Source: Heliocidaris erythrogramma (lineage: Eukaryota > Echinodermata > Echinoidea > Camarodonta > Echinometridae). Taken from it: a stretch of 64,000 nucleotides of DNA. The stretch covers positions 31,217,101-31,281,100 of the forward strand of contig CM046873.1 in NCBI GenBank assembly GCA_025617745.1, given 5' to 3'. The notes beneath the pieces are model-generated. The model did no database searches. It worked only from the letters and a program-made list of their open reading frames with translations, and was not told the DNA's origin. A program made the translations under genes and the position numbers. This document shows, in pieces, positions 1 through 64,000 of this stretch. The first letter of the stretch is position 1. The number at the start of each line of letters is the position of its first letter.

Positions 1-1182
1 TGTCTGACAATCAAGCGTGCGCTCGAGAAAGCAGAGTGAGATTCAACATGGCTAATGTATTCATTGCGTAGATGAATACATTTGTGGATCCTGCTCTCGT
101 GTGCAAATCAATTTTTACATTGCTGCTTTAAAATTGTTTTAGTTCAATGATCAAATGTGGTAGCATAATTATATAAAAGTAGATATTAGATGAAGTTACA
201 TGTATGTATTATTTTACGAAATGTTGCTGGAGAAAGTTGGGTTTGCCTTTTAAAGAAACACACTGTAGTGTAGAACAGAGATTTCATCAAATTGCTTTTT
301 ATGTACATGCATTTTATTGACGTTTAGCAATTACCAGAGCTTGTCAGTTTTGCGGAAGGAAAACCATGCTCTGTGTAAAATTCTTTTCTCTTTTATCCTT
401 CACAAAATGATAATGTTTTAACTTTGCAACTACAAAATTTCATGATTTAACAAATAGACCATTGGGGTACAAATGTGTTGGACAAGAAGCCAGTTCGTCT
501 AGATACAATCTGAGCATGAGCAGATAAAGGTCATCTGACAAATTCTAAAACCCACCGACATGAATACTTGATATGTGCTCATGAATGTCATGTAATCATT
601 ATTCAATTATGCACCAATGGAGCATTCCATGACATCCAGGTGGAAGTTTGCTTTACAAAAGTTAAAACAAAAGCTATTCATGACCACATCTATCACTTTG
701 AGAGTGATTATTCTAAACTTTTAAGTGCACAAAGTTGGACCTCGCCATTTTTTAAATATCTGTGGATATTTGGGGTCATTTGTGACATGTGCTATAAACA
801 ATGAACTGGTCTATTGACTTTAAATTTAGGTCTACATATATTTGTAGTAAGTGCATGATTTGCATTTAGAATACCTCGAGTCCTTTATACACATTCACAT
901 AGAGTTTGGAACCGGTATACATGTACATGTATATGTATAGAGTGAAAAAGAATTCTATAACCCCGCACACCCCCTAAAAAGGTCAAAACAAAACAAATTA
1001 AAACAACCACAACAAAGTACAAGAAACTGGCCATTTACACTACAGTGAACATTTCTTTAATAGTGCAGTTGGTAAGAGTACAATAGTGACAGACAATCTG
1101 TTCAGTCATGTGTGCACACTTTACAAAATGCAGTGGACAAATATGCAGCACAGGGTCAGAGTATGGCTGTAAACCTAATAAA

Positions 1183-1430
1183 CCGCTGCAGTTATGTACA
1201 TGTGCAAATTTTATGCGTACCTTTCAAACAAAGGTTGTTCTTACAACCTGAAAGCTTGCCGGGCATAGCAACAAATAATATATGCAAACTGGATTCCAAG
1301 CATTGAGGCTCATTTATAAAAAGCATGTTCATGGAATAGCTTGTCACTACATGTAGGTGCTCAGAGAATACACGTATATATAGGTGCATAAATTTGTATA
1401 CATTACAGAAGCGGTCTATTGACAGAGACT
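1183..1430. repeat. Dispersed repeat, inverted copy at 18847-19195
   Basis: About 240 bp here match 18847-19030 in reverse complement, including the segment reading AGAAGCGGTCTATTG at its right end. The other copy ends in similar inverted sequence, so the family is probably a small TIR element. Both copies are diverged. Confidence 0.6.
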
Positions 1431-1888
1431 TGCAAACTTGTACATGTACAAGTAGGGTCTACATTTATTTTCTTCCTATTTCTCCTCAACAAGTACAATT
1501 CATGCGTGTTGGCTTGAATGTCCAACAAAAGCACATTTTCATGTCATTGTTTTTCAAATTATCAATAATCCTAGACCTCGGCTGCAGCAGACTGTTTTAC
1601 ATGAAGGCCGTTATAATGTATTTACCTGTACATGTAAGCCGCTGTTGTGCCACGCCCACTTTTTTATTTCACTACTTTTAGCAAGTTGTCACTGATAAGA
1701 TATAATTATTATGGTGTACAATGTACATGTATGCTGCAAGCATGAAAAAAATCAATTGTATTTGGTAACTTGTAAATTACAGGATATGTAAAGTACATGT
1801 ATACATGTGTTCATGTACTGTGTGTTGATACTATTTCGATTCTGTTGCCGGAAATCATTGTACCAAGGAGGTACAATTTTTTTTCCTG

Positions 1889-1982
1889 TAGAGAGAGGAA
1901 GAGAAAGACAGAGAGAAAGGGAGAGAAAGACAGAGAGATATAGAAAGAGAGAGAGAGAGGGGAAGAGAGAGAGAGAGAGAGA
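1889..1982. repeat. GA-rich microsatellite
   Basis: This is a purine-only stretch dominated by GAGA with scattered AAA interruptions. The open frame on the opposite strand (poly Leu/Ser) is produced by the repeat. Confidence 0.85.
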
Positions 1983-2636
1983 ATGAGCAAATTTTCTTGT
2001 TTTGTATGAATGTAGATCTGCAATTTATTTAACTGTAGGAACAAAAGCAATTGCTGTATTTTTTCAGAATGATTTGACAAATATTACTGACTACATGTTA
2101 TGTGCATGGTACTTGTACGTCTGTCACTTTTTATTTAAAGAAGTATGTAGAGTACATGTATAGTATGTACGATATACATAGGTAGATAAACATGTATGAG
2201 TAGACTTTAATCGGGGAAGTGTATACTGCCATCAGGTTAAACTTCACTTCACTTTAATTACTGGTACATGTAGCTTAAATTTTTAAAAACAATTTCCTGA
2301 TACTGTATGTATATATACATGTACATGTAGCGATACAGTGTACAATTATACAATCAGTGACACTGCTGGTTTTCCCCTTCCAAAAAATGCAATAGCCTCT
2401 GTTCTGAATGGGTCTTTGTTGATCATGCAAATGCCTGGATGCTTTTCCTCAAAAGAGTGGCTAAATCGAAAGGAACTGTTCCGTGATCATTTCCTGAAAA
2501 ATCTAGAAATTGTGTATCAGTACATGTAGTAATAAACTGTTCATGGAAAAAAAACCTCTTAAAGGGAAGGTTGAGTTCTGTGAATGGTAATAAATAATTT
2601 GTGAGCTTCCTCATTCTTTTTATGTTTAGTTTGCAG

Positions 2637-2875
2637 AGGTGTCGTAGTCGAGTGGTTTAAACACATCCCCGGCGCGGCACTACTGTTTTCTGGCAAGCCA
2701 TTAATCTACATTTGCCACTCTCCACCCAGGTGTTAAATGGGTACTGGCAGGAATTAATTCCTTGAATGCTGTGAGCTCCGAAATCAGTAGCCTAGCTAGA
2801 GCCGGGGTAATATTGGAACGCCTTGAGCACCATTCATGGTGGATATGAGCGCTATATCCAATATTATTATTAGAT
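2637..2875 (+). mobile_element. tRNA-derived SINE
   Basis: The left end reads GTCGTAGTCGAGTGGTTTAA, which has the look of a tRNA A-box region. The body (CCACTCTCCACCCAGGTGTT and following) is shared with SINE copies at 14540-14752, 15357-15629 and 21425-21630. It ends in an ATTATTATTAG tail. The B box here is degraded. Confidence 0.7.
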
Positions 2876-3186
2876 TATCATTTAAATGTACATGTAGTAG
2901 AAATGCCCCTGAAAAGGATTGCTCTTTAAATGCCCTCACATTCAACATATACATGTACCTGTAACACGAAACGGCTTAAATGTTCAGGCACGAACATTTG
3001 TGTGTAGTCCCATATACACATTTCTGTGTCCAGTGCATGCGACTCTCAGCAGGATTGAGTCAATTTCTAATCATTTTGGCGATTCCAAAACCTTACAGCA
3101 TACATCAATTCTTAATTGCTATATAATCAACCTTTCCCAATTGCCTTGACTTGAGACAGTTTCTTTCACAATTCAGTCTCAAGATC

Positions 3187-3320
3187 AGGGGGGCATTTTA
3201 TCAAGTGTCTTGATTTTTACTGTCAAATTTAATCTCGGCCAATCAGATGCAAGGATTTCAGTAGCTTATAACAGTTATTGCAACTTGTCATTAATGCCCA
3301 AGTTTTATGAAACGGGGCCC
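3187..3320. mobile_element. MITE, GGGGGCGTTTCAT family
   Basis: The short inverted ends (GGGGGCATTTTATCAAG and TTATGAAACGGGGCCC) and the shared core CCAATCAGATGCAAGGATTT mark this family. Further copies lie at 5600-5739, 5749-5889 and 16051-16191. Confidence 0.65.
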
Positions 3321-3324
3321 TGTA

Positions 3325-3520
3325 TTCTATTTTTTGTAGCCTGATATAACAAGATTCCTGCTATAACAAGGTAATTTTGATGGTCCGAAGGACCTCGATA
3401 TACTGAGTTCCCACTGTATTCTATTGTTTCTTCACCTGATATAACGAGGTTCCTGCTATAACAAGGTAATTTTGATGGTCCCAAGGATCTCGTTAAAAAT
3501 ACAGAGTTTTCACTGTATAC
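3325..3520. mobile_element. pogo/Tigger-like MITE remnants, two partial copies
   Basis: The phrase GATATAACAAGGTTCCTGCTA and the end GAGTTTCCACTGT recur here twice. They resemble the ends of Tc1/pogo-type MITEs (CAGTGGAAACTCG, then TATAA). Related copies are at 15746-15922, 19291-19451, 20403-20628 and 47877-48050. Confidence 0.5.
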
Positions 3521-3984
3521 ATGTATACATTGTGTACCGTATGTGCAATTGTGCATGGTCAAATCAACAATTCCCTATTGAAATGAATACCAAATACTAA
3601 TCAAATGACAGCAAATTGTACATGTACAAAGAATGATGATAGCACCTACATTTGTATTACATGTTCTTTAATACATCAAGGTTTAGAGAGGTCACATGTC
3701 TATTCATTTTCATTTGTTTAAATATTCCTGTTTTTTTAAAGGGTTTTATACCACAAATCCCTTTTGAACAAACAGCCTAAACAATTGAACAGATGGTTCA
3801 TACCATACATGTACATGTATGTACATGTACAATGTAGTTGAGTGTATTAGTTTACACATATTTAATGACACAGCTCTTTTTATTGCTGTGTCACTACATC
3901 TTCATATTTACATGTACAATGTGCTTGCACAGTGATGATATTGAGATGATATTTAAAGATACATGTACATGTATGTATGTATAT

Positions 3985-4478
3985 TAATAGTAGAGTGCTG
4001 GTCAAACAATTACATTGTGGAAGAAACTACAATGTATGTACTAGACTTTCGCAAGTGGGGAAGGGGGGATTATGTAGTACAAGAAATGGTGTAATATGAG
4101 GCTTTGGAATCGTCAGAATGATAAGAAATTGACTGATCTTGCTCAAAGTCACATGCAATCTACACAGAAATGGGTAAAATGATAAATGGGGCTACACAGA
4201 CGTGTGGCATGATACAGGGCATTTGAGGAGCGATCCTTGTCAGGGGACATTTCTTATATTATTCTAAACTGACATTTATAAAGAGATATCGAAAACAAGC
4301 TGCTGAAAACTGCTTATCCAATAATAGCGAGCCAATAGAGTAAAATGGAGTCAAAAGGGGCCTGAGCTTTCTGCTAGGATCAGAAGCTCAGGCCCCTTTT
4401 GACTCCATTTATAAAGAGAATGAGAATTACAAATGACTTTTTAACTTAACGAGAACTAAACCTTCTCTTTAAGCGCAC
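3985..4478 (+). mobile_element. TTAAAGATAAAGTT-family MITE, interrupted
   Basis: The sequence matches the 370-bp MITE at 12929-13302, including CAATTACATTGTG, GATAAGAAATTGACT and CAGGGGACATTTCT, and ends in CCTTCTCTTTAA. A 133-bp insertion at about 4287-4419 interrupts it and carries the hairpin at 4343-4410. Confidence 0.6.
4343..4410. repeat. Perfect 27-bp hairpin
   Basis: The left stem at 4343-4369 and the right stem at 4384-4410 are exact reverse complements around a 14-nt loop. The hairpin lies at the right end of an insertion flanked by the 14-bp direct repeat CATTTATAAAGAGA at 4273-4286 and 4406-4419. It could be the inverted end of a small foldback element. Confidence 0.8.
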
Positions 4479-4877
4479 AAATTGATAATGTGTTATTCAT
4501 GATGAACGATCATATGGCCCGTACTTTGGAAAAAATGCACCTGTCTTTGCACAGGAATATCAGTTACAGGCAGGAAGAACCTGTATTTGCCAATGACCAG
4601 TACTGGGTATATCCATCAAAATTCTACACATGTTTATCTCACACTCATCTATACACCCTGGCAGATTCACTGATTGCAAGTTGCTTTCAGTAATTGACAG
4701 AGCATCTGCATCCTAAAATACTACTGAAACTTACGATGTAAACATACATTCATGGTACTTTAAATTTTAATTCAGCTCTAATTTGCAAACAAGCTTTGAA
4801 GACACTTTTGTTGTTTCATGGGTCATCAAATATTTCAGGTATTAAAAACTTTGCGTCTTTTAAAAAATATGAGTTCC

Positions 4878-5090
4878 TCTTTCTCTCTCTCTCTCTCTCC
4901 CTCTTTTCTCCCTCTTTTTTTCTCCCCCTCTTTTTTTCTCCCCCTCTTTTTTTCTCTCCCTCTTTTTTTCTCCCTCTCTCTCTTTTTTCTCCCTCTCTCT
5001 CTTTTTTCTCCCTCTCTCTCTTTTTTCTCCCTCTCTCTCTTTTTTCTCCCTCTCTCTGCTTTTCTCTCTGCTTTTCTCTCTCCCACCCTC
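4878..5090. repeat. Polypyrimidine CT tract
   Basis: About 210 bp of nearly pure pyrimidine (TCTC with TTTT and CCCC blocks). It opens long spurious frames on both strands. Mirror-symmetric parts could in principle form triplex DNA. Confidence 0.9.
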
Positions 5091-5599
5091 TCTCAGTATC
5101 TCCTACTGTCTACATTGCACCTCTTACATTTTCTTTCTATCCTGTTTCTTTCCCTTCTCTTTCTTTCCCTTCTCTGTTCCCTCTCTTTCTGCACATGTGC
5201 TGTCAACCGTCTGCCTCTCTCGCTCTGTTCCTCTCTTCCCTGCTCCTCCTTTACATGTATTTCTCTCTTTTATCTAAACCTCTGTCAGCAAGTGCATTTC
5301 TCTCTCTCTTTTTTTGCTCATAGGAGCTCTTTTTGATAAGATTTTACTAAATGATACATGTACAGTAAAATAAAGAGATTTTCTCTATGCAAGTTTTATT
5401 TATTTTTCGTTTAAACGTTTCATTACCAAAGCTCTCTTGCAAGTATTTTTTTAAAAAGCTTTCCAGGAAAGAAATGTTTCTCAAATTACTCTCTGATTCT
5501 ACATACATGTACATGTATTCAGTATATATTGTTGCATTGTCTCTCTATTTTTCTCTCTCTATCTCTCTATCTCTCTCTCTGTCTTTTAATTGTGTACCA

Positions 5600-5739
5600 G
5601 AGGGGCGTTTCATCAAGTGTCTTGTCAGTGATTTTTACCGACAAATTTGCTCTCAGCCAATCAGATGCAAGGGTTTCAGTAGCTTATAATAGTTACTGCA
5701 ACTTGTCATTGATGACAAGTTTTATGAAACTGGCCCCTG
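5600..5739. mobile_element. MITE, GGGGGCGTTTCAT family
   Basis: It starts AGGGGCGTTTCATCAAG and ends TTTTATGAAACTGGCCCCT, so the ends are inverted. It shares the CCAATCAGATGCAAGG core with the neighbouring copy, which begins 10 bp away. Confidence 0.75.
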
Positions 5740-5748
5740 AGCTGTCCA

Positions 5749-5889
5749 GGGGGGCGTTTCATGAAAGGACTTGTCAGATATTTTGTCCGACAAATTTGCT
5801 CTCAGCCAATCAGATGCAAGGATTTCAGTAGCTTATAACAGTTGTCGGATGAAATATCTGACAACTTCCTTTCATGAAACGCTCCCCTG
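5749..5889. mobile_element. MITE, GGGGGCGTTTCAT family, foldback variant
   Basis: The left end GGGGGCGTTTCATGAAAG pairs with the right end CTTTCATGAAACGCTCCCC, and the pairing extends inward through GTCAGATATTT and its complement. It is the most symmetric copy in the window. Confidence 0.8.
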
Positions 5890-6728
5890 AAACTTGTTAA
5901 ACATGTCAGTGAAGGATAGAAATAGTCATATGAACAGGGTCTCGAACAATTTAAGGGATGGACGGAATGCCTTTTGATTAAAGCTTGCATTCTTGGTTCG
6001 AGGTAAATAAAGTGGCCGCCTGCAGCCATCTCAAACAGCCGTTAATTAATGACTGCGGTCTATGCGCACTCTGCATGCTAAACCCCTGTCGAAGAAAATT
6101 TATGGGGGAAAGTCCTGCTGAAGTGTAGGGGAATTGGTGATTGGGGTCTCCACCATGAACCAGAGGTATGAATAAAACATGTACAATCTGTATCCATAGG
6201 CAGTGACAAATTCAGATACATACATGTACATCAGCGAAAATATCTTACGTGTGGTGATTTGCTCCCATAAACTTTATTAAGTCTGTAAAGTGCTGTAATA
6301 GAGACAATGTAGATGTATTGCGCTATATTCCAAAATATTACTATTGTATAAAGACAAAGCCGTGATAAATTGTCAAAGAGCAAACATTGCTACCTTGTTA
6401 TAATGTTTATTTTACAAACCATGATAAAACTTTTGGCATAAATGGGTCGTATGACTTCGATACTGTATAAATGCATTTAAGAGCAGCAAGAGAGAATAAA
6501 TTACAATAATGAAAGAAATATTCAGAGTCCATGATATTTTTTTGAGCAAAATTGAAGAATGTTGGTCGATGGGTTATACATGTACATGTACCATGTATTC
6601 AGTATAAAATTTACCCAAATTTGACTTAAAAATACAGGTACATGCTGCCCGTGTGGATATGATTGTGATTTTACCCTAGTTTTAAATTTTTCACTGACAA
6701 TGTTCACAAGTCAATATGATTATTTTCA

Positions 6729-7433
6729 TTAAAGCAGATAACCGGAGAAATGTCCCATAAATTAAGAAATAGGACAAATTATACATTTTTGGAAAGCTAA
6801 TCCCCCAAAGAATACGATGAAATTAAATTTTGGAGATGTAAGCTTGTTCAAAAAGATTATCAGGACTTTTTTTCAAGACCCCTGACAGGGTCTCAGATGA
6901 GCCACGAAAGCGAGAATTCTTGCACTAGAGAAATGACGTCATTCTCGGGACAGCTACAGTAGCTTACGGTATACGACTTGACTGTACTGTAGCTGTATGA
7001 ATCGTGTGTGTGTGGCTGCTGCAGTGATTCACCCAGTGATTGATGGAATGACAGTGTGATTCCAGGTTCTAACATCTGAATCAGGGCCAAAATCAGACAT
7101 TTTGTCGACAAGATTTTCAAAGATTGGAAGAAATCAGTAGCTTACCTCGAACCGTGAACGTTATGTGCGCGCGCTGTATTGACGTGACCGTCAGCTAGCT
7201 AGAAGCAAGCAAGTGTGTCCAGAGTATTACGTCACATTTCCAAAGTTGAAAAAGAAACTGCTCGCGGGGCGAAAAATAGAATATTTTGGCACACATTTGA
7301 AACAGAATATTAATTTATGAAAACCTATGTATTTCGAATGTTGATGGAATGTTTGAGGGCATCTTCCCCTTTCCGTTGATACCAAATTTATTGCATTTTG
7401 ATTTGTTTGTACATCTCCGAGTAACCCCTTTAA
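6729..7433 (+). mobile_element. 705-bp TTAAAG TIR element, copy 1
   Basis: The left end TTAAAGCAGATAACCGGAGA and the right end (reverse complement TTAAAGGGGTTACTCGGAGA) are inverted repeats, and the TTAA could be a target duplication. A highly similar copy lies in the opposite orientation at 22400-23101. A 75-codon frame shared by both copies is degraded. The TTAA suggests a piggyBac-like non-autonomous element, but this is unproven. Confidence 0.75.
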
Positions 7434-7534
7434 TAAAATTATTAAAACTCAATGTTCATAGACACCAGTTTGAAGAATTTGAAGAAATTTACTGACAGCC
7501 TTTTGTCAAAACCTCTGGTGAAATAAAACAACCA

Positions 7535-7554
7535 CCCCCCCCCCCCCCCCCCCC
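7535..7554. repeat. C20 homopolymer
   Basis: A run of twenty C. Its length is likely to be uncertain in any assembly. Confidence 0.9.
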
Positions 7555-8044
7555 ACAAAAAACAATTGAGGGAAAATCCGAGTACTACTCAATCAGCATG
7601 TACAAAAAACATGTATGCTCATCTCGGTTGTGAGACACCTTTGCAGACTTTTGTTGGATATTCTCATCAGATGTGTTCAAACATACACAGAAAAATCTCT
7701 TGTATTACTATAAAAGAAATTCCAGTGGATACACAACTCTCATAATTACTGAACGTGAAATACATGTATGCTATTGCATCTGAGTAAACGCATTTCTCAA
7801 TCTCGTGCTTATGTTAGATAATATAATTATATACATTGTGGCTTATCCTTTTTATCTATGCATTGGTAGAGAATGCATAATGAAGTTTCGCTCAGAATCT
7901 ACACAAAAGCTTTCCTGCTGACATTTCTTGTGTGCTTGTCGTCTCTTGCTGACTACATGCATTTTAGGTACTGGTATTAAAATATCAAAAGGCTTTAAAA
8001 AGCCTTAAACAGGATTAAACAGGATTAAACAGGTTTAAACAGGC

Positions 8045-8997
8045 TTAAAGATCACATTACAAGAACATCACAAATATGGCAATTAATGTATCACTAGAAA
8101 CTGGGAAGCTTACAGATGGCAATCGTATAAGTTTTATGTCAACTGTGTATCTGATGATTATAAAAACAACATAAATAAACGCTCTTCTAAGCCTCTGGAA
8201 TATCCGAGGATTCGCCAGAAATATAGCGATGTTTTGATGTCGCCACACTGGGGATTGATCCTGCTTAAGCAGACAACGTCCTATAATGAATGAACGTAAT
8301 TGCAATGCAATTTTTTATCAAATTATAAAGAGTTTGGTGTGAAATAAGGTCATGTTTAAATATACCATTCTAAAAGGGAAAGTGAAACTGATTCTGGTAA
8401 CTAAAACCGTTTGATTGTAAATACACAGGAGAAGGGTCAGTGATCAATGAAATAAACCCCATTTTCAAATTGAAAAGCCCTCCGAATAAAAACACGGATG
8501 GTATTCGTTCCCTCTTGAAACGCCGAACATGCCCCGGTGCAAGCAGCTGAAAATACAATGGCGTCTTATTTTGTTTACAAGTGACTTATTCCTTTATTTT
8601 TTTTAACGCTGCATTTTTCATCAAAATAATACCATACACGAAGTTAGAGTGAGGCAACAGACTAACATTGAGACTGACGCTAGTCAAGTAAGAGAAATAA
8701 GTGAAGAGGAGATGACAAAACAGGCACTGAAAAATGTGTAAGATGTTATGGGACATCGTCTGCTTAGACAGGACTGGCCCCTGGTGTGTCGTCACACATC
8801 TCAGCAGCGTTGGAGGAGCTCTTCAGCTGCTATATCGGGGGCTGTATTTTACCGTTTTATAATTGATAACAATCATTACTTCAAATGTTTCCAAGCGTTG
8901 AATTTGGATAACCTTGTTTTATTTATGCCATATATGCAATAAAAAGCATTAAGCCAATATTTAATTTGATGAAATTTTCTTGTAATGTGATCTTTAA
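8045..8997. mobile_element. 953-bp TIR element with TTAAAG ends
   Basis: The left end TTAAAGATCACATTACAAGA is repeated in reverse complement at the right end, where the sequence ends TCTTGTAATGTGATCTTTAA. Internal segments at about 8210-8285 and 8735-8815 are also inverted relative to each other. No intact transposase frame is visible, so it is probably non-autonomous. Confidence 0.8.
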
Positions 8998-9180
8998 ACA
9001 TTCCTCATGATTGAGATTGTCCTATCTCCAAATCTTGTCCTATCTCTTTCTCTATCTCTATCATTCTATTTTTTTCTCTCTCTAGATTCCTTTAACTATC
9101 TCTGCTGTGAATTATTCTTACACTGTTGGAGATTATTTTGCAAATTCTAAAAATTCTCCCCTTTTTTCCTTGTGTTTTAG

Positions 9181-9304
9181 CTATGGAGAAGTACAAGCCC
9201 ACAGATGCCACAACAAACCCTTCGCTGATCCTGGCTGCGGCTAAACTACCACAGTATGCTGCCCTCATTGACGAAGCAGTGACGTATGCCAAAGCCGGTG
9301 CATC
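9181..9304 (+). CDS. TALDO1: TALDO1 exon 2
   Basis: It follows an acceptor reading TGTGTTTTAG and begins with the last two bases of a split codon, then encodes [15 protein letters not shown] and on to AKAGA. The Met here is internal to the family alignment (human has IDEYKP at this place), so it is not the true start. The donor is GTAAGT. Confidence 0.93.
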
Positions 9305-12300
9305 GTAAGTAATCGGGGATGATCAGACCATGTGACAATTGACTTACCTGCAGAGAAATATTGTGTACTACACTTTGCAGAGTGGAATTATTTATTGACA
9401 ATTGTCATTTCGCTGGCTAAAAATCCTTATGCCTGGTATGGCAAGGTGCATGATTCCAATTGGACTGTCCCATACAAACTGAGCATTAGCGGTTAGGGTT
9501 GGGAGGGGGGGGGCTGTATTCTCTGTAGGCCTAATTCTCAGTGTTTATCATGGTCACCTCTTTCACAAAACATGTTTTTCTTCATTATTTCACTATTTTT
9601 CTTTGCAATTATATTCGCTTCCTTTTTGGAAGGTGATCTGACATGTGCTCTTGGCTTTTTTTTGTCAAAGATATGCATTTAGGCCCGTATTCTGAGCTCC
9701 GATTTAACTTAAACTGCAGTGTAAACTACCCAGGCTAAATTTGCCCTTTGAACCGCAGTTGTAGGAAATCACGTTCTAAACTCTGGCTAAACTCCTGTGT
9801 AGTGTCGTTTGACTTTATACAGAAATTAAGACTGGACTTGCAGTTTAAGTCACTTTTAATTCAAGCTCTGGCTTAACTGTACTAAGACAGGAGTTTAAAT
9901 TAAACCGGAGGTCAGAAGACGGGCCATTGGGTTTGGGATAGAGTTGTGATAGGGCGTGATTGTTGGCTCCAGGATTAGATATTGAGGATGGAGCAATTTT
10001 TGTACAATAATTTTTTTGTGTGTTTATGTTTGAATATAGGGAATTAGATGACCAAGTAGCCGCAGCTATGGACAAACTGGTAACTGTCTTTGGTTCCAAG
10101 ATTCTTAAGATCATTCCAGGACGTGTCTCCACTGAGGTAGATGCCAGGTAAGTTCTTTTTTCCTTTATTTTCGTCTTTGCATTTTTAGGTATTGATAGTA
10201 ATCTTGTTTACCCAGGGTAGCCTCAAGGGGGTACTCGTTTTCCTGAAGGTTCGTTTTTCCCAAGGTTCATAACTCTGAAGGTTTGTAATCCTGCAACACA
10301 CATTTCCCATAGTTTATAATTCCTAAAATGAAATATGGATCATAGTTCTGAACATTTGATGCATTACTGCGAAGGTTCTTAATTCCGAAAATGAAATAGG
10401 GTTTGCAATTCTGAAAATGAAAAAGGGTTCGTAATTCTGGATATGCAATAGAGCCCTACATAACTTTTCAAAATTGCCAACCTTCAGAAATGTGAACACT
10501 TTTTCACTTTCGGAATCATGAAGCCTATTTCATTTTCGGAATTACGAACGGTCGCAGTTACGAACCTTTGGAAATTAGAACCTTCAGAAAAACGAAATGT
10601 AACCAGATTCATCAGTATTACTGCTGTTCTCATCCTGCAATCATCATTGACCCAGCCATTGTCAGTGCTCATTTAAAGGGATACGCCACCGGGCGACTGT
10701 GGGGAAAGTCAGGATTGCGTAGGCCCCATTCACTCGTACACAAAGTTTGTGCGTCGAACGCGTCCGTTGGACTAAGTGGGATTACATTTTGACTGCACGA
10801 AGCCGACCGAGTGTCACACGAGAGCTCGAGCGCAGGTGGAGCGTACATGTTTGTGCGGCGACCGGTCTATCCGAGGTTTGCGCCCCGAGGGGTAACGACA
10901 TGATCAGGTAACGATCACGGTGCCCTCTCGCGGCATTAAAACGTCCACAATCTGCGGTTGAGTATCCCTTTAATACACCTGGGTAAAGGGGGGCAATTTT
11001 GAGTAAAACACTTTGTCCAAGGATGTAATAACCAAGCTTGGATCGAACCCAAAGATATAAATGTACACTGAACGTTTCAGACTATATATACATATATTGT
11101 ATACAGTGTATGTGTGAAATAATTTTGGTAGGAAATGCACTTGTATATAAATAGTATTAATAGCTGTGTCATGAGTAAATAAAGATAACAAAAGTGATAT
11201 GATAGAAACTGTACAATAGGGGAGTAATGAGCAAATAAAGATAAAAGGAACGTCAATAAAAAAAAAATCAAGCACAGAATGTTCAAGACTGCATAAGAAT
11301 GGTATTGTCTGAATAAATGAGCAAATAAAGATAAGGATAATGACAGAAAATAAATTCTCAGTGAATCAAATTTTGTAATATTAGCCCAAAAACTTTGGTA
11401 GACAATATAAAAGCCGAGAAATGAGCAAATGTAGATAAAGAAATGATGGTAAAAAAAAGCATACACGGAATGGTAAAGACTGCAAAGGATCATTGCTGAG
11501 TAATGAGCAAATAAGGAGATCAAGGTAGTAGTCTTGGCCCACGGCCATTACATGCGATCTCTGTATAGGTGCATATGGGATTTGTGCATTGTGCTTTTCA
11601 ATGATTTGATTTCCTGAATAAGTTTGAATATTTTTTTAAATATGTACATGTACTGTATGCCAATTTACACAACCCAACTACATGTAGGGGCATAGTAAAT
11701 GATTTTAAAGCATTTCAAACCGGCTTTTTTTCAAATTGCATTTTCCTTTCAGAAAACTTGAGATTGGCTTTCAAACCTGAAGAGAAATCACATTAATTTG
11801 CAAACTGATTTTTTAATTGCCAAACCAATTCATAGGTTGTCCCACAATTGCTGTGTAATGTTCTTTTAAAGATCTCTCACTGCCTGTCTCGATATCTCCT
11901 CTTTCCCCCTTATTCTTTCTTTCTCTGTCTCTCTTTCTTCCCATCTCTTTCTCTCTCTCTCTCTCTCTCTACTATCCATGTTCCTCACATCAAAACCAAA
12001 CCCAATCATGTTTCGAAGGTAACATTGAATTACTTCCAGTCACATCCCTCCATTTCATTGTTGCTTTTCAGGCTTTCCTTTGACAAGGATGCTCAGATTG
12101 CCAAGGCCCGCCGTCTCATCCAGCTCTATGAAGATGTTGGAGTGAGCAAGGAGCGTATCCTCATCAAGCTTAGCTCTACTTGGGAAGGCATCAAGGCTGC
12201 CGAGTAAGTAATTAAAGGGGATGTCTACCCGGAAATTAAAAGAAAATTGATTCAAGAAATGGACCACAGAAAGTTTGGAGGAAAATTCAATAACAAATAA

Positions 12301-15300
12301 GAAAGTTACATATTTCTTAAGTTGTAATTGATCAAACTTAAATTGGCAACTCTTTCGAGGATCTCTCCCATTTACTCTACTAAAAAAAAATCATAAATGA
12401 CTATATTTTCTATAATGTATAGAGTTATACATTACCCCCAGATATAATCATCGTGTAGATGCGTTTTACGAAACCCCTTACTGATGAAATGTAAAAAACA
12501 TGAAAATTCAAACATGAAATTGAAATTTATGAAATATTCAGAACAAAGGAAATGGAAGGGGTGCTCAAGTTTCATCATGGAGTTGTCACTTTGCCACAAA
12601 ATATTGAATACATTGTCTTTGATATGTTAATTTTAGGGGCCACAATTGTCTGCAGCCCAAAAGGTTTGGCTCGAAAGTGAACAAGAATTGTCAAATTTCT
12701 GTTTGCTCACACTTTGGAGCTACGGTTGACCATCTGTATTATTTTCTTATTGGACATGCGTCGTTCTTCTTTTTTCATCCAGGATATTGGAGAGAGATTT
12801 TGGCATCCATTGTAACCTGACTCTACTCTTCTCAATGGCCCAGGTAGGCTGAATGTGAAAAGAGGTGGCCATCTCTGAAATGGCTACAACCCACAAAGTT
12901 TCTGCAAAAAAAAGTATTATTTTGTATCTTAAAGATAAAGTTGAGTTCTAGTCATGCGATTACATTGTGAAAGAAAATTTGGTAGCATTTGGTAAAAGAT
13001 GTTTATGTAGTACATAATAATTGCTGTATACTGTGAGCTTTTGGAATCATCAGAATGATAAGAAATTGACTTCCTGAAAATCACATGCACTGCACAGAGT
13101 AATGTGTATATAGCAATACACACACCCACACATGTGGGATGAAAAAATTGGCCCAAACTTTTCAGCTCTTTCTTGTCATGTATGTCGAATATGATAGTAT
13201 TTGAAGGGCATTCCTTTTCAGGGGACATTTCTTCAATGATATTCTTCCAAACCGACATAAGTTGAGTGAGGAAGCTTGCATATTAAGCGAACCTTCTCTT
13301 AAATCTGTGCACTGTAGGCTATCGCATGTGCAGAGGCCAAGGTGACCCTCATCTCACCCTTCGTAGGTCGGATTCTAGACTGGTACAAGGCGTCTACAGG
13401 CAAAGACAGCTACGAGCCACAGGACGATCCAGGTAACAACTCATACAACATCATTTTCTCATGCAAATTGGCACGCTTAACCCCTTCCATGCCACCAGAT
13501 TTTTGAGCAATTGTCAAAAATGAACTTTCATGAGCTGAATATTAACGTTCAAGGAGTTTATTTCTTGAGCAAACTGGGCAAAGATTTATTGCATAGGAAT
13601 ACATATTATATTGGAGGTACAAGTTTCTGTATGAGGAAGAATTTTCAAGCCATTCTGAGCCTAAACAAATTGTTCAACACTCCATTTTTGGGCGGGATTT
13701 GCCGCCCACGGCATGGTAGGGGTTAAAGATAAAGTTCTGATCATGAGTTTGACTTGTGAAAGAAATTGTCTCAAAGCAATTGGGAAAGGTTGACCATGTC
13801 TCATGTAAAAATAGGTGTCTGCTGTAAGGTTTTGAAATCCCCAAATTGATAAGAAATTGACTTAATCCTGCTGAGAGTTGCGTGCAATGCACACAGAAAT
13901 ATGTATATGGGACTACACACAAATGTTCAGCCCGAACATTTCAGCTGTTGTCATATTTTGAATGTAAGAGCATTTGAAGAGCAATCCTTTTCAGGGGACA
14001 TATCTGCAATGGTAATCTTCCAAAATAACATAAGAAGAATGAGAAAGCTCACAAATTGTTTTACCTTTCTCAGAACTCAATCTTCCCTTTAAGGCTTGTT
14101 CACACGTGATGCGGTAAACCACAGCGTTTATTTACCTGTAGATGAATGGCAAATGGGGATTTTAAAAAAGTTGCTGCAGGCAACAAAGGTCTCATTCAAA
14201 TATGTGTTATAAGATGCACATGTGCGAAGCACAGCACACTTAAAGATAAAGTTTAGTTCTGGTCATTCAATTGTTAAAGAAACTGGTTCAAAGAAATTAG
14301 GAGAGTTTGGTTATGTCTACATAAGAATTGGTGTATACTGTGATGTTTTGGAATCATCAAGAATTTTCGGTGCAAAACTCATTCACCGCACTCATAAATG
14401 GGTATATGGGACTGCACTCGGTATTTATATACATCTTGCATTCAATGAGATACACAGTTGGTTTGGTGGGCTTTCTATACAAGTGGTTGCTAAAGCATGT
14501 TTGGTTGTGTTTTCTTTTAGTTTTAGGCTGTCATCATAAAAAAAACCCCCAATATGTTGATTTGTATAGTGCAGCTACTGTACAAATAGACTTTACGGTG
14601 CTTGAATACAAAATATTGTACTATTACCCCTGGCTTGAGCCGAGCCGCCATGATAGGGTGCTTTAAAGCATTCAAGGAATTTCTGTCTACATGGTACCCA
14701 TTTACTTCACCTGGGTGGAGAGTGGCAAATGTAGATTAATGTCTTGCCAAATACCTTAGAAGTTTAATTCATTCTGGAAATATTCTTTCAGGTGTCCAGA
14801 GTGTAACTAAAATCTTCAACTACTACAAGAAGTTTGACTACAAGACGGTGGTCATGGGGGCGTCCTTCAGGAACGTTGGTGAGATCAAGGAGCTCGGAGG
14901 CATCGACCTTCTCACTATCAGGTAAGAGGGTGCTGTTGTATTTTGTGTTTGCTGCTTTTGGTTTAATCTCCAGAGTCTGGAAGGGGAGATTGTAGGTTCT
15001 CGACATGCAACTTACAAATCCCAAAGGAGACAGAAAATTCCAAGTCCACGTTTGCGTGCTTGAATGTCCCAAGCTCCCAACAATTTTCACTTCCTGGTAA
15101 AACAGAAGATTCACCCAAAATTGTTATGCACTGGTCCAGAACCTTGGATCTCCACTCTAGAGATTAAAACAAACATTTTGAGCAAATATAGAAATAAACT
15201 ACTTTGAATGTGAGAAGTCTTAATTACCACATTGTTTTTTTGAAGCAAATTAAAAAAATTGAGAAAAGTATAGATATTATATTTCTGTATTGTTGAACAC

Positions 15301-16691
15301 ACAGATCAGAGTATTTTTTTAAATCCCTAAACGCTGCCTCTTGTCATTTGTTTAATAATACCAATACATGTCATAATATTGGACATTTTTATGTCAATGG
15401 TGCTCAAGGAGCTCCAATATGGAAAGGCCCTACTTACCGGTAGGTTACCAATTCTGGTGCACACAGCATTCAAGGAATTCCTTCCTACCAGTAGCCATTT
15501 AACACCTGGGTGGAGAGTGGCAAATTTAGATTAATGTCTTGCCAAAGGACACCAGTGCCGTGCCTGGGTTCAAACCCTCGACCTTCGCATCTCCAGTCAG
15601 TGATTAAACCACTGGACTACGGCACCCCTTTACATGTAAAGTGGATTTGTTTTTTGCTGTACTTAGTTTTTTTAGACAGTTAACTATGTCGTGTCTGAAT
15701 GGACCTTTAGTGATAAGTCATAAATTAGCATTGCTTGATATAATGCAGTGGAAACTTGCTATAAAGAGCTCCAATATTACAATATTCCTAATATAACAAG
15801 GTTATTTTGTGGGTCCCAGTTCTTTTGGTTCTTTTGGTTTTTTACCCTGTTATAAGGAGATTCCTGATATAACAAGGTAATTTTCATGGTCCCAAGGTCT
15901 TTGTTATAGTGAGTTTCCACACTAGTGTGAAACATTGTTATGTGATGATAATGTTTCTTCTTCCTCGTTGTAGCCCTAAGCTGTTGGAAGAGCTAGCCAA
16001 CTCTACCGATGAAGTGCCAGAGAAACTGAATGCCAATACTGGTAAGTTCTGGGTCCTGTTTCATAAAACTTGTCATCAATGACATGTTGAATTAATTGTT
16101 ATAAGCTACTGAAATCCTAGCATATGATTGGCTGAGAGCAAATTTGTTGTTAAAAATCACCGACAAGACATTTGATGAAACGTCCCCCTGATCATTTTGA
16201 TGACACAGTGATTAAGTTAAGCATGAATTCGTATTGGGTTAATGGGTGACCTATGCTTCCCTATATCTTTATAGGGGCATTTTGAATTCTTTATAAGCAA
16301 GTTATTGCAGTGATAATGAAGGTGTATATCAGCAATTGTTCATTGCAATTTGTTGCATGGCCGGGCCACACATTTCAATTCGATGTAGTGAATACCTAAC
16401 CCTCAACCTATCCAGAAACCCAATCACAGCCCTAAGCCTACCCTTATCTTTGACCAAATAAAGCCTTGAGGAAATGTTGCTAGAGCATTTGTTGGATCAT
16501 AATGATTTCCTTCTCTCCCTTCTTCAGCGAAAAAGCTCGAGATGGAGAAGATTGCGATCAACGAGGCATCGTTCCGATGGATGCACAACTCCGACCAGAT
16601 GGCTGTCGAGAAGCTCTCCGACGGTATCAGGAAGTTTGCTGCCGATGCAGTCAAACTGGAGAACATCCTTAGGGAGAAGCTCGCTGCTTAA
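9181..16691 (+). CDS. TALDO1: Transaldolase gene (exons 2-9; exon 1 not found)
   Basis: Transaldolase moves a dihydroxyacetone unit between sugar phosphates (sedoheptulose-7-P and glyceraldehyde-3-P to erythrose-4-P and fructose-6-P) in the non-oxidative pentose phosphate pathway, mainly in the cytosol. Eight exons at 9181-9304, 10040-10147, 12072-12203, 12783-12843, 13318-13432, 14792-14921, 15974-16041 and 16528-16691 join in frame to give about 300 residues. That is close to the animal enzyme of about 337 minus its first 36-38 residues. Both family signatures are visible: DATTNPSLI in exon 2 and [11 protein letters not shown] in exon 4, where the Lys is the Schiff-base residue. [10 protein letters not shown] and the C-terminal [15 protein letters not shown] block also match. 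All visible introns are GT-AG. The missing N terminus should carry the first catalytic Asp. The open frame, conserved motifs and intact splice sites suggest a working gene. Confidence 0.96.
9305..10039. other. TALDO1 intron 2
   Basis: It contains a short G-rich run near 9503 and a 244-bp MITE at 9682-9925, described separately. Confidence 0.85.
9682..9925. mobile_element. 244-bp TIR MITE in intron 2
   Basis: The left end GGCCCGTATTCTGAGCTCCG pairs imperfectly with the right end CGGAGGTCAGAAGACGGGCC. The interior repeats AGTTTAA-like phrases. Confidence 0.65.
10040..10147 (+). CDS. TALDO1: TALDO1 exon 3
   Basis: It encodes [13 protein letters not shown] through GRVSTEVDA, covering the [14 protein letters not shown] block conserved in transaldolases. 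The acceptor is GAATATAG and the donor GTAAGT. The split Arg codon is completed by exon 4. Confidence 0.93.
10217..10605. repeat. Foldback repeat built on GTTCGTAATTCCGAAAATG
   Basis: Phrases such as GGTTCGTAATTCTG and TTCCGAAAATGAAATAGG recur in the left half, and their reverse complements (CATTTTCGGAATTACGAAC) recur in the right half. The outer ends are also inverted (CCTGAAGGTTCG against GAACCTTCAGAAAAACG). Confidence 0.65.
10673..10973. mobile_element. 301-bp TTAAAGGG TIR MITE
   Basis: TTAAAGGGATACGCCACC at the left and GGTTGAGTATCCCTTTAA at the right are inverted ends. TTAA may be the target duplication. The interior is unusually CpG-rich for the window. Confidence 0.75.
11160..11520. 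repeat. Degenerate direct repeats around ATGAGCAAATAAAGATA
   Basis: The phrase ATGAGCAAATAAAGATA or a close variant appears five times (near 11167, 11225, 11313, 11419 and 11501). Two flanking blocks are also similar at a spacing of about 190 bp. Confidence 0.55.
12072..12203 (+). CDS. TALDO1: TALDO1 exon 4 (catalytic lysine)
   Basis: It encodes [15 protein letters not shown] through STWEGIKAA. The AAG codon at 12166-12168 in [11 protein letters not shown] is the Schiff-base lysine of the family. The acceptor follows a pyrimidine tract (TTGCTTTTCAG) and the donor is GTAAGT. Confidence 0.95.
12204..12782. other. TALDO1 intron 4
   Basis: It starts with a TTAAAGGGG phrase at about 12213 that resembles a MITE end, but no matching right end was found. 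Otherwise it is AT-rich and non-coding. Confidence 0.7.
12783..12843 (+). CDS. TALDO1: TALDO1 exon 5
   Basis: A 61-nt exon encoding [20 protein letters not shown], the strand that follows the catalytic lysine. It ends in phase 0 before GTAGGC. Confidence 0.93.
12929..13302 (+). mobile_element. 374-bp TTAAAGATAAAGTT MITE
   Basis: It starts TTAAAGATAAAGTTGAGTTC and ends CCTTCTCTTAA. Its interior matches copies at 3985-4478, 13723-14092, about 14238-14540 and 18780-19580. It fills most of intron 5 of TALDO1 and ends 15 bp before exon 6. Confidence 0.75.
13318..13432 (+). CDS. TALDO1: TALDO1 exon 6
   Basis: It encodes [20 protein letters not shown] and on to SYEPQDDP, the [11 protein letters not shown] block. 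The acceptor lies 15 bp after the end of a 374-bp MITE (12929-13302), whose CCTTCTCTTAA end provides part of the upstream pyrimidine tract. Confidence 0.94.
13477..13726. mobile_element. 250-bp TTAACCCCT MITE
   Basis: The left end TTAACCCCTTCCATGCC and the right end GGCATGGTAGGGGTTAA are inverted repeats. It abuts the next MITE and shares the TTAA at 13723-13726 with it. Confidence 0.8.
13723..14092 (+). mobile_element. 370-bp TTAAAGATAAAGTT MITE
   Basis: It starts TTAAAGATAAAGTTCTG and ends CAGAACTCAATCTTCCCTTTAA-like sequence, which is inverted to the start. It lies in TALDO1 intron 6 directly after another TTAA MITE. A third partial copy follows from about 14238. Confidence 0.8.
14540..14752 (-). 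mobile_element. SINE body fragment
   Basis: It shares the CACCTGGGTGGAGAGTGGCA body and the ATTAATGTCTTGCCAA segment with the better copy at 15357-15629, but lacks the tRNA head. It lies in TALDO1 intron 6. Confidence 0.65.
14792..14921 (+). CDS. TALDO1: TALDO1 exon 7
   Basis: It encodes [14 protein letters not shown] through GGIDLLTI and includes VVMGASFRN, a conserved phosphate-site region. The acceptor is TATTCTTTCAG and the donor GTAAGA. Confidence 0.94.
15357..15629 (-). mobile_element. Full-length tRNA-derived SINE
   Basis: Read on the minus strand it starts GGGGTGCCGTAGTCCAGTGG, an A-box-like element, then has GGTCGAGGGTTTGAACCC, a good B-box match. The body and a TTATTAT-like tail follow. 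Both RNA polymerase III promoter boxes are recognisable, which makes this the best SINE copy in the window. Confidence 0.85.
15746..15922. mobile_element. pogo/Tigger-like MITE
   Basis: The left end CAGTGGAAACTTGCTATAA and the right end TTATAGTGAGTTTCCAC are inverted. The interior repeats GATATAACAAGG. Confidence 0.7.
15974..16041 (+). CDS. TALDO1: TALDO1 exon 8
   Basis: It encodes [19 protein letters not shown] and on. The split Ser codon at its start completes the TISPKLL motif. The donor is GTAAGT. Confidence 0.9.
16051..16191. mobile_element. MITE, GGGGGCGTTTCAT family, in TALDO1 intron 8
   Basis: The ends GGTCCTGTTTCATAAAAC and GATGAAACGTCCCCC are inverted. The core is the same as in the copies at 5.6-5.9 kb, in the other orientation. 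Confidence 0.7.
16528..16691 (+). CDS. TALDO1: TALDO1 exon 9 with stop codon
   Basis: It encodes [20 protein letters not shown], then the [14 protein letters not shown] helix, and ends at LREKLAA with TAA at 16689-16691. The visible C terminus is a little shorter than the human one. Confidence 0.95.
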
Positions 16692-18779
16692 AGGCTGTTG
16701 GCCTAGCAACGGAAGACCATCACCTTCTGCTTGATCATGGGCAATATGTCTTAGATATGGGGGGGGGGGGGATTTGCTCAGAAAATAATATCTTTACACA
16801 TGATATAACAAATACCCTATAATGCAGGAAACATTTGTTGTCAACGGCTGCACATGTAGTTACTGAAACAACTAAATAATTGTAAGGTTCTGGATACATG
16901 TGCGAAAAAAATTGTGTTTTGTTGCTTTCCCGCCAGAAGGCTGTTACTGCCATGTGTCGTCAATGGCAGTAACACCTTTCTTGTGAGAAGGTGACTATTT
17001 GCACACACACACCCTTTTCCACATGTCAAGGTACTGAATTGCAAAGGGGAAAAAATTAAATCGAGTGAGTATTCTCTTACCGATAGAAATCTTGTTGGAA
17101 TGATTTTCTCATGTTGATGAGCTGGTGCTTTTTTGGTATGATTTTTGAAGGAGTACAATGATCGAGTAGGACATCAGATACTGGATGGGGGTTGTATGCG
17201 AAAAACAGTCTGCAGCATACAGGATTCAGTCGTCAACCTAAAGTTCTCATTGTTTATCAAACATGATTTGACTGATGCATCATTTCTTCATTCCTTTTGG
17301 ATGATCTGTCCAATTGTAGGGAGATGGCCCCGACATTGATGTTTGTCACAGTCGCAACTAAACCAAAATTCAATTTCATTAATGTGACACACTGAACTCT
17401 TTTTTTTCTCTTTTAAGAGAATTTTTCAGAAGTAAAATGAATGTTAAACAGTTTTTTATGCATGAAATGCACTATTATCCAGTGAATAACAGTAACTAAG
17501 TCTCCATATTTGTGTGAATTTTGTAAAATAAATCATACTGATGATAAACCTATTTCCTTCTGGCCTTGATGGAGGAGCAAATTACAATTTGTCAGCATAT
17601 GTGCTTCTTATTAACTCAGATGAATATATGACCTTTTGTAAATTGAGATTATGACATCACTCATACATGTGTATGATACATTCACTGCAAGTTTGACATC
17701 ATGATCAGAGAAACTTTTTTTGTAATATTCATGAAGAGAAGTGATGGATAAGCATAGATTTATGGAAATATATATTTTGGTATTAGAGGTGTATATTTTA
17801 TTTCATGTAGAATTTAATTCATTCATGAATGCTATCTGTGAAACAGACATGGAATCTAAATCCTGACCCAAGTCCTGACCAATACTGTTTAGTTTAAACA
17901 CTCATCTCGTCTAAAAGTTCATATAAAATATTGCAGGCATGAACTTTATACATTTAGGTTTATTTATACTAGATACTAACTTTTTACGTTCTATTCAAAG
18001 TGCGGTTTCATTTAGTGCATGTCGTATGATGACATCAACAGAATATGCTAATGTGACCGTCTATTCTTTGCTTAAAGTCTTTGCAAAGAACCAAGATAAA
18101 ACATAATTTTTGCACACCACACCGAGTTGTTTCATAGAATGAAAACAATCTACATATTTCCAATCTTTCGGTTTGTAATTGTGACAGAAGAGAAATCACT
18201 GCATTTAAAAGAAAATCTTTAGAAATACATGTCGTTTGTTGTTGAAGCTGGTTCGTACATGTATATCTCAGTCAGTGCACGATTACGTTTTTGACCATTG
18301 TCCTCGCATTGAAATATACATTCATGAGCAGTCCTGGAATGAAACGTAAATGTATAATAATTTTGTTAATCAAGATGGTTTAATTCAACTTTCTGTGGAA
18401 ATGTGCAGTTAATTGAATAAAACCAGTGCAACAACAAAAAGCTACGTATTTTCCTAGGCTGATTAAACTTGTACATAGATTAAGCTTTACTTTTTGTTTT
18501 CTGCATTCCAATTAGGTCTTGTTAATGACACAGGAAAACTATGTATGTATTGTGCATTTTATTAAGAGGATAGTTGAGAATTGTTGAATGAGAATTGTTG
18601 AATGAGAATCGATGAGTTGACGAGATTAAGATGTAAAACTAGATGATTTAGTATTCGTGATTCTTCTGATATTTAGTATACAATGACTTTGAATAAATTG
18701 TAACGTACTAACTAACCCATGGATATTTAATGTGATTTATAAACTGTAGACTGTGATTTGAGATGTTTTAACTCTGTGA
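16692..18779 (+). other. TALDO1 3' UTR and downstream DNA
   Basis: This stretch after the TAA has no clear repeat family, so much of it may be 3' UTR. It includes a G13 run at 16759-16771 and several AATAAA hexamers, the first good one at 17527-17532 and others near 18415 and 18690. The exact transcript end cannot be told from sequence alone. Confidence 0.5.
17527..17532 (+). promoter_or_regulatory. Candidate poly(A) signal for TALDO1
   Basis: An AATAAA hexamer about 840 bp after the stop codon. Later hexamers could also be used. Confidence 0.35.
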
Positions 18780-19580
18780 TTTAAAATAAAGTTAAGTTCT
18801 GGTTGAGCAATTACATTGTGAAAAAAAAAAAAAGTGTCTGGAAGCAATAGACCGCTTCTGTAATGTATACAAATTTATGCACATAAATCCTCTGAGCGCC
18901 TAGTGACGAGCTATTCCATTAACCTGCTGTTTATGCTTTGAATCCAGTTTGCAACATTATTTGTTGCTATGTCCGCAAGCTTTCAGGTTGTCAAGAACCT
19001 TTGTTTGAAAGGTATGTATAAAATTTGCATACATCAGGGATGCCACTTTGCAGACAAAAGTAGGAATTCCTACTTTTTCAACATTTTTAGCCGTAGAAAC
19101 CACTTTTTTTGTCTACACAAGGGCCCATTCTAGATGATTTTTGCTACTTTTTTATCAATTCTAAGTGGCATCCCTCATACATTACTGAAGCAGTGATGCT
19201 TTGGAATCATCAAAATGATGAGAAATTGACTCAAATCTTGCTGAAACTCCTGTGTACTGCACAGTTTACATGGTGACACAGAAATGTGTACTATGGAAGC
19301 TCACTACAAGGACCTTGGGACCATGGAAATTACCTTATTATACATGCATCAGGAATCTCCTTAATTGAAGATAAAAAAAAATATATAGACCTGGGACCAC
19401 TGAAATTACCTCGTTATATCGGAGCTCTTTATAGCGGAGTTTCCACGGTATATGGGACTATACATCCTTGTGGCATGTACAGTAAGTTTGGTCTAACCTC
19501 TTTTGAGCTGTTTCTCAGTTTAGAGGAAATTTCTTCTATTGTATACTTCCCCAAAACAGCCTGATCGGTTAAGAGTAGGC
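18780..19580 (+). mobile_element. TTAAAG-type MITE with nested insertions
   Basis: The outer element starts TTAAAATAAAGTTAAGTTCT and resumes after about 19195 with GGAATCATCAAAATGATGAG, matching the family at 12929-13302. An element at 18847-19195 with ends AGACCGCTTCTGTAATGTA and TACATTACTGAAGCAG interrupts it. That element is in turn interrupted at about 19035-19175 by CAGGGATGCCACTT...AAGTGGCATCCCT. A pogo-like piece lies at 19291-19451. Confidence 0.6.
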
Positions 19581-19599
19581 ATTTTGCCCGTCCGTTACA

Positions 19600-19780
19600 T
19601 TGAATATTTCATGGATTATAATTTTAGGTGACTATGGCAACCAAATTTATCAAATTTCAACTCCTTCAGTGATGCCCTTCACAATGAAACATAAATTAGC
19701 TCTCTGTAACCCGGACAACCTGGGAAAACAATGCCTCCGGCCACCACCTTTGGTGGGCGGAGGCATAAAAACGAAAGAAC
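19600..19780 (+). repeat. Repeat ending in a GC-rich hairpin and A-rich tail
   Basis: The segment ends with a hairpin in which ATGCCTCCGGCCACCA pairs with TGGTGGGCGGAGGCAT, followed by AAAAACGAAAG. The design resembles the end of the 46.3-47.6 kb repeat, which has a hairpin with TATACCCCC/GGGGGTATA and then A-rich sequence. Confidence 0.45.
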
Positions 19781-20402
19781 ATACTGTAAAGACCTGGGGC
19801 TAACAAAACAATAGTATATTAAGAGCTGGGACCAGGAATATTACCTTGCTGCATCAGGAATATTGTTATACACCCTGTACAAAGCAAACAATGTTGAAAG
19901 GAAATGCATCGATCACAACAGAATACATGAGATTACACATCACAAAGAGCAGCAGACACATGTAGAGATTACAGATCACAATTTATTTTGATACTTTTCA
20001 CACACTTCATTGTGGGAATGAGCATAGCAATTTTACCCTGCTACAATGTAAACAGATCTCATAATTGCAATTAATATACAGTGTACCGCTTTTGTGGGAA
20101 ATGAAAAACAAAAGAAATAAATGCAAATATTATTATTGACAGATCATCATGTATATTTGGGAATTTGTCACACACAGATTATTGCAGAATGAACATAGTA
20201 CTTCTACCCTGTTATAATGTAATAGCCATCTGATCATTGCAATAACTCTACAAGATAAATAAAATCTAAGAAATATAAATTTGAAAGAATCGCCATCTCA
20301 TTAATACACACTCAGATGTACAGTGCATGAAAAGATAACATACATGTACAGGTGAACCTTGTTACAGTATATCGTAAACTTATTTCAGGGCCAAAAAACA
20401 GT

Positions 20403-20628
20403 ACAGTGGAAAATCGGTATAAAGAGATCTGATATAACAATGTTCCTCATATAACAAAGCTTTTTAAATTCTATTTTTTTTACACCTGATATAACAAGAT
20501 TCCTGCTATAACAAGGTAATTTTGATGGTCCCGAAGGACCTCGTTATACTGAGTTTCCACTGTATAATACTAAGGAGTGGGAAATTACCTTGTTATAATG
20601 AGAGTTTGTTATAACAGGGTTCCACTGT
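20403..20628. mobile_element. pogo/Tigger-like MITE
   Basis: It starts ACAGTGGAAAATCGGTATAA and ends TTATAACAGGGTTCCACTGT, which are inverted ends. The interior has GATATAACAAGATTCCTG phrases. Confidence 0.75.
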
Positions 20629-21424
20629 ATTTCCAAACTCAAAAAATATATGCCTATCAGTGACACACTCAGCTGCTGTTGCATATTATTTAAAGCACAT
20701 GTTTTACCTGTTAAAAAAAACACCACATAAAAGGTTTGCATGAAAGTACAAAGTAGGATTTCAATCACATGATTCCTTCTTACAATTGCAAAAATAACTG
20801 TTATCAAATACTGATTGGTTGCTGTCTGCTGCTCCATAGACACAACAATATACATGTAGTTTAATATTACGTATCTGATGAGAGCAAAAAGGGCGTAAAT
20901 ACGCTAAGTGAATTTGAGGCCTTAGAGCAGAAAATTTACCTGATTAAAGGACTTCCTGGTACAAAAATCAATAAATGGCAAAATTAGATAAACATTTTTT
21001 GGTGAAAATGTTTAATTTATCAAATAAATTTTTGAAATTCAACTAAAAAAAAAAAATGAGCTGAACAAAATAATGCACAGTATGGATAATTATCAATACT
21101 CCCAATTCTGCCATGATTTCCTTCTGAGTCTTAACAGTTGATATCACTGATTATTTATACCCTCAGTAAAAAAAATTACAAAATACCAAATATGAGTTCT
21201 TTGGCCATAATTTGTTAAGCAAGCTTATACAATATAACAACATACAGAGTAGTTATGACCCATGAATGTAAATTGTTAACTTTTGGTGACATTAATGCAT
21301 CATCTTTGGTTCAAGAATGGTATGAATTCTAAAAGCACAAGGAAATGAGAACAATAATCATTGAAATATTTACATTGGTTATGTGGAGTTGAATTCAAAT
21401 GTGACATATCTCAATTTGAGGTTA

Positions 21425-21630
21425 ATATAATAATAACAATAATAATACATAACATTTATATTGCGCTTAATACAAATGTTTCTAAGCCCCGAAGTATTAT
21501 TACCCCGGCTCTAGCTAGGCTACTGAATTCGGTGCTCACAGCACTCAGGGAATAAATTCCTACCGGGTACCCATTTACTACACCTGGGTGGAGAGTGGCA
21601 AATGTAAATTAATGTCTTGCCAAAGGACAT
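21425..21630 (-). mobile_element. SINE body fragment
   Basis: It begins with an AATAATAA tail (minus-strand 3' end) and TTTATATTGCGC, followed by the CACCTGGGTGGAGAGTGGCA body. The tRNA head is not recognisable. Confidence 0.65.
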
Positions 21631-22399
21631 AACTCACTGAAAAATAGATAGCGCTGACCGCTTTCTGCCCCGATACCAAAAAGGAACTCCAAATTACAAT
21701 TGAAGAAAAACCTTATTTCATAATAAAATAACTTACTATGATATCTAATCAATATCAAATTAGGCTTGAAGTAGACGTTAAAAAGATAATTCTATCTTGA
21801 CCCTGGTAAAAATGAATACATTCTGTAAGATTATCATGGAGAAGACAAAATTCATCAAATAATATCATTAACCACTTCTTACATCTTTTCTCCAATAAAA
21901 AAAATGAAATTTCAAGCATGACGAATTGCTTAATATTCAAACAGTAAATTTTGAGGTAGAAATGTCTTCAATACAAAGGCAAAATCGACCCTACAACTAC
22001 TTAGTTGAATACCAAAAGTTATTGGGGAAATTTATCATAAATCACAACTTTCTAATGAAAGATCGATAAACATCAATACTTCTTTGATACATGTATAATC
22101 TGTAGTTTGAATAAACGAACATCACCTCATCTTCAGGCAGTTAGAAAATCTATTTTTATCTTACCTATTATAATTTGAAAACAAATTGTCATTACAGTAA
22201 AGTATATACATGTAGTTTTTGTTTGCTAGCTGTGTTTACTCATAAAATTCTGAAAATGGAATGTTGATATTTGGGAAAGGAATGTCAGCCCCCCCCGGAA
22301 AACTTGTACGTGTAACTGTTAATGTAAGAAGAAATGCACACTTCTTACCAAAGTACACGAAAAACACAAGAGAGATATAAAAGCTTAGCAGCTGCATAG

Positions 22400-23101
22400 T
22401 TAAAGGTGTTACTCGGAGATGTACAAACAAATCAAAATGCAATAAATTTGGTATCAACGGAAAGGGGAAGATGCCCTAAAACATTCCATCAACATCCATA
22501 GGTTTTCATAAATTAATATTATTCTGTTTCAAATGTGTGCCAAAATATTCGCATATTTTCGCCCCGCGAGCAGTTTCTTTTTCAACCTTGGAAATGTGAC
22601 GTAATACTCGGGACACGCTTGCTTCTAGCTAGCTCACGATCACGTCAATACAGCGCGCGCACATAACGTTCACGGTTCGAGGTAAGCTACTGATTTCTTC
22701 CAATCTTTGAAAATCTTGTCGACAAAATGTCTCATTTTGGCCCTGATTCAGATGTTAGAACCTGGAATCACACCGTCATTCCATCAATCACTGGGTGAAT
22801 CACTGCAGCAGCCACACACACATATACGATTCATACAGCTACAGTACAGTCAAGTCGTATACTGTAAGCTAGCTGTCCCGAGAATGACGTCATTTTTCTA
22901 GTGCAAGAATTCTCGCTTTCGTGGCTCATCTGAGACCCTGTCAGGGGTCTTGAAAAAAGTCCTGATAATCTTTTTGAACAAGCCTACATCTCTACAGGTA
23001 AAATTTCATTTCATTTTATTCTTTGGGGGATTAGCTTTCCAAAAATGTATAATTTGTCCTATTCTTATTTTATGGGACATTTCTCCGGCTATCTGCTTTA
23101 A
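22400..23101 (-). mobile_element. 702-bp TTAAAG TIR element, copy 2
   Basis: This is the reverse-orientation copy of 6729-7433. It has the same inverted ends, beginning TTAAAGGTGTTACTCGGAGA and ending CCGGCTATCTGCTTTAA, and nearly the same interior. Confidence 0.75.
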
Positions 23102-23617
23102 AAAAGTCTATTAACAAAATCCATGAAAATTTCTATGGTGGATTCAAATGAACTGTAATCACAACAAAGTAAATAACAACCGACACTGCACATCGTCAAA
23201 TAATGGAAGTTTGAATCTATATTCCTCTGGCTTCGCTTATTTCGTCCTTGTGCACCATCATGTGCAAATGATCATGGATGGAAGCTGATGTCTTAAAGGT
23301 CATTAAATTCATTACCATTTTGAATCCTGAATAATGAGGCAAGTCCAAGGTTATCTCATACATTACAAAGTATTTTGGAGTCGTATTTTGGAGTCATATT
23401 ATGGAATTACGAACATAAGCTGACATAAAAATACCATTTTACTTGATATTTTGTCTGTCCATGCTTTCGGAGGGCTATTAGCAACATATGGGAACGTATG
23501 GGACAAAATAGCTTGAGTGGATTTTTCCCCATACCATTCATATCCTGAGATGGAAAATCATAATAATACTGGAAGATCATTTTCTCCTCTATTGCACATA
23601 GTTTCTCTATACCCGAA

Positions 23618-23686
23618 TTACGTTAAGGACTGAAAGGTCTTCTCTCCACTTCTTGCAATCATAAGGTCCTCCATGTACTTGATAGC
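23618..23686 (-). CDS. PRELID2: PRELID2 exon 6 with stop codon
   Basis: The acceptor TATATACCAG is followed by AIKYMEDLMIARSGEKTFQS, LT and TAA at 23620-23618. Confidence 0.88.
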   Translation of the reverse strand, partial: AIKYMEDLMIARSGEKTFQSLT

Positions 23687-26600
23687 CTGGTATATAAAAG
23701 ATAAAATGGCATAAATACAAAATAAGTTTCTCTTTTTCCCCATTTTCATTTTGATTACCTCGCTTATAAGTGCATTACATGTATGTCATATCTGTTTATT
23801 CATTGTAATCACAAGTTTTTGTGTAAGAACATGATGTCTTTATTATTATGTAATGTATGGTATTTTTATTAATGGAAATAGAAATAAACGAACGAATGAA
23901 AAAAAGATTAAAAAAGATAGAGTTCAGCTACAAAGGCTCTAAATACCTTCACTTCTCTTCCTCATCTTTGTGACATCCTGGCTTATACATACATCCGACC
24001 ATTCCTCAAAAATCTAATCAATCTACTAAGCCTGAGTCATATCGAATATTTCATAATCCGGGATTCGACGGCTTTGATTTGATCGAATACCGGTGCATCG
24101 ATAAATGATGGGCGGTGAAAACAGAGTTGCACGCAGTGCATGCACCATGCACCGGTGACCAGTCCGCTGGCATCGCGGGCATATGTATGGGCTCTCGCTG
24201 CCAATGGCTAGTAAAAATCACAGCGGACGAGCCAAAATCTTAAGTTTCTAGTCCGTATGGCTAGCCAAAATATCACTCTAGTGTCGCACGAAGCGATGCT
24301 CATTGTCGACACACCCGACAATGATTCAAATTCAAAGAATTAATAATCTTACTTTGTCTTTGGAGAGCTGAATGGAACATGTTTGTTCGATGCAAAAAAA
24401 AAACAATACGAAATAAACTTTTCGTCGCTCATGACTCGACTTCATTCAGCTTCAGATCATTCAGAAGTAATTGCCAATTTGATGAGAGTGTGATATTAGT
24501 TATTGCGAATTAAGTAGGAACACTCGTACTCATGCCCGTATTTATCATGTTCAATTATACAATTGTCAAATTGACAATGCAGAGAGAGTGCAAGAATATT
24601 ATCGTAAACTTCAGTTCGTAACGACAAAACAATTTTTCCATAGAGAAAGCACAGGTAAAGCGCGACGTCCTCCGCGAGCGAATTAGCGAAAGTTAGCCAA
24701 CAGTTTTAAGTCGCCTTCACGTTCTCTGCTAGTATATACGTTATGTAGTATGTACGTTACAGAGATTCTTTTTTATTTGCTTTTTCCATGGTGGCTACGG
24801 TATATACATGTATGTAGTCAAAAATCTGGCGGACTACAAATCGATGCACCGGATTTGCCAAAACGAATTCGGGATTCGATGTCTTCGATCGAACACCGGC
24901 TAACCAATCGATTTGACTCAGGCTTACAATCTACCAATCAATCAATCCATCATTTTATGAAAGGTGTTAGTGATTACCCTCATTCCATTCCTCTTGGCTA
25001 CTCCGTGTAGGAAGAGTTCAGCTACACGCCCTAAGGCTCCAAACACCTTGATATCCACCCCTCCTCTTTGTGACATCATCGTCCTGTCGGATGAAGTTTG
25101 AAGGAAACACCGGTTACATCAAAACAACAAAGTGGTTCAAATGACTTGAATTTCTTAATAACTTCATTCATACAGGACACATGGTTTCGAAACTTAAAGT
25201 TATAGCGAGCTTCGTGGTTAACTCCGGAAGTAGATACTGCCGATTGTGTGTATAGTACACATCCTGAGTTAATAATTCGCGCGAAGGGTACGACCCGGAA
25301 ATTTAACATGAACAGCGAGGTCATTCCTAACTACAAGCTTGCGAAACTTAAGTTTATTACGCTCACATGGGCCGAGACTTCGACGGAGGACCCCCCGCTG
25401 CTCGTGTTTAAGGGCTTAACCACGAGCTCGCTTGTGGTTCTAGAACCATGAGTAAACTTAAAGTTTCGAAACCACGAGTCTGTTCATACGGTCCTAAACT
25501 GCAAGATAACTTCAAGTTAACTTAAAGATTTGAAACTACAAGCGAAACTTAAAGTTTAACTCCCATCGTGTGAACAAGACTGTTGTTTGTAGGCTTATAC
25601 CATTTATCATGTCTGTATGTACATGTAAGTTCATTTCAACTATCTTCCATTTTGGATTCATTTCTAACATTAATGAAGGCGAAAAGAAGTGCAAGAGCTA
25701 CAGAAACTACATTATCAGGAAGATTACCTTCGTAGTAAAGAAAATATTACAATTTTCTGATGACTAAGATATGGTGGGGTAAAAACAACAACAGTACATT
25801 GCAAATTTGAGAGCATTAATAATCTTTATGTTCCCACAAACCTGTTTGGTATGCAAGTGCAATTCTTGGTCAGAACTGCATGTATTAACCCTTTGTATTC
25901 TGTATAATTTTAACTGAGATTGTTTCATTTATGTTTCATTTATGATCCATTTATTGTCCCCTTAAAACCCCAAATAGTCCCCATGTGGGTTACAACTCCT
26001 TTCAGGACAGGAATTATTTAAGGGCTAAATTGATCACATTTCGTTCTTCAAATTGGCAACACTAATATTTTTCTTTTAGTGCTACATGGTTCTAATAAGG
26101 TGTAATGTCTTTGAAAACAATATACAGGGCTACAAATTTTGTTGACAAGTTGAAAAAATTCCCAAATTCGATAAAAAATAATGATTTTTAACCTCTCAAT
26201 GTGTTGCCATTTTTGGCATTTTAAAGTTTATTCTCGTTTTAAAAATTCCTGGCATCAAACGCAATATGGTCTTGCAACATAGTCTTGGACATAGTATGTG
26301 TAGAATCTTTTGCTCTTTCCACTCATTCATCTGGTTTAGTTTTTAAAGCTCTGAATCAAAAGTTATTGAGCCAAACCACAAAATGTGGTCAATTGTCTTG
26401 AAAGGGTTAAGAACTACAGCTTTAGCAGGTCTAGCCTTTTGACAAGGCCCTCGTGACTTGGCTATTTTTCTCGGCAAGTAAGCTAGTAGTGGCTGCGTAA
26501 ATACGGCGAACGCGCGATCGAGCGACGTGAGTCTGATGGCCTTTTGGAACCTGGCCTGTATTTCTTATGTTATCCTTTGTTCCTAGCGAGGATCTGCTAC

Positions 26601-29600
26601 CTTATAGGTAGGAGCCAATCAGCAAACGTATCTTCGCATGACGTCAGCATACATTTAGTATGCAAATTCGCCTTCATCTCGAGCTAGCGCGGCCCGTGCA
26701 AGCTACTAGTACATCAATCATGGAAAGCAAGCCCCGCAGATACCGTTGTGATTGGTCGATAATCCTCGGTAGGCGTGTTAGCATACGAATGTCAACTCGT
26801 GAATAATTCATATCGGACGATGGAAATCCAGGTTCCAAAAGGCCTCGCGACTAAAGTCGCTCGATCGCGCGTTCACCCGGGCCGTGTTGATTCTTTTCGT
26901 CGCCGGCTAGTCTCATCTCAGGCACAGCATGACGAGGAAAATAGCCAAGTCACGAGGCCTTGTAAAAAGGCTATAGTAGGTCTTACCAGTGATGCGAGTC
27001 CTTGCTCCTCTGTAGCTCAGATTCCTCCCAGGCCTGAGCGTACTCATACCACGTTACATTCCTGCTCTTGATCTTTAACATCTCCTCCTGGTGGTGATAC
27101 CAGCACTCTTCTTCCAACAGAACCGCATCTTTGTTGAAAACTGGTATCTAGGAAAAGCATAACATGGAAACTATCACTGATCTGTCTACTTCCTGAGAGC
27201 CAGAATAGCGTTTAGTCCTATCCTCCAAGACATAATTAAAGATTAAGTTGGGCAATCCTAGGTTTTAGCGGTCTAAATTATTTTAGGTTGCTAACTAGGG
27301 TTAGGGTTAGGGTTAGGGCATAGACGAGCTGAAGTTAGCAACCTAAAATAAGTTTAGACCGCTAAAACCCAGGATCGCCTAAAGTTGTGTTCTGGGGGGT
27401 GTTTCATAAAGCTGTTCGTAAGTTACGCACAACTTTACACACGACTGGTATCAGTTCTTCGTCGCAGTTATGGCCCATGTGAACGGAATAAACTTTAAAA
27501 TTTTTGCGGGTCATACCCTTCACACAATCGGTAGTATCTACTTCCAAGGTTAACCACGACGATCGCTCTGCTTGTAGTTTCAGCTCGTTGTTTCAGGCTC
27601 ATGTGAACCCTCGTTGTGGTTAGGGAGTCGTGGTTTTGTTAACTTAAAGTTTTGAAACCACAAGTCCCGTATGAACTTAGCTATTATCTGCTACTTTATT
27701 ATAAACCAGCACTCTAGCTGTCAAAAACAATATTCAGGGTAAAAGAATGACAGTAGGGATCTTCACTTTATATAAGTGTTCACACATAAAAGACAAAAAC
27801 AAAATCTTTTTGATATTAATTTGACGTAAAAAACTTTGCATGACCTATATGTTCTGATACAGCAATCAATTTTCCTAATATTCAGTGAATAATTATTTTT
27901 CTATCCGTCATGCACATCTGTGAACAAGTTACCAGTTTCTCAAAAAAAAGAAGATTTTTTGGCTTGCCTTTTTGAGGATGGATGGCATAATATTTCTGCA
28001 GACCATAATTCTTTTCCAATATTCCACATCATCTTTAGGATCTAAAATGAACAAACAAACAAACAAACAGAGACAAATTAGGGTAGAACAAAATATTACT
28101 GAGAAAATGTTATAAAATATTGAAGTGATAATACTACACTAAAAATTAAATATGACAGGGAAAATAAATGACCTGAAATTTCAATAATATCTAAAAAGTC
28201 AATATAAAAAACTTTGATGTTTACATTTTTCTTGAAGACGTTTTTTTTGCCAATCGGTATAAAGGACATGGAAAAGTGTCAGCAGTCTTGTGTTTAAACA
28301 CTGATAAATATTTATAGTCAACTTGGCAATAAAAATTATGTCAACGTAATGTTCCTGTGGAAAATACTTTTTGCTAGTGGCCAAGAATGATTTTCTTTGA
28401 GAGGCAGCATACTGCTCCAAACTCATCCACTTCAACTTTGACACAAGCAGGGACAGGCCTATAGTCTTATCAAACAAATCATTTAATCCTTTTTTTCTTA
28501 CCACGATGATATTCCTCCAGTCTCACTTCTAGGACATCCATCTTCTTGTTTGGGTACTACGGGAAAGAAAATTTGGAATACATCAGTTCATTCATAGCAA
28601 ATAAAATTAATCAAAATCTATAGAATATAATAGTCTACAAATACAATGTATATTAGGTTCACACTGATAGATAATTGTGGCATATTATTTGTAAAATGAT
28701 CAGTACATAGTAAAATGATCAGTACATAGTAAATTATACAACCCGTTGATAATTAGACTAGATTGTAAAACCAGAACTTTTGCGAATTTCACGAGACTCA
28801 GATTTGCAAAGTTTCATGCCACACAATCATTGAATCATAATAGACTTAACACTAAATTTTTGACAATCGCAATAATTTCTTACTTTAAAAATGGCGAAAG
28901 TTCCTATGTTTTTTACAGTAGATCTATGCATAGTTCTAATTTTTGAAAGGCTTTTACTGTGCAGAGGGGTTTAGCTCTCTTCAAAATTTTACAAAAATGT
29001 GATCAATGGTTGCTTTTCAAATGTCTGCACTACATTAAATGTCTATTATTTCACAAAATACTGTGTACAAAACTTGTAGGAAATTTATTACCATTTCTTA
29101 GGATACCAAACATTATTACTTTACCCAACTTTGTGCATATAAAGAATTATTGAAAATTACATTTGAGTTTCCTTTTGTCTATTATTTTGTGGTTTCTCAT
29201 TTGTTTACTATCGTTTAATGATGAAATACGATATTATCTGTTTAGTAATCTGCAATTTTCTCTGAAAGTTTCTATGGTAGCAATAATTATATTTTTAATG
29301 CTTGATTTATGCTCAAAATCTTGATATGTATTTGACCACCATACCGTATACCTTTCCTGTGGTCGAGCTATTGGTGAATGAAAATGACAAGTCTATCTGT
29401 CACATGTGACATCCACACTGAAAGAGTTAATGTCTACAGACTCTACACCCACCCTGACTCACTTTACTCCGCTGGAGTGTTGACCTGTTGAACTGTACTA
29501 CATCAGAATACATGTAAATTTTAACCAAACAATCTTGTAATGTTAGATATTTCTCATACTTGATAGGCTTTCATTGCTGAAATGTTCTACAGCCTTATAT

Positions 29601-30050
29601 TGTAATAATAAACACAATAAATATTTTCTGTTTTAACTTTTATTGCTAGTAAGTAGTAGTAGGCATAGTAGTTTTATCACAAGTAAGTAGCTCACAGTTT
29701 AATAATAATATCAAGACAATTTAATTTCATCAAAAACTAAGCATTGTGAAAAAATTAAATCTTTGTTTTCCTTTCACGATAGGAAACTAAAAAAATCTCT
29801 TTCAAAACAAAGTCTAACTCAGTCAAATCTCACTGAACTGTATTAATACTAGTGTTGTTATTGTTAAACTAAACTTTGTAATAAATAGAAACAATTTTTT
29901 TTTCTTCATTAAGTCTACACTATAATTATAATTAAATGGCTTTTTGAGGTCAAAGAATGAAATATAGATCTCTACCTTGGTTAGATGGGTATCGATCACA
30001 AGATCCAGAGGAAATTTGTAGACATGATTTAGCACCACCTCGAAGACCAT
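23618..30050 (-). CDS. PRELID2: PRELI domain-containing protein 2 gene, six exons
   Basis: PRELI/MSF1-domain proteins bind and move phospholipids, best known for phosphatidic acid and phosphatidylserine transfer in the mitochondrial intermembrane space. The exact ligand of PRELID2 is not established. Minus-strand exons at 29976-30050, 28502-28556, 27968-28041, 26987-27147, 24978-25083 and 23618-23686 total 540 nt (179 residues plus stop). All phases join exactly. The product follows human PRELID2 (about 189 residues): HVYKFPLDLVIDTHLTKYPN near residue 10, RIMVCRNIMPSILKK near 55-68, LLEEECWYH near 78-86, VTWYEYA near 99-105, and a C-terminal helix KRNGMRAIKYMEDLM. The first Met matches the family start. 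Five exons have ordinary splice sites, and the intron after exon 3 has a GC donor. No break is seen, so the gene looks intact. Confidence 0.92.
23920..23981 (-). pseudogene. Decayed duplicate of PRELID2 exon 5
   Basis: Read on the minus strand, ATGTCACAAAGATGAGGA and TGTAGCTGAACTC match exon 5 (ATGTCACAAAGAGGAGG and TGTAGCTGAACTC) in the same order. The exon frame has an early TGA and a deletion of about 8 bp near GGAGCC. It lies in intron 5 on the far side of a hAT-like insertion. Confidence 0.65.
24027..24926. mobile_element. 900-bp hAT-like TIR element
   Basis: It starts TAAGCCTGAGTCATATCGA and ends TCGATTTGACTCAGGCTTA, which are inverted. The flanking 8-bp CAATCTAC at 24019-24026 and 24927-24934 is an exact direct repeat, the target-site length of hAT transposons. 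No transposase frame is visible, so it is a non-autonomous member in PRELID2 intron 5. Confidence 0.85.
24978..25083 (-). CDS. PRELID2: PRELID2 exon 5
   Basis: It encodes TMMSQRGGVDIKVFGALGRV through HGVAKRNGMR. The acceptor is CATCCGACAG and the donor GTAATC, a weaker match. A decayed copy of this exon lies at 23920-23981. Confidence 0.88.
25964..26410 (+). repeat. Dispersed repeat, inverted copy at 43418-43815
   Basis: About 400 bp match the reverse complement of 43418-43815, including GTTATTGAGCCAAACCACAA and TTCAAATTGGCAACAC. The family is not recognised. Confidence 0.7.
26434..26971. mobile_element. 538-bp TIR element flanked by TA
   Basis: GCCTTTTGACAAGGCCCTCG at the left matches the reverse complement of the right end, which runs CGAGGCCTTGTAAAAAGGC. 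The inverted homology extends inward more than 100 bp, including CGCGCGATCGAGCGAC. A TA lies on each side, consistent with Tc1/mariner-type insertion. Confidence 0.75.
26987..27147 (-). CDS. PRELID2: PRELID2 exon 4
   Basis: It encodes IPVFNKDAVLLEEECWYH through LQRSKDSHH and a split Trp codon. The acceptor is CTTTTCCTAG and the donor GTAAGA. A TIR element (26434-26971) ends only about 15 bp beyond the donor. Confidence 0.9.
27148..27967. other. PRELID2 intron 3
   Basis: This is the GC-AG intron. It holds the telomere-like loop element at 27251-27372 and segments related to repeats in intron 4. Confidence 0.8.
27251..27372. repeat. Inverted repeat with (TTAGGG)n-like loop
   Basis: GGTTTTAGCGGTCTAAATTA at the left is repeated inverted as TTTAGACCGCTAAAACC at the right. 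Between the arms lies TAGGGTTAGGGTTAGGG (about 27296-27318), the vertebrate and echinoderm telomere repeat. Confidence 0.8.
27968..28041 (-). CDS. PRELID2: PRELID2 exon 3 (GC donor)
   Basis: It encodes DPKDDVEYWKRIMV through MPSILKK. The acceptor is TTCATTTTAG. The exon must end before GCAAGC, because reading on leads to a stop after about ten unmatched residues, while the next exon joins in frame from here. Confidence 0.85.
28502..28556 (-). CDS. PRELID2: PRELID2 exon 2
   Basis: A 55-nt exon encoding YPNKKMDVLEVRLEEYHR. The acceptor is TTCTTTCCCGTAG and the donor GTAAGA. The YPN motif is typical of PRELI domains. Confidence 0.9.
28557..29975. other. PRELID2 intron 1
   Basis: AT-rich non-coding DNA with no repeat family that I recognise. 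Confidence 0.75.
29976..30050 (-). CDS. PRELID2: PRELID2 exon 1 (start codon)
   Basis: The ATG at 30050-30048 starts MVFEVVLNHVYKFPLDLVI, matching the VHQVYKYPFEQV start of the human protein. It ends in phase 0 at HLTK before GTAGAG. Confidence 0.9.
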
Positions 30051-31538
30051 CTTCTTGTTCGAATTCCAACCAACCACTAACACCGATGACCAGCGAGATT
30101 TGTAGAGCGATCACGCCGAAACCTCGGGGTGTACGGTATGTCGCCGTCCAGCGAGTGCAGAGCTAGAGCGAGTGTTAAGCTGGGAAAGTGGGATTCCTCG
30201 CCCTCGGACATTATATATTTTCTACTTTTGGAGAGGAGCTGCCCTGACTGAGCACCTGCAACTACCCACTTGGAAATGTTCAAATCACGCAAACATACAA
30301 ATCAAAATAAAATTCAGTAGATACATACATGTACCATGGCATAACAAATAAGTGTTGTGTATAAAAATTGTCCGGCCGCTCACGTTCTGAAAATAGGAGG
30401 TGCATGTTTCGTAATATTTGATAAAACTACGGAACGCTCTTCGCGCACAATATAAAAATATACAGTAAAAATAATATGTATAGGTCAATTGTGGATTCCC
30501 CCGGTTACAAGGCAGGGGGAAAGGGGGGGGGGGGGGGGGGAGGTGGGAGGCGATAACTCTTTCACCACCTCGGAAAAGAAGAAGAAGAATGAATGAATGA
30601 GGAAGAAAAGAAGAAAGAAGAAGAAGAAAGAATGATAGAAAGAGAAAAGACTGACATAAAAAAATGAAAGAAAGAAAAAGAAGAAAAAATAAGTCGGCAT
30701 TCTAATAAACATACTGCATATATTTTACAAGGTGCTATGATTCATCCAAAGTCCTTTGTTCTCTGTTTTAATTATATTTGACAAAAATATACATGTACAT
30801 AATTATATACATGTATACCTTTGTTGCAATCTTTCAAATAAATAAACTAAGTGAAAAAGATTATTTCTTTTTTACATTTCAATCCCATTCCCCACTGATT
30901 ACATTAAGCACAAAAATAATAAAGTGAACCAAAGTATGATATGAAGTCAGGACGTACATTATTTATTATTGAAATCAACTGAAGATATTCACAATCTGCA
31001 AAATGTATTTTTTTAAAAGTTTGCAGTCAAAATTGGCAAGTGGCAAGAATAGTAGTGTTTGAAAAACCATGTGGCCTTTTCTGATAGTAGACCTACATTA
31101 TTAAAGATTTACTGAACTGTACAGATTTTAATCTAAGTTGAATAGGACATAGAAGGAGCTAGTTAATGCATGTAATTATTCTATATGAAGTACATGTATT
31201 CAAACAAAAATAGAAAAGAACTACTGTACATTGCACAAGGATGTAAATCTGGAACAAGTACAGTTGAACATTATTATAAACTCCCATTATAACAATGTTG
31301 TAACACTATTAATGTTCCATTAAAAAAAAGGGATTTATATTATACATGCACTTGTATATATGTTAGTTTAAAAAATATGATCCTGATTAGGTACTATTGG
31401 ATCATATGCCTAGAATAATGTGAAAGTGTTCCCTGACAATTTACAAGCATGCATAATCAACCAGTGTTAATCGGGATCTGTAATTAAATCATTTACAATG
31501 CATACTCAGGCCCCTGGGAGCCAGGGGTGCTGCAGCAC
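30051..31538. other. DNA upstream of PRELID2
   Basis: It should hold the PRELID2 5' UTR and promoter, but no core promoter element stands out. It includes a G18 run at 30523-30540 and a purine-rich tract at 30571-30690. The rest is AT-rich. Confidence 0.5.
30523..30540. repeat. G18 homopolymer in a G-rich patch
   Basis: Eighteen G preceded by a G5 block and followed by GGTGGGAGG. It could form a G-quadruplex on this strand. Confidence 0.85.
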
Positions 31539-31861
31539 CAAGGTTGCCACATCTAGCATAATTTTGACCCTCTTGGAATCTAGCATTATTCCTGGCATAA
31601 TTTGGCCAAATCTAGCACATTTTCAGTAGGATCTAGCATAATTCTGAATTTTGGACTTTAAATAGAGAATTTGCTTTTAAGAACAGATATCTAAGGCTGA
31701 TCTAAGAAACTAAGGCTGAGGACCTTTTTTTTTTTTTTTTGCTTGTCAGAGAATTTTGGACTGAAAATCGTTCCCAGACGCCTGAGTTACGCTTCAAATG
31801 GATCTAGCATAATTTGGGAGGAGACTTGGCATAATTCCGATTTTTAGCTGTGGCAACACTG
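31539..31861. mobile_element. 323-bp hAT-like MITE
   Basis: It starts CAAGGTTGCCACA and ends TGTGGCAACACTG, which are inverted ends of the CAG...CTG type. The 8-bp TGCAGCAC repeats on both sides (31531-31538 and 31862-31869). The interior repeats TCTAGCATAATTT several times. Confidence 0.8.
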
Positions 31862-31902
31862 TGCAGCACCCCTAGAAGGCTGACGGTGCTGTTGGGGGTG
31901 CT

Positions 31903-32010
31903 GTAGCGGCTTTTGCTAAACAGTCGGGTAACGTCGCGTCGCGTTGGTAGAAATTTTCGAACATTTTTCAGGAAGGTGTCTTCAAGGGGACAAATTAAAA
32001 AAGAGTCCAT
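31903..32010 (-). pseudogene. Short conserved frame at the outer edge of the left arm
   Basis: The minus strand encodes MDSFLICPLEDTFLKNVRK and continues FLPTRRDVTRLFSKSR. The same frame occurs at the outer edge of the right arm (42717-42826) with a Leu-to-Ser change. It is conserved in frame between the arms but unrecognised. Confidence 0.4.
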
Positions 32011-32160
32011 CTCAGTATGATTTTTCCCGTTTTCAGGCTAAAAACGACAAACAAGGGAATAAAGAAAACAATAGAAGGATAATGCAAAGAAAAACATGAA
32101 CTATAAAGAGAGAATTCCCAAAACGAACGCATCTACACTATATACAAATTGTTTTCATAT

Positions 32161-33151
32161 TGTAACGGAATCGACGCTGCTTCCTCCAGCTGCGGTTTCG
32201 GTCAGGATAGCCCGAGCTGAGGACGTGGTACGTTTGGCGGAAATATACCACCTTGTCGAACCTGCTTTCTCTCCAAACCTTGCTTATCTCTGCCTACCGT
32301 CACTACTGCGCTATTTCTGCTAGTTTATTCTTCAGAAGTACGCAGTACCGCACGACCATGTCTAGAAGTACGCAGCACCGCACGACCATGTCCAGAAGAC
32401 TTCAGTACCGCACGACCATGTCCAGAAGACTTCAGTACCGCACGACCATGTCCAAAAGTACGCAGTACCGCACGACCATGTCCAGAAGTACGCAGCACCG
32501 CACGACCATGTCCAGACCTCGTTTTCAGTAGATTGCCATCCACCAGCTTCCCTGCGATGAGGTGCTAAGAAGGCCCGGGCAAAAACCAAGAAATCAATCA
32601 CTGGCGTAGTGATTGAACAATGTACATGTTTCTCGAAATCTTCCAAATCAATAATTGGAAAGACTGTGCAAAACCATCATTTGAATCATTTGGCCCGCAC
32701 ACCAAGCCAGCCTGAAGTATCAGCCACCGTACTATCAGGCTCGGTGAGCGCTGACTTGGCATACAGTGAATGACTCAGCCATAGACCATTTATTCAGCAA
32801 ATACACCATAACATATGCAATCACATGTACAAGAAAAAGTGGTTAATTAAATACACATGCAATAATCAACTCCTATTTTCCTAACTTTCCTTGCTTTGAC
32901 CTAGGCAAATGACCTACCAGATTAATTGGCATAAAATGCTAAATAACTTGGTAACAATCATATAAAGCAAATATAACAACAACAAAAGTTACAGGCTAAA
33001 GTGTAACTAAAACATCATCTTTTCTCAGAAACGTAACATGATCGATCTCACATTTTGATAAAATGTTATTTCAATGCGGTAATCGGCCAAAACAATCATT
33101 TCTATACTAAAACTTAAGCTTTTCTACGAAATTAAACCCAATTTCGTTACA
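32161..33151. mobile_element. 991-bp TIR element inside the left arm
   Basis: The element starts TGTAACGGAAT and ends ATTTCGTTACA, which are inverted ends. ATAT flanks it on both sides (32157-32160 and 33152-33155). The right arm has the uninterrupted site reading TCATATTTTG on the complementary strand near 42562, which supports a later insertion. It contains a 30-bp tandem repeat. No transposase frame was recognised. Confidence 0.75.
32337..32516. repeat. Six tandem copies of a 30-bp unit
   Basis: The unit includes CCGCACGACCATGTCCAGA and comes in two alternating forms (AGTACGCAG or AGACTTCAG starts). As 30 is a multiple of three, several frames stay open through it. It lies inside the 991-bp TIR element. 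Confidence 0.9.
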
Positions 33152-34119
33152 ATATTTTGGGTTAATGTATGCCGACATCTTTGACTCGTGTCTTGAAGAT
33201 GTCGATCGATGGTAGTCAGTAGACGTAAGTAAAGGTAACAAAACTAGATTAAATTAATTGTAGCTACTAACAGACTAATATAATGCTTACCTGTCACCAT
33301 CTTCCCCTGACCCTGAGGCTGAGCTTGAACTTGAAGCCATCGTGCGATGATACACCATCCCGGTGGCCTGTACTTTTAGTCCAGGCTAGAGGTCACATGA
33401 CCTTGTTTTTTTATATATACAATGTTTTTTGGTGGTTTCTTGTCAATTCGAGGGTGCTGATTCCAAATCTGAATGATGCCACTCGCGTAACCTTGAGCGT
33501 TTTCCGCAAATTGGCAAAATCCAAGATGGCCGCCAAAAATGGGAATTTGACCCTGATAATCACAATTACTTGCATTTTATGACGAATTATTATATTTAAC
33601 TTCATACATTTTTGTTCCTTGAGTTATTTAATATGCAAATACAGGTCAATTTTCATTTTTAGTAGATATGTATGGTAATTAGGGCGCAATTTCAATTCAA
33701 AATGGCCGCCGTTCATATAATACTGTACAATATGAAAGCAATCAATATGCATAGAAATATGAAATTATTTTACTGTTTTTCTTACCTCACACCGACACTC
33801 TTATCGAGTTTCCCAAGCTGATTACAATTATCAAGGCTCCACTTACATAAGGCTGTTCTTTTTAAATGCGAAAATCCAAAATGGCCGCCCAAATTATGAT
33901 TACCACAAAGAACCTCCAAATAGACACATTTGACCATTTGTTGCGTTTTCGAACATCCTAAGCTTCATTTGCTTTATAATGAATCTAATCAAATAAAATG
34001 TCCTTTGGACTTAAATCAAATATACCTGTGATAAGGGCATAAATTGAGCACCTAAATGGAAACAGTGTAAAATATGTTACACATCACTAACAAATCAAAG
34101 TGAAAGGCACGTCTTTCAG

Positions 34120-35530
34120 TTATCTCACCAATTCTGTCACTAGATGCACTTTGGCAACATGAGTTTTATTCAGTCTCGTCTTCAGAGCTTGCACTTTCAT
34201 CGTCTTCTGAAGGTTTTTCATTGGGTTTTGGCAGCGGACATCAGCCCCACATCGACAGAATTCAGTGCAGGCTAAATATGATTTGGTGCAGCCACACAGT
34301 GCAGACCTGCAATCTCCCTTGCAACCACACTTGATGATGTTCAGAACTTCCTCAGGAGCCACTGGATGATCATTTGCCAGGTAGATAGGTTGAAGAGATG
34401 ATGACTTCATTGACCAACCGTTCTGCCGAGGATCCAAAGTTGGAGGTTCAGGCCTACCAGCAGCCATCCACAAAGCTGTCTGATAACTCGCCATTCATTT
34501 GGAAGTGTAGATGGTGTGCCAGGATAACAAGCACATCGGTGTCATCACACACAACTTTCACACATGAGTGCCCATTCTTGGCCTCCTGTATCATGTGGTA
34601 AGCCATTAGAACATCAGCTTCTTCATGCGTCACTGCTTCCGGTAGTACTCCAATGCCTGGGTCTATTGGATGTGGTTCTGGTCCTGTCACAACTAATTTC
34701 TTGCCCTCTGGTATTCTCTGGGTGCACAACTGGTCAACAATCAACTTTATAACTTGTTGTTTGTTTGCAGAGATGTTCAGGACGATGTTCTGTTTTGGCA
34801 GAGGGGACTCGCTGAAGAGCCTGTAGACACGGGTGAATCCCTTTGCACGTGTTGTCCTACAACATGACTTGATGCTGTTTTAGTAGTATCTGTCAAACAC
34901 CACACGAGGAACTGATGGACTTTCAGCGTATTTCATGATTTTACCTACTGCAGCATCAACGAAGGTGGATACTTTTGCCGGAGAGCTAGGTCATGGAACA
35001 GTCCAGAGAAAAGCACAACCATCCAAAATTACGACTTCAGGAACTGGTTCGTGACGTTGACTACTTTCAACTTTGATCCTTTCCTTCAGAACGGACTTGC
35101 TTGTGGAACGTACATCACCATTCTCATCAAATAGAGCGGGTGGGTAGCGGGCCAATTCATACGAGAACAATGTCTTGGTTGAGATTGCCTCTTTTGATGA
35201 TGCCAAGATCCCTATTACTCGTGCATAGATCATTTCTGTATTCACAACTTGTGATGCGCCGCCTCTTTGTGTCAGTGAAGCTTTTGACATCACCTTAACC
35301 TTTTTCTTTATGGTTTCGTGAAACCCCTTTGGCCACTTTCTTTCATACTGCACCATCTGATCCAGTCCGATTCTGATTGCATCATCAGCGTTTACCTCTC
35401 TATCGTCAACAACCTGACCAGTGAAGATGTTGACCAGACCCGAGGATGGGTGTTTCTCGTCGTCCAAGACATCGATGCAAGTTGATAAGGCTTCACGAAT
35501 CTTCATTCTGTCAAGTGCATCAGATCTTAT
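34120..35530 (-). pseudogene. PIN-CXC nuclease-like gene, left-arm copy (broken)
   Basis: This minus-strand copy of the gene at 36062-37775 keeps the start of the PIN-like region, the HEEADVLMAYH and CDDTDVLVIL acidic motifs, and the C-terminal CXC cluster (CGCKGDCRSALCGC). It has lost about 400 bp: the sequence runs directly from HFQMNG to the codons just before YQTALW, which removes the TGCD/GVGK part. A frameshift also changes its C-terminal tail. Further N-terminal family sequence continues at 35520-35830 with frameshifts. It cannot make the full protein. Confidence 0.75.
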
Positions 35531-35830
35531 TCTTCAGTTGTCCGACCACACTCAGAGACAAAGCCCAGATTGCAAGAGTGGTCTCATTCAAAGTCGATCC
35601 AATGATACCGGCAGGTTCTTTTCCATGTCGCATGTATGTTGTCTCAATGAACATATCAGACCAGATGCCATTCCACAGACCATCCTGATGGCGCATGACA
35701 TGTTCTCCATCCATGAACTGCTTGAAGATTGCCGGGGGAAGACGCTGCATGGAGCGAAGATAATACAATCAATATCGAGCGTAATTTGTGTGTCCTGATG
35801 CAAAGAATTAGGGCATCATTCTTTCATCTG
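35520..35830 (-). pseudogene. N-terminal part of the PIN-CXC gene family, left arm
   Basis: Across two frames the minus strand encodes FFASGHTNYARY and YYLRSMQRLPPAIFKQFMDG. The arrangement is shared by a large family of uncharacterised animal proteins whose C-terminal half matches 36062-37775. A stop lies between the two pieces, and a 1-nt shift separates this part from MKIREALSTC. The right arm lacks about 276 bp of it. Confidence 0.55.
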
Positions 35831-36004
35831 CTTGCTGATGGAGAGACCAATCACCTCTCAGCTCTAACAAAAGCCATGCAGATGATTATTGGCTTTACCA
35901 GACAATCGACACACAATCTGGTTGTCCTGCTTTGTCTAACGATGGTATCAGTCAATTCGTTGATGTCAGTGAAGTGGCAAGCAGTTGAAAGAATGATGCC
36001 CTAC
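35831..36004. other. Centre of the inverted duplication
   Basis: A short spacer between the arms. AGGGCATCATTCTTTCA at 35808-35824 is inverted as TGAAAGAATGATGCCC near 35986-36001, so the symmetry reaches close to the middle. Confidence 0.6.
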
Positions 36005-36061
36005 TTCTCACAAGAATAAGATCTGATGCACTTGACAGAATGAAGATTCGTGCATCGATGT

Positions 36062-37775
36062 CTTGGACGACGAGAAACACCCATCCTCGGGTCTGGTCAA
36101 CATCTTCACCGGTCAGGTTGTTGACGATAGTGAGGTAAACGCTGATGATGCAATCAGAATCGGACTGGATCAGATGGTGCAGTATGAAAGAAAGTGGCAA
36201 AAGGGGTTTCACGAAACCATAAAGAAAAAGGTTAAGGTGATGTCAAAAGCTTCACTGACACAAAGAGGCGGCGCATCACAAGTTGTGAATACAGAAATGA
36301 TCTATGCACGAGTAATTGGGATCTTGGCATCATCAAAACAGGCAATCTCAACCAAGACATTGTTCTCGTATGAATTGGCCCGCTACCCACCCGCTCTATT
36401 TGATGAGAATGGTGATGTACGTTCCACAAGCAAGTCCGTTCTGAAGGAAAGGATCAAAGTGGAAAGTAGTCAACGTAACGAACCAGTTCCTGAAGTCGTA
36501 ATTTTGGATGGTTGTGCTCTTCTCTGGAATGTTCCATGGCCTAGCTCTCCAGCAAAAGTATCCACCTTCGTTGATGCTGCAGTAGGTACAATCATGAAAT
36601 ACGCTGAAAGTCCATCAGTTCCTCATGTGGTGTTTGACAGATACTACGAGAACAGCATCAAGTCATGTTGTCGGACAACACGTGCAAAGGGATTCACCCG
36701 TGTCTACAGGCTCTTCAGCGAGTCCCCTCTGCCAAAACAGAACATCGTCCTGAACATCTCTGAGAACAAACAAGTTATAAAGTTGATCGTTGACCAGTTG
36801 TGCACCAAGAGAATACCAGAGGGCAAGAAGGTAGTTGTGACAGGACCAGAACCACATCCAATAGATGTTGGCATTGGAGTACTACCGGAAGCAGTGACGC
36901 ATGAAGAAGCTGATGTTCTAATGGCTTACCACATGATACAGGAGGCCAAGAATGGGCACTCAAGTGTGAAAGTTGTGTGTGATGACACCGATGTGCTTGT
37001 TATCCTGGCACACCATCTACACTTCCAAATGAATGGTCTGCCACGCACAGTGAAGGTGGTGATGGAATCATGTTCTCGGAAACGAACAGTCATCGACGTC
37101 AATGAGGTAATCAAGAAACATCAGAAAATCATGCCCAATCTTCTTGCCGCGCATGCTCTGACCGGATGTGATACAGTGTCGTGCTTCTCAGGTGTGGGAA
37201 AGGCTTCAGCACTGAAAGCCCTGGAGTCATATTCGGACACTCTCCTCCTGGGAGATCCAGCAGTGGCACTGGATGAGGCAGTGGAATCTTGCTTGAAGTA
37301 TGCACTTTACGGAGGAGATTTCCAAGGCTCCCTTGACACCATGCGCAAGAACATTTTCACCAAGAAGACTGGTGGAAAGCGTCACCTACCACCAAAACTG
37401 TGCAGCCTTCCACCTACCATGGCTGCATTTCGACCACATTGTCAGCGCGCCAGTTATCAGACAGCTTTGTGGATGGCTGCTGGTAAGGCCGAACCTCCAA
37501 CTTTGGATCCTCGGCAGAACGGTTGGTCAATGAAGTCATCATCTCTTCAACCTATCTACCTGGCAAATGATCATCCAGTGGCTCCTGAGGAAGTTCTGAA
37601 CATCATCAAGTGTGGTTGCAAGGGAGATTGCAGGTCTGCACTGTGTGGCTGTACCAAATCATCTGTAGCCTGCACTGAATTCTGTCGATGTGGGGCTGAT
37701 GTCCGCTGCCAAAACCCAATGAAAAAACCTTCAGAAGACGATGAAAGTGCAAGCTCTGAAGACGAGACTGAATAA
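36062..37775 (+). pseudogene. XPG/FEN-like PIN plus CXC protein, right-arm copy (N-terminally truncated)
   Basis: A 571-codon open frame without a credible start. The order of motifs fits the XPG/FEN branch of PIN nucleases: VVILDGCALLW near residue 148, HVVFDRYYENS near 190, HEEADVLMAYH near 287, CDDTDVLVIL near 312, then HALTGCDTVSCFSGVGKASA near 370-390, which looks like the last acidic residue and helix-turn region that follow the active site in FEN1. The C terminus has a cysteine cluster spaced C-x-C-x3-C-x4-C-x-C-x6-C-x3-C-x-C-x5-C, as in tesmin/TSO1 CXC DNA-binding modules. The tail is acidic. A 16-bp deletion relative to the left copy just after MKIR breaks the frame upstream. The family is multi-copy in aquatic animals, and a transposon origin is likely but unproven. 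Confidence 0.7.
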
Positions 37776-37849
37776 AACTCATGTTGCCAAAGCGCATCTA
37801 GTGACAGAATCGGTGAGATAACTGAAAGACGTGCCTTTCACTTTGATTT

Positions 37850-38075
37850 AATAATAATAATAATAGCTACATTTATATTGCGCACGTATCCATCCCAGAG
37901 GATGCTCAAGGCGCCTACAAAGGAGATATTATTACCCCGGTCATCGGATACTGGCATGCCCGCACACAATGTATGCACATTCTCTGCTCCCTGGGGAGTA
38001 TTCCAGCAATGGGCAGTACAGTGACGCTCAAATTGCTAAACAAATGACATTAACTTTCGCATCCTACCGGGTACC
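37850..38075 (-). mobile_element. SINE-like insertion in the right arm
   Basis: It starts with AATAATAATAATAATAGC and CATTTATATTGCGC, the 3' ends seen in SINEs of this genome (compare 21425). The left arm has no counterpart, so it is younger than the duplication. Confidence 0.55.
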
Positions 38076-38585
38076 CGGGGGGCCACTCAGATATATGGGT
38101 GTACACATGCGTGTTCATGGGTTTTCAAAATACCCCCTAAACAGGTTTTATAATTGGATGAAAAAAGACCCCTAAACAAGGATTTTTGCGCGGTTTTTCA
38201 TCATCCAACAGGTTTGACTTAGTGCAAGCTAGCGCGCGCTATAATAAGCAACAACACATATCAGAGGGGGAACCATTTCAGTGCACTATGGCTGCGTCGG
38301 TAGAACTCTCCGCTCCCGATTCTCCTCTCTTTTTTGCATCCATCTGCATGCACTGCCGCGCGCCACTCCCTGAACTGAAATCGGGCTGTAAATCCCCGTG
38401 AAAATCCCTGAAAATATCAGAAAATGTCCCATTTACATATTGGTGCCAAAGTGAAAAATATACCCCCTAAACGCGTTCGGCCAGATTAGTCAAAAGCACC
38501 CCTTTTTGTTGAAAATCAGCGTTTTTGGACCCCTTAACGCGTAACGCGCGTTACGCGTTCCACCTGAAAAAAGGACCCCTTTTTG
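38076..38585. repeat. Dispersed repeat in the right arm
   Basis: It begins GGGGGGCCACTCAGATATATG and ends GGACCCCTTTTTG. Phrases such as CCCCTAAACA recur in both halves in inverted or direct form. It is absent from the left arm. Family not recognised. Confidence 0.5.
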
Positions 38586-39225
38586 CCCTTATCACAGGTA
38601 TATTTGATTTAAGTCCAAAGGACATTTTATTTGATTAGATTTATTATAAAGCAAATGAAGGTTAGGATGTTCGAAAACGCAACAAATGGTCAAATATGTC
38701 TATTTGGAGGTTCTTTGTGGTAAATATAATTTTGGCGGCCATTTTGGATTTTCGCATTTAAAAAGAACAGCCTTATGTAAGTGGAGCCTTGATAATTGTA
38801 ATCAGCTTGGGAAACTTGATAAGAGTGTCGGTGTGAGGTAAGAAAAACAGTAAAATAATTTCATATTTCTAAGCATATTGATTGCTTTCATATTGTACAG
38901 TATTATATGAACAGCGGCCATTTTGAATTGAAATTGCGCCCTAATTACCATATATATCTACTAAAAATGAAAATTGACCTGTATTTGCATATTAAATAAC
39001 TCAAGGAACAAAAATGTATGAAGTTAAATATAATAATTCGTCATAAAATGCAATTGTGATTATCAGGGTCAAATTCCCATTTTTGGCGGCCATCTTGGAT
39101 TTTGCCAATTTGCGGAAAACGCTCAAGGTTACGCGAGTGGCATCATTCAGATTTGGAATCAGCACCCTCGAATTAGCAAGAAACCATCAAAAAACATTGT
39201 ATATATCCAAAAACAAGGTTAGGTC

Positions 39226-39800
39226 CTCTTTCTATGGGGCCTAGCCTGGACTATTTCACGGATGATGTCTGATGATGATGATGACGATGATCGTGACACA
39301 GTGCAAAGCACTTTACGCGTGAAAAGATATGCAGCGTAGACCATGTACAGAGCATGACTAGCCAACACGTACCGTACGTGTATAGGCAGGCTAGGCCTAG
39401 TCTGCAAGCACAGACCCTAATTTGACACTTTATAAGAAAATCATTGTGTCTTGACAGAAGCCTAATTCAGCTACCTTCTGGTCGGAAGGAGCAGCTATAG
39501 TACATGGCCTATAGTAGTCTTACAGTGCAGGCACTCTTTTACGACTGACCAGGGTTTGTGCATGCAAAACTAGGTTAGGCTAGGCTAGGCTAGGCCATGC
39601 GCAGCTCAGGCCATTCCACGAATCCGGAAAACTTAAACACAGCTAAAATTATTAAAATTATTAAACATCTCTGTGTTTTCAATCCAAAGTTCAATAAAAC
39701 AGTGATTAATTGAATAATTAATTAATTAATCCAACAATCGATTTATTCATGGCATAAGAAATCAAATAATTAATTCATGCTGTCATCAGGCTTTTGCTAA
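39226..39800. other. Right-arm segment without a left-arm match
   Basis: Non-coding. It contains TGATGATGATGATGACGATG and a short GGCTA tandem array at 39574-39595. The left arm has about 100 bp of different sequence at this place. Confidence 0.6.
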
Positions 39801-39885
39801 AAGGGAAGATGGTGACAGGTAAGCATTATATTAGTCTGTTAGTAGCTTCAATTAATTTAATCTAGTTTTGTTACCTTTACTTACG

Positions 39886-39923
<38 letters not shown>

Positions 39924-40388
39924 ATAATCAGTTTTTATTCTTTTCTCTCTTGAAACAAATTACAATCATGGTACAAATTACAATCATCATATATAACACA
40001 TACTACAAATATGATATTCTAAAACAATATAAATTTTGATCTAACAAAAAGCTTCAAAAGAAATTAATATTACTTGAATATTGAAGAAAAAAATCCATAA
40101 ACAAAAACCGGATAAATTGATATCCGTAATCATAATTATACTCTTAATTCTCCTAATGACAAGCGTTTCCACCTTTTTTCCTTACATGTTCAATTTCCAT
40201 ACATCATACAAATAAGATTTCATATTTCCAGAGAAAAAAACAAACAAACAAACTTAATTCTTAATGAGATAAACATATCCAGTTGTATAATGCAACAATT
40301 TTGTTTTGCAATGTCGTAATTTATACTCCCTTTGTATTGTTGACCTGAGAGAAAGTTTTCTTTAAAAAAAAACAAAAAAAAAAACAAA

Positions 40389-40428
40389 CAACCCTACCCT
40401 ACCCTACCCTACCCTACCCTACCCAACC
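40389..40428. repeat. (ACCCT)n microsatellite in the LINE 3' region
   Basis: Seven or so ACCCT units, followed by a C run, lie between the stop codon and the poly(A) tail of the LINE. The minus strand reads (AGGGT)n. Confidence 0.85.
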
Positions 40429-40442
40429 TCCCCCCCCCCCCC

Positions 40443-42493
40443 TTAACCGGTGGACGACTGGCTCTGGGTTCCAATTGTTTGTCTAATATTCAGGTTTTCC
40501 CATTTAGAAAAATGGATAGTAAGAGTCCCCCTCATTGCTGCCAATTTCCTTTCTTCTACTTTATCCCCTACAATACTATTCTTTATTTCATTAAATGAAG
40601 GTGGTTTTTTAAGTTCTCTATTTCTATAAATCAGATATTTAACAAGAATTAGAATGTGATTCATTAATTGATGTTTTCCTTTATTTCTCTCCTCCTTCCC
40701 AAACAGAATTTCCTCCCAACTATAGTTATGTATTTCAAAATCTATAAATCTTGTGCACATTTCCCACACTGATTGTACAAATTCACAAGTATAAAATAAA
40801 TGTTTATATGTTTCTTCTTCTGTTTCGCAAAATGAGCATAAGTTAGTCGAGACAAGACCAAAACGGAAGAGGTGGTGGTTTGTATATAATATATTATGTA
40901 TAAGTTTGAACTGAAACTCTCTTAATCGACTATTAAGTGTACACTCTCTTAGTCTTAAAAATATGTTTTCTATTTCCTTGCAGGAAAAACCATAGTTCCT
41001 TCCAATTCTCTCAAAAACCAAAGGTTTAAATCCATCTTTCTTTATTAGTTGTACATAGATTTGTTTTGATTTTACATCAGTTATATTAGTTGTTTTCTTT
41101 CCAAAAGTGAAATCAGTTCCAGAATTATTTTTTTCTTCCATTCTAATATTATTTTTCCAACAAAAGGGTAAACAGGCATAAAGGTGCTTGATCTTTTCAA
41201 TGTCATTCACTTCTACACCTAAATCGACAAAGTGTCTATCACATTTTAGTTTACCATCGTTTTCCAGAATATGTTTTAATTTGTAAATTCCTTTGTCGTA
41301 CAACCTCTTATCGTATATACAACTTCCTTTATATCGAATAAGCTTATTATTGAAAATTACCACATCACCAATGTCTATACTCCTTATATGTCTTGTATTC
41401 ACCCAATCTTCTAATAAATCCATATAAAATTGTGGAGCTGTCACTTTTAATAAACCTGGTATATAGTCACATGAAAATATTAAATCTCCACCCAGGTGTT
41501 TAGTGACAAAGTTAAAATATTGTTTCCATTTCATGTCTTCATCTTTATTTAGAAGTTTTTGAATCCACATAATTCGCTGCGATTTCACTTGTGCAGAAAA
41601 GTTTAACATCTTCAATCCCCCTTGCTTATAGTCTAAAAACATTGTATTTCTATTGATTTTATTTGTCTTTCCTTTCCATATGAAATCAAAAGTTAGTTCA
41701 TCCAGTGAATCATAAACCCATTTTGGAACAGGAGTAAGTGACGCCCGATAAAGAACTTTAGAATAAATATGCACCTTCAATAGTTGAATCTTTCCCATGA
41801 GTGTTAAATCCCTTTGCTTCCAAAAATTTAAAAGTGTTTTTATTTTACTTAAGATTTCTTTGTAATTTAAATCTTCTTTCCTGTGTTCATCAAGGGAAAA
41901 GAAAACCCCTAAAACCTTAAGAAAGTCAACTATTTCGCCAAAAGAAAAATCATAATCTAAACGTTGGCATAAACCTAACCTTAATATTTTAGTTTTGTCG
42001 TTGTTTATTTTCAGTCCAGAAAGTTTTTCGAAGTCTGCAAATAGTACTTTTAACCTATCAATTGATTTTTCATTGCGAGCAAAAATTGTCATATCATCGG
42101 CATAAAGTACTAGTTTAGTTTCCTTATCTCCAAAATTAATTCCTTCCACCAATTTATCTGTTCGTAATTTGTGTGCCATTACTTCAATACATAAGATAAA
42201 AAGGTACGGAGAAAGAGGATCTCCCTGCCTTACTCCCCTTTCTACTTTGAAATAACCAGTGGACCTTCCTTCATTTAATACACAACTTAAAGTGTTCGTG
42301 TATAAAACTTTAACCCACTTTTGAAAAGATGGACCAAAACCAAATGATGACAGAACTTTTTGAAGAAATTGATGTGAAACCGAGTCAAAAGCTTTTTCGA
42401 AGTCTATAGCCAACAAAAAACCGGATAAATTATAACGGGATGTATGAAAAATAATATCATCAATAATGCGAATGGCCTCACCAATATTCCTTC
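40443..42493 (-). CDS. LINE reverse transcriptase, 5'-truncated
   Basis: The frame is open from the truncated left edge (RNIGEAIRIIDDIIFHTSRY) to the stop at 40443, about 683 codons. Reverse transcriptase motifs appear in order: AIDFEKAFDS (motif A), GVRQGDPLSPYLFIL (motif B) and YADDMTIFA (motif C, YADD codons at 42104-42093). A C-terminal CSFCETEEETYKHLFYTC zinc knuckle follows, as in L1/Tx1-type elements. The endonuclease and any first ORF are missing, so it is a dead but young copy with an undamaged frame. Confidence 0.88.
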
Positions 42494-42716
42494 CCTTTAC
42501 TTACGTCTACTGACTACCATCGATCGACATCTTCAAGACACGAGTCAAAGATGTCGGCATACAAAATATGAGAACACTTTGTATATAGTGTAGATGCGTT
42601 CGTTTTGGGAATTCTCTCTTTATAGTTCATGTTTTTCTTTGCATTATCCTTCTATTGTTTTCTTTATTCCCTTGTTTGTCGTTTTTAGCCTGAAAACGGG
42701 AAAAAATCATACTGAG

Positions 42717-42826
42717 ATGGACTCTTTTTCAATTTGTCCCCTTGAAGACACCTTCCTGAAAAATGTTCGAAAATTTCTACCAACGCGACGCGACGTTACC
42801 CGACTGTTTAGCAAAAGCCGCTGTAG
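42717..42826 (+). pseudogene. Short conserved frame at the outer edge of the right arm
   Basis: The plus strand encodes MDSFSICPLEDTFLKNVRK and continues FLPTRRDVTRLFSKSR, the mirror of 31903-32010. It may be the start of a second gene of the element. Confidence 0.4.
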
Positions 42827-42829
42827 CTA

Positions 42830-44280
42830 AAAAGTAGTTAAAAGAGACGTACCTAAAACGCTGAGGACCTCTTTCTTTTTTTTTTTGCTTGTCAGAGATT
42901 TTGGGACTTCAAAAGAGACCCCAAAATGCCGAGGACCTTTTTTTTTGCTCACAGCACCCCCAGTAACAAAATCGTTACCTGGTGCCTGTTTATACAATAG
43001 TTCTTAAATCTATAATATTTTAAATCACAAATCACCGATTTAAACACACTAATGGTTTCAAGTTAATGTCAACCCATATTCCCAGATTTCAGACGGAGTG
43101 ATGACATGCAAAGATTTCTGAAGAGATTATTTTTGAGTTTGTAAGCAGCAAAACCAGGAGTTATGTCATTGTTATAATTGAGAATGAACTCAACACTTTA
43201 TCTCAAATATAAATGTTATTCATTGTTATCATTTCTGTACATATAAAGTTTGTGCAAGTAAATGGGTACTTTTTGGCTTTCATTTTAATCATTTCAACCC
43301 TAAGTTGCTTGGCTTTAACTAAAATGATCAGTCTAAACTTCTATCATCAACTTCAACAAAGAAAGTTTAATAGACCAAGTTCAAGTTTTTCCTTTTGTTG
43401 ACCCTCTAGTTACAATTGACCACATTTTGTGGTTTGGCTCAATAACTTTTGATTCAATGCTCTAAATATATGAGATGCAGGAGAAGAAAGAGCAAAAATT
43501 TCTGCACATACTATGTCCATATTTGTTGCATTACCATACTGTGTTTGATGCCAGAAATAAAAAAAAGCAAGAGTAACCTTTAAAATCCTTAAATTGGCAA
43601 CACATTGAGAGGTTCAAAATCATTGGGTTTTATCAAAATTGGCAATTGTTAAAACTTTTCAACAAAACCCCTAACCATGTATATTGTTTTCAAAGACATT
43701 ACACCTTATTAGAATCATGTAGCGCTAAAAGAAAAATATTGTTGCCAATTTGAAGAATGAAAAGTGATCAATTTAGCCCTTGAATAATTCCTGTCCTGAT
43801 AGGGTTAAACATGACTACAATGGTTATAAACTGATTACAGGCCTTTTTCCTGTCAAGTAAGCCATTTCATCAATTCAGATACATGATGCGCATTACATGT
43901 AGATATAGAAAGAACCTTTCTGATAGTACACTACACATAATTATAGTGGAACCACATTATGGCTCTGGTTTTTTTAACTATGACCAAAAAGCTTAATGGC
44001 ACTTTGAGGGCCCCCAAATTTTTAAAGATCAAAAATCTTAAATCAGTTTTACCTTTTTCTTGTAGCATGGACCTAGGTTGATCTCCCATAGCTTAATGAA
44101 AAATTTTCAACTTTGATTTATGTGCCTCAGGTATCCCTGAACAGCAAATTGTTTACGGAATTTTGTAACCCAAATTGACATACCATTTGTTTGGAGCTGA
44201 AAAATATATAAAGCCATACACAATATATTTCTTTTCTATTCATGATTAATGAGCATGGATGGATCTTTAAAAAATTTAAA
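42830..44280. other. Non-coding flank with dispersed repeats
   Basis: CTGAGGACCT with a T run and GCTTGTCAGAGA at 42860-42900 matches 31710-31750 in the same orientation. A dispersed repeat lies at 43418-43815. No gene seen. Confidence 0.6.
43418..43815 (-). repeat. Dispersed repeat, inverted copy of 25964-26410
   Basis: It shares GTGGTTTGGCTCAATAAC, AACCTCTCAATGTG-type and GCCAATTTGAAGAATGAAA phrases with the other copy in reverse complement. Confidence 0.7.
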
Positions 44281-44333
44281 TGTCATCTGAACAATTTCTC
44301 ATATTTTGATGGAACGGTGTAATTGAAAAAGGT

Positions 44334-45284
44334 GTTTCGGACGTTACATCTTCCGTAAACATTTTAGACTCATATTTAACCCACTAGAACAAGTACTTTA
44401 TAATTACCTCATATCCATATTAGAATACACTTATTAGTTACTCCAAATAAATAGCTTAGAATAAAATATATTGTAGTAGTGCTGATGGTAAAAATATCCT
44501 CATCAAATGAAAAAGATGTCTAATTTTCCGTAAACAGTTTTGTAACGTCCGAAACAATTTTCATTTTGAAGTAGTAGAAAATGTATGACTTGGAGGACCT
44601 ATTTTTTACAACATTTTATAAACATCTTAAGGCAGCTACCCATCTGAGCAAAAAATAACGGAGCTTATTACATTGTCACTTTATCAGTAAAACCAATTTT
44701 CTGTTAACAGTTGTAACATCCGAAACAAATGTAACGTCCGAAACAAAAAATACTCATTTAAAGCTGATTAGTCAAATTTTATGGTATCTGGAGTGATTTG
44801 ATCATTATGGAATAAAACATTGTAAGTCATTACACAAATTTAGACACAAATTATGTGATTCACATGCAACAATTTTTTGTAAGAACAGGAAAGTTGTTTC
44901 AGACGTTACATAATTTTATTGTTAACACATAATTTACAAATTTCAATTAAATTTTTGACATATCAGGAAATTATGATTTCACAATCTTTTCCCATGTTAA
45001 GAAAACTATTTTTAATATTTTATTTAGCTTTGAATATAAAGAAAGCATGAACAGGATGCTAAAAACTCATTTTTTAATGAATCATCTAAGCTTTCTGCAA
45101 AACTAAAATATAAACCATTCTAATTTTGAAGCCACTCTATGTGATGAAATGCATTGCTGGATGGTTTAGTATATCCTAAATTGTAATTTATCGTAAAAAA
45201 TCACAACAAAAGTTATTTGTAACAAAATTTGAGTCATGTTAACAGTATTTTCTGGTACGCTGTAAGCATGTTTCGGACGTTACA
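44334..45284. repeat. Cluster of six TGTAACGTCCGAAAC motifs
   Basis: The motif (or one mismatch) is at 44541-44555, 44712-44726 and 44730-44744 in forward orientation, and at 44334-44348, 44896-44910 and 45270-45284 in reverse. Nearly every copy has a CTGTTAACA or CCGTAAACA phrase within about 15 bp on the TGTAAC side. The surrounding DNA is AT-rich and non-coding. Confidence 0.85.
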
Positions 45285-45814
45285 TCATACTGTTAACATC
45301 CATTTTTAAACTCCAGCCAGTTCAAATGAGGGGCAAAGAATTCCCAATTAATATGATTAAACTTAAGTTTATTTGGTCAATTTAAAGTATTTTTCAGTAA
45401 CAGTCACACACCTTAACTTTTATACCCAGTCTACAAAACAAAGAATATGTGATGTAAATATTTCAAAAATACAACCAAGTTAAACCATTTTCTCAAAATT
45501 TACATGAAATATGGATTTTTACTTTAAAATAGGGGGACTATTAAACTTTAATTTTATACATGCATGTATGTGTGGGACTACTACTTTGAATTATTTAGCT
45601 GATGTTTTTTAATGCTTTATCCTCACAATTTATCATGCCATTTTGTGAAATAGAATTGGAAACTACTAATTGGTACATGATTACACAGTTTTTAGTGAAC
45701 ACAGGGCCTTCCAAGTGTGTATAGATCTATAGTCAGGTTCCTTCATGTATACTAAAAGAAGCTTTGTAAACTTTTAACAAATTACTTACAAATGGCTGTA
45801 TATCAGCCTTTAAT

Positions 45815-46095
45815 TTATCTATCCATTCCTACACAATTATTTTCATATGGATAATCAACTTGTAAATAATAATAATAAATACATACATGAATATCATGAT
45901 TTATGATGCGCCAAATCCACTCTGTAGAGTGTTCTCGGTGTAGTGTAGAATAAAGAAGGGCATAAGAGAGTAGAAATACAAAAGAATGTACAGTAATAAT
46001 CAATGAAAGCATTGAACAAGTAAGTTTTAAACTGCTTTTGAATGAATCAGGAGAATTGCAACTTCTAATAACTATAGGTAGATTATTCATTCATT
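45815..46095 (-). pseudogene. 3' remnant of a LINE reverse transcriptase
   Basis: The minus strand encodes NNLPIVIRSCNSPDSFKSSL, typical of the extreme C terminus of Jockey/CR1-type LINE ORFs. An ACTCTACAGAGTGGATTTGG phrase and a TTATTATTATT tail follow. The rest of the element is absent. Confidence 0.55.
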
Positions 46096-46279
46096 CTAAC
46101 ATGAAAATAAAAATAAGCTAAAGCCCTCCAAATCCATCCATTCATTTATTTTCTTCTTGTAGGGTGTAATACCCTATCAGCAAACCCTATCAGCAAAAAC
46201 TTAAAAAACACCACCAACAATAATTCCTAGAAAGTATACAAGATTAAGCAATACAACTAAATTTTTGTAGATTTCCATG

Positions 46280-47640
46280 AAGTTCTCTCACTATGCCAAG
46301 AGATTTCTTGCTCGTTTCGAGACTTTACCCCACCCCGTGACAACAGCCTTTCTTGACTTTTGGTCGAAAACTGAGGAAGTAGTTCGATCCGCAAGATTTT
46401 TCCCTGATTTACTGCCATAGATATGCTGTTTCCATGGCAATGCAGCTTCCGACACATCAAAAAAATATGTTGTACACATCTTCCCAGTAAGACCAATGTG
46501 TGTACCAAATTTCATGACTTTCGGTCAAAAACTGAGGAAGTAGTTCGATCCGCAAGCTGTTTTCCTTGATTTTCTGCCATAAATATGCCGTTACCATGGC
46601 AACGCAGATTCCGACTCATCCGAAAAATGTGACCCGCCGCCTCAAAACCTACAATAAGTCGCACGGACCACAACGTAGCAACAGCCCAAAATAGTAAATT
46701 TGCTTCATGGATCAGTAGATTTTCTGTTTTTGATAGAAATGGGTAGTTTCATTATCATTCTATCATTTCTCAAGTTGGTGAGTCGTAATTCGACTTAGAA
46801 ATATGTTTTGGGGGCATTTTAAAATGACTCCTTTTTTTTCACCTGTCGAGCTAATGAATGTTTGGAGAGCTTTTGTAATACTTTCATTCCATGCCAAATT
46901 ACTACTTTACCTCTAAAGGTATTAAATTGATTTTTGGAGTGAGTAATGAATAGGTCCTCCTTAAGCAGCGTGCCAAAATCCATCCTAATCTGATAATCCC
47001 TTCATACCGGTTGCTATGGCCATTTGAATACCCAGTTTTACTTGGGCGCACACAGAGAGCGAAAGTTTAGTACTCTTTTGTTCCGAACTTAAATGGCCAT
47101 TTTCTTTGAATAGGAGTTATTGATTGCTGGTTACATACTGATTCTAAATGTGATATTTAAAGGTGTTATCATTGAGTAAACTAGGCAAGTGACCATTGGA
47201 AAGCTGAGAATCTTTACTTTCAGAAAAAGTATAAAACCAAAAAAATAATTTTGGCGACTTATTGTAGGTTTTGAGGCGTCGGGTCACAAATATGTCTTGC
47301 ACATCTTCCCACCAAGACCAATGTGTGTACCAAATTTCATGACTTTCGGTCAAAAACTGAGGAAGTAGTTCGATCCGCAAGCTGTTTTCCTTGATTTTCT
47401 GCCATAAATATGCCGTTACCATGGCAACGCAGATTCCGACTCATCCGAAAAATATGTCTTGCACATCTTCCCACCAAGACCAATGTGTGTACCAAATTTC
47501 ATGACTTTCGGTCAAAAACTGAGGAAGTAGTTCGATCCGCAAGATTTGCAACGGACCGACCGACCGCCCGCCCAACCATCGACTGATTCCTATATACCCC
47601 CTTCAAACTTCGTTTGGCGGGGGTATAAAAAAACAAACAA
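46280..47640. repeat. Repeat of about 140-bp units, split by a TIR element
   Basis: A unit containing CAAATTTCATGACTTTCGGT, CGATCCGCAAG and GTTACCATGGCAACGCAG occurs about four times, at 46300-46500, 46505-46628, 47292-47455 and 47456-47555. The array ends in CGACCGACCGCCCGCCC and a hairpin of TATACCCCC with GGGGGTATA, then A-rich sequence. Confidence 0.75.
46629..47287. mobile_element. 659-bp TIR element with AAAT target duplication
   Basis: The ends GTGACCCGCCGCCTCAAAAC and GTTTTGAGGCGTCGGGTCAC are inverted for about 33 bp. AAAT lies on both sides (46625-46628 and 47288-47291). The neighbouring repeat unit supplies the empty site, reading CGAAAAATATGTC. Confidence 0.85.
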
Positions 47641-47876
47641 ACATAAAGACAAGGGACCAGAAAATTACGTTATACACTGTATCAGGAATCTTGTTATACT
47701 GGAGCTCTTTATAGCGAATTTCCACTGTAAAATTGAACAATTTATAGTAGCTGAAAGTGAACCTACTCCTTCCACTTTAAATCTGTCTGGCTTCAATGCA
47801 AAGTGATTCTTTTCCTCTCCACTCAATGAAAAAGTATTTCATAAAATAGATATTCAGATCAAGCTCGTTCTATGTA

Positions 47877-48050
47877 CAGTGGGAACTTCTTATAAAGAGC
47901 TCCGATATAACACGATTCCTGATATAAGATAATTTTGCTGGTTGCGGGTGTTTGTATTGCTTTCTTTTTCACCATGATACAAAGAGTTTCCTGATATAAC
48001 AAGGTAATTGTCATGGTTCCAAGGTCCTTGTTATAGTGGGTTTCCAAGGT
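47877..48050. mobile_element. pogo/Tigger-like MITE
   Basis: It starts CAGTGGGAACTTCTTATAA and ends TTATAGTGGGTTTCCAAGG, with GATATAACA phrases inside. A partial copy lies at about 47640-47730. Confidence 0.65.
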
Positions 48051-48926
48051 ATAGACAAACCCCATTATAGTCTCTCATCCCTCTACCATCTCATCTTGAA
48101 AGGGAAGGCCACCCCATCAAAAAGGCAGAAATAGACCAATGATGACAATCTGATAAAAAATAAGTGTTATGAACCTCTGCGATTACCCATTGAATTAGCT
48201 TTTCACTTCAGCACTGTACAAATATCATGCTATAGTGATCTAAAGAGTTGTACTGATGCTCCACTTACGGTAACCCATTGACTACTGAATTCTTTAATTC
48301 CCATTGGCTTAATACACAGACCACCTGGTTCCCGTAGCCAATGGGTTAAAGGATGTGATTATCTGAAAATGTTCACTATTTGGTAGCACCAGTCTGGGCG
48401 TTAATATTTCAGTATGGGCGAAATACTGTATTAATTGAACTCATTGTCTATTCAAGGTAAGTTGCATGGTTTAAAAAAACAACAACATAGTTTAAGTAAT
48501 CTAAACCAATGGCTCAATGGGCAAGTAATTCAATATATTTGAAGCACCAACACGCAGAGAATTCTGGACAAACTTTTGAAACATACATAAAATCTAAAAC
48601 AAAAACAACCTAATAAATATTCATTCCAAAAAGTCTTCCCTCATAAAGAAATACATACTGTAATTATGAAACATTACTTTAAGAAAAAAATGAAATCTGT
48701 AAATTCATGAGAGAAAAATACTTCATGCCACCAGATGAATGAGTTGGCAAAATCTTGTTTTTAATGTAATAAAATGATGATTTCGATTACACACTTCCTA
48801 GCAATTTCTTTTTCAAATATCTTCTTAAGAAACTGTGCCCAATTCAAAAGAGGTGGCAATGTTCATATAATACCCTATTATTCTGAGTTAAGTAGCACCA
48901 TCATAACAAGAATTGAGTCATGAAAT

Positions 48927-49987
48927 TTATATGGTATGTTTCTTAGGAATATGTACTTTGGCATGCCTCATGAGATGGTTCTTTTGTGTGAACTTATTCC
49001 CACACTCCTTACAAACATAAGGTTTCTCTCCTGTATGCGTCCGTACATGTCTTACAAGGTTATGCTGTTCTTTGAAGTCTTTCCCGCAGACCTTACAGGA
49101 GTAAGGTTTCTCTCCTGTGTGAATTCGGACATGGTTCATCATGACGTGACGCTGGGTGAACTTGCGCTGGCAGTACTCGCACGTATACGGCTTTTCCCCT
49201 GTATGGCTGCGGAGGTGCCGCACCAGGGTTGACTGCTGGCCGAATCCCCGGCCGCAGACCTCGCATGAGTGTGGCTTCTCCCCGGTATGCGTGCGGACAT
49301 GAGTGATCAGGTTCTGCTTGACGCGGAATTTGAGGTCACAATGCTGGCATGGGAACGGTCGCTCGTTGCTATGGATTTTCTTGTGAGCAGTCAATCCTTG
49401 TGAATGACGGAATGCTCTGCCGCACACCTTGCATTTGAACCGTTTACTTGGATCAGTTTCTTTCCCTGCCGATTGGATCGAAGGAATCCTTTCCTTCTCT
49501 TGAGTTGTGCTGCTGGCATCTCCCTCATTTTGGGGGAACTCTTCATCAGAATCGACTGGTGTCTGGGACAGGCCCTGTATTAACTGATAATACTTAACCA
49601 TGGGATGAATCGCTTCACTCTCCTCATGATTTGACATATCATCAAGAGTTTTCTCGGTAGAACACTGTTCCAAGAGTCCAGCATCCGAGACAGCATCTTC
49701 CACCTTCCTGCTAGAGTCTCCTATGATGTTGGCAATGCCAACCTTGGATGGTCTCACCGACTGAGAATCCCTTTGTATCTTCTGATAGTACTTAATCATC
49801 GGATGGGATGCTGCACCCTTCGACTCGCTGCCAAGATGTGTGTTAGGAGCAGACTCATCCTCATCTCTTGTTTCTAGGACGTCTTTTATCTCATAGCGTT
49901 TCATCATTGGTGTTCTTCGCTTCTGAATCAGCCCAGTGATGCTCAGGAATCCTTTCTTTGATGACCTCTCCTGACCTTGCTCTTCAC
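48927..49987 (-). CDS. Zinc-finger exon with six C2H2 fingers
   Basis: The acceptor GCTTCCCCACAG precedes GEEQGQERSSKKGFLSITGL. The six fingers begin at CKVCGRAF, CQHCDLKF, CEVCGRGF, CEYCQRKF, CKVCGKDF and CKECGNKF. All have both Cys and both His. TAA is at 48929-48927. Confidence 0.92.
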
Positions 49988-51796
49988 CTGTGGGGAAGCA
50001 GAGGGGAAGACAAATTGTTTATTTAACAGCGATATAGAGTTCTCATAAAATCAATAAATCCTTTAGTGATGATTACAAGGTTTGGTAATGGTTGTGTAAA
50101 ATTGCAGAGTACTATCTAGGTACAAACAGTAGGTGGAAGCATATCAATGAAATACTGTAAACGCTGTTATTTTTGCGCTGAGCGACCCCAAAACACATTC
50201 GCAGGTTCTTAAATTCACGCTGCATAATTGCTCCCTCGTATGTGCATGTACAGTACGAGTTCTAGAATTCACGCTTGCCGAAAATAGCGCGAAACCCGCG
50301 AAAATTAATGTACCAAGACAATTTCCACATTTACAGTAAACTGAACATACATGTACATGTACATGTAGTTTCTAAATCACACTATATTTTACCATCTTTT
50401 ACATGTACATGTACATTAAACTAATTCTGTTTCCCCTATCAAGACAGAAATACGTACACAATGGTCAACGAATGCAAGGAGAAATTTATGTTTTAAGGCT
50501 TAAATGACCCAATATCCTTTGTGATTTATCCTCTGCAAGTTAAAGTTTGAACATGATATACAAGTAGGTTTTCAGAAAATTAGGAATATTTACAGAAAAA
50601 CTGTTTGTATATTCCCCAATTATATGTGCAGAATTGCTAAGAGGGTGAATACTGTGACCTAAGACAAACAGAAAGTATTTACCTCCTGCACTACTGCTCT
50701 CTACCTCTTCATCAAACTCTGCAATGTATGAGATATGTTCAGTATCTTGATCTGCACCAGTCCTAGGTGCTGGAACATCTTTCTTGCATTGAATGTTGGT
50801 TAAATCTAAGGCTTCATCTTGCAAAGACAACTCCGATGGAACACTTGCATTTGTTCGTCCAATTTGGGGAGCATTGGTCTCATTGTTACAGTCAACTTTG
50901 CTTGATTTTGAGGTTAGAATTGGTAATGAGGTATCCTTCCGTTTTCGATTTCTGACAGAATTGTGTTCAGTCATATCTCCACGGTTACCTGATGCAGATT
51001 GGTACCTGTTCACATTATCAGACATTGACAACCAATCACACTTTTCTTCTGTCAGTTCTTCCTTTTTAAAATCAGAGGAAACCGGTGACGACTTTCTTGC
51101 TATTTGACTTTTTGCTGCTTCCTTCTTTCTTCCTATTTGACTTTTTGCTGCTTCCTTCTTTCTTCTTTTGAAGCTGGATGTGTTACAGATTCCGTACACA
51201 AAGCGTGGCACAGAAGACTTGTTAGGCAGATTAGTATAACCATCTTTCTCTGATGAATCATCCACGGACTGGTTCTCAGTCCTTCTTTTTCTTTCCAGTT
51301 CTTCACTGTTACCCATTTCCACATGAGGGGGTAATGAAAGAAAAGGGGTCTCTTTCTCCGAGCTGGCTACTTGGAGAGGGTCTACAGTCACTTCATCTTC
51401 AGAAGTCAATGTATCTCTTAATGCTACATTGTCGCTGACAATATCAACATTTTCGTTACATCTACTGTGCACATCACTCTCTTCAAACAGCTGGGAATTT
51501 TCGAAGCCATCCTGGCAAACTACACTACTCATATTCAATGACAGCTCACTGTCGATGAGGTTGGTCCCATCTTCCCCTCTTTCAGTGCTTAGACTTTTGT
51601 GTGTTTCTACTACACTTTTGTATTGTTTGCTCTTCTCTTGAGTGCCAATGTTACTTGAAGAGTGAGATACTGCCATATCTTTGCCTGTCTCAGTAACGGT
51701 TGCATTGCAGGTGAGGGGAGTATTCTGTGCTATGATATCGGTCTTAGAAGCACAGCTGGTAGACTGCCTGGCATCGCAGCTGGGCTCCATTGTCAT
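48927..51796 (-). CDS. C2H2 zinc-finger protein, two coding exons
   Basis: A likely nuclear DNA-binding regulator. Exon 50683-51796 and exon 48927-49987 join at an ordinary GT-AG intron to give 724 residues. The first 370 residues are rich in Ser, Glu and Lys and have no known fold. The second exon has two short repeats, HPMIKYYQKIQ near residue 430 and HPMVKYYQLIQ near 495. Six C2H2 fingers follow near residues 550-715, with TGEKP linkers between most of them. The protein ends soon after the last finger. The start is the first in-frame ATG after an acceptor at 51822-51824; the frame is open back to that acceptor, so an upstream coding exon cannot be excluded. No KRAB, BTB or SET domain is visible. 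The ortholog cannot be named from sequence alone. Confidence 0.88.
49988..50682. other. Intron of the zinc-finger gene
   Basis: GT-AG intron with TACATGTA tandem phrases near 50345-50415. No repeats recognised beyond these. Confidence 0.8.
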
Positions 51797-51821
51797 GGTA
51801 GGAGTTGTCACATTCCAGAAT
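50683..51821 (-). CDS. Zinc-finger gene, N-terminal exon
   Basis: The acceptor TTCTTTACAG is at the right edge, the first ATG at 51796-51794 and the donor GTAAAT after EEVESSSAG. A 33-bp tandem duplication (about 51098-51163) encodes KKEAAKSQIGR twice. The 25 bases before the ATG may be 5' UTR or coding. Confidence 0.85.
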
Positions 51822-53840
51822 CTGTAAAGAACCAAGGCAAAATGGAAGCTAACAATTACGGTCCTAGTTGCTCTTTATTCATACATGTACATGTAAGGTT
51901 ATCTGGGATGACTTATGAAACAGACGGGTATGGCTATACTTCTATGAGTGTGCATATAGTCACAAACAAATCCCTACTCCCTAAGGATCAAGTTTGTTGG
52001 CTACTCTGATTGAAACCTACAAAGATGATTAGTGAGAGATTGATTTTTAAAATCATTTTGCTGTTAATTCTGGAATGGTGCAGTTACAATTGTTAAAACT
52101 GCAAGACTGCAACTGAGAGGTTGGAACTAAACTTAAGCAGATATGGCAATTCTTAACTTGCATCCCTTTACTATGTACATTGCAAAAAAGACATCGAACA
52201 CCTCATGCCGTCTGTGACACACAAACCATATTCATCTGCAAAATATCTAAGTGACAGAAGCTGAGTAACAGTTCAAAAAGAAGAAAGAGAAGCAGAATAA
52301 GGAGGAGAAGGAGGAGGAGAAAGAGGTGGGAGAGGGAGAGGGAGAAGGAGAAGGAGGGGGAGGGGGAGGAGAACGAAGAAGAGAACGAAGAAGAGAAGGA
52401 GGACAAGAAGGAGGACAAGGAAAAGGAGGAAATATGAGAAGCAAAGAAGAAGAAACAAAAAGAGGGGGACATGTAGAAGTAGAAGACGAATAAGAAGCTG
52501 CTGTCATTGACACAGCCTCTTCTTCTTTTTTCAAATTCTCCTCAAGTTCCATCTAGAACCAAACGAGGAGGAGAACAAGGAGGAGGAGACTGCAATCTAC
52601 ATGTTATAATATAGTTTTGTGTACAATGCATTGTGATTGAGCCAGTTTCATTCACTGAGTGCTCATCTCAAGTTCTTTTTTGACTTCTTAAATTTATCAT
52701 TCATTCATCAATATTAGGCCAGCTCAGTTGGTGACATGGCAAAAAACTCCTAGCAGTGACTTTCAGAGGAATAAGTTTGTAATTACAATTTGCGCATATG
52801 TACTAGATCTATATCTATTTTGATTTTACTCCACAAACCTGGATTTTTAAAACTTTGTTTTTAAAGATAATGATCATGAAAGAACATTGTTAGTGTCGGC
52901 CTCATGTAAGGATGACATTTTCCTTCCTGGCTGCTGCCCAATTCAGTAATATTAATATTTGTATCATTTTGGTTATGTTACTATGTATTCTGTTGTTGTG
53001 AATTTTACTGAATGAAATAAACATTTTAAATCTGCATGACAAGAGGAGGCATGGATACACAAACACTGGTGAGTACTCGGAAATCTCTTACGCTATATTT
53101 TTATCTTTTTTTAAATATAATATAGAAAATAATTTGAACACAAACATTCCAAAAGTTTCCCTAGGAGGAGAACCTGTCTTTCCAGGGCACTTTTCATGAC
53201 CTGATAACCGGAATAAAACTCCTAGCTTCGTGATGTACAAGGCGTATAGCCCATTTTTTTTTTTTTTTTTACATCAGGAAGCTAGTCATGGCTACCAGGG
53301 TCGGATCCAGGATTGAGTAAAAGAGGTTTTTATTCTTTTGGTCCACTTTTGGAAAAGGTAGACCCGTATGTTTTTGGTCTCGCCAGCTTCTCGAAAAGTC
53401 GCTCAGTGGGGGGGGGGTTGGGGGGGGGGGGAGGTTATGGGATCCAGTTTACCTCCATAATTCCCTGACAAGCTAAAAAAAAAAAAAAGGTCTTCATTCT
53501 AAAGGGGGGGGGGGGGGGCACAATCGAGAAAATGGCGGATAGTCTATGGTCAAAATGCATACTTTTCTTCAAATGCCAATGCTGGCTACACACATACAAA
53601 ATCACAGGCACAGGCACAGCCACCATGGCATGGCCACAGCTGGCCATCGTTATCCACAGATTGACTTGAAAATGTTTTGTTACTGTTAGTTATTCAAAAT
53701 CGTTCGCCCCAATTTTCTCAAAGATACAACTTCAGGATTACCAGAACCAAGGTACTAGTACATTCGCATAAACCACTGAATTAATTTTTTGTTCAGCCAC
53801 TGAATATAAAGTGCGTGGCTTTAGTCTCCCCCCCCCCCCA
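51822..53840. other. Upstream region or first intron of the zinc-finger gene
   Basis: Non-coding as far as can be seen. It contains a purine-rich GGA/GAA tract at 52270-52462, G runs at 53407-53431 and 53503-53519, and a T run near 53257. A non-coding first exon could be here, but none was identified. Confidence 0.5.
52270..52462. repeat. GGA/GAA purine-rich tract
   Basis: Nearly pure purine with GGAGGAG and GAAGAAG units. The long open frames on the other strand come from this composition. Confidence 0.9.
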
Positions 53841-53951
53841 ACCCCAGGTACAACAATCCAAAGTCGACCTCGCCCATTTTATGGCTAATCGCATCACTTA
53901 ATTTCGGCAGGTAAGATAGAAATTTGTACTTATACTTCAAGAGAATTACTG

Positions 53952-54216
53952 TAAGTGTAACTATCTAGCAGGCTTTTTGATTTTACGATTTAACTATTGT
54001 TTCGATGAAAAAAATGGAATTTCCTAGCCGAGCCGATCTTTTCCCCGTACTGTCAAGTCAGCGACGGTATACGGTACATTACATACAGTGCGATCAAGTC
54101 ATTTGAATCGACGGTACAGTACAGGGAAAAGATCGGCTCGGTGAGGAAATTCCATTTTTTTTCATCGAAACAATCGTTAAAATAAATCGTAAAATCAAAG
54201 ATAGTTACAGTCACGA
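53952..54216. mobile_element. Foldback element in the left palindrome arm only
   Basis: GTAACTATCT and TTTGATTTTACGATTTA, then GTTTCGATGAAAAAAATGG and GAGCCGATCTTTTCCC, recur inverted on the other side of a short centre. The arms are about 110 bp. The right palindrome arm lacks it, so it inserted after the arms formed, or was lost from the right. Confidence 0.75.
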
Positions 54217-54387
54217 TAGTCACTCATAGGTACACGCCATTGCCCACTGTGTAGGAATGCAGCCAACACACATCCCATACCTAAACTGCATCACTGTGCA
54301 TTTTTGGCTATATTTAAGTGAAACTCATATATTGCAGTTTACTTAAATCTAAATACTTATGTTGAATAATAGATGATTAAAACTTAC

Positions 54388-54566
54388 CAGTTTGTTTTGT
54401 GACCTTTGAAGAGGGTTTCCTGAAATTTGGGGTACTTTTTGTTGATAACTCCTATCGAGACTGTCCCGTCAGCATCCAGTTTGTATTTTTCACGATTATG
54501 ATGAAGGGAGCCCTCAGCGCTCGTAGTGGTACCGGCGCGATCGGTTCGTCGATCTCCTACGAAGAC
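54388..54566 (-). CDS. Exon-like frame in the left palindrome arm
   Basis: The minus-strand acceptor CCCTTTCAG and donor GTAAGT enclose 179 nt with one open frame: VFVGDRRTDRAGTTTSAEGS, then a KYKLDADGTVSIGVINKK segment and GHKTN before a split codon. The mirror copy at 55475-55653 has the same length and splice sites with a few amino-acid changes. No known family recognised, and no neighbouring exon found. Confidence 0.4.
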
Positions 54567-54694
54567 CTGAAAGGGCCAAACTGACGACGTAAAAAAATTA
54601 AAAATATTACGTACGTACGTAATAATTACTACGTACGTACGTAATATTTTTAATTTTTTTACATCGTCAGTTTGGCCCTTCCAGGTCTTCGTAG
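54557..54694. repeat. 138-bp hairpin, left arm
   Basis: CTACGAAGACCTGAAAGGGC at the left is inverted as GGCCCTTCCAGGTCTTCGTAG-type sequence at the right. The middle is TACGTACGTACGTAAT repeated in both orientations. The exon-like frame begins inside its left end. Confidence 0.85.
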
Positions 54695-55346
54695 AATAGC
54701 TTGTGTGCGTAACATTCTGCGTACGTATCTATGGTGCGTAACCATGTAGAGCGGCCTCACTAGTGCGCAACATATTGAGAGCAGTCGTCATCCGTATGGA
54801 GGTGTGGGTAACAAGTACGAAAAACAAGGCTGTAAATGTAAGTTTTTATAACTTTCTACATTTTGTATCTTAACGAACTTAAAACGTAAAATCTAAAGAG
54901 TGATACTTAAGTATCAGTTTGCCCACAAAACCTCCATTTCAAACAAAATTACATCTGTATCCCCAATACCCAGTATACACACATGTATATGATCCTAATG
55001 GTCAATATGACCACATCAGCAAGCAATGGTCATATTGACCATTAGAATCATATACATGTGTGTATACTGGGTATTGGGGATACAGATGTAATTTTGTTTC
55101 AAATGGATGTTTTTGTGGGCAAACTAATACTTAAGTATCATTCTTTAGAGTTTAAGTTATCAGTTCGTTAAGATACAAAATGTAGAAAGTTATAAAAACT
55201 TACATTTACAGCTCTCTTTTTGGAACTTGTTACCCACACCTGCATACGGATCACGATTGCTCTCAATATGTTGCGCACTAGTGAGGCCGCTCTACATGGT
55301 TACGCACCGTTGATACGTACGCAGAATGTTACGCACACAAGCTATT

Positions 55347-55484
55347 CTACGAAGACCTGGAAGGGCCAAACTGACGACGTAAAAAAATAAAAAATATTAC
55401 GTACGTACGTAGTAATTATTACGTACGTACGTAATATTTTTTCTTTTTTTACGTCGTCAGTTTGGCCCTTTCAGGTCTTCGTAG
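55347..55484. repeat. 138-bp hairpin, right arm
   Basis: The mirror of 54557-54694, with the same TACGTACGTA core and ends. Confidence 0.85.
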
Positions 55485-55653
55485 GAGATCGACGAACCCA
55501 TCGCACCGGTACTACTACGAGCGCTGAGGGCTCCCTTCATCATAATCGTGAAAAATACAAACTGGATGCTGACGGGACAGTCTCGATAGCAGTTATCGAC
55601 AAAAAGGACCCAAAATTTCAGGAAACCCTCTTCAAAGGTCACAAAACAACCTG
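55475..55653 (+). CDS. Exon-like frame in the right palindrome arm
   Basis: The acceptor GGCCCTTTCAG and donor GTAAGT enclose 179 nt encoding VFVGDRRTHRTGTTTSAEGS, then KYKLDADGTVSIAVIDKK and FKGHKTT before a split codon. Most differences from the left copy change the amino acid, so it gives no clear sign of constraint since duplication. It may be an exon of an unidentified gene or a gene fragment caught in the palindrome. Confidence 0.42.
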
Positions 55654-55993
55654 GTAAGTTTTAATCATCTATTATTCAATATAATTCTTTGGATGTAAGT
55701 AAACTGTAATATATTATATTCAATTAAATATAGCCAAAAATGCACAGTGATGCAGTTTAGGTATGGTATGAGTATTGGCTGCGTTACTACACAGTCGGCA
55801 ATGGCGTGTACCTATCCTGCCTATGAGTGAATATGACCATTGCTTGCTGATGCGACGACAGTAGGCCTAATTCTCTTTATGTCTTTTATGACTTAGTTTA
55901 AGTACAAATTTCTATCTTACCTGCCGAAATTAAGTGATGCGATTAGCCATAAAATGGGCGAGGTCGACTTTGGATAGTTGTAACTTGTACCTG

Positions 55994-56579
55994 GACTCTG
56001 GAGCTCCCTGGAGTTACCCCCCCCCCCCCCCCCCATGATACAGTCGACAATTGACAAGTCACCAGAACCTACGTGTGGGACAATGATAAATGTCTCGGAG
56101 GAAAGTCTAACTTACAATACAAATTGTGCTCACATTTTTACCCTTCAGGAACTAAACGTACATATTCAGAACAACTGCAAGTTGATTTATAGATACAATT
56201 TAAAACATTGACCGGTCTATTTATGTTAAAGGTTAAGTCTTACCTGAAATACCATCAGAATGAAAATCGCTCAATGAAAATCTGGCGACTACAAAGTCAG
56301 CCGCTCCTTGAATCTGGCGACCACAAGTTCAGCGACCAATTAGGGTGTCGCCGAAACGTCCAACAGAAAACAGAAAAATATTTCTAAATTGAAAAGATCA
56401 TGTAATACCATTCATTTACTAAATTTGGAATCTGTAGAGGGTGAAAATTGGTCTAAAAATAGTCTTCGTTGCATCTTAAATAGCATGGGCCAAACTATTA
56501 AAATTTCAAACCAATAACTCGGAATTTATTGCTTTCATGAGAGAATTCGAATACCGTTCTTCCGGCGAAGAACATCGCT
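55994..56579. other. Spacer between palindrome and satellite
   Basis: It contains a C run at about 56019-56034 and otherwise unremarkable non-coding DNA. The repeated phrases TCTGGCGACTACAA and TCTGGCGACCACAA near 56280-56330 are a short local duplication. Confidence 0.6.
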
Positions 56580-59500
56580 CAATTCAAAATGAATCAAGCT
56601 AGTATTACAAGTGTTACAGATGTTCGCAAGACATTTCATATTCTTAGCTGTTTACACCATGAAAAAGAGGAGATATTCAGCTTTATTATGGTATAGGTCA
56701 CTATGCTTAGCAAGTTGTCTGGAGCTTACTGTTTAAACTTCAACACGGCATATCTTCTCGATATTATTACACTTCGCATGAACAATAGCGCCAGTGCAAT
56801 ATTCTATGCAGCTTCACGTAACTCAATAATGAAGTTCTGCAGAAAAAGTGTTATAAATATTCGCAAGACATTTCATATTCTTAGCTCTTTACACCATGAA
56901 AAAGAGGAGATATTCAGCTTTATTATGGTATAGGTCGCTATGCTTAGCAAGTTGTCTGGATCTTACTGTTTAAACTTCAACACGGCTATATTCTCGGTAT
57001 TATTACGCTTCGCATGAACAATACCACCAGTGCAATATTCTATGCAGCTTCACGTAACTCAATAATGAAGTTCTGCAGAAAAAGTGTTATAAATGTTCGC
57101 AAGACATTTCATATTCTTAGCTGATTACACCATGAAAAAGAGGAGATATTCAGCTTTATCATGGTATAGGTCGCTATGCTTAGCAAGTTGTCTGGATCTT
57201 ACTGTTTAAACTTCAACACGGCACATATTCTCGATATTATTACACTTCGCACGAACAATACCGCCAGTGCAATATTCTACGCAGCTTCACGTAACTAAAT
57301 AATGAAGTTCTGCAGAAAAAGTGTTATAAATGTTCGCAAGACATTTCATATTCTTAGCTGATTACACTATTAAATAGAGGAGATATTCAGCTTTCTTATG
57401 GTATAGGTCGCTATGCTTAGCAAGTTGTCTGGATCTTACTGTTTAAACTTCAACACGGCACATATTCTCGAAATATTACACTTCGTATGAACATTAGCGC
57501 CAATGCGGAATTCGCGTAACTCAATAATGAAGTTCTGCAGAAAAAGTGTTATAAATATTCGCAAGACATTTCATATTCTTAGCTGTTTACACCATGACAA
57601 AGAGGAGATATTCAGCTTTATTATGGTATAGGTCGCTATGCTTAGCAAGTTGTCTGGATCTTACTGTTTAAACTTCAACACGGCATATATTCTCGATATT
57701 ATTACGCTTCGCATGAACAATAGCGCCAGTGTAATATTCTATGCAGCTTCACGTAACTCAATAATGAAGTTCTGCAGAAAAAGTGTTATAAATGTTCGCA
57801 AGACATTTCATATTCTTAGCTGATTACACCATGAAAAAGAGGAGATATTCAGCTTTATCATGGTATAGGTCGCTATGCTTAGCAAGTTGTCTGGATCTTA
57901 CTGTTTAAACTTCAACACGGCACATATTCTCGATATTATTACACTTCGCACGAGCAATACCGCCAGTGCAATATTCTACGCAGCTTCACGTAACTAAATA
58001 ATGAAGTTCTGCAGAAAAAGTGTTATAAATGTTCGCAAGACATTTCATATTCTTAGCTGATTACACTATTAAATAGAGGAGATATTCAGCTTTCTTATGG
58101 TATAGGTCGCTATGCTTAGCAAGTTGTCTGGATCTTACTGTTTAAACTTCAACACGGCACATATTCTCGAAATATTACACTTCGTATGAACATTAGCGCC
58201 AATGCGGAATTCGCGTAACTCAATAATGAAGTTCTGCAGAAAAAGTGTTATAAATATTCGCAAGACATTTCATATTCTTAGCTGATTACACCATGACAAA
58301 GAGGAGATATTCAGCTTTATTATGGTATAGGTCGCTATGCTTAGCAAGTTGTCTGGATCTTACTGTTTAAACTTCAACACGGCACATATTCTCGATATTA
58401 TTACACTTCGCACGAACAATACCGCCAGTGCAATATTCTACGCAGCTTCACGTAACTAAATAATGAAGTTCTGCAGAAATAGTGTTGTAAATGTTCGCAA
58501 GACATTTCATATTCTTAGCTGATTACACTATTAAATAGAGGAGATATTCAGCTTTATTATGGTATAGGTCGCTATGCTTAGCAAGTTGTCTGGATCTTAC
58601 TGTTTAAACTTCAACACGGCACATATTCTTGAAATAATATACACTCCGCATTAAAGCGCTCGTATTGTATTATGGAGCTTCGTAACTCAATAATGAAGTT
58701 CTGAAGAAAAAGTGTGTAAATGTTCGCAAGACATTTCATATTCTTAGCTGTTTACACCATGACAAAGAGGAGATATTCAGCTTTATTATGGTATAGGTCG
58801 CTATGCTTAGCAAGTTGTCTGGATCTTACTGTTTAAACTTCAACACGGCATATATTCTCGATATTATTACGCTTCGCATGAACAATAGCGCCAGTGTAAT
58901 ATTCTATGCAGCTTCACGTAACTCAATAATGAAGTTCTGCAGAAAAAGTGTTATAAATGTTCGCAAGACATTTCATATTCTTAGCTGATTACACCATGAA
59001 AAAGAGGAGATATTCAGCTTTATCATGGTATAGGTCGCTATGCTTAGCAAGTTGTCTGGATCTTACTGTTTAAACTTCAACACGGCACATATTCTCGATA
59101 TTATTACACTTCGCACGAGCAATACCGCCAGTGCAATATTCTACGCAGCTTCACGTAACTAAATAATGAAGTTCTGCAGAAAAAGTGTTATAAATGTTCG
59201 CAAGACATTTCATATTCTTAGCTGATTACACTATTAAATAGAGGAGATATTCAGCTTTCTTATGGTATAGGTCGCTATGCTTAGCAAGTTGTCTGGATCT
59301 TACTGTTTAAACTTCAACACGGCACATATTCTCGAAATATTACACTTCGTATGAACATTAGCGCCAATGCGGAATTCGCGTAACTCAATAATGAAGTTCT
59401 GCAGAAAAAGTGTTATAAATATTCGCAAGACATTTCATATTCTTAGCTGATTACACCATGACAAAGAGGAGATATTCAGCTTTATTATGGTATAGGTCGC

Positions 59501-62248
59501 TATGCTTAGCAAGTTGTCTGGATCTTACTGTTTAAACTTCAACACGGCACATATTCTCGATATTATTACACTTCGCACGAACAATACCGCCAGTGCAATA
59601 TTCTACGCAGCTTCACGTAACTAAATAATGAAGTTCTGCAGAAATAGTGTTATAAATGTTCGCAAGACATTTCATATTCTTAGCTGATTACACTATTAAA
59701 TAGAGGAGATATTCAGCTTTATTATGGTATAGGTCGCTATGCTTAGCAAGTTGTCTGGATCTTACTGTTTAAACTTCAACACGGCACATATTCTTGAAAT
59801 AATATACACTCCGCATTAAAGCGCTCGTATTGTATTATGGAGCTTCGTAACTCAATAATGAAGTTCTGAAGAAAAAGTGTGTAAATGTTCGCAAGACATT
59901 TCATATTCTTAGCTGTTTACACCATGACAAAGAGGAGATATTCAGCTTTATTATGGTATAGGTCGCTATGCTTAGCAAGTTGTCTGGATCTTACTGTTTA
60001 AACTTCAACACGGCATATATTCTCGATATTATTACGCTTCGCATGAACAATAGCGCCAGTGTAATATTCTATGCAGCTTCACGTAACTCAATAATGAAGT
60101 TCTGCAGAAAAAGTGTTATAAATGTTCGCAAGACATTTCATATTCTTAGCTGATTACACCATGAAAAAGAGGAGATATTCAGCTTTATCATGGTATAGGT
60201 CGCTATGCTTAGCAAGTTGTCTGGATCTTACTGTTTAAACTTCAACACGGCACATATTCTCGATATTATTACACTTCGCACGAACAATACCGCCAGTGCA
60301 ATATTCTACGCAGCTTCACGTAACTAAATAATGAAGTTCTGCAGAAAAAGTGTTATAAATGTTCGCAAGACATTTCATATTCTTAGCTGATTACACTATT
60401 AAATAGAGGAGATATTCAGCTTTCTTATGGTATAGGTCGCTATGCTTAGCAAGTTGTCTGGATCTTACTGTTTAAACTTCAACACGGCACAAATTCTTGA
60501 AATATTACACTCCGCATTAAAGCGCTCGTACTGTATTATGGAGCTTCGTAACTCAATAATGAAGTTCTGCAGAAAAAAGTGTTATAAATGTTCGCAAGAC
60601 ATTTCATATTCTTAGCTGATTACACCATGAAATAGAGGAGATATTCAGCTTTATCATGGTATAGGTCACTATGCTTAGCAAGTTGTCTGGATCTTACTGT
60701 TTAAACTTCAACACGGCACATATTCTCGAAATATTACACTTCGTATGAACATTAGCGCCAATGCGGAATTCGCGTAACTCAATAATGAAGTTCTGCAGAA
60801 AAAGTGTTATAAATATTCGCAAGACATTTCATATTCTTAGCTGATTACACCATGACAAAGAGGAGATATTCAGCTTTATTATGGTATAGGTCGCTATGCT
60901 TAGCAAGTTGTCTGGATCTTACTGTTTAAACTTCAACACGGCACATATTCTCGATATTATTACACTTCGCACGAACAATACCGCCAGTGCAATATTCTAC
61001 GCAGCTTCACGTAACTAAATAATGAAGTTCGGCAGAAATAGTGTTGTAAATGTTCGCAAGACATTTCATATTCTTAGCTGTTTACACCATGACAAAGAGG
61101 AGATATTCAGCTTTATTATGGTATAGGTCGCTATGCTTAGCAAGTTGTTTGGATCTTACTGTTTAAACTTCAACACGGCACATATTCTTGAAATAATATA
61201 CACTCCGCATTAAACATGTTAAAGCGCTCGTATTGTATTATGGAGCTTCGTAACTCAATAATGAAGTTCTGAAGAAAAAGTGTGTAAATGTTCGCAAGAC
61301 ATTTCATATTCTTAGCTGATTACACCATGAAATAGAGGAGATATTCAGCTTTATCATGGTATAGGTCACTATGCTTAGCAAGTTGTCTGGATCTTACTGT
61401 TTAAACTTCAACACGGCACATATTCCCGAAATATTACACTTCGTATGAACAATAGCGCCAGTGCGGTATTACGGGGCTTCACCTTACTCAATAATGAAGT
61501 TCGGCAGAAATAGTGTTGTAAATGTTCGCAAGACATTTCATATTCTTAGCTGATTACACCATGACAAAGAGGAGATATTCAGCTTTATTATGGTATAGGT
61601 CGCTATGCTTAGCAAGTTGTCTGGATCTTACTGTTTAAACTTCAACACGGCATATATTCTCGATATTATTACGCTTCGCATGAACAATAGCGCCAGTGTA
61701 ATATTCTATGCAGCTTCACGTAACTCAATAATGAAGTTCTGCAGAAAAAGTGTTATAAATGTTCGCAAGACATTTCATATTCTTAGCTGATTACACTATT
61801 AAATAGAGGAGATATTCAGCTTTCTTATGGTATAGGTCACTATGCTTAGCAAGTTGTCTGGATCTTACTGTTTAAACTTCAACACGGCACATATTCTTGA
61901 AATAATATACACTCCGCATTAAAGCGCTCGTATTGTATTATGGAGCTTCGTAACTCAATAATGAAGTTCTGAAGAAAAAGTGTGTAAATGTTCGCAAGAC
62001 ATTTCATATTCTTAGCTGATTACACCATGAAATAGAGGAGATATTCAGCTTTATCATGGTATAGGTCACTATGCTTAGCAAGTTGTCTGGATCTTACTGT
62101 TTAAACTTCAACACGGCACATATTCCCGAAATATTACACTTCGTATGAACAATAGCGCCAGGGCGGTATTACGGGGCTTCACCTTACTCAATAATGAAGT
62201 TCGGCAGAAATAGTGTTGTAAATGTTCGCAAGACATTTCATATTCTTA
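56580..62248 (+). repeat. Satellite array, monomer about 233 bp, forward part
   Basis: About 24 tandem monomers, each with ATGCTTAGCAAGTTGTCTGG, GTTTAAACTTCAACACGGC and TTCGCAAGACATTTCATATT. Anchor ATGs fall at 56703, 56940, 57176, 57413, 57638, 57875, 58112, 58337, 58574, 58803 and so on, giving steps of 225-238 bp. The first monomer at the left edge is degenerate. The repeated 61-codon frame is a by-product of the repeat. Confidence 0.95.
57638..60670 (+). repeat. Higher-order repeat, 5 monomers = 1165 bp
   Basis: Monomers of 237, 237, 225, 237 and 229 bp form an ordered set of five variants. The set repeats at 57638-58802 and 58803-59967 almost without change and begins a third time at 59968. 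After about 60442 the order breaks up into mosaics. Confidence 0.92.
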
Positions 62249-64000
62249 AACAGTAAGATCCAGACAACTTGCTAAGCATAGTGACCTATACCATGATAAA
62301 GCTAAATATCTCCTCTTTTTCATGGTGTAATCAGCTAAGAATATGAAATGTCTTGCGAACATTTATAACACTTTTTCTGCAGAACTTCATTATTGAGTTA
62401 CGAAGCTTCATAATACAATACGAGCGCTTTAATGCGGATTTTTTTATTTTTTCAAGAATTTGTGCCGTGTTGAAGTTTAAACAGTAAGATCCAGACAACT
62501 TGCTAAGCATAGCGACCTATACCATAATAAAGCTGAATATCTCCTCTATTTCATGGTGTAAACAGCTAAGAATATGAAATGTCTTGCGAACATTTATAAC
62601 ACTATTTCTGCCGAACTTCATTATTGAGTAAGGTGAAGTCCCGTAATACAGTACGAGCGCTTTAATGCGGAGTGTAATATTTCAAGAATTTGTGCCGTGT
62701 TGAAGTTTAAACAGTAAGATCCAGACAACTTGCTAAGCATAGTGACCTATACCATAATAAAGCTGAATATCTCTTCTATTTCATGGTGTAAACAGCTAAG
62801 AATATGAAATGTCTTGCGAACATATATAACACTTTTTTCTGCAGAACTTCATTATTGAGTTACGAAGCTCCATAATACAGTACGAGCGCTCTAATGCGGA
62901 GTGTAATATTTCGAGAATATGTGCCGTGTTGAGGTTTAAACAGTAAGATCCAGACAATTTGCTAAGCATAGTGACCTATACCATGATAAAGCTGAATATC
63001 TCCTCTATTTCATGGTGTAAACAGCTAAGAATATGAAATGTCTTGCGAACATTTATAACACTTTTTTCTGCAGAACTTCATTATTGAGTTACGAAGTCCC
63101 GTAATACAGTACGAGCGCTTTAATGCGGAGTGTAATATTTCAAGAATTTGTGCCGTGTTGAAGTTTAAACAGTAAGATCCAGACAACTTGCTAAGCATAG
63201 CGACCTATACCATAATAAAGCTGAATATCTCCTCTATTTCATGGTGTAAACAGCTAAGAATATGAAATGTCTTGCGAACATTTATAACACTATTTCTGCC
63301 GAACTTCATTATTGAGTAAGGTGAAGTCCCATAATACAATACGAGCGCTTTAATGCGGAGTGTATATTATTTCAAGAATATGTGCCGTGTTGAAGTTTAA
63401 ACAGTAAGATCCTGACAACTTGCTAAGCATAGTGAGTTATACCATGATAAAGCTGAATATCTCCTCTATTTCATGGTGTAATCAGCTAAGAATATGAAAT
63501 GTCTTGCGAACATTTACAACACTATTTCTGCCGAACTTCATTATTGAGTAAGGTGAAGCCCCGTAATACCGCACTGGCGCTATTGTTCATACGAAGTGTA
63601 ATATTTCGGGAATATGTGCCGTGTTTAGGTTTAAACAGTAAGATCCAGACAACTTGCTAAGCATAGTGACCTATACCATGATAAAGCTGAATATCTCTTC
63701 TATTTCATGGTGTAATCAGCTAAGAATATGAAATGTCTTGCGAACATTTACAACACTATTTCTGCCGAACTTCATTATTGAGTAAGGTGAAGCCCCGTAA
63801 TACCGCACTGGCGCTATTGTTCATACGAAGTGTAATATTTCGGGAATATGTGCCGTGTTTAGGTTTAAACAGTAAGATCCAGACAACTTGCTAAGCATAG
63901 TGACCTATACCATGATAAAGCTGAATATCTCTTCTATTTCATGGTGTAATCAGCTAAGAATATGAAATGTCTTGCGAACATTTACAACACTATTTCTGCC
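62249..64000 (-). repeat. Satellite array, inverted part, runs off the window
   Basis: The same monomer continues on the opposite strand (GACAACTTGCTAAGCATAG, GAAATGTCTTGCGAACAT). About eight copies are seen to the window end, mostly of the variant with AATACGAGCGCTTTAATGCG or its GCACTGGCGCTATTG relative. The last two copies (about 63410-64000) are nearly identical to each other. Confidence 0.95.

What the first reader, a model, noticed from the sequence alone, without database searches (positions are those of the whole stretch)
31909..42826. An inverted duplication carrying two divergently oriented copies of a PIN-CXC nuclease-like gene
The two halves of an 11-kb region are reverse complements with a short centre near 35.9 kb. 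Each half contains a copy of one gene plus about 1 kb of matching non-coding flank and a short conserved frame at its outer end. This could be a mobile element that propagates as, or collapses into, a head-to-head dimer. The gene type has no well-described transposition role that I know of.
Basis: partly seen in the sequence, partly recalled or inferred. Interest (0 to 1): 0.7.

Follow-up and report, generated by a model that had tools for sequence, protein, structure and literature searches.

The report
Palindromic jumping gene nested in another
The stretch is one mobile DNA element sitting inside another: the inner one is a mirror-image element that carries the back half of a transposase-nuclease gene twice and has spread as a unit, an extreme form of something known from the fly element Galileo.

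Summary
The inverted repeat is real, but it is two nested elements. The outer pair (31908-42819) is a MITE-like element with ~0.4-kb inverted ends and an 8-bp target duplication. Inside it sits a separate 5,877-bp palindromic DNA transposon (33377-39253) with its own tips and a 3-bp duplication; two outer-element copies show the empty site. The palindrome is a genome-wide family: all 26 loci read carry arm sequence on both strands, and all 35 distinct tip pairs are one A and one B tip. The gene reads outward in both arms and matches the C-terminal half (upstream segment, PIN-like nuclease, CXC) of a longer protein in a non-palindromic relative, L093. A 3-bp duplication plus a nuclease fits AcademX as one paper describes it; the nuclease rests on motifs read by eye. 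Near-fixed differences between A and B arms lie only within ~80 bp of the tips, the centre flips between copies, and the gene drifts near-neutrally. Best reading: a non-autonomous AcademX-like derivative whose inverted ends swallowed half the element by aberrant gap repair. Galileo is the precedent, here larger.

The parts
31908..42819 (.). Outer MITE-like element (GGCTTTTGCT...AGCAAAAGCC), ~1.4 kb when uninterrupted, here swollen to 10.9 kb by nested insertions
   Evidence: 21 complete copies compared, 18 of 21 with an exact 8-9 bp target duplication
31900..31907 (.). Left 8-bp target duplication GCTGTAGC of the outer element (right copy 42820-42827)
33377..39253 (.). Inner palindromic transposon, 5,877 bp, tips TAGTCCAGGCTAG...CTAGCCTGGACTA
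33374..33376 (.). Left 3-bp target duplication TTT of the palindrome (right copy 39254-39256); empty site CCTGTACTTTCACGG seen in outer-element copies L034 and L050
33377..35534 (-). Left arm, A-type tip; gene copy on the minus strand (frames 34120-34494 and 34991-35506) with a 412-bp deletion and stop codons
35535..36011 (-). Centre, 477 bp; minus strand codes the segment upstream of the nuclease part (putative end of the transposase domain, frame broken here); joins the left arm; lacks a 72-bp piece that other copies keep
36012..39253 (+). Right arm, B-type tip
36063..37775 (+). Open frame of 570 aa: PIN/XPG-like nuclease part (by motifs) plus C-terminal cysteine cluster (CXC); N-terminally truncated relative to L093
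37859..38579 (.). 721-bp insert in the right arm, shared with the copies on C1 and C7 (same subfamily)
32160..33152 (.). About 1-kb insert TTGTAACGG...CGTTACAA with a TA target site and an internal 30-bp tandem array, in the left half of the outer element
39889..42490 (-). LINE insertion (RVT_1 and zf-RVT, open frame 40443-42416) with poly-T and a ~15-bp target duplication, in the right half of the outer element (ends approximate)

Best explanation
33377-39253 is a copy of a non-autonomous, palindromic DNA transposon derived from an AcademX-like element. In the ancestor, one tip (A) most likely invaded the opposite inverted end (B) during repair of the gap left by excision and copied the 3' half of the element inward, so both ends now consist of the same inverted 3' half (PIN nuclease and CXC coding), with only the terminal ~80 bp still telling A from B. 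The N-terminal part of the protein was lost, so the palindromes move only if a related transposase is supplied in trans. They transpose as whole palindromes by cut-and-paste with 3-bp duplications, and their arms keep recombining, which partly homogenises them and flips the centre. Shown: nesting, tips, duplications, palindromy at the loci read, A/B differences confined to the tips, centre flips, near-neutral gene evolution, no N-terminus found. Inferred: gap repair as origin, cut-and-paste, trans-mobilisation, the Academ assignment and the nuclease activity.
For: Tips with 3-bp duplications in 7 of 10 copies where both flanks were read (GTT, TAT, CTA, TTT, TTT, TAA, AAA). Arm sequence on both strands at 26 of 26 loci read. 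Tip pairs: 35 of 35 distinct pairs are one A and one B, none AA or BB, 0.9-8.3 kb long (reversed-pattern control 0 matches each). Near-fixed A/B differences (majority of at least 80% in each class) at 9 sites, all at positions 2443-2494 of the 2,514 compared, that is within ~80 bp of the tip. Same-tip arms 0.3-1.4% apart between window, C1 and C7 copies while sister arms are 2-3% apart. Centre joined to the A arm in 15 and to the B arm in 4 of 19 copies where it can be read (hand count), including opposite centres in C13 and C2:825, whose arms are <1% apart. The non-palindromic relative L093 aligns at 42% over 522 columns and continues ~740 aa further N-terminally. No listed N-terminal match at palindromic loci beyond aa 650-763 (59 of 203 candidates scored). 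AcademX = nuclease and 3-4 bp duplications: PMC10045372 passage.
Against: 3 of 10 copies read at both flanks lack a clear 3-bp duplication (C1, C2:1510401, C6:1606939). The nuclease assignment has no database support: no Pfam hit, only chance-like PDB sequence hits, AlphaFold model pLDDT 39.5, no fold match at E <= 0.001. No Academ profile was available to test the DDE domain. No autonomous element with these tips was found, so trans-mobilisation is not shown. The multi-copy relatives with 1,567-aa frames match the centre at only 29% (E 2.8e-7), and it was not checked that they carry the nuclease and CXC parts. A/B labels are not fully mixed on the arm tree (5 changes against a shuffled mean of 8.5, P 0.015), so exchange between arms is partial; private alleles in both arms of one locus are few (29 against 335 in one arm). 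Three 8.28-kb copies (C4, two on C9) have an interior of about 4.3 kb that was not read. Four unread places show arm matches on one strand only.
Confidence: 0.75

Rival explanations
1. The palindrome arose several times independently from different autonomous copies, and sharing of arm variants between A and B sides reflects repeated origin, not exchange between arms.
For: C2:1510401 has a different, deeper centre that includes more transposase-like coding; A and B arms of one copy or subfamily cluster together in several lineages.
Against: The arm/centre junction is the same in most copies whose centre was read, which points to one origin for these; the deeper centre can be the ancestral form from which the common one was deleted.
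Confidence: 0.15
2. The element belongs to another superfamily that makes 3-bp duplications and captured the PIN-CXC gene as cargo.
For: No Academ transposase profile could be run; the nuclease fold is unconfirmed.
Against: In L093 the centre part and most of the nuclease part are one continuous 1,249-aa frame with ~740 residues N-terminal to the matched part, so the PIN part looks like the tail of a transposase-like protein, not cargo.
Confidence: 0.1
3. The inverted arms are an assembly artefact or a local rearrangement at this locus.
For: Palindromes are a classic assembly problem; raw reads were not available.
Against: 26 of 26 loci read, on 14 contigs, show arms on both strands, and 7 of 10 have target duplications; the insertion has a clean empty site in two outer-element copies.
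Confidence: 0.02
4. The palindrome mobilises itself with the encoded nuclease, without a DDE transposase, for example by resolving its own cruciform.
For: Palindrome and a nuclease-like gene occur together; the window copy keeps a 570-codon open frame; the N/S ratio is slightly below neutral.
Against: The gene drifts: N/S is 0.82 (single-locus changes) and 0.88 (shared changes) of the neutral expectation, 10 of 233 shared changes are stops, and 32 of 46 arms carry at least one stop in the aligned frame.
Confidence: 0.04

Closest known systems
Galileo (P superfamily, Drosophila), TIR extension by recruitment of internal sequence
   Same: Part of the coding region has been copied into both inverted ends; [quoted passage not shown]
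   Different: Here ~2.4 kb is recruited, with the whole 570-codon nuclease/CXC part; 3-bp rather than 7-8 bp duplications; different protein; the palindrome is the form found at all 26 loci read rather than a rare variant.
AcademX lineage of the Academ superfamily
   Same: 3-bp target duplications and a nuclease-like domain in the transposase-like protein (PMC10045372, passage seen: AcademX 3 or 4 bp and nuclease, AcademH 9 or 10 bp and helicase).
   Different: Palindromic and lacking the N-terminal part of the protein; identity of the transposase domain not tested.
Foldback-type elements
   Same: Long inverted arms make up most of the element.
   Different: Arms here are coding halves of a transposon with two distinguishable tips. 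This comparison is from recall, apart from a mention of Foldback-like elements in PMC4168063.

Membership tests
AcademX | 3-4 bp target site duplication | tested here: met
   7 of 10 copies with both flanks read have an exact 3-bp duplication; 3 do not
AcademX | nuclease (XPG-like) in the transposase protein | tested here: inconclusive
   Acidic motifs in FEN1/XPG order by eye (ILDG, VFDRYY, HEEAD, DDTD, LTGCD..G.GK; the motif memory is recalled), mostly conserved in L093; the DDTD motif falls at the end of the L093 frame and aligns poorly; no Pfam, PDB or fold support
AcademX | complete Academ DDE transposase | tested here: not met
   The palindromes keep only the part aligned to L093 from about aa 742-760 (aa ~650 at three places); N-terminal residues not found there. 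Whether the domain is Academ DDE could not be tested. Hence filed as a derivative, not as an autonomous member
Galileo-type TIR recruitment (a process, not a family) | coding sequence of the element present inverted in both ends while the tips remain distinct | tested here: met
   9 near-fixed A/B differences, all within ~80 bp of the tips; gene in both arms
Galileo / P superfamily | 7-8 bp duplication | tested here: not met
   3-bp duplications

The most novel reading that the evidence does not exclude
A transposon family whose main surviving form is a recombining palindrome: half of an AcademX-like element became the terminal inverted repeat, the arms continually exchange sequence and flip the centre, and the family persists with no detectable autonomous partner by parasitising related AcademX-like transposases in the same genome.
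Probability: 0.4. Interest if true: 0.55.

Novelty: new variant of a known kind. Interest (0 to 1): 0.42.

Why it matters
Recruitment of coding sequence into inverted ends was described as peculiar to Galileo in the paper read. Finding a much larger case with another transposon type suggests that it may be a general by-product of gap repair between inverted ends. The distinguishable tips, the flipping centre and the subfamilies give a natural record of exchange between palindrome arms. It also suggests that a PIN-CXC gene of this kind in an animal genome should be checked as the tail of an AcademX-like transposase before a host function is proposed.

Tried and rejected
Reading the whole 31.9-42.8 kb as one inverted duplication was rejected after the outer ends turned out to be a separate abundant element with its own target duplications. 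An assembly artefact is judged very unlikely on 26 of 26 loci read (my notebook entry says 27, the correct count is 26). Functional constraint on the gene was tested and not clearly found: observed 396 N, 178 S, 23 stops against 414, 157 and 27 expected; by hand the excess of S is about 1.9 standard deviations, so weak constraint is not excluded. Structure prediction of the 570-aa protein and its fold search were useless. PDB and viral-contig searches gave nothing informative. Literature searches listed no paper whose title or abstract start describes palindromic Academ elements; 'AcademX' occurs in one held paper. The primary AcademH paper is not held and was not seen.

Rows dropped: the 26 loci are the 30 best-scoring matches merged with the stretches, plus the full window element; six further clusters were not fetched (C10:9857522, C2:14804841, C21:4879242, C10:12486896, C19:7731580, C5:26292106). 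Searches use arms from 24 of the 26 loci, 46 in all (C2:14640121 and one of the two C9 loci left out as near-copies of others; only one arm each for C4 and C9); one search kept those with at least 700 bases. In one search, 14 A and 12 B arms of the 46 were used, those with readable tips. In the centre-orientation count 7 of 26 loci were dropped: C10:14802221, C10:35408900, C4 and two C9 loci without a centre match, C18:39712758 without a tip match, C2:1510250 with a composite centre. In one search, 21 copies of the outer element were used, those with both ends in the fetched stretch. In one search, C14 has one B tip that pairs with two A tips, so 36 printed pairs are 35 distinct B-anchored elements; 11 of 82 tips stayed unpaired. 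The arm reference stops 7 bases short of the right tip, so position 2,514 is not the tip itself.
Full report
OBSERVATION. The window lies in a 1.06-Gb, 26-contig genome (C21:31217101-31281100). Self-comparison confirms inverted arms from 31.9 to 42.8 kb, in pieces at 93-100% identity, with a centre at 35535-36011.

NESTING. A 267-base query at the outer left end (31895-32161) gave 653 candidate places in the genome, 40 of them scored. Mapping the window's segments onto the fetched loci shows that 31908-32161 + 33166-33306 and their inverted counterparts are the ends of a ~1.4-kb element that occurs without the gene. Of 21 complete copies, 18 have exact 8-9 bp duplications; the window copy has GCTGTAGC on both sides. 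In copies L034 and L050 the site CCTGTACTTTCACGG is uninterrupted; in the window it is split by a sequence that begins TAGTCCAGGCTAG and ends CTAGCCTGGACTA, with TTT on both sides. So 33377-39253 is a separate insertion. A LINE with a ~15-bp duplication and poly-T, and a ~1-kb element with a TA target site, were inserted into the outer element as well (read by eye).

THE PALINDROME AS A FAMILY. A 1,315-base gene query found 104 matches (72 candidates, 40 scored). The 30 best came as loci; with added stretches they merge into 26 loci on 14 contigs, window included. All 26 carry arm sequence on both strands, though C4 and two C9 loci have only ~350 bp of a second arm and C18 only 180 bp in the stretch read. 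Among places not read, ten clusters show both strands and four places show one strand only (C2:14804841, C13:29826340, C11:25411795; C5:26292577); both lists are capped. Ten copies were read at both flanks; seven have an exact 3-bp duplication, and C1, C2:1510401 and C6:1606939 do not. Two tip types exist. Genome-wide pattern searches gave 40 A and 42 B tips, with 0 matches for the reversed control patterns. Pairing inward-facing tips within 12 kb gave 35 distinct elements, each with one A and one B tip; 11 of 82 tips were unpaired.

HOW THE ARMS EVOLVE. Among 14 A-tip and 12 B-tip arms, mean A/B divergence in positions 2401-2514 is 9.4% (1.0% within A, 0.6% within B); in the other windows it is close to the within-type values. 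All 9 near-fixed differences (majority of at least 80% in each class) lie at positions 2443-2494 of 2,514, within ~80 bp of the tip. In the subfamily of the window, C1 and C7, A arms are 0.9-1.4% apart, B arms 0.3-1.0%, sister arms 2-3%, so whole palindromes moved. 18 of 190 informative sites are polymorphic for the same alleles in both tip classes. On the arm tree the A/B label changes 5 times (25 labelled arms; shuffled mean 8.5, P 0.015): more ordered than random, yet not two clades. Alleles private to one locus sit in both arms 29 times and in one arm 335 times. The centre is joined to the A arm in 15 and to the B arm in 4 of the 19 copies where both can be read (hand count); C13 and C2:825 share an arm deletion and are <1% apart, but have opposite centres. 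Together this indicates partial, repeated exchange between arms.

THE GENE. The gene reads outward from the centre in both arms. In copies that keep a further 72 bp, the centre continues the frame upstream. No Pfam family matches the 570-aa part. A search with the centre's translation (150 of 247 candidates scored) found relatives with long open frames: C11:40793185 at 60% identity, and 26 equally scoring places at 29% identity, 15 of them with 1,567-aa frames. Whether the latter carry the nuclease and CXC parts was not checked. The C11 place, fetched as L093, shows no long inverted repeat over 7.4 kb and has frames of 1,249 and 250 aa; the palindrome protein aligns at 42% over 522 columns from L093 residue 742, and its C-terminal part at 37% to the second frame. 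L093's N-terminal 765 aa found no listed match at palindromic loci except residues ~650-763 at C2:1513153, C2:47682764 and C21:2763272 (59 of 203 candidates scored). C2:1510401 thus has a deeper centre, joining left-arm coding near residue 650 to right-arm coding near residue 785 (read by eye). The palindromes therefore appear to lack roughly the first 650-740 residues. Changes in the gene are near-neutral: N/S is 0.82 (single-locus) and 0.88 (shared) of expectation, with 10 stops among 233 shared changes, and 32 of 46 arms have at least one stop in the aligned frame.

MECHANISM. The data fit cut-and-paste movement of a palindrome that keeps two functional tips. The formation model, invasion of the opposite inverted end during gap repair and copying of the 3' half, predicts what is seen: both ends carry the same half in inverted orientation, and the two tips differ only terminally. 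It is inferred. Supply of transposase in trans is also inferred, from the missing N-terminus and the drifting gene.

COMPARISON. The Galileo paper (PMC4168063; section 10 read, other passages seen) reports coding sequence recruited into both inverted ends, >500 bp in one copy, and calls it unique to Galileo so far. The present case is several times larger, in an element with 3-bp duplications. PMC10045372 (passages seen) states that AcademX makes 3-4 bp duplications and encodes a nuclease, AcademH 9-10 bp and a helicase; that is the basis for 'AcademX-like'. PMC10294476 (passages seen) gives a mean of 5,565 bp for curated bivalve Academ elements. The XPG motif order is recalled; no call confirms it.

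VERDICT. A real, nested pair of transposons. The inner one is a well-defined palindromic, apparently non-autonomous, probably AcademX-derived family. It is a new variant of a known kind, of moderate interest.

Noticed in passing
window 53846-55985: Another inverted structure: 54226-55815 matches its own reverse complement at 93% over 1,591 columns, framed by a 91-bp inverted pair at 96.7%. Probably another palindromic element.
   Followed up: no
window 56609-64000: Tandem satellite array of roughly 230-bp units whose orientation reverses near 62.25 kb.
   Followed up: no
window 6729-7433 and 22400-23101: Inverted pair of ~720 columns at 92.8% identity, 15 kb apart.
   Followed up: no
G000, 26 places listed (for example C9:32086920, C10:32776031): A distant relative (29% identity to the centre part) with 26 equally scoring copies, 15 with 1,567-aa open frames: possibly a recently active family of the same kind in this genome and a candidate source of transposase.
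   Followed up: partly
G000 C2:9285193, C2:42012386, C15:27588016 and others: Short pieces 74-87% identical to residues ~665-765 of L093, next to centre-like pieces: probable deletion derivatives of the L093 element type.
   Followed up: no
C4:56833042-56841323, C9:29279958-29288238, C9:29300563-29308844: Three tip-paired elements of 8.28 kb with a nearly full right arm, a remnant of the left arm and apparently non-coding sequence in the part read, which is identical over 1,160 bases between the C4 copy and the C9 copy compared; about 4.3 kb of each was not read. They may be segmental duplicates.
   Followed up: partly
C11:32583454-32584327, C14:22124009-22126085, C18:38887265-38889047: Tip-paired elements of only 0.9-2.1 kb: probable MITE-like deletion derivatives of the palindrome.
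   Followed up: no
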